IMG/VR virus record: IMGVR_UViG_3300010885_005715
Location: 1 to 24,452 of that record
DNA length: 24,452 nucleotides
Origin: a virus
Strand: one strand, 5' to 3'
This document shows, one piece after another, positions 1-24,452 of the stretch (its first letter is position 1; each line of letters begins with the position of its first letter). Under the pieces are notes generated by a model. It did not search any database. It was given only the letters and a program-made list of their open reading frames with translations, and had not been told where the DNA came from. Made by a program: the position numbers and the translations under genes.

Positions 1-336
1 CTTTCCGAACTCCACGCTGTGGATGTCCCGCTTATCTTTGTAGTACAAATCATGATTACCAGGAAAGAAATAAAAGTTATCGAAAGCCTGTCCCAGTTTC
101 TCAAGGGCTCTAAGGCTATAGTCCATAGTAGTAATATTAAGACTGTTGCGATTGTGATGCCAATCGCCCATAAAGATGCCAACATCACATCTCTCCTCTT
201 TTGCTCGAGCAATATACCAATCTACGAAGTCTTCGCAGTCTTTGTTGTGTACACTACTGTTAGATTTTAGCCCAAAGTGAATGTCTGTAAAACAGGCAAC
301 TTTTTTAAACAGTTGGTGTATCGGTGGTTGGTTCAT
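1..336 (-). CDS. 47: Recombination endonuclease subunit, gp47/SbcD-like metallophosphoesterase (partial, N-terminal 112 residues)
   Basis: This is the N-terminal part of the nuclease subunit of the phage Mre11/Rad50-type complex (T4 gp46-gp47), which resects DNA ends for recombination-dependent replication. The metallophosphoesterase metal-site motifs are visible in order: D-x-H in FTDIHFG (D18, H20), GDWHHNR (D58, R63) and PGNHD (N94, H95, D96). The frame is open to base 1, so the remaining two-thirds or so of the protein lies outside the window. I chose the ATG at 336-334 because it is preceded by AGAGGA 8 nt upstream and gives a short leader before the first beta strand (KKVACFTDIH). The start lies inside the end of the gp55-like gene (32-nt overlap, different frame), which suggests translational coupling. 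T4 also has gene 55 just upstream of 47. Family assignment is secure; the exact start is likely. Confidence 0.9.
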   Translation of the reverse strand, partial: MNQPPIHQLFKKVACFTDIHFGLKSNSSVHNKDCEDFVDWYIARAKEERCDVGIFMGDWHHNRNSLNITTMDYSLRALEKLGQAFDNFYFFPGNHDLYYKDKRDIHSVEFGK

Positions 337-1168
337 TAGTTGTGTCCTCTGCATGACGTTTAAGTGCGGCCGCATGTTCTCCAGCGCCGGTACGTGAGTA
401 TGAAGGATTCATACCATTCATTTCTAAAATATCATCACGGATGTTTTGATTACGTTTTTCAATATTAATAACACGAACAAAACTGTTAGTCACTGCCGCG
501 GTAAAATAGGCAAACGGATTATCCGACTTGCTTTCGTCAAACTGTAATCCAATCTGCGTCAGTTGCAAAATAGCTTGACCCTTCATTTCGTCATTATATG
601 TGTAGCCACGAACGTTGCCGCGAGTAGCATACCTCTCACATAATTTTAACATCATTCGTGCTAAAGTTGGAGTAATTTGGCCCGCATCTTTATCAAAGTG
701 GCCCTTGTCTAATGCGCCCTTCCAGTGGCTTTTTCCAACGCAGATTAATTTTTCTGCATCTTCGTCATCAAATTTCCAATGTTGGAATGGAGGAAAATTT
801 ACTTTGTCTCTATGGTCAGCAAGACTTTTAGGATTTTTCTTACGAGTATTGTTCAAGGGAATATGATCAAAACTCATAATTCTAAAAACTAGATCTAGCT
901 TTTGAATTTTTTTGTAATCAATTTCACAATCGGCTTGTTTGACTTTTTCGCCAGCCTTTTTACGAGTCTGATAGTCTAAGTCTCCAATACGTTTGGCTCT
1001 GTTTCTTTTGGCTTCTGCTACAGTTCGTATATTGATCTTGTCAACACTTGGTAAAATAATATCATATTGATGATATTCTGGTTTGGTAAACACACAATAC
1101 GAACTTTTTGAACGGTGTATTTCTAACAACATATCTTTGTTGTTTAGGTAGTTAACTTTAGCTGTCAT
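305..1168 (-). CDS. 55: Late-transcription sigma factor, gp55-like, with a large internal insertion
   Basis: It directs host RNA polymerase to phage late promoters (TATAAATA-type). The N-terminus VNYLNNKDML (residues 5-14) matches the T4 gp55 start as I recall it (YNYVNNKELL). The sigma region-2-like core is at residues 165-245, with YATRGNVRGYTYNDEM, then FDESKSDNPFAYFTAAV, then SFVRVINIEKRNQNIRDD, against SGYTQSWKQEMI and NFDETKYKNPHAYITQA in T4. At 287 residues it is about 100 longer than T4 gp55 (185). The extra length lies mostly between residues 21 and 163, a Lys/Arg/Asp-rich stretch I do not recognise. The C-terminus (TTNEPTTDTPTV) is polar and lacks the hydrophobic sliding-clamp-binding end of T4 gp55. 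The ATG at 1168 is preceded by GGAGA about 8 nt upstream and a strong sigma-70-type promoter. It is cotranscribed with the gp47-like gene. Confidence 0.88.
   Translation of the reverse strand: MTAKVNYLNNKDMLLEIHRSKSSYCVFTKPEYHQYDIILPSVDKINIRTVAEAKRNRAKRIGDLDYQTRKKAGEKVKQADCEIDYKKIQKLDLVFRIMSFDHIPLNNTRKKNPKSLADHRDKVNFPPFQHWKFDDEDAEKLICVGKSHWKGALDKGHFDKDAGQITPTLARMMLKLCERYATRGNVRGYTYNDEMKGQAILQLTQIGLQFDESKSDNPFAYFTAAVTNSFVRVINIEKRNQNIRDDILEMNGMNPSYSRTGAGEHAAALKRHAEDTTNEPTTDTPTV
345..350 (-). promoter_or_regulatory. Ribosome binding site of the gp47-like gene, inside the gp55-like gene
   Basis: The minus strand reads AGAGGA here, 8 nt before the ATG at 336. It supports the internal start of the nuclease gene over any start after the upstream stop codon, which would lose the first beta strand with the DxH motif. 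Confidence 0.6.
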
Positions 1169-1190
1169 TAATTCATTCTCCGGATGTTAT

Positions 1191-1219
1191 ATTATAAACT
1201 ACGCACATAATAAAGTCAA
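1191..1219 (-). promoter_or_regulatory. Sigma-70-type promoter for the gp55-gp47 unit
   Basis: On the minus strand TTGACT (complement of 1214-1219) is followed after exactly 17 bp by TATAAT (complement of 1191-1196). That is 5/6 and 6/6 to the bacterial housekeeping consensus with optimal spacing. Transcription should begin near 1184, giving a leader of about 16 nt that contains the GGAGA ribosome site before the ATG at 1168. This is the expected form of an early or middle phage promoter used by unmodified host polymerase. Confidence 0.8.
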
Positions 1220-1226
1220 CTAAATA
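1220..1226 (+). promoter_or_regulatory. Putative late promoter (CTAAATA) for the baseplate operon
   Basis: CTAAATA resembles the T4 late consensus TATAAATA, the -10-like element read by gp55. It sits 26 bp before the ATG of the first structural gene, so transcription would start near 1232 and leave a leader of about 20 nt with AAAGGA (1235-1240). It directly abuts the -35 hexamer of the divergent promoter. A second weaker candidate, TATAAACT, lies at 1193-1200 on the same strand and overlaps the divergent -10. Called from motif and position only. Confidence 0.5.
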
Positions 1227-1252
1227 TTGTACCAAAAGGACAATTACTCATT

Positions 1253-2281
1253 ATGGCAATACCAGTACAAACTATCAATTCACAAATAGGCAACGCTACG
1301 GGCGCGGTAACTGCCGCTGGCAATGCGTTTTCCACTGCTAGTAATCTAGGTAGTGCAATATCATCAGCATTTACCGACGGCGGCGGCGGCGCGAACGGAG
1401 TTGCTAGTGCGATCCGAAGCATTGATTTACCTGCTGCCGGGGAAGCCATTGGCGACATCGAAAGTGCTATTGCTAGTTTTGGTGGTGATGGTAGTAACGC
1501 TAACGATTGGCGTGTACGACTAAGCCTGTCTAATTGGTCCAGCTTTAGAAGTAGTCCAGTGTTAAAACCATTAAAAGATGCAGGCGGGTTAATTTTTCCG
1601 TATACTCCTACGATTGGTATTTCTAGCGGCGCCAGCTACAGTGGAATTTCGACTGTACATACTAATTATACTTTCCAGGCTTACAAGAGTAGCGAACCTG
1701 GATCAATAAGTATTGTAGCACCGATGTATGTAGAAGATCCTGAGCAGGGTTTGTATTGGATTGCCATGGTACATTATCTTCGTTCGTTGACTAAGATGTT
1801 CAGTGGCGCAGATCCTAAGGCAGGAAATCCCCCACCGGTTATCATGTTAAATGGATATGGAAATTACGTGTTTAAAAATGTTCCAGTGGTTGTTAAAAAA
1901 ATGTCAGTATCATTAAATGCCGAATGCGATTATATCGGAGTTGAAGTGTTCGGCAGTGCCGCTGGCGAAATACAAGGAATTACTGATAGCATAGGTGGAT
2001 TATCTGATTCGCTAGGTAGCGTACTTCCAGGATTTGGCGGAGTTACGGATACAATAACAGGTGCCGTGAGTTCTATTTCAGGCGGAGTAGGACAAGTAGC
2101 TGGACTACTTGGGACCTTTGGTATCGGCGGAAAAACCAGCGGAGGTGTTACTCGAGTTCCAACTAAGAGTTCATTTACAATAGAATTGCAACCAGTTTAT
2201 AGTAGAGACAGTGTTCGTAAGTTTAGCCTAGATCGATTTGTTACAGGCGGCTACCTATCTAGTCCAACAGGATACATTTAA
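1253..2281 (+). CDS. 48: Baseplate tail-tube cap protein, gp48-like
   Basis: Probable baseplate protein at the junction with the tail tube (T4 gp48/gp54 group), on which tube polymerisation begins. The family-like core starts near residue 84 (DWRVRLSLSNW) and continues with LIFPYTPTIGISSGASYSG near 113, HYLRSLTKMFSG near 175, GNPPPVIMLNGYGNYVF near 191, and a C-terminal LQPVYSRDSVRKFSLDRF. A Gly/Ala/Ser-rich N-terminus (1-80) and a Gly-rich stretch (about 238-300) flank it. The length of 342 is close to T4 gp48 (364) and gp54 (320). The start ATG has AAAGGA 12 nt upstream. It is first in the late operon and is followed 1 nt later by gp53. The choice of gp48 over gp54 is an inference from motif memory and position. 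Confidence 0.7.
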   Translation: MAIPVQTINSQIGNATGAVTAAGNAFSTASNLGSAISSAFTDGGGGANGVASAIRSIDLPAAGEAIGDIESAIASFGGDGSNANDWRVRLSLSNWSSFRSSPVLKPLKDAGGLIFPYTPTIGISSGASYSGISTVHTNYTFQAYKSSEPGSISIVAPMYVEDPEQGLYWIAMVHYLRSLTKMFSGADPKAGNPPPVIMLNGYGNYVFKNVPVVVKKMSVSLNAECDYIGVEVFGSAAGEIQGITDSIGGLSDSLGSVLPGFGGVTDTITGAVSSISGGVGQVAGLLGTFGIGGKTSGGVTRVPTKSSFTIELQPVYSRDSVRKFSLDRFVTGGYLSSPTGYI

Positions 2282-2282
2282 T

Positions 2283-2585
2283 ATGTCATCAAATTATCAA
2301 AATACCAGTCCTTGGTTTACTACACAAGTAGTTAACGACTATCTCGATGTAATGTCTATCAGAGCAGTCAGCGCCCAGTCCGACGATTTCTTATATACAA
2401 TACAGCCACAATACACAGGTCGTCCCGACCTGCTGGCTTTTGACTTGTACGGAGATCCTAATCTATGGTGGGTGTTTACTCAACGTAATATGGATGTACT
2501 ACAAGATCCTATTTTTGATTTTGTACCAGGCACTAAAATCTATATACCAAAGAACAGCGGTCTTAAAACTGTGTTAGGAATATAA
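2283..2585 (+). CDS. 53: Baseplate wedge subunit gp53-like
   Basis: A 100-residue wedge component that joins wedge assembly to the hub in T4-like baseplates. The core DFLYTIQPQYTGRPDLLAFD then LYGDPNLWWVFTQRN, and the LysM-like end TKIYIPKNSG, are characteristic of gp53. It is about half the length of T4 gp53 (196 residues), so the N-terminal part is reduced. An upstream in-frame ATG at 2238 would add 15 residues inside the preceding gene. I prefer 2283 because AGGA lies 10 nt before it and the start then falls 1 nt after the upstream stop, the spacing seen elsewhere in this operon. Confidence 0.85.
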   Translation: MSSNYQNTSPWFTTQVVNDYLDVMSIRAVSAQSDDFLYTIQPQYTGRPDLLAFDLYGDPNLWWVFTQRNMDVLQDPIFDFVPGTKIYIPKNSGLKTVLGI

Positions 2586-2586
2586 C

Positions 2587-4869
2587 ATGTCACTGCCCTC
2601 AATTGATACATCACAGCTTGGTAAAGCAACTAATTTAGTTGACCAGATCGGAAACGTTGGCGGAATATCTGGAGCAACTAGTGCCATCACAGATGCGTTT
2701 GGCAGCATAGGAAAATTCTTTAAAACGTTGTCAGGAACTAAATTACCTTTAAAGAATCCATTGTTTGCCTACGCTACATATGACTATGTTATAGGACTAG
2801 GGGCGTTGACTCAAGCTGAAATTAACGACCCAGATAAAACTTATAGGGCCGGAAAAACTCCGTTACTAATTTGTAAAAGTGCAAATGCAGATCCAAATAA
2901 TCGAGTTAAGACTACTTTTGGTAAGTTTGATTTCTTCATCAATAATCTAAAACTTAGCAGCCTAATTGGGTTTGCTTCCGCTAGTAGTCCTGGTTCTACT
3001 ATAATAACATTTGATATAACTGAGCCATACAGTATGGGCATGTTTTTCATAGCATGCCAAACTGCTGCCGATAAGTTGGGGTTTTCCAACTGGCGAGAAG
3101 CTCCGTATGTACTTACTATTGATTTCCGAGGCAACAAGGAAAACGGTTCAATGGCAAATATTCCAGGAACAAAACGATTTATTCCTTTTATGTTTGCAGA
3201 CATCAGCATGACCGCAGATGCAAATGGATCTAAATATACTTGCAAGGCCATTTCCTGGGGCGGCGGCGCAGTCACTGATGCAGTTGCTAATTTTAAAACT
3301 GATATAACAGCCGAAGGTAAGACTGTACAAGAAGTTTTACAAACCGGTATAAACAGCCTTCAAGCCGGTATGAATAAAAAATTACGAGAAATAGCCGCTC
3401 AACAAAATCTAGAAACTCCAGACGAAGTATTGATTTTGTTTCCAAACGAACTTGCTTCAGAAACAGGTGATGTAGAAGCTGGAACAACAAACGGCACAGT
3501 AATTAATCCAACAGCCGATCCTATCAGTATTAATGATTATAAATCTACATATAAAACTTTAGGAGTTTCTCGTAGCGATACTACTAGATCTCTAGTGCAA
3601 AGTGTTGGTGCTATCAATGCTATCGGAGCTTCTGCTATGAAAGTAGGAAAACCAGATGCTCCACAGAGTAAAGATCAGAACGTTTATAATGCAGAGATTG
3701 ATCACTTTATGAGATCAAAAAATACAGTTAACTCTAGTACTAACAGTTTCACGTTTCCGCAAGATACCAGTGTGATGGCCGCTATTGATGCTATCCTACT
3801 AAAAACTGCATATGCAGATACGACTCTACAAGCAAGTAACATAGACAGCAAAGGCCAACGGAATTGGTGGTTAATTATTCCTCAAGAATATATTATAAGT
3901 TCAAAGGATAACACTAATACTGGATCTAGAGCAAAGCTCCGTGTGTATAAGGTAGTCCCGTATAAGACACATGTAAGCAAGCTAATGGCTGCTGGCGGTA
4001 AGGCTCCGGGATTTGAAAATCTCAACAACGAAGCAGTAAAAGAATACAATTATATGTTTACCGGAAAAAACATAGATATCATAGATTGGAAACTTAAATT
4101 TGATATGAGTTTTACCTCTGAGTTACCAGTGGCACCAGCTTACCAGTCAACTGATACAAAGTTAGCAGCCAGCGACGGCGATGGTTCTAAAAAACCCGAG
4201 ATAGTTAATCCGTTAGGAGAATCTAGCCCAGCCGATACGACACCCGGGGTACAAAATCCAGTAGTTTCATTTGTTAGAACTTTAACTAATACTGACTTAC
4301 GTGGCGGCGGCGGTAGTGATACTCAAGCAACCCGAGCCGCAAGAGTGTGGCATGATGCTGTGACTAAAGGTATGGAAATGCAGGCATTGCGAATGAAAAT
4401 TATCGGAGATCCGTACTACATTGCTCAAAGCGGTTTAGGGAATTATCACAGTGCGCCTACCCAGTTTCAAAATTTAAGCAGTGACGGTTCAGTCAATTGG
4501 GCCAGCGGCGAAGTTGATATTCGCGTTAACTACAGAAGTCCTATCGATATTAATCAGGGTACTGGATTATATAATTTTGGTTCAAAAAATTTTAAAGATC
4601 CTGAAACTGGAAAAAGTCAATCAGTTACGCAATTTAGTGGATTATATCAATTAATTCACGTTGACAGTTATTTTAAAGACGGACAATTTACACAAGACTT
4701 AAAGGCACTGCGCAGACCTATGCAAGAATCAACTAAAGCACCAACAACACCATTTTCAACAAATGTGGATGCACCACCGGCAAAAACTACTACTGCTACC
4801 ACTACTACTGTACCTGTTACTACTAGTAGCGAAAATACTGCTAGTGCCGATCTAGGGTGGGTTGACTAA
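2587..4869 (+). CDS. Large virion structural protein, probably baseplate-hub associated (possible gp27 role)
   Basis: A 760-residue protein between gp53 and the gp5-like spike. I recognise it as a structural protein of T4-like phages but not as a named T4 protein. Visible parts are a Gly/Ser-rich start (1-55), an N-terminal domain (about 57-225) with NPLFAYATYDYVIGLGAL, FFINNLKLSSLIGF, TFDITEPYSMGMFF and IPFMFADISM, a middle domain (about 415-515) with NWWLIIPQEYI and VYKVVPYKTH, and a C-terminal domain (about 590-720) with MKIIGDPYYIAQSG, then FSGLYQLIHVDSYFKDGQF. The F-D-I-x-E-P-Y pattern and the Y-x-L-x-x-V-x-x-x-F-x-x-G-x-F-x-Q pattern recall tail-hub proteins of contractile tails, and gp27 partners gp5 in T4. 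The hub role is inferred. AGGA lies 7 nt before the ATG. The end is a Thr/Ser-rich tail. Confidence 0.65.
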   Translation: MSLPSIDTSQLGKATNLVDQIGNVGGISGATSAITDAFGSIGKFFKTLSGTKLPLKNPLFAYATYDYVIGLGALTQAEINDPDKTYRAGKTPLLICKSANADPNNRVKTTFGKFDFFINNLKLSSLIGFASASSPGSTIITFDITEPYSMGMFFIACQTAADKLGFSNWREAPYVLTIDFRGNKENGSMANIPGTKRFIPFMFADISMTADANGSKYTCKAISWGGGAVTDAVANFKTDITAEGKTVQEVLQTGINSLQAGMNKKLREIAAQQNLETPDEVLILFPNELASETGDVEAGTTNGTVINPTADPISINDYKSTYKTLGVSRSDTTRSLVQSVGAINAIGASAMKVGKPDAPQSKDQNVYNAEIDHFMRSKNTVNSSTNSFTFPQDTSVMAAIDAILLKTAYADTTLQASNIDSKGQRNWWLIIPQEYIISSKDNTNTGSRAKLRVYKVVPYKTHVSKLMAAGGKAPGFENLNNEAVKEYNYMFTGKNIDIIDWKLKFDMSFTSELPVAPAYQSTDTKLAASDGDGSKKPEIVNPLGESSPADTTPGVQNPVVSFVRTLTNTDLRGGGGSDTQATRAARVWHDAVTKGMEMQALRMKIIGDPYYIAQSGLGNYHSAPTQFQNLSSDGSVNWASGEVDIRVNYRSPIDINQGTGLYNFGSKNFKDPETGKSQSVTQFSGLYQLIHVDSYFKDGQFTQDLKALRRPMQESTKAPTTPFSTNVDAPPAKTTTATTTTVPVTTSSENTASADLGWVD
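4786..4845 (+). repeat. ACT-rich low-complexity tract coding a Thr/Ser-rich tail
   Basis: Repeated ACT/ACC codons give TTTATTTTVPVTTSS and the following residues (about 734-753) at the C-terminus of the 760-residue structural protein. It reads as a flexible linker or disordered tail. The trinucleotide run may vary in length between relatives. Confidence 0.6.
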
Positions 4870-4870
4870 T

Positions 4871-6298
4871 ATGGCAACAACAGGACAAAACTTTCAAAGC
4901 TCGACAACACCGGCAGCTCTAGACGCCGGCCCGTTCTTAGCTAGAGTAGTCAGCCACCAAGATTCTAGCTTTATGGGAACTCTGCAGGTTGAATTAATGC
5001 GCCCTATAGGAAATAGTACCAGTAGTACTGAATTGCGTACAGTTAGTTATCTAAGTCCGTTTTACGGAGTTACGTCTGCAAAGTTTCTTAGAGAAGGCGA
5101 CAATAATTATAACAATACTCAGAAGAGTTATGGCATGTGGATGGTACCACCGGATGTGGGAACTACTGTAATGGTAATTTTTATTCAAGGTGATGTTAAG
5201 CGTGGTTTTTGGATAGGATGTGTTCCGGATGAAAATATGAACTTTATGGTTCCGGGTATTGCATCTACCGCTGCCGTAGTTGATGGGGTAGTACCGCAAG
5301 GATGGCGATCTCCCGTTGCAGAATATAATAAAAAATTAAATAATACTAATGCCGAACCTACAACTTATCTAAAACCTAGCCACTCAGGCCAGTTCTCTAA
5401 TTTATTAGTCCAAGGACTTGCTCAAGATGACACACGCGGTCTAACCTCTAGCAGTTCTCGAAGAGAAGCTCCTAGTATGGTGTTTGGTATTAGTACACCC
5501 GGACCAGTCGATAAAAATCCTAATGCTCCTAAAGGTCCAATTGGCCCTGGTGATAAAGAATCACAAGTACAGAATGCATTTATCAGTAGATTAGGAGGAT
5601 CAACTTTTGTAATGGACGATGGTGATTCTGCATTTCTTCGTAAGACATTTGCTGATGAAGGTCCTCCTGAGTATGCCGCTATAGAACAAAATGAAACCGG
5701 CGGCAATGTTAATATACCACACAATGAACTCGTACGAATCCGTACTAGAACAGGTCATCAAATTCTTTTACACAACAGTGAAGATTTGATTTACATCGGA
5801 AACGCCAAAGGAACGACTTGGATAGAGTTAACTAGCAACGGTAAGATAGACATCTATGCTGAAGATAGTATAAGTGTACACAGTGAAAATGATATTAATT
5901 TTACAGCCGATCGAGACATTAATTTTACAGCTGGCCGCCTTGCCGGCAACGGCCTCCCTGCAAGCGTGGGTAACATTAATTTTAATTCAACAGGTGCAAA
6001 CAACCTAACAGCGGCAGGAGCCACTAACATTAGAAGCGGTGGAAATCACGTTGAAACTGCGGCAAACATCCATATGAACGGACCAGCCGCTGCCACTGCG
6101 TTAAAAGCATCAAGGATACCCCAACACGAGCCATGGGCCGGCCACGAGCATCTAAATCCAACAGCACATACTCCAGCTAGAACCAGGGCAGTGGCTAATC
6201 CTATCGCACCCACAGCAACCTATTGGAAAAAATATACAACAAGTATCGATACTTTTAGGAGGGATCCACCTCCTGAACAACCAGGACCAAATCAATAA
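4871..6298 (+). CDS. 5: Baseplate central spike, gp5/VgrG-like, without a lysozyme domain
   Basis: Forms the trimeric puncturing needle below the hub. An N-terminal OB-fold-like domain (about 15-115) includes FLARVVSHQDSSFMGTLQVE, MWMVPPDVGTTVMVIFIQGD and RGFWIGCVPDE, which fits the gp5/VgrG OB domain. The C-terminal part (about 270-405) has the VgrG/gp5C beta-helix look, with alternating short strands such as RIRTRTGHQILLHNSEDLIY, IELTSNGKIDIYAEDSISV and repeated DINFTADRDINFTA. Between them (about 115-265) is a Gly/Pro/Ser-rich stretch with no recognisable GH24 lysozyme catalytic region; T4 gp5 is 575 residues with one. A His-rich end (HEPWAGHEHLNPTAH, from 419) follows. I start at ATG 4871, 1 nt after the upstream stop; the in-frame TTG at 4862 overlaps the upstream gene and adds only three residues. 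Confidence 0.8.
   Translation: MATTGQNFQSSTTPAALDAGPFLARVVSHQDSSFMGTLQVELMRPIGNSTSSTELRTVSYLSPFYGVTSAKFLREGDNNYNNTQKSYGMWMVPPDVGTTVMVIFIQGDVKRGFWIGCVPDENMNFMVPGIASTAAVVDGVVPQGWRSPVAEYNKKLNNTNAEPTTYLKPSHSGQFSNLLVQGLAQDDTRGLTSSSSRREAPSMVFGISTPGPVDKNPNAPKGPIGPGDKESQVQNAFISRLGGSTFVMDDGDSAFLRKTFADEGPPEYAAIEQNETGGNVNIPHNELVRIRTRTGHQILLHNSEDLIYIGNAKGTTWIELTSNGKIDIYAEDSISVHSENDINFTADRDINFTAGRLAGNGLPASVGNINFNSTGANNLTAAGATNIRSGGNHVETAANIHMNGPAAATALKASRIPQHEPWAGHEHLNPTAHTPARTRAVANPIAPTATYWKKYTTSIDTFRRDPPPEQPGPNQ
6257..6274 (+). other. Short inverted repeat containing a perfect Shine-Dalgarno core
   Basis: AGGAGG (6257-6262) and CCTCCT (6269-6274) can pair as a 6-bp stem with a 6-nt loop in the mRNA, inside the end of the gp5-like gene (coding RRDPP) and 23 nt before the gp25 start. 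The AGGAGG is too far from the ATG at 6298 to serve it directly; AGGA at 6283-6286 is better placed (11 nt). The stem may only reflect coding. Confidence 0.35.
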
Positions 6299-6741
6299 TG
6301 AGCTCAAACTCTAATTTATACAATAAAATAACACTTCCGGCAACAAGCCAACCTGATAATATTGGTCCTAAGATGTATAAGGGATTTAGTAGTATCAACA
6401 CTTCTACTGAGAATTATAATCTGTTTGATTTTGAATTAATCAAACAAGACATACTTAATCACTTTAACACTAGACAGGGAGAGCGCCTAATGAATCCTAT
6501 GTTCGGATGTGTTATATGGGATTTGCTGTTTGAGCCGCTGACGGAAGATATTAAAGGCTTAATATTGGACAATGTCAACACTATCATTAATTATGACCCA
6601 AGAGTTAAAGCAGAAAGTGTGATAGTTACTGGGTATGGTCAGGGAATACAAATACAATGTACTTTAAAATTTGTTCCTTATAACATCCAGCAAAGTTTGC
6701 AATTAAATTTTGATCAAGCTAATGGGCTATTAGTGAATTAA
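6298..6741 (+). CDS. 25: Baseplate wedge subunit gp25-like
   Basis: A 147-residue member of the GPW/gp25 family (T4 gp25 is 132), which sits in the inner wedge core and links the sheath initiation site to gp6 and gp53. The family core is at about 40-100: NLFDFELIKQDILNHFNTRQ, GERLMNPMFGCVIWDLLFEP, LTEDIKGLILDNVNTII and DPRVKAESVIV. The ATG shares its A with the TAA stop of the spike gene (1-nt overlap), so translation is probably coupled. It ends in TAA, 46 bp before gp6, the only real gap in the operon. Confidence 0.92.
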   Translation: MSSNSNLYNKITLPATSQPDNIGPKMYKGFSSINTSTENYNLFDFELIKQDILNHFNTRQGERLMNPMFGCVIWDLLFEPLTEDIKGLILDNVNTIINYDPRVKAESVIVTGYGQGIQIQCTLKFVPYNIQQSLQLNFDQANGLLVN

Positions 6742-6761
6742 CTACACACATTACTTAAAAA

Positions 6762-6769
6762 AATAAATA
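6762..6769 (+). promoter_or_regulatory. Putative late promoter (AATAAATA) before gp6
   Basis: AATAAATA differs from the T4 late consensus TATAAATA in one base and lies in the 46-bp gap between gp25 and gp6. The predicted start near 6775 would leave a leader of about 13 nt with only a weak ribosome site (ACGGG). It could boost gp6 and the giant gene separately from the upstream operon. The sequence around it is A-rich, so a chance match is possible. Confidence 0.45.
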
Positions 6770-6787
6770 CAAAATACGGGATAAAAC

Positions 6788-9700
6788 ATGAGTTCAACAG
6801 ATAGACAAAATAATTTGCTAATATCGGAAGATTGGAAAAAGATCTATCAGAGTTTCCGAAATGCTGATTTTCAAAGTTATGATTTTGAAAATTTACGTAG
6901 AACTATGATTCAGTACTTGCGTACTAATTATCCTGAAGATTTCAACGATTACATTGAGTCTAGCGAATACCTTGCCCTAATTGACCTTATTGCGTTCTTG
7001 GGCCAAAGCATAGCTTTCCGCGTTGATTTAAATGCCCGTGAAAACTTTTTAGAACTTGCAAGTCGTCGTGATAGCGTGTTGCGTCTGGCCCGATTAATCA
7101 GCTATAATGCTAAACGTAATATAGCCGCCAACGGCCTACTTAAAGTTTCCACAGTACAAACAAGCGAAACTGTTATTGACAGTAACGGACGTAATATTGC
7201 CAATCAAGTTATTGCTTGGAATGATCCTAGTAACACCAATTGGTACGATCAATTCATTAAGGTTATGAATGCGGCACTACCTCAGTCACAACAGTTTGGT
7301 AGTCCAGCCGCATCAGACACGATCTATGGAATACCGACGAGTCAATATAGATTTAATGCAACTAATACTAATGTTCCTATTTTTGGATTTACGAGTTCAG
7401 TCGCTGGTCGCTCAATGAACTTTGAAATTACCAGCACTACATTTAAAGGTCAAAACTACATTTATGAAGAAGCGCCGGCAGTAGGTAATAAACCAGCGTG
7501 TGTATATAGAGAAGACGGGCATGGCGCCGGCAGCGCCAGCACTGGATTCTTTTTTAACTTTACTCAAGGTAATTTACAAGCTGGACAGTTTACAGTATCT
7601 CAACCAAGTAGTAACGAAAGTATCGATGTAGCAACTCCAAATATTAACAACAGTGATGTATGGTTATATAAATTAAATCAAGATGGAGTTGACAGTGAAT
7701 TATGGACACCAGTAAGTTCTATAACCGGCAACAATATTATCTATAATAGCTTAAACAAATCAATTAAAAATATCTACACCGTAGTAACTCGTGTAAATGA
7801 TCAAATTAGTTTAGCGTTTAGTGATGGTACATTTGGCAATCTTCCTCTGGGATCGTTTAGAACCTATTATAGAGTAAGTAATGGATTAACTTATGTAATT
7901 AACTCATCTGATATTAGAAATATCAGCATATCGATTCCGTATACATCAGCTTCTGGAAATGCTGAGACAATAACTCTTGCATTAAGTTTAGCATCATCCG
8001 TTAGCAACGCAACTGCAACAGAAGATAATGCATCTGTAAAAACTAATGCTCCGCAAACTTACTATACACAGAATCGTATGATAACAGGCGAGGATTATAA
8101 CATTAGTCCACTGGCCGCTTCACAACAGGTTGCAAAAGTTAAAAGCGTCAATAGAACTAGTAGTGGTATTAGTAGATATTTTGATTTGTCAGATCCTACA
8201 GGAAAGTATAGCAGTACTAATCTATTTGCAGATGACGGCATAATCTATCAAGATTTCTATACCGACTCGGGCACACAATTTAATTATGTAACTAAAACTG
8301 ATATACAGGGTGTTATATATAATCGAATAACATCTTTACTTGCCAGTGCAGATTTGGCTAATTTTTATTATAATAATTTTGTTAATTTTCTAACAGCAAG
8401 TCTTAATATTGCCTGGTACAAAACTACTTCAGATTCAGTGTCATCAACAGGTTATGTAGGTGACGTAGTCGATGCTGGCGCATATAAAGTTGGAACATAC
8501 ACCAACACCGACTTACGATATCTTACAAAAGGAGCCTTAATTAAATTTATAGCACCTGCTGGAAAATATTTCAATACAAATAATGCTAACGCATTAGTTA
8601 CCGGATCAGCAACAGTTCCAGGAGCATCTAGCTATATTTGGGCAGAAGTTGTAAGTGTAAATGGTGACGGTACTGCTAATAACACTGGCGTATTAAGTTC
8701 AGGACTTGGACCTATAACTTTAAATCAACCAATCCCATCGGGCGCAACACTTTCAAAATTAATACCCCAGTTGACAACTTCTATCAATTCAACTGTTATT
8801 ACAACAATGATAGATTTAATTTTTGCAAACAAACCTTTTGGTTTACGGTATAATGCATCGGTTCAAACTTGGCAAATTGTATACGAAGCTAACCTCGACA
8901 CAGTGTCTGCTTTTAGTTTAGGAAGTGAGGGCGATACTACCAACACTCAACAAGATGCTAGTTGGTTATTGTTGTTTACCACCAATAATGTATTCTATAC
9001 TGTTACAACTCGACTATTGAGATATGTGTTTGAAAGTAACAAACAAGTTCGTTTTTACTTTGATAGTACTGACCCTATATACGACAGTTCTACCGGCAAG
9101 GTAATATCTGATCAAGTCAATGTATTAAGTATAAACACCCAACCAGATGCAACCTCGTCTTTTACTAGAGACCAAAAATGGAAAGTGGTAAAGGAGTACG
9201 TAGGTGTCGACGGATACATTGATAATAAAAAAATAGTAATTAGTTTTAGTGAAGACACTGATAACGGTGCTATCCAGGATCCTGAAACATTTTTAAATAT
9301 TGTTGCACCTACAACTAATTCGTTAACAAAATACATTATCCAACAACGATATTTGTTAAATGACGGACAAGAAGACTATCAGTATATTAGTAACACATCG
9401 AATACTGTGGTAATTGCCCCCACTCAGTCGTCAGTACTGACCACATTAACTACATATCCAAACGGACAGTATTTCTATTTTGTTGATACTAGAGTAGTTA
9501 AAAAATTAAATTTATCAACAGCCGCGCTAGTTCCTACACTAGACTATAAAGTATTTGTAGGAAGAGATAATTTAAAATTCCAGTATACGCATAGTGCTGA
9601 TTATAATTCTCGTATAGATCCAAGTGCAAGTAACATAGTCGATGTTTATATCCTAACTAAAAATTATGATACAGCTTATAGACAATGGTTATCTAATAAT

Positions 9701-10252
9701 TCAGTAGGATTACCGTTACCTCCAAGTTCTGATGAATTATATAATTTGTTAGCACCAAGTCTAAACTTAATTAAATCGATAAGCGATGAAATTGTATATC
9801 ACCCTGTATCATACAAGGTATTGTTTGGGCCAACTGCTGAGCGAGAAGTTCAAGCAACTTTTAAAGTAACTAAAAATTCTAGTAGTGTGGTATCGGACAA
9901 TGATATTAAGGCAAGAGTTGTAACTACTCTTAACACATTCTTTGCATTAGATAATTGGGATTTCGGAGACACATTCTATTTTACCGAACTGTCAACATAT
10001 GTAATGAATCAACTAGCACCTGATATTACAAACTTTGTTATAGTACCATTGCAGAGTGATTTGTACTTTGGTAGCTTATTCCAAATATCTTGTCCAAGTA
10101 ATCAAATTTTTACCAACGGAGCAACCGTTGACAACATTGAAATTATTTCAGGCATCACTGGAGCAAATATTAGAACAGTTACTGGTTCTGCATTAACTTC
10201 GGTGACTTCAAATCAAAATGTAACTAGTGCAAATTACGGAGCAACAAATTAA
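6788..10252 (+). CDS. 6: Baseplate wedge subunit gp6-like (baseplate J related), extended
   Basis: The main wedge protein that closes the inner baseplate ring by dimer contacts. The N-terminus fits gp6: FQSYDFENLRRTMIQYLRTN (about 28-47), SEYLALIDLIAFLGQSIAFR, LNARENFLELASRRDSVLRL and ARLISYNAKRNI (to about 113). A baseplate-J-like motif TYYTQNRMITGEDYNISP is at about 424. The conserved C-terminal part begins near 1000 with DEIVYHPVSYKVLFGPTAER and includes NTFFALDNWDFGDTFYFTEL. At 1,154 residues it is much longer than T4 gp6 (660); the extra length is mostly beta-rich Ser/Thr/Asn sequence in the middle. The ATG at 6788 is the first after the gp25 stop in this frame with the conserved N-terminus intact. 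The stop overlaps the next ATG by one base. Confidence 0.9.
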   Translation: MSSTDRQNNLLISEDWKKIYQSFRNADFQSYDFENLRRTMIQYLRTNYPEDFNDYIESSEYLALIDLIAFLGQSIAFRVDLNARENFLELASRRDSVLRLARLISYNAKRNIAANGLLKVSTVQTSETVIDSNGRNIANQVIAWNDPSNTNWYDQFIKVMNAALPQSQQFGSPAASDTIYGIPTSQYRFNATNTNVPIFGFTSSVAGRSMNFEITSTTFKGQNYIYEEAPAVGNKPACVYREDGHGAGSASTGFFFNFTQGNLQAGQFTVSQPSSNESIDVATPNINNSDVWLYKLNQDGVDSELWTPVSSITGNNIIYNSLNKSIKNIYTVVTRVNDQISLAFSDGTFGNLPLGSFRTYYRVSNGLTYVINSSDIRNISISIPYTSASGNAETITLALSLASSVSNATATEDNASVKTNAPQTYYTQNRMITGEDYNISPLAASQQVAKVKSVNRTSSGISRYFDLSDPTGKYSSTNLFADDGIIYQDFYTDSGTQFNYVTKTDIQGVIYNRITSLLASADLANFYYNNFVNFLTASLNIAWYKTTSDSVSSTGYVGDVVDAGAYKVGTYTNTDLRYLTKGALIKFIAPAGKYFNTNNANALVTGSATVPGASSYIWAEVVSVNGDGTANNTGVLSSGLGPITLNQPIPSGATLSKLIPQLTTSINSTVITTMIDLIFANKPFGLRYNASVQTWQIVYEANLDTVSAFSLGSEGDTTNTQQDASWLLLFTTNNVFYTVTTRLLRYVFESNKQVRFYFDSTDPIYDSSTGKVISDQVNVLSINTQPDATSSFTRDQKWKVVKEYVGVDGYIDNKKIVISFSEDTDNGAIQDPETFLNIVAPTTNSLTKYIIQQRYLLNDGQEDYQYISNTSNTVVIAPTQSSVLTTLTTYPNGQYFYFVDTRVVKKLNLSTAALVPTLDYKVFVGRDNLKFQYTHSADYNSRIDPSASNIVDVYILTKNYDTAYRQWLSNNSVGLPLPPSSDELYNLLAPSLNLIKSISDEIVYHPVSYKVLFGPTAEREVQATFKVTKNSSSVVSDNDIKARVVTTLNTFFALDNWDFGDTFYFTELSTYVMNQLAPDITNFVIVPLQSDLYFGSLFQISCPSNQIFTNGATVDNIEIISGITGANIRTVTGSALTSVTSNQNVTSANYGATN

Positions 10253-13200
10253 TGGCCATCAGTAATAATCCAAATGGTACGAACGCAGTTGCCGTAAATT
10301 TTTTACCAAATTTTTATAAGACTGACTCAAATAAAAAATTCCTACAGGCCACAGTTGATCAAATAGTACAACCAGGCGCTGTAAAAAAGATTAACGGATT
10401 CATTGGCAGAAAAACAGCCAAGGCAACAGTTGGAGACGATGTTTATATCGAAGCTCCAACAGAACAACGACAAGATTATCAACTTGAGCCTAGTTTTACT
10501 GTAAAAGATACATTGGGAAATCCTACATTTTTTAAAGACTATCAAGATTATATTAATCAAATAAATGTCTTTGGCGGTAATACTGCAAATCATGCAAGAC
10601 TAAATGCACAAGAATTCTATAGTTGGGATCCGCATATCAACTGGGATAAATTTGTTAACTTTCAAAGTTACTATTGGCTTCCATACGGTCCTGATACAAT
10701 TACAATCTTTGGTCAACAAAAAGCAGTAACCAGCACATATACGGTTCAGCTAGAAACTCAAGGTTCAGATTATCAATATTTGTTTACTCCTGATGGGCTA
10801 ACCCCTAACCCAGTGCTGACCTTATATAGAGGCCAGACATATATATTTGACATCACTAGTCCCGGCAATCCGTTTAGTATTAAGATTAACAGAAACATAG
10901 GTACATTTGATAGATATACCTCTGGTGTAGTTGGCAACACGGGTGTTGTAGATGGAAAAATTACATTTGAGGTTCCCCTAAATGCTCCTAATATTTTGTA
11001 TTATCAAAGTGAAACAGATAGGAACTTAGGCGGTGTTATTAAGATTCTTGACATCACAGAAGACTCGTATATTGATGTTGCCGCTGATTTATTAGGTAAG
11101 AAAACATATAAATTATCAGATGGAACTCCGTTAAGTAACGGAATGAAAATATCGTTTGGCGGAAATGTATCACCAGCAGAATATGAGACCGGAGAATATT
11201 ATGTTGAGGGTGTCGGTTCTTCTATTAAATTGATTAATAAAAATATCTTAGAAATCGTTACTACATACACTGCAACTGAAGCAGTTTATTTTGACAGCAT
11301 TCCTTTTGATAGTCAACCATTCGGTGATTCTTCTAATTACGCATCAACAAAAGATTATATAACAATAAATCGTGCTAGTAGAGATCATAATCCCTGGAGT
11401 AGATACAATCGATGGTTCCATAAAGATACTATTGAAGCTGTTGCGGCATACTTAGGCAACACGATTACATTAGATCAAACCAGCCGAGCAGTCCGTCCAA
11501 TTATAGAATTTAACGCAGATTTAAAATTATTTAATTTTGGAACGCTAGCAGTTAGCGATGTAGATGTTATCGATACATTTACTAAAGATGCGTTTTCGAC
11601 CATTGAGGGTAGTAGAGGATATAATGTTGACGGAGTCCCGCTATCACAAGGGCAACTGGTATTGTTCACGGCCGATACTGATCGATTGGTAAAAAATAAT
11701 ATATACCGAGTAACATTTACAAATATTCTAGGCTACAGACAGATCCATTTAGAACCGGTAACACAGCCAGTACTAAACAATGTAGTATTAATTAGACAGG
11801 GTAAGAAGAATCAAGGGCAGATGTATTGGTATGACGGTATTACTTGGAAATTAGCTCAACAAAAAACAAATACCAATCAAGCTCCGTTATTTGACATAGT
11901 CGATAGTAATAAAATCTCATACGGCAATACTAGCACATATCCTGGCACAGATTTTATCGGAACTTCAATCTTTAGTTATAAGATAGCTTCAACTGGATTG
12001 ACTGATATAAATCTTGGATTTCCACTAACTTACAAAAATATTAATAACATCGGTGATATTGTTTTTAATTTTACATTAGCCACTGACACATTTCAATACA
12101 AGTTGTCTACAACAACTGCTTTAAAAACAGTATTAATTAAAGTAGGTTACTTAGTATCACAAGATTATGCTGGCAATCCAGTTTATCAGAACGGCTGGCA
12201 ACGATCTATAGTTTCAACTGTGCAGGCAGGAGTTCGAGTTTATAAAAATAGTAACCTAGTAAATAATTTTCCTATCGATATATTTGATAACATTGATGAC
12301 TTGTCAGACTTAAATGTAAAAGTATACATCAATGGTATACGTTTAGATGAATCATATTGGTCAGTGGTCAACACGTCAATATACAAGCAACTTAAATTAA
12401 CAACTAGTATTGCAACTACTGATGTATTAACTATCAGAACTTTTGCAAAACAGCCGATTAATAGCAATGGCTATTATGAAATTCCTATCAACTTACAAAA
12501 TAATCCAATGAATGATGAGATAGGCGATTTCACACTCGGCGAAGTGTCTGATCACGTTGCTTCTATCGTTGATAATATACCCGAGTCTATAGAGGTTGGT
12601 GAAGAGTTCGCCAACACACAGACTATTGGTAATCAAACGTTTGATCCGGATCATGAAAACATTCGCGACTTGGGAAATATTACACCGTATGGTACTAAAT
12701 TTGTCCAGCACAGCGGCCCTGCAAGTTTATCTATCTATCATATTACTTCTGAAACTAATAATATTGTTCGAGCGATCGAAAAAAATCGTGAAGATTACAG
12801 CAACTTTAAGAAAAACTTCATCAACATTGCAACTAATCTAGGTGTTGATTCGAATCCTGTAGACCAAGTTGATATGATTTTAAATCGTATTAACAAAGAT
12901 AAACCAAAAACATTCCCATATTATTTTAGTGATATGGTTCCGTACGGTTCATTTGTACAAACTGTATTAACTGTTGTTGATTATAGAATAAAATCATATC
13001 CTCTAACTAATGTGTTTAGTTTAGACAAACTATCAAACCAAGCAGTGGGCGTATATCTTAACGGATTTGAGACCGGCACTCAATTGTTATATGGTAGAGA
13101 TTATACATTTGATCAACAAGGGTTCGTAGTGTTAACCGATGCAGTCCCATTACAAAACAATAATACTATCACTATCAGAGAATATGACGATACTGACGGA

Positions 13201-16200
13201 TCATTCATACCAGAAACTCCGAGTAAACTTGGAATCTGGCCAAAGTATGAGCCTAGGATCTATTTAGATACTAGCCTTGTTACTCCTGTTAGGATGATAC
13301 AAGGGCATGATGGTAGCCAAGTAGCGGCATATAATGATTATCGAGATGCTATTTTATTAGAATTAGAAAAGCGTATCTATAATAATATTAAAGTTGCATA
13401 CAACACTAGCATATATGATATTGCTGATACGATTCCTAGTTATAATAGAACTAATGCATATAGTATTAATGAATTTAATAATGTATTAGCTCCAAGTTTT
13501 TATAAGTGGGCAACGTTGGTTGATAAAGATTTTACCAAACCGTTAAACTACGATCTTAATAATAGTTTTACCTACAACTATGCAGGACATTCTGCTCCTA
13601 ACGGTACCACAGTGCCTGGCTATTGGAGAGGAGTATATCGATGGTTGTTAGATACAGATCGTCCACATATTTGTCCTTGGGAGATGTTGGGCTTTACTGA
13701 ACAACCTACTTGGTGGACTGAGGTATACGGATCAGCACCATATAGTAGAGACAACCGAGTTATGTGGCAAGATATTGCAGACGGTGTAGTTCGAGCACCG
13801 GGTGTTCCTGCAATCACATTAACGAAATATGTTAAGCCATTTTTAATGAATCATATTCCGGTAGACGAAAACGGCAATCTACTCAGCCCATTAGCTTCCG
13901 GACTTGCTAGAGGAACTGTTACTCAGCGGACTTCTAACGATTTTGTATTCGGTGATGTCGGCCCGGTAGAGGCCGCCTGGAGAAGAAGCAGCCACTTTCC
14001 ATTTAGTACTATATTAGCTTCGATGATTCTCACCCCGGCGAATACGTTTGGAGTCTTATTAGATAGATCACGGATTATAAGAAATTTAGCAGGCCAGTTA
14101 GTTTATTCAGATACTAATTTAAGAATTAAACCTTCAAATATTAAATTACCTAACATTACTTCTAGCAACAATCGGATCCAGACTGCAGGTGTTATTAATT
14201 ATCTTACTAATTACATCTTAAGTGATAATTTAAAATCGTATACAGACTATCAGTACGATTTAATAAATCTAGCACCACAAATTAGTTATCGTGTTGGCGG
14301 ATTTACTAGCAAACAAAAATTTAATTTGTTGTTAGATTCACGAACATATGCGTCGTCAAATGTAGTGTTTATACCGCAAGATGATTATACTATCATTCTT
14401 AACAGTTCAAGTCCCGTTAAGAAAATTGTATACAGCGGAGTTATTATTACTAAGGTAACATCCGGCTATGAAGTTAAGGGTTATAGCCAAACACAACCGT
14501 TTTTCAAATACTATCAGTATACTCAATCTGGTGTGACAATCAATGTTGGCGGAATTTCTGAGAAATTTAATACCTGGACAGTGTTAAGCGAATATGCGGC
14601 AGGCACTATAGTTAAACTAGCTCAACAGTATTATCGAGTGTTAGTTAACCATACAACTGCTACCACCTTTGAACCTAAATATTATCAGTCTATTAACAAA
14701 CTTCCGATTATTGGCGGCCGCGATGCTACGTTTAGAAAACTATGGGACAGAACCAAAGATCTAATAGTGCCTTATGGTACAACATTTACTAGTGTCCAAG
14801 CAGTTGTTGACTTTTTATTAGGTTACGGTGAATACTTAAAAGATCAAGGGTTTGTATTTGATGAATTTAATAAAAATCTTGGAGCTGTAACTAACTGGGA
14901 AACTAGTGCTAAAGAATTTATGTTCTGGACTACTCAAAATTGGAGTTCGGGTGCAGACAAGTGGACCGATTGGCGACCAAATGTTGTTATTCCGTTTAAT
15001 TCAATTATAAAATACAACGGTGACTATTATCGCTCTGTAAGAAATGTAGAAGCTAGTTCATCATTTGATGCAACGAGTTTTATTAAACTAGATAATTTAA
15101 GCACGATAGGTAGTGGAGTTATTAGCCTTAGCCCAAGTGCTGATAAGATCACGTTTAATACTACACTTGCCGTTGTAGACGATATCGGTAATCCATTTAA
15201 CGGATATGAAATCTTCAAAGTAGATGGCACCCCATTAGAAAAAGCATATATTAATTCTTTTAGAAGTGACAACGCAGTTAGTTATAGTTCTACGACCAAT
15301 GACGGTATATTTGGTGCGAGTTTTTATCTAGTACAAAAAGAACAAGTACTGCTACTAAACAATTCAACTATGTTTAACGACACGATCTATAGTCCTGCAA
15401 GTGGATATAGACAAGAGAGAATTACAGTAGCCGGTTACGTGAGTGTTGGTTGGACAGGCGGATTCGATGCGCCAGGCTTTATTTTCGATGAAGCAGTAAT
15501 AACAGAATGGCAACCTTGGAAAGATTATAATATCGGAGAGGTTGTAAAATTTGGTCAATTTTATTTACAAGCATCCCCAACGGGTAATTTTGTTCCAGGT
15601 GCAGAAATACTGGATCAAACTCAATGGTTAAAATTAACCAACAAACCCTCTCCTAAACTTATCCCTAACTGGACTTATAAGGCCGCACAATTTACTGACT
15701 TTTATAGTTTAGATAGTGATAATTTTGATGCCACTCAACAACAGGCGGCACAACATTTAATCGGCTATCAAAAGCGTTCATATCTTAATAACATTATTAA
15801 AGATGATGTGAGTGAGTTTAAATTCTATCAAGGTATGATTCGAGAAAAAGGTACACAGAACAGTTTAAATAAATTGTTTGATGTGTTAAGTGCCGACGGT
15901 CAAGAAAGTCTAACCTTTAAAGAAGAATGGGCTATCCGACTAGGACAATATGGTGCAAGTGGCGCATTTGAAAATATTGAATTCGTTTTAGACGAATCAC
16001 AATTTAAAATTAACCCACAGGGATTTTACCTAGTTAGCCAGCCAAACCCTAACGCACTTGATTATATTATTAGACAAACACCAAACAATGTTTATTTAAA
16101 ACCACTAGGATATACAAGCATACCATGGCCAGTGTTATCAAATTATCAACCTTATCTTCGTAGTGCAGGGTTTGTTCGAGCATCAGAAGTATTTGTTTCA

Positions 16201-19200
16201 TTAAAAACCATTGCAGATATCGTAAATTATGATGTAACAACCTTTAATAACGGATCATATGTATCTTGTGCGTTTGAAGGAACTAGCTGGAATGTATATA
16301 GATTTACTGACATTGATTTTGAAGTTACCGATATAACCTATGATAGCAACGTATTAACTATTACCCTTGTTGATTTTGTCGGACTACCGGTCGGAACATG
16401 GATCGGCATATCACAAACTACAAATATTAATGGTTTCTATAAAATAACCAGCGTAACTTTAAATTCGTTTACAGTAAGTGCAACACCATCTAATTGGGAA
16501 ACATTTACCGAACAATCAAAAGTTATCATTTATGCCTTGTTGAGTCAGCGAACTACATCTATTGACAACATTGATGATATCATTCCTCGTAAACTTACCG
16601 CTGGTGAACGCCTGTGGACTGACGATAGCGGTGACGGCACTTGGGCAACTTGGTCTTATGATCCTGTATACTCACAAGTAAGATTCTTTAATTCTACTCC
16701 GGCTACTGGATTAAACTATGGTAGGTCTGTAGCTATTAATGCCTTAGGCAATATTCTCGGAGCATCAACATCTAACGGTGATATTGTAACTTGGGACAAG
16801 GCAAGTGTTACTACACCGTGGATCCAGCGCCAACTAGTGACTAAGCCATATGTTACAAATCAAATAACATTAACTAATCTGTATGCAACCGTGTTAGCAT
16901 TTAGCAATGACGGTACCTGGCTAGCTACCGGTAGCCCGGAAGTTGGGTATGCATATACAAAACACAGAGGTATATACAGTAATGTAACTGCTTATCTAAT
17001 TGGAGATATAGTTTCTGTAGCTGGCGCTGGCTCTGCGGTTTATCTTTATAGAGCATTAGCAAATACACAAAATAATGCTCCTGCAACCGGTCAGAAATCA
17101 AACACCTACTGGGAAAGCATACCTTATATTCCTATCGACGATACTGGGACAACTAGTGGATTGGTAGCACAGGGTGTTATACATCTTTATAAGAAAGATA
17201 CAGATAACATTTATTCTTTAGTGGATTCTTTTGTTAGCCCAACCCCAACTGCTAACGAGCTGTTTGGTTCAAGTTTAAGATTCTTTACCTCAACTGCAAC
17301 TGGATCTATAGATCAGCTTATAGTCGGAGCATCCGGTTCTAGCAGAGTGTATAATTTTGTGCTTGGCACAGTAAACGAAGCATCAACAGCGTTCAACCCT
17401 GTTGGCACTATTGGCGGAATAATTGCTGTAACTTCTACAGCTGGAATTTTACCAGGAATGATAGTCAGCGGCACCGGATTCACTGGCGGACAAACTGTAA
17501 CAACTGTAATAAGTTCAACCAAGTTAGAGCTAACAGGTAGTCCTAATAGTACACCGTCGGGCGTATTAACATTTAGTGCTACCGGTTGGTTCTTTAAGAA
17601 TTATCATCTATCAACACTATACAATATTCCAATCGGAAGAAATTTTGGAGCTAGCGTAGTAGTTAGTGGAGATCATATATCTGCATACGCTCTGTCAGCT
17701 GTTGACGGAATAAATTTAGGTACGGTTGTAGTAGTGTATAAAAATACACCGCAAACAATAACCGGTGCTGGTGTTGCATTTGGTACTTCTGTAGCACTTT
17801 CAAATGATGGAACTTATCTAGTAATATCTGATACATTGACCAGCGGCACGAGTGTTAACCAAGGCGCAGTTTATGTTTATAAACGTATCAGTAATTCTTA
17901 TACATTATATCAAACTATTGTAAATCATAAACCGGAAAATTCTGGTTTCTTTGGTAGTAAAGTTGCTTTCATGTCGGACAAGACGCTAGTAGTTTATAGC
18001 TCAAGCGGTGATACTCTTAATGAGATGACATTTGATCAAACTCAAACAACCTTTGATAAAAAGAGTACTACGTTTATTACTAGACAAATTGACAGCGGCA
18101 AAGTAGATATCTACGACAACTATTCAACCAAGTGGGTGTTTAGTGAATCACTAACAACTACTAATACATTAAATGACGGATATGGCACTGGTTTTGCAGT
18201 AGGGTTAAATCACATTATTGTCGGAGCACCTACCACAATCGACCAAGCATTATCATCTGGTGTAGTGTATGATTATTATAAATTACCTAATACGTTTACC
18301 TGGACAAAAACACATACTGAAATTGTAAAACCAGATGTTGCAAAAATTAAAAAAGCCTTCTTATACAATAGAACAACGGGTGAACTAGTTAAGTATTTAG
18401 ATGTCATCGATCCCCTACAAGGAAAGATAGCAGGACCCGCAGCCGAAGAAATCACATTTAGTTCTTTTTATGACCCGGCCGAATACACTATAGGCAATGA
18501 TAGTGTAATCGTTAATGCAGATAACTCATGGACTACTAAACAAGTAGGAAAATTGTGGTGGGATCTAAGAACTACAAAATTTATTGATCCGTATGATGAA
18601 GAAGTTGTTTATAGAACCAGCAACTGGAACACACTAGCAACCGGTGCAACTGTTGATATCTATGAATGGGTAGCAAGCGTATATAAACCAGCCGACTGGG
18701 ATAACCTAGCAGATACCGAACCCGGTCTAGCTAAAAATATCAGCGGAACTAGTTTGTACGGAAATACAGCATACAGCGTTAGTCAGACCTATGATACTAT
18801 AAGTCAATCATATAGAAGCATTTATTATTTCTGGGTTAAAAATAAAACCTTAGTTCCCAACATCGCAGGCAGAAATATTTCGGCAGCAGATGTTGCTTCG
18901 CTGATTGCAAATCCAAGAGGACAGGGTTATGAATACTTGTCATTAACTGGAATTAATTCGTTCAACCTTACAAATGTTAAGTCAAAATTAATAGCAGACA
19001 ATATTGTGCTATCAGTTGAATATTGGACTACTGACAAGACTGATCGTAATGTACACAGTCATTGGAAAATTATCAGTGACGAAGAAACAACCGTTATACC
19101 TACAACTATAGAACAAAAATGGTTTGATAGTTTATGTGGTAGAGATTCTAATGGATTACCGGTTCCTGATTTAAAACAACCGATAAAATTAAGATACGGT

Positions 19201-22200
19201 ATTGAAAACAGACCACGTCAAAGTATGTTTGTTAATCGCTTTGAGGCACTTAAACAGTTTATAGAACAGGTTAATATTACTCTAGCTAACAATCAAATAG
19301 TACAATCGAAGAATCTAACTAATTTAGAAAAATACGATGCCTATCCAGATTATGTAACACTAGTTGATGGAACAAAAATTCTTCCTAGCGGCCTTTACGA
19401 TACCGCTATCGATACTGATGCTGAATTATCATATGTTGGAGTCGGGGCATTTAAACGACCCGACCTTACACCTATAATCGTTGATGGAAAGATTACGGGA
19501 ATAACAATTAATTCTGCCGGAATTGGATATCTGTATCCTCCATTTATTAGTATAGTTGGTAGCGGTACAGGCGCAGTTGTTCGTGCAACTATCAACACAC
19601 TGGGACAAATAACTGGCGCAACTATTTCTTCCGCAGGAGAAGGATATGACACAAATACAGTAGCAGTTGTTAGAGATTATTCTGTATTGGTCTATAGCGA
19701 TTCGCAATCAAACAATATGTGGGCAATTTATTCTTATGATCCTATTGGAAAAGTATGGTCTAGAATTAAATCTAAGACTTACGACGTAAGAGATTATTGG
19801 GAGTATACTGATTGGTATGCAACTGGATACAATCAATTCTCAGCCGCTGACTACGGAGTTGATACGTTTGACCAATTAAATTATGTCAATCCGTTAATCG
19901 GACAATTAGTATTAGTTCGTACTAGCTCAACAAACGGCTGGCAGTTACTATACAGATACGCAATATCTGCTAGTGTTGACTGGACTCAAAGCTACCGTGT
20001 TGTTGGTGTACAAAACGGCACCATACAATTTAAATCAAGTTTTTATCAGTTCTTTGATACAAGTATTGGTTACGATGATTCGACCTTTGACGGCGCAGTG
20101 TTTGACGGTGAAGCAGTAAACGAATTAAGATTTGTATTAACTGCATTAAAGAATGATATTCTAACAGACGACCTTAAACAAAAATATATAGATTTATTTT
20201 TCACTAGCGTACGATATGCATTAAGTGAACAAGTATATATTGATTGGATTTTTAAAACAAGTTTTGTCAAGGCCCAACACAACATTGGAGAGTTAAGACA
20301 GCCAGTTACCTATCAAATTGACAATCTATCAAATTTCCAAGAATATGTAAGCGAAGTAAAACCATATCGTACAAAGATTCGTGAGTACGTTAGTGCGTAT
20401 TCTAAAATAGATAATTCTAGAACAATGGTAAGTGACTTTGATCTTCCAACAGTATACGATAATAATAAAATAGTCAATGTTAATACATGGATAACCAACG
20501 GAAAAATTCAAGCCGATAATGCCGCAATTCAAACATATCCGTGGAAAAATTGGTTAGACAATGTAGGATTTATTGTAACTGAACTGCGATTAGTTAACGG
20601 CGGCTCCGGCTATATAACAGAACCGGTAGTGAAGATTACTAGCGATTCGGGATCCGGAGCAACAGCAAGAGCATTTTTTGCTAACGGAAAAATCAATAGA
20701 ATAGTACTGTTAACTAACGGCAGTAAATATCTGTCAGCACCGACAGTTACTCTAGATGGTGGACTATCAACTACAGGAACTGCCGCAAGAGTTGTAGCAG
20801 TCATTGGTAACGGTGTTGAAGCCGATATGCCGCACGGTGTTGTTCGATCGTCTCTAGTAAAAATTAAATTTGACAGACTAACTCAGTCATATTATATCAC
20901 TCAACTGCAACAAACTGAAACATTTACAGGTAGTGGTAGTAAATTACAATTTAATTTAACTTGGGCTCCTGATATCAGAATTGGTAATAGTACTGTTACC
21001 ATAACATCGCCTGGTCAGACTAGTGAAATTTTAGTACTAAGAGATTTATACACACTAGCAGTTAAGAAATCAACTACGAAAGGCTACACTAGTTATTCTG
21101 GAACGATCACCTTTGCTACAGCGCCTGCTAATTTGTCTACTATCAAAGTGACATACATTAAAGATTGGGATTTATTAAACGCCGCAGATAGAACGCAATT
21201 CTATTACGATCCAATAACTGGACAAATAGGCAACGATTTATCACAGCTAATGTCCGGTATCGACTACGGCGGAGTAACCATTAATGGATTAGGCTTTGAC
21301 GTTGCCGCAGGTTGGGGAGCGTTACCTTATTACACTGACAAGTGGGATACATTTGATGCTACATATAGTGATTATATTGTAACTGTGGCAGCAGGTGTGC
21401 GTTCGTTTACCTTACCGTACACTCCATCAGCTAGTACAATTTTAAATGTCTACCATGTGCGCACAAACACATTAACATATACAAGTAATGGGTTGGATGT
21501 AAAGTATTCTTATACTGTATCAAATAGAACTCCTACGATTACTGCATCAACAACACAAACTGCGCTAGCACCCGTGACATCGTCGGGCACAGCAGGAACA
21601 AGATTGTTGAGAGTAAATTCTACAACTAATATTAATGTCGGCGATACTGTTACTTGTTCATCAGTTGCAGCCTTTTCGTTGAATACAACAGTTACCGCTA
21701 TTAACAGTAGTACAAATACAGTCACGTTGAGTCAGATCCTGTATTTAAATGTACCAACAAGTTCAAGCATTATCTTTACTAGAACACTGGCACAGCCGAC
21801 TGATTTTTCAATATTCTCTAATGGTAATGTAACACTAGCAACACCATTGTTAAATGGCATTCAGTTGAACATCATAACAGAATCTGAGCCAATAAGACTT
21901 GATGATCCTAACTACGGAACAGTGAATCAAACTAACACTAATGCAATTATGTCATCAATAACTGCAAGTGGTTCTACAGCAACATTTACAATACCAAATA
22001 CATTTACTGTGTTAGCTGGCGATAAATTTATCTGGAGACAGAGTACTAGTGATGGTTCTATTAAACCTCAAGATACTGATTATGATACTGCATTGACTGG
22101 TGGTAATCTTGCCTATAGTACTGCTACTGGATTATCAGCAGACGATATACTAGTTGACGGTGATGGTCTAGTTACACCAACTACTAGCTCTGCTCCTGAA

Positions 22201-24452
22201 GAAGTAGTTCCGGGACAAGTAGTAGATGCCGTTGCTATCAAAGTATTTGATCAACCAAGTGTGGGCAGTGCAAACATCAAGGTTGATAATTATCTTGCTA
22301 ACGGATCTAATAATTCTTTTGCAATTACACAAACACCGTCAAGTCCTCGAGCAGTAGTTGTTAAGGTCGGTTCAACTATTAAACAATATACTACGGATTA
22401 TACGGTTGACTACAAAAATAAATTAGTAAACTTTACATCAGCACCGGCAGCAAACAGCACAGTGTCGATATTCAGTCTCGGGTTCAGTGGAGATAATATT
22501 TTAGACATTGACTATTTTATTGCCAACGGAGCTACTTTAGAATTTATTACTAAAGCACCGTGGTTAGACTCAGTGACCAGCTTGATATACCTTAATGGTG
22601 TTGCAATTAGTCCAAAGTTATTTAAAACAGATAACACCTATGTAAGTGCAAACAGGATTGGAATTCAATTTGGTACACCACCAGCAGTTGGATCTGTTAT
22701 TAACTATATTATTGTTAGTGGAAATCAACAGACATTTGCTATTACTAAAACTGAACTAGTTCCAACTACTGGGGCTACAACATATGCACTGCAATATCCT
22801 ATAGGTGATGCATTACCTCTCGAGACTAATGTTATTGTACGAGTTAATCAATCAATCTTGACTGGACCTAACAACAGTTATTTTACCATAGCAAATGGCA
22901 AGTTAGATTATACAATCGACCCTACAGTGTTCTTACCTTACAGTGTTTCAATCGGAGATATACGAATACTAGCCAATGGAAAATTATTAACTATTGGTTC
23001 AGATTATATTATTAATCTTAGTGGAATAACAATTTCTATCAATCAAACTGTTTATGACAAGTATCTTGGTAAGCAGTTGATTGTCAGTATCGTAACAGAC
23101 CAACAGTACACTTATAATCCAGTGGCGGGCACAATTACCTTTAAAGAAACATACGATAATACAAATGTCGTCGAAGTGATTAGCTCATATAAACATGATG
23201 TTTTAGATATTCAACGAACTGACATTAACGTTTCATCGAGCTTGGCGCTTACACCGGATACTGTAACTTATTTCTATTATAAATCGCTTACCGGTGGTAT
23301 TCTATCATTGGATCGTTCAATTATAAATGACAGTTATGTATGGGTTGTTAAAAATGGAACACTGTTAACACCTGCGATCGACTACAAATTAAACGATGAT
23401 CGAGTATCTATTACACTAGCGTCTGCTATTAGTTTACCTGACAAAATTACATTAATCACTTATGGTAGTAACGTGTTAACCACTGGAATTGCATATATGC
23501 AATTCAAAGATATGTTAAATCGTGTACACTTTAAACGACTAAATCGTAATAAAGAAACCTACTTGGTAACTGCTTTACACTATAACGATGCTACAATTAC
23601 TGTTGCGGACGCAAGTAATTTTGACTTACCAAATACAGCTAACAACAAACCTGGTATTATTGAAATACGAGGCGAGCGTATTGAGTTCTTTGCTGTTAAC
23701 GGTAACGTATTAAGTAAATTGCGTAGAGGCACACTGGGAACTGGAACACCGCCAGTACACAACACTGGCTCTTGGGTACAAGAGATCGGTGCTAGTGAAA
23801 CAATACCATATGTAGAAAATATCACCACTGAACAAATTATCAGTGACGGCACAAACACAGTTAATTTAAATATTATAACACCGACTAAAGCCTCAACGAC
23901 TTGGTCATACAGCACAGGTTATGTTTCAAGTATACCTGCAGGATATGGGCAAAGCAATGATATAGATGTATTTGTCGGTGGGTATGATACTAGTTCTATG
24001 TGGGCACCAAATACTGCTTATGCTGTGGGGATCATAGTCACTATCGGTAGTTATACATATCAGTGTAAGATCACTCACACTAGTAGTGCAGTCTTTACTA
24101 CTGATACTGCTAAGTGGACTTTCTTTATCGGTAATATTAGATTGAAGAAAAAACCCTACATGGTGCATAACATTAATCAAGCACCAGATAGTCCAGAGGG
24201 CGACATACAATTAGATGCTGATTTTGCAGTTAACGGCTCATTAAAACAAGTGAGATTAACTAACAGACTAGCTATAGGTACTCAAGTTACTGTGGTAAAA
24301 CGCCAGGGCATTGCCTGGGATAGTACAGTAAATATACTAAACGATTCGACTGACGTTGCTAAGTTCTTAAAATCTGTTCCTGGAACATGGTACAAGGACT
24401 CTAAACAAATAAGTACAGTTACTACTGCTACTACTTTTGACAGCAATACATC
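10252..24452 (+). CDS. Giant modular virion structural protein, baseplate/adsorption associated (partial, at least 4,733 residues)
   Basis: One plus-strand frame stays open from the ATG at 10252 to the window end; I checked every codon and found no stop. GGAG lies 10 nt before the ATG, which overlaps the gp6 stop by one base. The N-terminus VNFLPNFYKTDSNKKFLQAT resembles large structural proteins next to gp6 in marine T4-like phages. Order of parts by residue: cupredoxin-like domain 184-269; SRDHNPWSRYNRWFHKD near 374; NIRDLGNITPYGTKFVQHSG near 804; TPSKLGIWPKYEPRI near 990; CBM5/12-like modules near 1445, 1565 and 1755; FYQGMIREKGTQNSLNKLF near 1859; propeller 2151-2689; QVGKLWWDLRTTKFI near 2764; GIENRPRQSMFVNRFEAL near 2984; paired repeats near 3077 and 3444; SEVKPYRTKIREYVS near 3367; LMSGIDYGGVTINGLGFD near 3667; C-terminal beta-modules 4004-4405; GIIEIRGERIEFF near 4469. 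It probably takes the gp7 wedge place or forms an external adsorption structure; that role is inferred. Confidence 0.85.
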   Translation, partial: MAISNNPNGTNAVAVNFLPNFYKTDSNKKFLQATVDQIVQPGAVKKINGFIGRKTAKATVGDDVYIEAPTEQRQDYQLEPSFTVKDTLGNPTFFKDYQDYINQINVFGGNTANHARLNAQEFYSWDPHINWDKFVNFQSYYWLPYGPDTITIFGQQKAVTSTYTVQLETQGSDYQYLFTPDGLTPNPVLTLYRGQTYIFDITSPGNPFSIKINRNIGTFDRYTSGVVGNTGVVDGKITFEVPLNAPNILYYQSETDRNLGGVIKILDITEDSYIDVAADLLGKKTYKLSDGTPLSNGMKISFGGNVSPAEYETGEYYVEGVGSSIKLINKNILEIVTTYTATEAVYFDSIPFDSQPFGDSSNYASTKDYITINRASRDHNPWSRYNRWFHKDTIEAVAAYLGNTITLDQTSRAVRPIIEFNADLKLFNFGTLAVSDVDVIDTFTKDAFSTIEGSRGYNVDGVPLSQGQLVLFTADTDRLVKNNIYRVTFTNILGYRQIHLEPVTQPVLNNVVLIRQGKKNQGQMYWYDGITWKLAQQKTNTNQAPLFDIVDSNKISYGNTSTYPGTDFIGTSIFSYKIASTGLTDINLGFPLTYKNINNIGDIVFNFTLATDTFQYKLSTTTALKTVLIKVGYLVSQDYAGNPVYQNGWQRSIVSTVQAGVRVYKNSNLVNNFPIDIFDNIDDLSDLNVKVYINGIRLDESYWSVVNTSIYKQLKLTTSIATTDVLTIRTFAKQPINSNGYYEIPINLQNNPMNDEIGDFTLGEVSDHVASIVDNIPESIEVGEEFANTQTIGNQTFDPDHENIRDLGNITPYGTKFVQHSGPASLSIYHITSETNNIVRAIEKNREDYSNFKKNFINIATNLGVDSNPVDQVDMILNRINKDKPKTFPYYFSDMVPYGSFVQTVLTVVDYRIKSYPLTNVFSLDKLSNQAVGVYLNGFETGTQLLYGRDYTFDQQGFVVLTDAVPLQNNNTITIREYDDTDGSFIPETPSKLGIWPKYEPRIYLDTSLVTPVRMIQGHDGSQVAAYNDYRDAILLELEKRIYNNIKVAYNTSIYDIADTIPSYNRTNAYSINEFNNVLAPSFYKWATLVDKDFTKPLNYDLNNSFTYNYAGHSAPNGTTVPGYWRGVYRWLLDTDRPHICPWEMLGFTEQPTWWTEVYGSAPYSRDNRVMWQDIADGVVRAPGVPAITLTKYVKPFLMNHIPVDENGNLLSPLASGLARGTVTQRTSNDFVFGDVGPVEAAWRRSSHFPFSTILASMILTPANTFGVLLDRSRIIRNLAGQLVYSDTNLRIKPSNIKLPNITSSNNRIQTAGVINYLTNYILSDNLKSYTDYQYDLINLAPQISYRVGGFTSKQKFNLLLDSRTYASSNVVFIPQDDYTIILNSSSPVKKIVYSGVIITKVTSGYEVKGYSQTQPFFKYYQYTQSGVTINVGGISEKFNTWTVLSEYAAGTIVKLAQQYYRVLVNHTTATTFEPKYYQSINKLPIIGGRDATFRKLWDRTKDLIVPYGTTFTSVQAVVDFLLGYGEYLKDQGFVFDEFNKNLGAVTNWETSAKEFMFWTTQNWSSGADKWTDWRPNVVIPFNSIIKYNGDYYRSVRNVEASSSFDATSFIKLDNLSTIGSGVISLSPSADKITFNTTLAVVDDIGNPFNGYEIFKVDGTPLEKAYINSFRSDNAVSYSSTTNDGIFGASFYLVQKEQVLLLNNSTMFNDTIYSPASGYRQERITVAGYVSVGWTGGFDAPGFIFDEAVITEWQPWKDYNIGEVVKFGQFYLQASPTGNFVPGAEILDQTQWLKLTNKPSPKLIPNWTYKAAQFTDFYSLDSDNFDATQQQAAQHLIGYQKRSYLNNIIKDDVSEFKFYQGMIREKGTQNSLNKLFDVLSADGQESLTFKEEWAIRLGQYGASGAFENIEFVLDESQFKINPQGFYLVSQPNPNALDYIIRQTPNNVYLKPLGYTSIPWPVLSNYQPYLRSAGFVRASEVFVSLKTIADIVNYDVTTFNNGSYVSCAFEGTSWNVYRFTDIDFEVTDITYDSNVLTITLVDFVGLPVGTWIGISQTTNINGFYKITSVTLNSFTVSATPSNWETFTEQSKVIIYALLSQRTTSIDNIDDIIPRKLTAGERLWTDDSGDGTWATWSYDPVYSQVRFFNSTPATGLNYGRSVAINALGNILGASTSNGDIVTWDKASVTTPWIQRQLVTKPYVTNQITLTNLYATVLAFSNDGTWLATGSPEVGYAYTKHRGIYSNVTAYLIGDIVSVAGAGSAVYLYRALANTQNNAPATGQKSNTYWESIPYIPIDDTGTTSGLVAQGVIHLYKKDTDNIYSLVDSFVSPTPTANELFGSSLRFFTSTATGSIDQLIVGASGSSRVYNFVLGTVNEASTAFNPVGTIGGIIAVTSTAGILPGMIVSGTGFTGGQTVTTVISSTKLELTGSPNSTPSGVLTFSATGWFFKNYHLSTLYNIPIGRNFGASVVVSGDHISAYALSAVDGINLGTVVVVYKNTPQTITGAGVAFGTSVALSNDGTYLVISDTLTSGTSVNQGAVYVYKRISNSYTLYQTIVNHKPENSGFFGSKVAFMSDKTLVVYSSSGDTLNEMTFDQTQTTFDKKSTTFITRQIDSGKVDIYDNYSTKWVFSESLTTTNTLNDGYGTGFAVGLNHIIVGAPTTIDQALSSGVVYDYYKLPNTFTWTKTHTEIVKPDVAKIKKAFLYNRTTGELVKYLDVIDPLQGKIAGPAAEEITFSSFYDPAEYTIGNDSVIVNADNSWTTKQVGKLWWDLRTTKFIDPYDEEVVYRTSNWNTLATGATVDIYEWVASVYKPADWDNLADTEPGLAKNISGTSLYGNTAYSVSQTYDTISQSYRSIYYFWVKNKTLVPNIAGRNISAADVASLIANPRGQGYEYLSLTGINSFNLTNVKSKLIADNIVLSVEYWTTDKTDRNVHSHWKIISDEETTVIPTTIEQKWFDSLCGRDSNGLPVPDLKQPIKLRYGIENRPRQSMFVNRFEALKQFIEQVNITLANNQIVQSKNLTNLEKYDAYPDYVTLVDGTKILPSGLYDTAIDTDAELSYVGVGAFKRPDLTPIIVDGKITGITINSAGIGYLYPPFISIVGSGTGAVVRATINTLGQITGATISSAGEGYDTNTVAVVRDYSVLVYSDSQSNNMWAIYSYDPIGKVWSRIKSKTYDVRDYWEYTDWYATGYNQFSAADYGVDTFDQLNYVNPLIGQLVLVRTSSTNGWQLLYRYAISASVDWTQSYRVVGVQNGTIQFKSSFYQFFDTSIGYDDSTFDGAVFDGEAVNELRFVLTALKNDILTDDLKQKYIDLFFTSVRYALSEQVYIDWIFKTSFVKAQHNIGELRQPVTYQIDNLSNFQEYVSEVKPYRTKIREYVSAYSKIDNSRTMVSDFDLPTVYDNNKIVNVNTWITNGKIQADNAAIQTYPWKNWLDNVGFIVTELRLVNGGSGYITEPVVKITSDSGSGATARAFFANGKINRIVLLTNGSKYLSAPTVTLDGGLSTTGTAARVVAVIGNGVEADMPHGVVRSSLVKIKFDRLTQSYYITQLQQTETFTGSGSKLQFNLTWAPDIRIGNSTVTITSPGQTSEILVLRDLYTLAVKKSTTKGYTSYSGTITFATAPANLSTIKVTYIKDWDLLNAADRTQFYYDPITGQIGNDLSQLMSGIDYGGVTINGLGFDVAAGWGALPYYTDKWDTFDATYSDYIVTVAAGVRSFTLPYTPSASTILNVYHVRTNTLTYTSNGLDVKYSYTVSNRTPTITASTTQTALAPVTSSGTAGTRLLRVNSTTNINVGDTVTCSSVAAFSLNTTVTAINSSTNTVTLSQILYLNVPTSSSIIFTRTLAQPTDFSIFSNGNVTLATPLLNGIQLNIITESEPIRLDDPNYGTVNQTNTNAIMSSITASGSTATFTIPNTFTVLAGDKFIWRQSTSDGSIKPQDTDYDTALTGGNLAYSTATGLSADDILVDGDGLVTPTTSSAPEEVVPGQVVDAVAIKVFDQPSVGSANIKVDNYLANGSNNSFAITQTPSSPRAVVVKVGSTIKQYTTDYTVDYKNKLVNFTSAPAANSTVSIFSLGFSGDNILDIDYFIANGATLEFITKAPWLDSVTSLIYLNGVAISPKLFKTDNTYVSANRIGIQFGTPPAVGSVINYIIVSGNQQTFAITKTELVPTTGATTYALQYPIGDALPLETNVIVRVNQSILTGPNNSYFTIANGKLDYTIDPTVFLPYSVSIGDIRILANGKLLTIGSDYIINLSGITISINQTVYDKYLGKQLIVSIVTDQQYTYNPVAGTITFKETYDNTNVVEVISSYKHDVLDIQRTDINVSSSLALTPDTVTYFYYKSLTGGILSLDRSIINDSYVWVVKNGTLLTPAIDYKLNDDRVSITLASAISLPDKITLITYGSNVLTTGIAYMQFKDMLNRVHFKRLNRNKETYLVTALHYNDATITVADASNFDLPNTANNKPGIIEIRGERIEFFAVNGNVLSKLRRGTLGTGTPPVHNTGSWVQEIGASETIPYVENITTEQIISDGTNTVNLNIITPTKASTTWSYSTGYVSSIPAGYGQSNDIDVFVGGYDTSSMWAPNTAYAVGIIVTIGSYTYQCKITHTSSAVFTTDTAKWTFFIGNIRLKKKPYMVHNINQAPDSPEGDIQLDADFAVNGSLKQVRLTNRLAIGTQVTVVKRQGIAWDSTVNILNDSTDVAKFLKSVPGTWYKDSKQISTVTTATTFDSNT
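10801..11058 (+). other. Cupredoxin-like domain of the giant protein, metal ligands absent
   Basis: Residues 184-269 run LTLYRGQTYIFDITSPGNPF, then a turn, DGKITFEVPLNAPNILYYQS, and ETDRNLGGVIKILD. The layout matches the cupredoxin-like beta domain common in phage and bacterial surface proteins (RGxTYxFxV...HPF...ITFxVPxxAPxxLYYQCxxHxxMGGxIxI). The usual His, Cys, His and Met positions are Asn (NPF), Ser (YYQS), Arg and Leu here, so a bound copper is unlikely. It is probably a structural or binding sandwich. Confidence 0.6.
14574..14697 (+). other. CBM5/12-like module 1 of the giant protein
   Basis: WTVLSEYAAGTIVKLAQQYY then RVLVNHTTATTFEPKYYQSI follows the short-module pattern W-x(4)-Y-x2-G-x2-V...-Y-x-x-x-x...F-x-P-x-Y/W. 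Such modules bind chitin or other glycans in enzymes and recur in phage tail proteins. The call rests on aromatic spacing only. Confidence 0.45.
14953..15102 (+). other. CBM5/12-like module 2 of the giant protein
   Basis: KWTDWRPNVVIPFNSIIKYN, GDYYRSVRNVEASSSFDATS and FIKLDN show the same W/aromatic, hydrophobic strand, Y-Y-R-S and F-D-x-x-x-F order as module 1, which it follows closely. The central W-x(4)-Y-x2-G is less exact than in the other copies. Confidence 0.4.
15508..15642 (+). other. CBM5/12-like module 3 of the giant protein
   Basis: EWQPWKDYNIGEVVKFGQFY, LQASPTGNFVPGAEILDQTQ and WLKL fit the pattern well, with W-x2-Y-x2-G-x-V-V, an F-Y pair on the next strand, F-x-P and a closing W. 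It lies just before the conserved segment FYQGMIREKGTQNSLNKLF. Confidence 0.5.
16978..17127 (+). other. CBM5/12-like module 4, inserted in propeller blade 2
   Basis: YSNVTAYLIGDIVSVAGAGS, AVYLYRALANTQNNAPATGQ and KSNTYWESIP is the clearest of the five copies: x-x-T-A-Y-x-x-G-D-x-V, Y-L-Y-R-A-L strand, N-x-x-P loop, and a closing Y-W. The blade resumes at GVIHLYKKD, so this is an insertion into a loop of the propeller. Confidence 0.55.
17380..17580 (+). other. Small beta domain inserted in propeller blade 3
   Basis: IIAVTSTAGILPGMIVSGTG, FTGGQTVTTVISSTKLELTG and SPNSTPSGVLTFSAT have the recurrent phage-protein pattern of a strand, G-M-x-V-S-G-T-G, G-G-x-T-V, a strand ending in T, and P-S-G-x-L-T-F. 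A related form appears again at about 21595-21780 (TRLLRVNSTTNINVGDTVTC). Function unknown. Confidence 0.5.
19483..19668 (+). repeat. Tandem G-x-GY repeat pair 1 in the giant protein
   Basis: Two copies in tandem: DGKITGITINSAGIGYLYPP with FISIVGSGTGAVVRATI, then LGQITGATISSAGEGYDTNT with VAVV. This is the common I-T-x-x-x-I-x-x-x-G-x-G-Y-x-x-x-P-x-I-x-I-x-G-x-G-T-G-A-x-x-x-A repeat of phage and environmental surface proteins. It is protein-level repetition, with no obvious long DNA repeat. Confidence 0.65.
20575..20820 (+). repeat. Tandem G-x-GY repeat pair 2 in the giant protein
   Basis: VTELRLVNGGSGYITEPVVK with ITSDSGSGATARAFF, then NGKINRIVLLTNGSKYLSAP with TVTLDGGLSTTGTAARVVAV. This is the same repeat type as at 19483-19668, about 370 residues further on, and here the second copy has lost the central G-Y (SKY). 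Confidence 0.6.
21166..21360 (+). other. Conserved LMSGIDYGG module of the giant protein
   Basis: DWDLLNAADRTQFYYDPITG, NDLSQLMSGIDYGGVTINGL and GFDVAAGWGALPYYTDKWDT form a segment I recognise from large structural proteins of T4-like marine phages (AADRxxxYYxPxxGxxGxDLxQLMxGxDYxGVxVxG). Its function is unknown to me. It is followed by the beta-module string of the C-terminal part. Confidence 0.5.
22261..23475 (+). repeat. String of related beta-modules in the C-terminal part of the giant protein
   Basis: At least four successive units share a plan of strand, x-V-x-V-N/K-G, about ten residues, D-Y-x-x-x, strand, x-F-x-x-A/P-P, and a closing I-x-I: AVVVKVGSTIKQYTTDYTVD with LVNFTSAPAANSTVSIFSLG; SLIYLNGVAISPKLFKTDNT with IGIQFGTPPAVGSVINYIIV; SIGDIRILANGKLLTIGSDY with ITISINQTVYDKYL; VWVVKNGTLLTPAIDYKLND with VSITLASAISLPDKITLITY. 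Similar single units occur near 12319 (VKVYINGIRLDESYW) and 13045 (AVGVYLNGFETGTQLLYGRD). They probably stack as a beta-rich shaft or fibre. Confidence 0.5.
23506..23820 (+). other. Conserved LRRGTLGTG module of the giant protein
   Basis: DMLNRVHFKRLNRNKETYLV, ALHYNDATITVADASNFDLP, PGIIEIRGERIEFFAVNGNV and LSKLRRGTLGTGTPPVHNTG follow each other without gaps. The G-x-I-x-I-x-G-E-R-I-E-(F/Y)-(F/Y) and L-x-R-x-x-R-G-T-x-G-T pattern recurs in large phage baseplate and fibre proteins. Role unknown. Confidence 0.5.
23998..24132 (+). other. CBM5/12-like module 5 of the giant protein
   Basis: MWAPNTAYAVGIIVTIGSYT, YQCKITHTSSAVFTTDTAKW and TFFIGN fit the module well: W-x-x-x-T-x-Y-x-x-G-x-x-V, Y-x-C-x-x-x-H-T-S, F-x-T-D, and a closing K-W. 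It is the last recognisable module before the window end. Confidence 0.55.

Follow-up and report, generated by a model that had tools for sequence, protein, structure and literature searches.

A giant PHROG_10938 virion-protein gene adjoining gp6 in a phage baseplate operon, a likely member of the gp7/gpI group

Results

Baseplate operon and reading frame

The window, meaning the whole stretch of DNA analysed here, is a complete linear IMG/VR record of 24,452 bases that carries a run of baseplate genes on its plus strand. These encode, in order, a virion structural protein (1253-2281; PHROG_12050, E 5e-40), a gp53-type baseplate wedge subunit (2238-2585; PHROG_7145, E 7e-26, and Phage_gp53), a further virion structural protein of the same operon (2587-4869; PHROG_11190, E 1.5e-24), a gp5-like hub protein with an OB domain (4862-6298; PHROG_13211, E 3e-45, with Phage_base_V and DUF2345), a gp25-type wedge subunit (6298-6741; PHROG_261, E 1.7e-20), a gp6-type wedge subunit of 1,154 residues (6788-10252; PHROG_10646, E 1.5e-297, and PHROG_219, E 2e-17) and a giant baseplate protein whose gene lacks its 3' end (10252-24452). 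Genes for a gp55-type sigma factor and an SbcD-like protein lie upstream of the giant on the opposite strand. A first-pass annotation had placed the giant beside gp6 in a phage baseplate operon, and the gp53-, gp5-, gp25- and gp6-type genes upstream bear this out. The hub protein, in which a domain search found no lysozyme domain, has 478 residues, like that of PA5oct; its counterparts in RaK2-like relatives have 880-900 residues and include a lysozyme. Scans of the window for tandem repeats, tRNAs and Rfam families returned none. The PHROGs category "head and packaging" given to PHROG_10938, PHROG_12050 and PHROG_11190 appears to be wrong, as these are baseplate-cluster families.

The giant gene begins with an ATG at 10252 that overlaps the stop codon of gp6 (TAATG) and is preceded by GGAG. 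From there, 4,733 codons are free of stops up to 24450, with a partial codon at 24451-24452, which confirms the initial description of a frame of more than 14.2 kb and at least 4,733 residues that is still open at the window end. About 336 stops would be expected by chance in this frame at the base composition of the window (log10 P of zero stops, -152), and the other two forward frames over the gene contain 355 and 582. Since the window is the whole record, the lack of a stop reflects the end of the contig. In the closest relative among the matches listed (contig L005/L122), which encodes a protein of 4,808 residues, the frame terminates 12 codons past the position of the window end, so that the predicted length of the giant is about 4,745 residues. 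Its visible portion has a mass of 523 kDa.

The giant and this relative share 88.5% amino acid identity over 4,714 aligned codons. In the comparison with L122, overall dS was 0.93 and dN was 0.065, dN/dS stayed within 0.04-0.12 in all 300-codon blocks along the gene, and all indels were whole codons; the giant is under purifying selection along its whole length. Three IMG/VR scans recovered at least hundreds of related records, and in all 31 that were examined the gene ran without interruption as one frame through 4,441-5,611 codons. The selection throughout, the whole-codon indels and the unbroken frames in relatives together exclude the in-frame misassembly that the first-pass annotation had named as an alternative to a single gene.

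Family membership and gene order

The giant is a member of the PHROG_10938 family of giant virion structural proteins, to which it matched by profile in five stretches (E 0; 1,082 bits). Matches to later parts of the protein, past the N-terminal region, occur in at least 85 annotated phage records, and full-length members in our comparison set range from 3,138 to 5,610 residues. Members of 3,138-4,555 residues follow gp25-gp6 in PA5oct, PBECO4, GAP32, Phosso and other jumbo phages. The whole baseplate cluster has the same order in PA5oct (giant of 3,857 residues), PBECO4 (3,333), XaC1 (3,332), GAP32 (3,341 as annotated) and Muenster (3,322 as annotated), the gp25-gp6-giant order is kept in Phosso (4,555), and the gp6-giant order is kept in Atu_ph07 (4,449). 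In Vibrio phage 2.275 a giant of 3,771 residues follows a 1,287-residue gene in the gp6 position. Salicola phage SCTP-2 also has a family member (3,807 residues); the product of the gene immediately before it (L087, 8630-17920) has 3,096 residues, so that a giant seems to occupy the gp6 slot there too.

The isolate proteins PA5oct gp355, Atu_ph07 gp180, PBECO4 gp538, phAPEC6 gp245, CBB_236 and GAP32_230 all lie directly after gp6, as the window giant does, and their conserved regions are collinear with it. They measure 3.3-4.6 thousand residues, compared with about 4,745 for the window protein, whose insert after residue 1961 and C-terminal modules are particular to it. Proteins predicted from freshwater uncultured Caudovirales phages (UniProt A0A6J5L0K2 and others), which carry no described function, are 64% identical to the giant in the modelled region. 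Among the matches listed, the longest contigs with relatives measure about 350-600 kb, and the source of the window is therefore most likely a jumbo myophage.

Homologues of the giant have been detected by virion mass spectrometry. The phAPEC6 protein gp245 (381.88 kDa) was represented by 17 unique peptides with 7.6% coverage (PMC7247149); its gene comes after gp244, a baseplate wedge gene, and spans the tblastn match to the giant. CBB_236, whose gene was checked as well, was represented by 21 peptides with 7.72% coverage (PMC5259590), and the sequence record of PA5oct gp355 carries an ESI-MS/MS flag. Coverage of 7-8% would be compatible with a chain that is cut or cleaved later. By analogy with these three phages, the assignment of the giant as a virion protein is supported.

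Conserved regions and modules

Blocks of the giant that are retained in isolates span roughly residues 1-150, 351-900, 1001-1450, 1501-1550, 1651-1750 and 1801-1950 in the first half and 2701-3000 and 3200-3400 in the second, and residues 1951-2700 and those from 3700 onwards vary. The first-pass annotation had described a mixture of conserved segments and glycan-binding-like modules, and that picture holds, with one CBM_5_12 module, two chitin-binding stretches at profile level and FG-GAP repeats, all encoded on the plus strand. The CBM_5_12 module occupies residues 4584-4625 (24001-24126), where Pfam matched residues 4584-4617 at 32.1 bits against a cut-off of 26.2. A CBM5/12-like module at residues 1442-1478 (14575-14685), for which Pfam found nothing in the single sequence, corresponds to positions 437-475 of the family profile A8, and these matched PDB chitin-binding domains in two stretches (best chain, E 4e-5). 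A second such module at residues 1753-1795 (15508-15636) corresponds to A8 positions 688-731, which matched the chitin-binding domains of deacetylases in the PDB; it is missing from the aligned jumbo-phage isolates, which show zero occupancy at residues 1751-1800.

Residues 1961-2695 (16132-18336) form a lineage-specific insert of 735 residues, the length of which varies from 127 to 1,524 residues among lineages. FG-GAP_2 matched residues 2506-2543 at 30.3 bits (cut-off 23) when the insert was searched in isolation and fell below the cut-off in the whole-protein scan; 17 of 26 relatives have an FG-GAP match in the insert. These repeats suggest that about residues 2154-2678 are probably a beta-propeller. 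Near the N-terminus, where tblastn matched cyanophage records at query residues 164-274, lies a module at residues 189-265 (10816-11046) that is common to cyanophage gp9-type connectors and fibres and has no Pfam match. By eye it appears cupredoxin-like, with the usual Cys/His/Met metal ligands replaced (YYQSETDRNLGG).

The second conserved region, residues 2690-3440 (18319-20571), was delimited by conservation and modelled by AlphaFold with a pLDDT of 85.0; Foldseek found nothing in the PDB below E 0.07 for this model. The model of residues 1001-1990 had a mean pLDDT of 83.5, lower over the KGT-containing core described below, and among solved structures it matched chitin-binding domains only. 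Strong Foldseek matches among viral models were family members, one of them 64% identical. Profile searches of the PDB with the family likewise returned chitin-binding domains and nothing else.

A candidate gp7/gpI core

The position of the giant gene beside gp6 matches that of T4 gp7 and of P2 gpI, which follows gpJ, the counterpart of gp6. A candidate gp7/gpI core lies at residues 1800-1961 (15649-16134, plus strand), where FYQGMIREKGTQNSLNKLFDVL at residues 1858-1879 is followed by EEWA. Of 88 windows along the giant, this one scored best with the profiles of both P2 gpI and T4/cyanophage gp7 (P 0.001 and 0.014, respectively, with KGT in register, the motif having first been spotted by eye); the next-best windows reached 0.033 and 0.027. 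Column shuffles of the core attained the real score in 0 of 200 cases for gpI and 4 of 200 for gp7, and hhalign probabilities were about 1 to 22%. The gpI profile was built from eight diverse phage gpI sequences, because the P2 gpI relatives in IMG/VR were near-identical and unusable. T4 gp7 and P2 gpI have a KGT-containing helix, followed in gpI by an EW motif, and the candidate core of the giant resembles it weakly at profile level, which is suggestive of a gp7-like core. T4 gp7 (1,032 residues) and P2 gpI (176 residues) are far shorter than the giant, and neither has a significant sequence or fold match to it.

Other searches for gp7 were negative. The second gp7 element, a W..HP segment, was not found: hhalign gave no alignment of the giant to the cyanophage element, and to the T4 element only P 0.07 in the wrong register. 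The helices at about residues 3290-3380 had been a candidate for the T4 element and were ruled out by hhalign. Direct homology with T4 gp7 was rejected, as the phmmer matches were scattered with E values of 0.04 or worse. Searches of whole records with gp7-core and Tail_P2_I profiles gave no match in the giant, and a jumbo-core profile lent no support either; the silence of Tail_P2_I carries little weight because it misses T4 gp7 too. Foldseek comparison of residues 1001-1990 and 2690-3440 with the PDB retrieved no gp7, these being single-chain models of a protein whose core may fold only in the wedge.

Giant proteins in the gp7 slot of cyanophages

Proteins of similar or greater size occur at the same position in marine cyanophages. 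In P-HM2, a protein of 4,454 residues already annotated as gp7 follows gp25-gp6 and precedes gp8. In Synechococcus phage ACG-2014b, gp087 (L143, 7573-26841), labelled "virion structural protein", has 6,422 residues and occupies the slot after gp25-gp6. Both contain the KGT and W..HP elements in the order of T4 gp7 (P 4e-8 and 3e-4 against T4 gp7 by hhalign), with KGT at residue 701 and W..HP near residue 3484 in gp087. The distance between these elements is about 130 residues in T4, ~2,770 in ACG-2014b and ~2,400 in P-HM2. Like the window giant, these proteins lie directly after gp25-gp6, and GxGY-type repeats are present in them and in the window family. They differ from it in having recognisable T4 gp7 elements, and their likeness to it is confined to repeat modules.

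The wedge-subunit annotation in ACG-2014b sits on a neighbouring gene of 1,544 residues rather than on gp087. That "baseplate wedge subunit" was rejected as a model of gp7 because it is the 6,422-residue neighbour that carries the gp7 elements; only its GxGY repeats resemble the giant.

Giant gp7-slot proteins thus occur in two large phage groups, and size alone is no sign of an exotic protein. The initial description of the window protein as exceptional in size does not stand, given the at least 85 annotated family records and the proteins of equal or greater size that fill this slot elsewhere; its size is genuine and not unique.

Discussion

We propose, with a probability of roughly 0.6, that the giant is a virion protein of a jumbo-myophage baseplate that occupies the slot of T4 gp7 and P2 gpI and combines a wedge core with an outer baseplate. 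The helices of the core (residues 1800-1961) would be packed together with gp6 and gp25, building the baseplate wedge in the manner of T4 gp7. The remaining roughly 4,500 residues, comprising conserved regions without a recognised fold, chitin-binding-type modules, FG-GAP repeats and beta-rich modules, would form a large outer baseplate around the wedge, which may assume jobs done in T4 by separate proteins and may touch host-surface glycans. The external adsorption structure suggested in the first-pass annotation would be a putative role of the giant. The gp7-type core and the contacts with gp6, gp25 and glycans are parts of this proposal that we infer, and the membership of the giant in the gp7/gpI group is likely.

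Alternatively, the giant could be unrelated to gp7 and belong to the periphery of the baseplate or to a fibre platform, as an outer adhesin encoded next to gp6 by chance, with the wedge formed by gp6, gp25, gp53 and a small gp7 that has escaped recognition. The numerous adhesion-type modules, the missing second gp7 element and the lack of a significant gp7 match in sequence or fold are all consistent with such a protein. However, its slot is identical to that of gp7 in T4 and cyanophages, the adjacency of gp6 and the giant is retained across divergent jumbo phages, and the gpI and gp7 profiles peak at the same residues; on balance we consider an unrelated adhesin unlikely, if deserving of attention. 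Cleavage of a polyprotein into several baseplate components after translation would suit both the size of the giant and the low peptide coverage of its homologues, but no processing was described in the publications consulted, and we regard this as distinctly improbable. The chance that the gene is an assembly artefact or an in-frame fusion of two genes is negligible: only the run of the frame to the contig end speaks for it, against the same unbroken frame in 31 related records, the selection and whole-codon indels seen in the comparison with L122, and the presence of the gene in annotated isolate genomes.

Returning to a giant that fills the gp7 slot, a broader interpretation is offered tentatively, at slightly less than even odds: gp7/gpI may have been inflated to 3,000-6,400 residues in jumbo phages and cyanophages, mainly by adhesion-type modules inserted just after the KGT core, such that one polypeptide would join wedge assembly with host-contacting functions that are spread over several baseplate proteins in T4. 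The baseplate assignment itself is correct, and the giant adds to an already known family. PHROGs currently lists PHROG_10938 among "head and packaging" virion proteins and gives it no function, even though its members are among the largest proteins of these phages. Its placement in the gp7 slot and the candidate gpI-type core provide it with a testable role, and make it a candidate gp7 for these jumbo phages, in which none is annotated.

Two minor observations concern the relatives. A run of FD motifs closes the giants of L122 (16400-16472) and L124 (TFDNDTSFDGTSITFDQG), and FD motifs also occur inside the window giant near residue 2594 (TFDQTQTTFDKKSTTF). In L124, the giant and a fibre-like gene are followed downstream by an open frame (19006-19998) that resembles by eye an S53 sedolisin-type peptidase.
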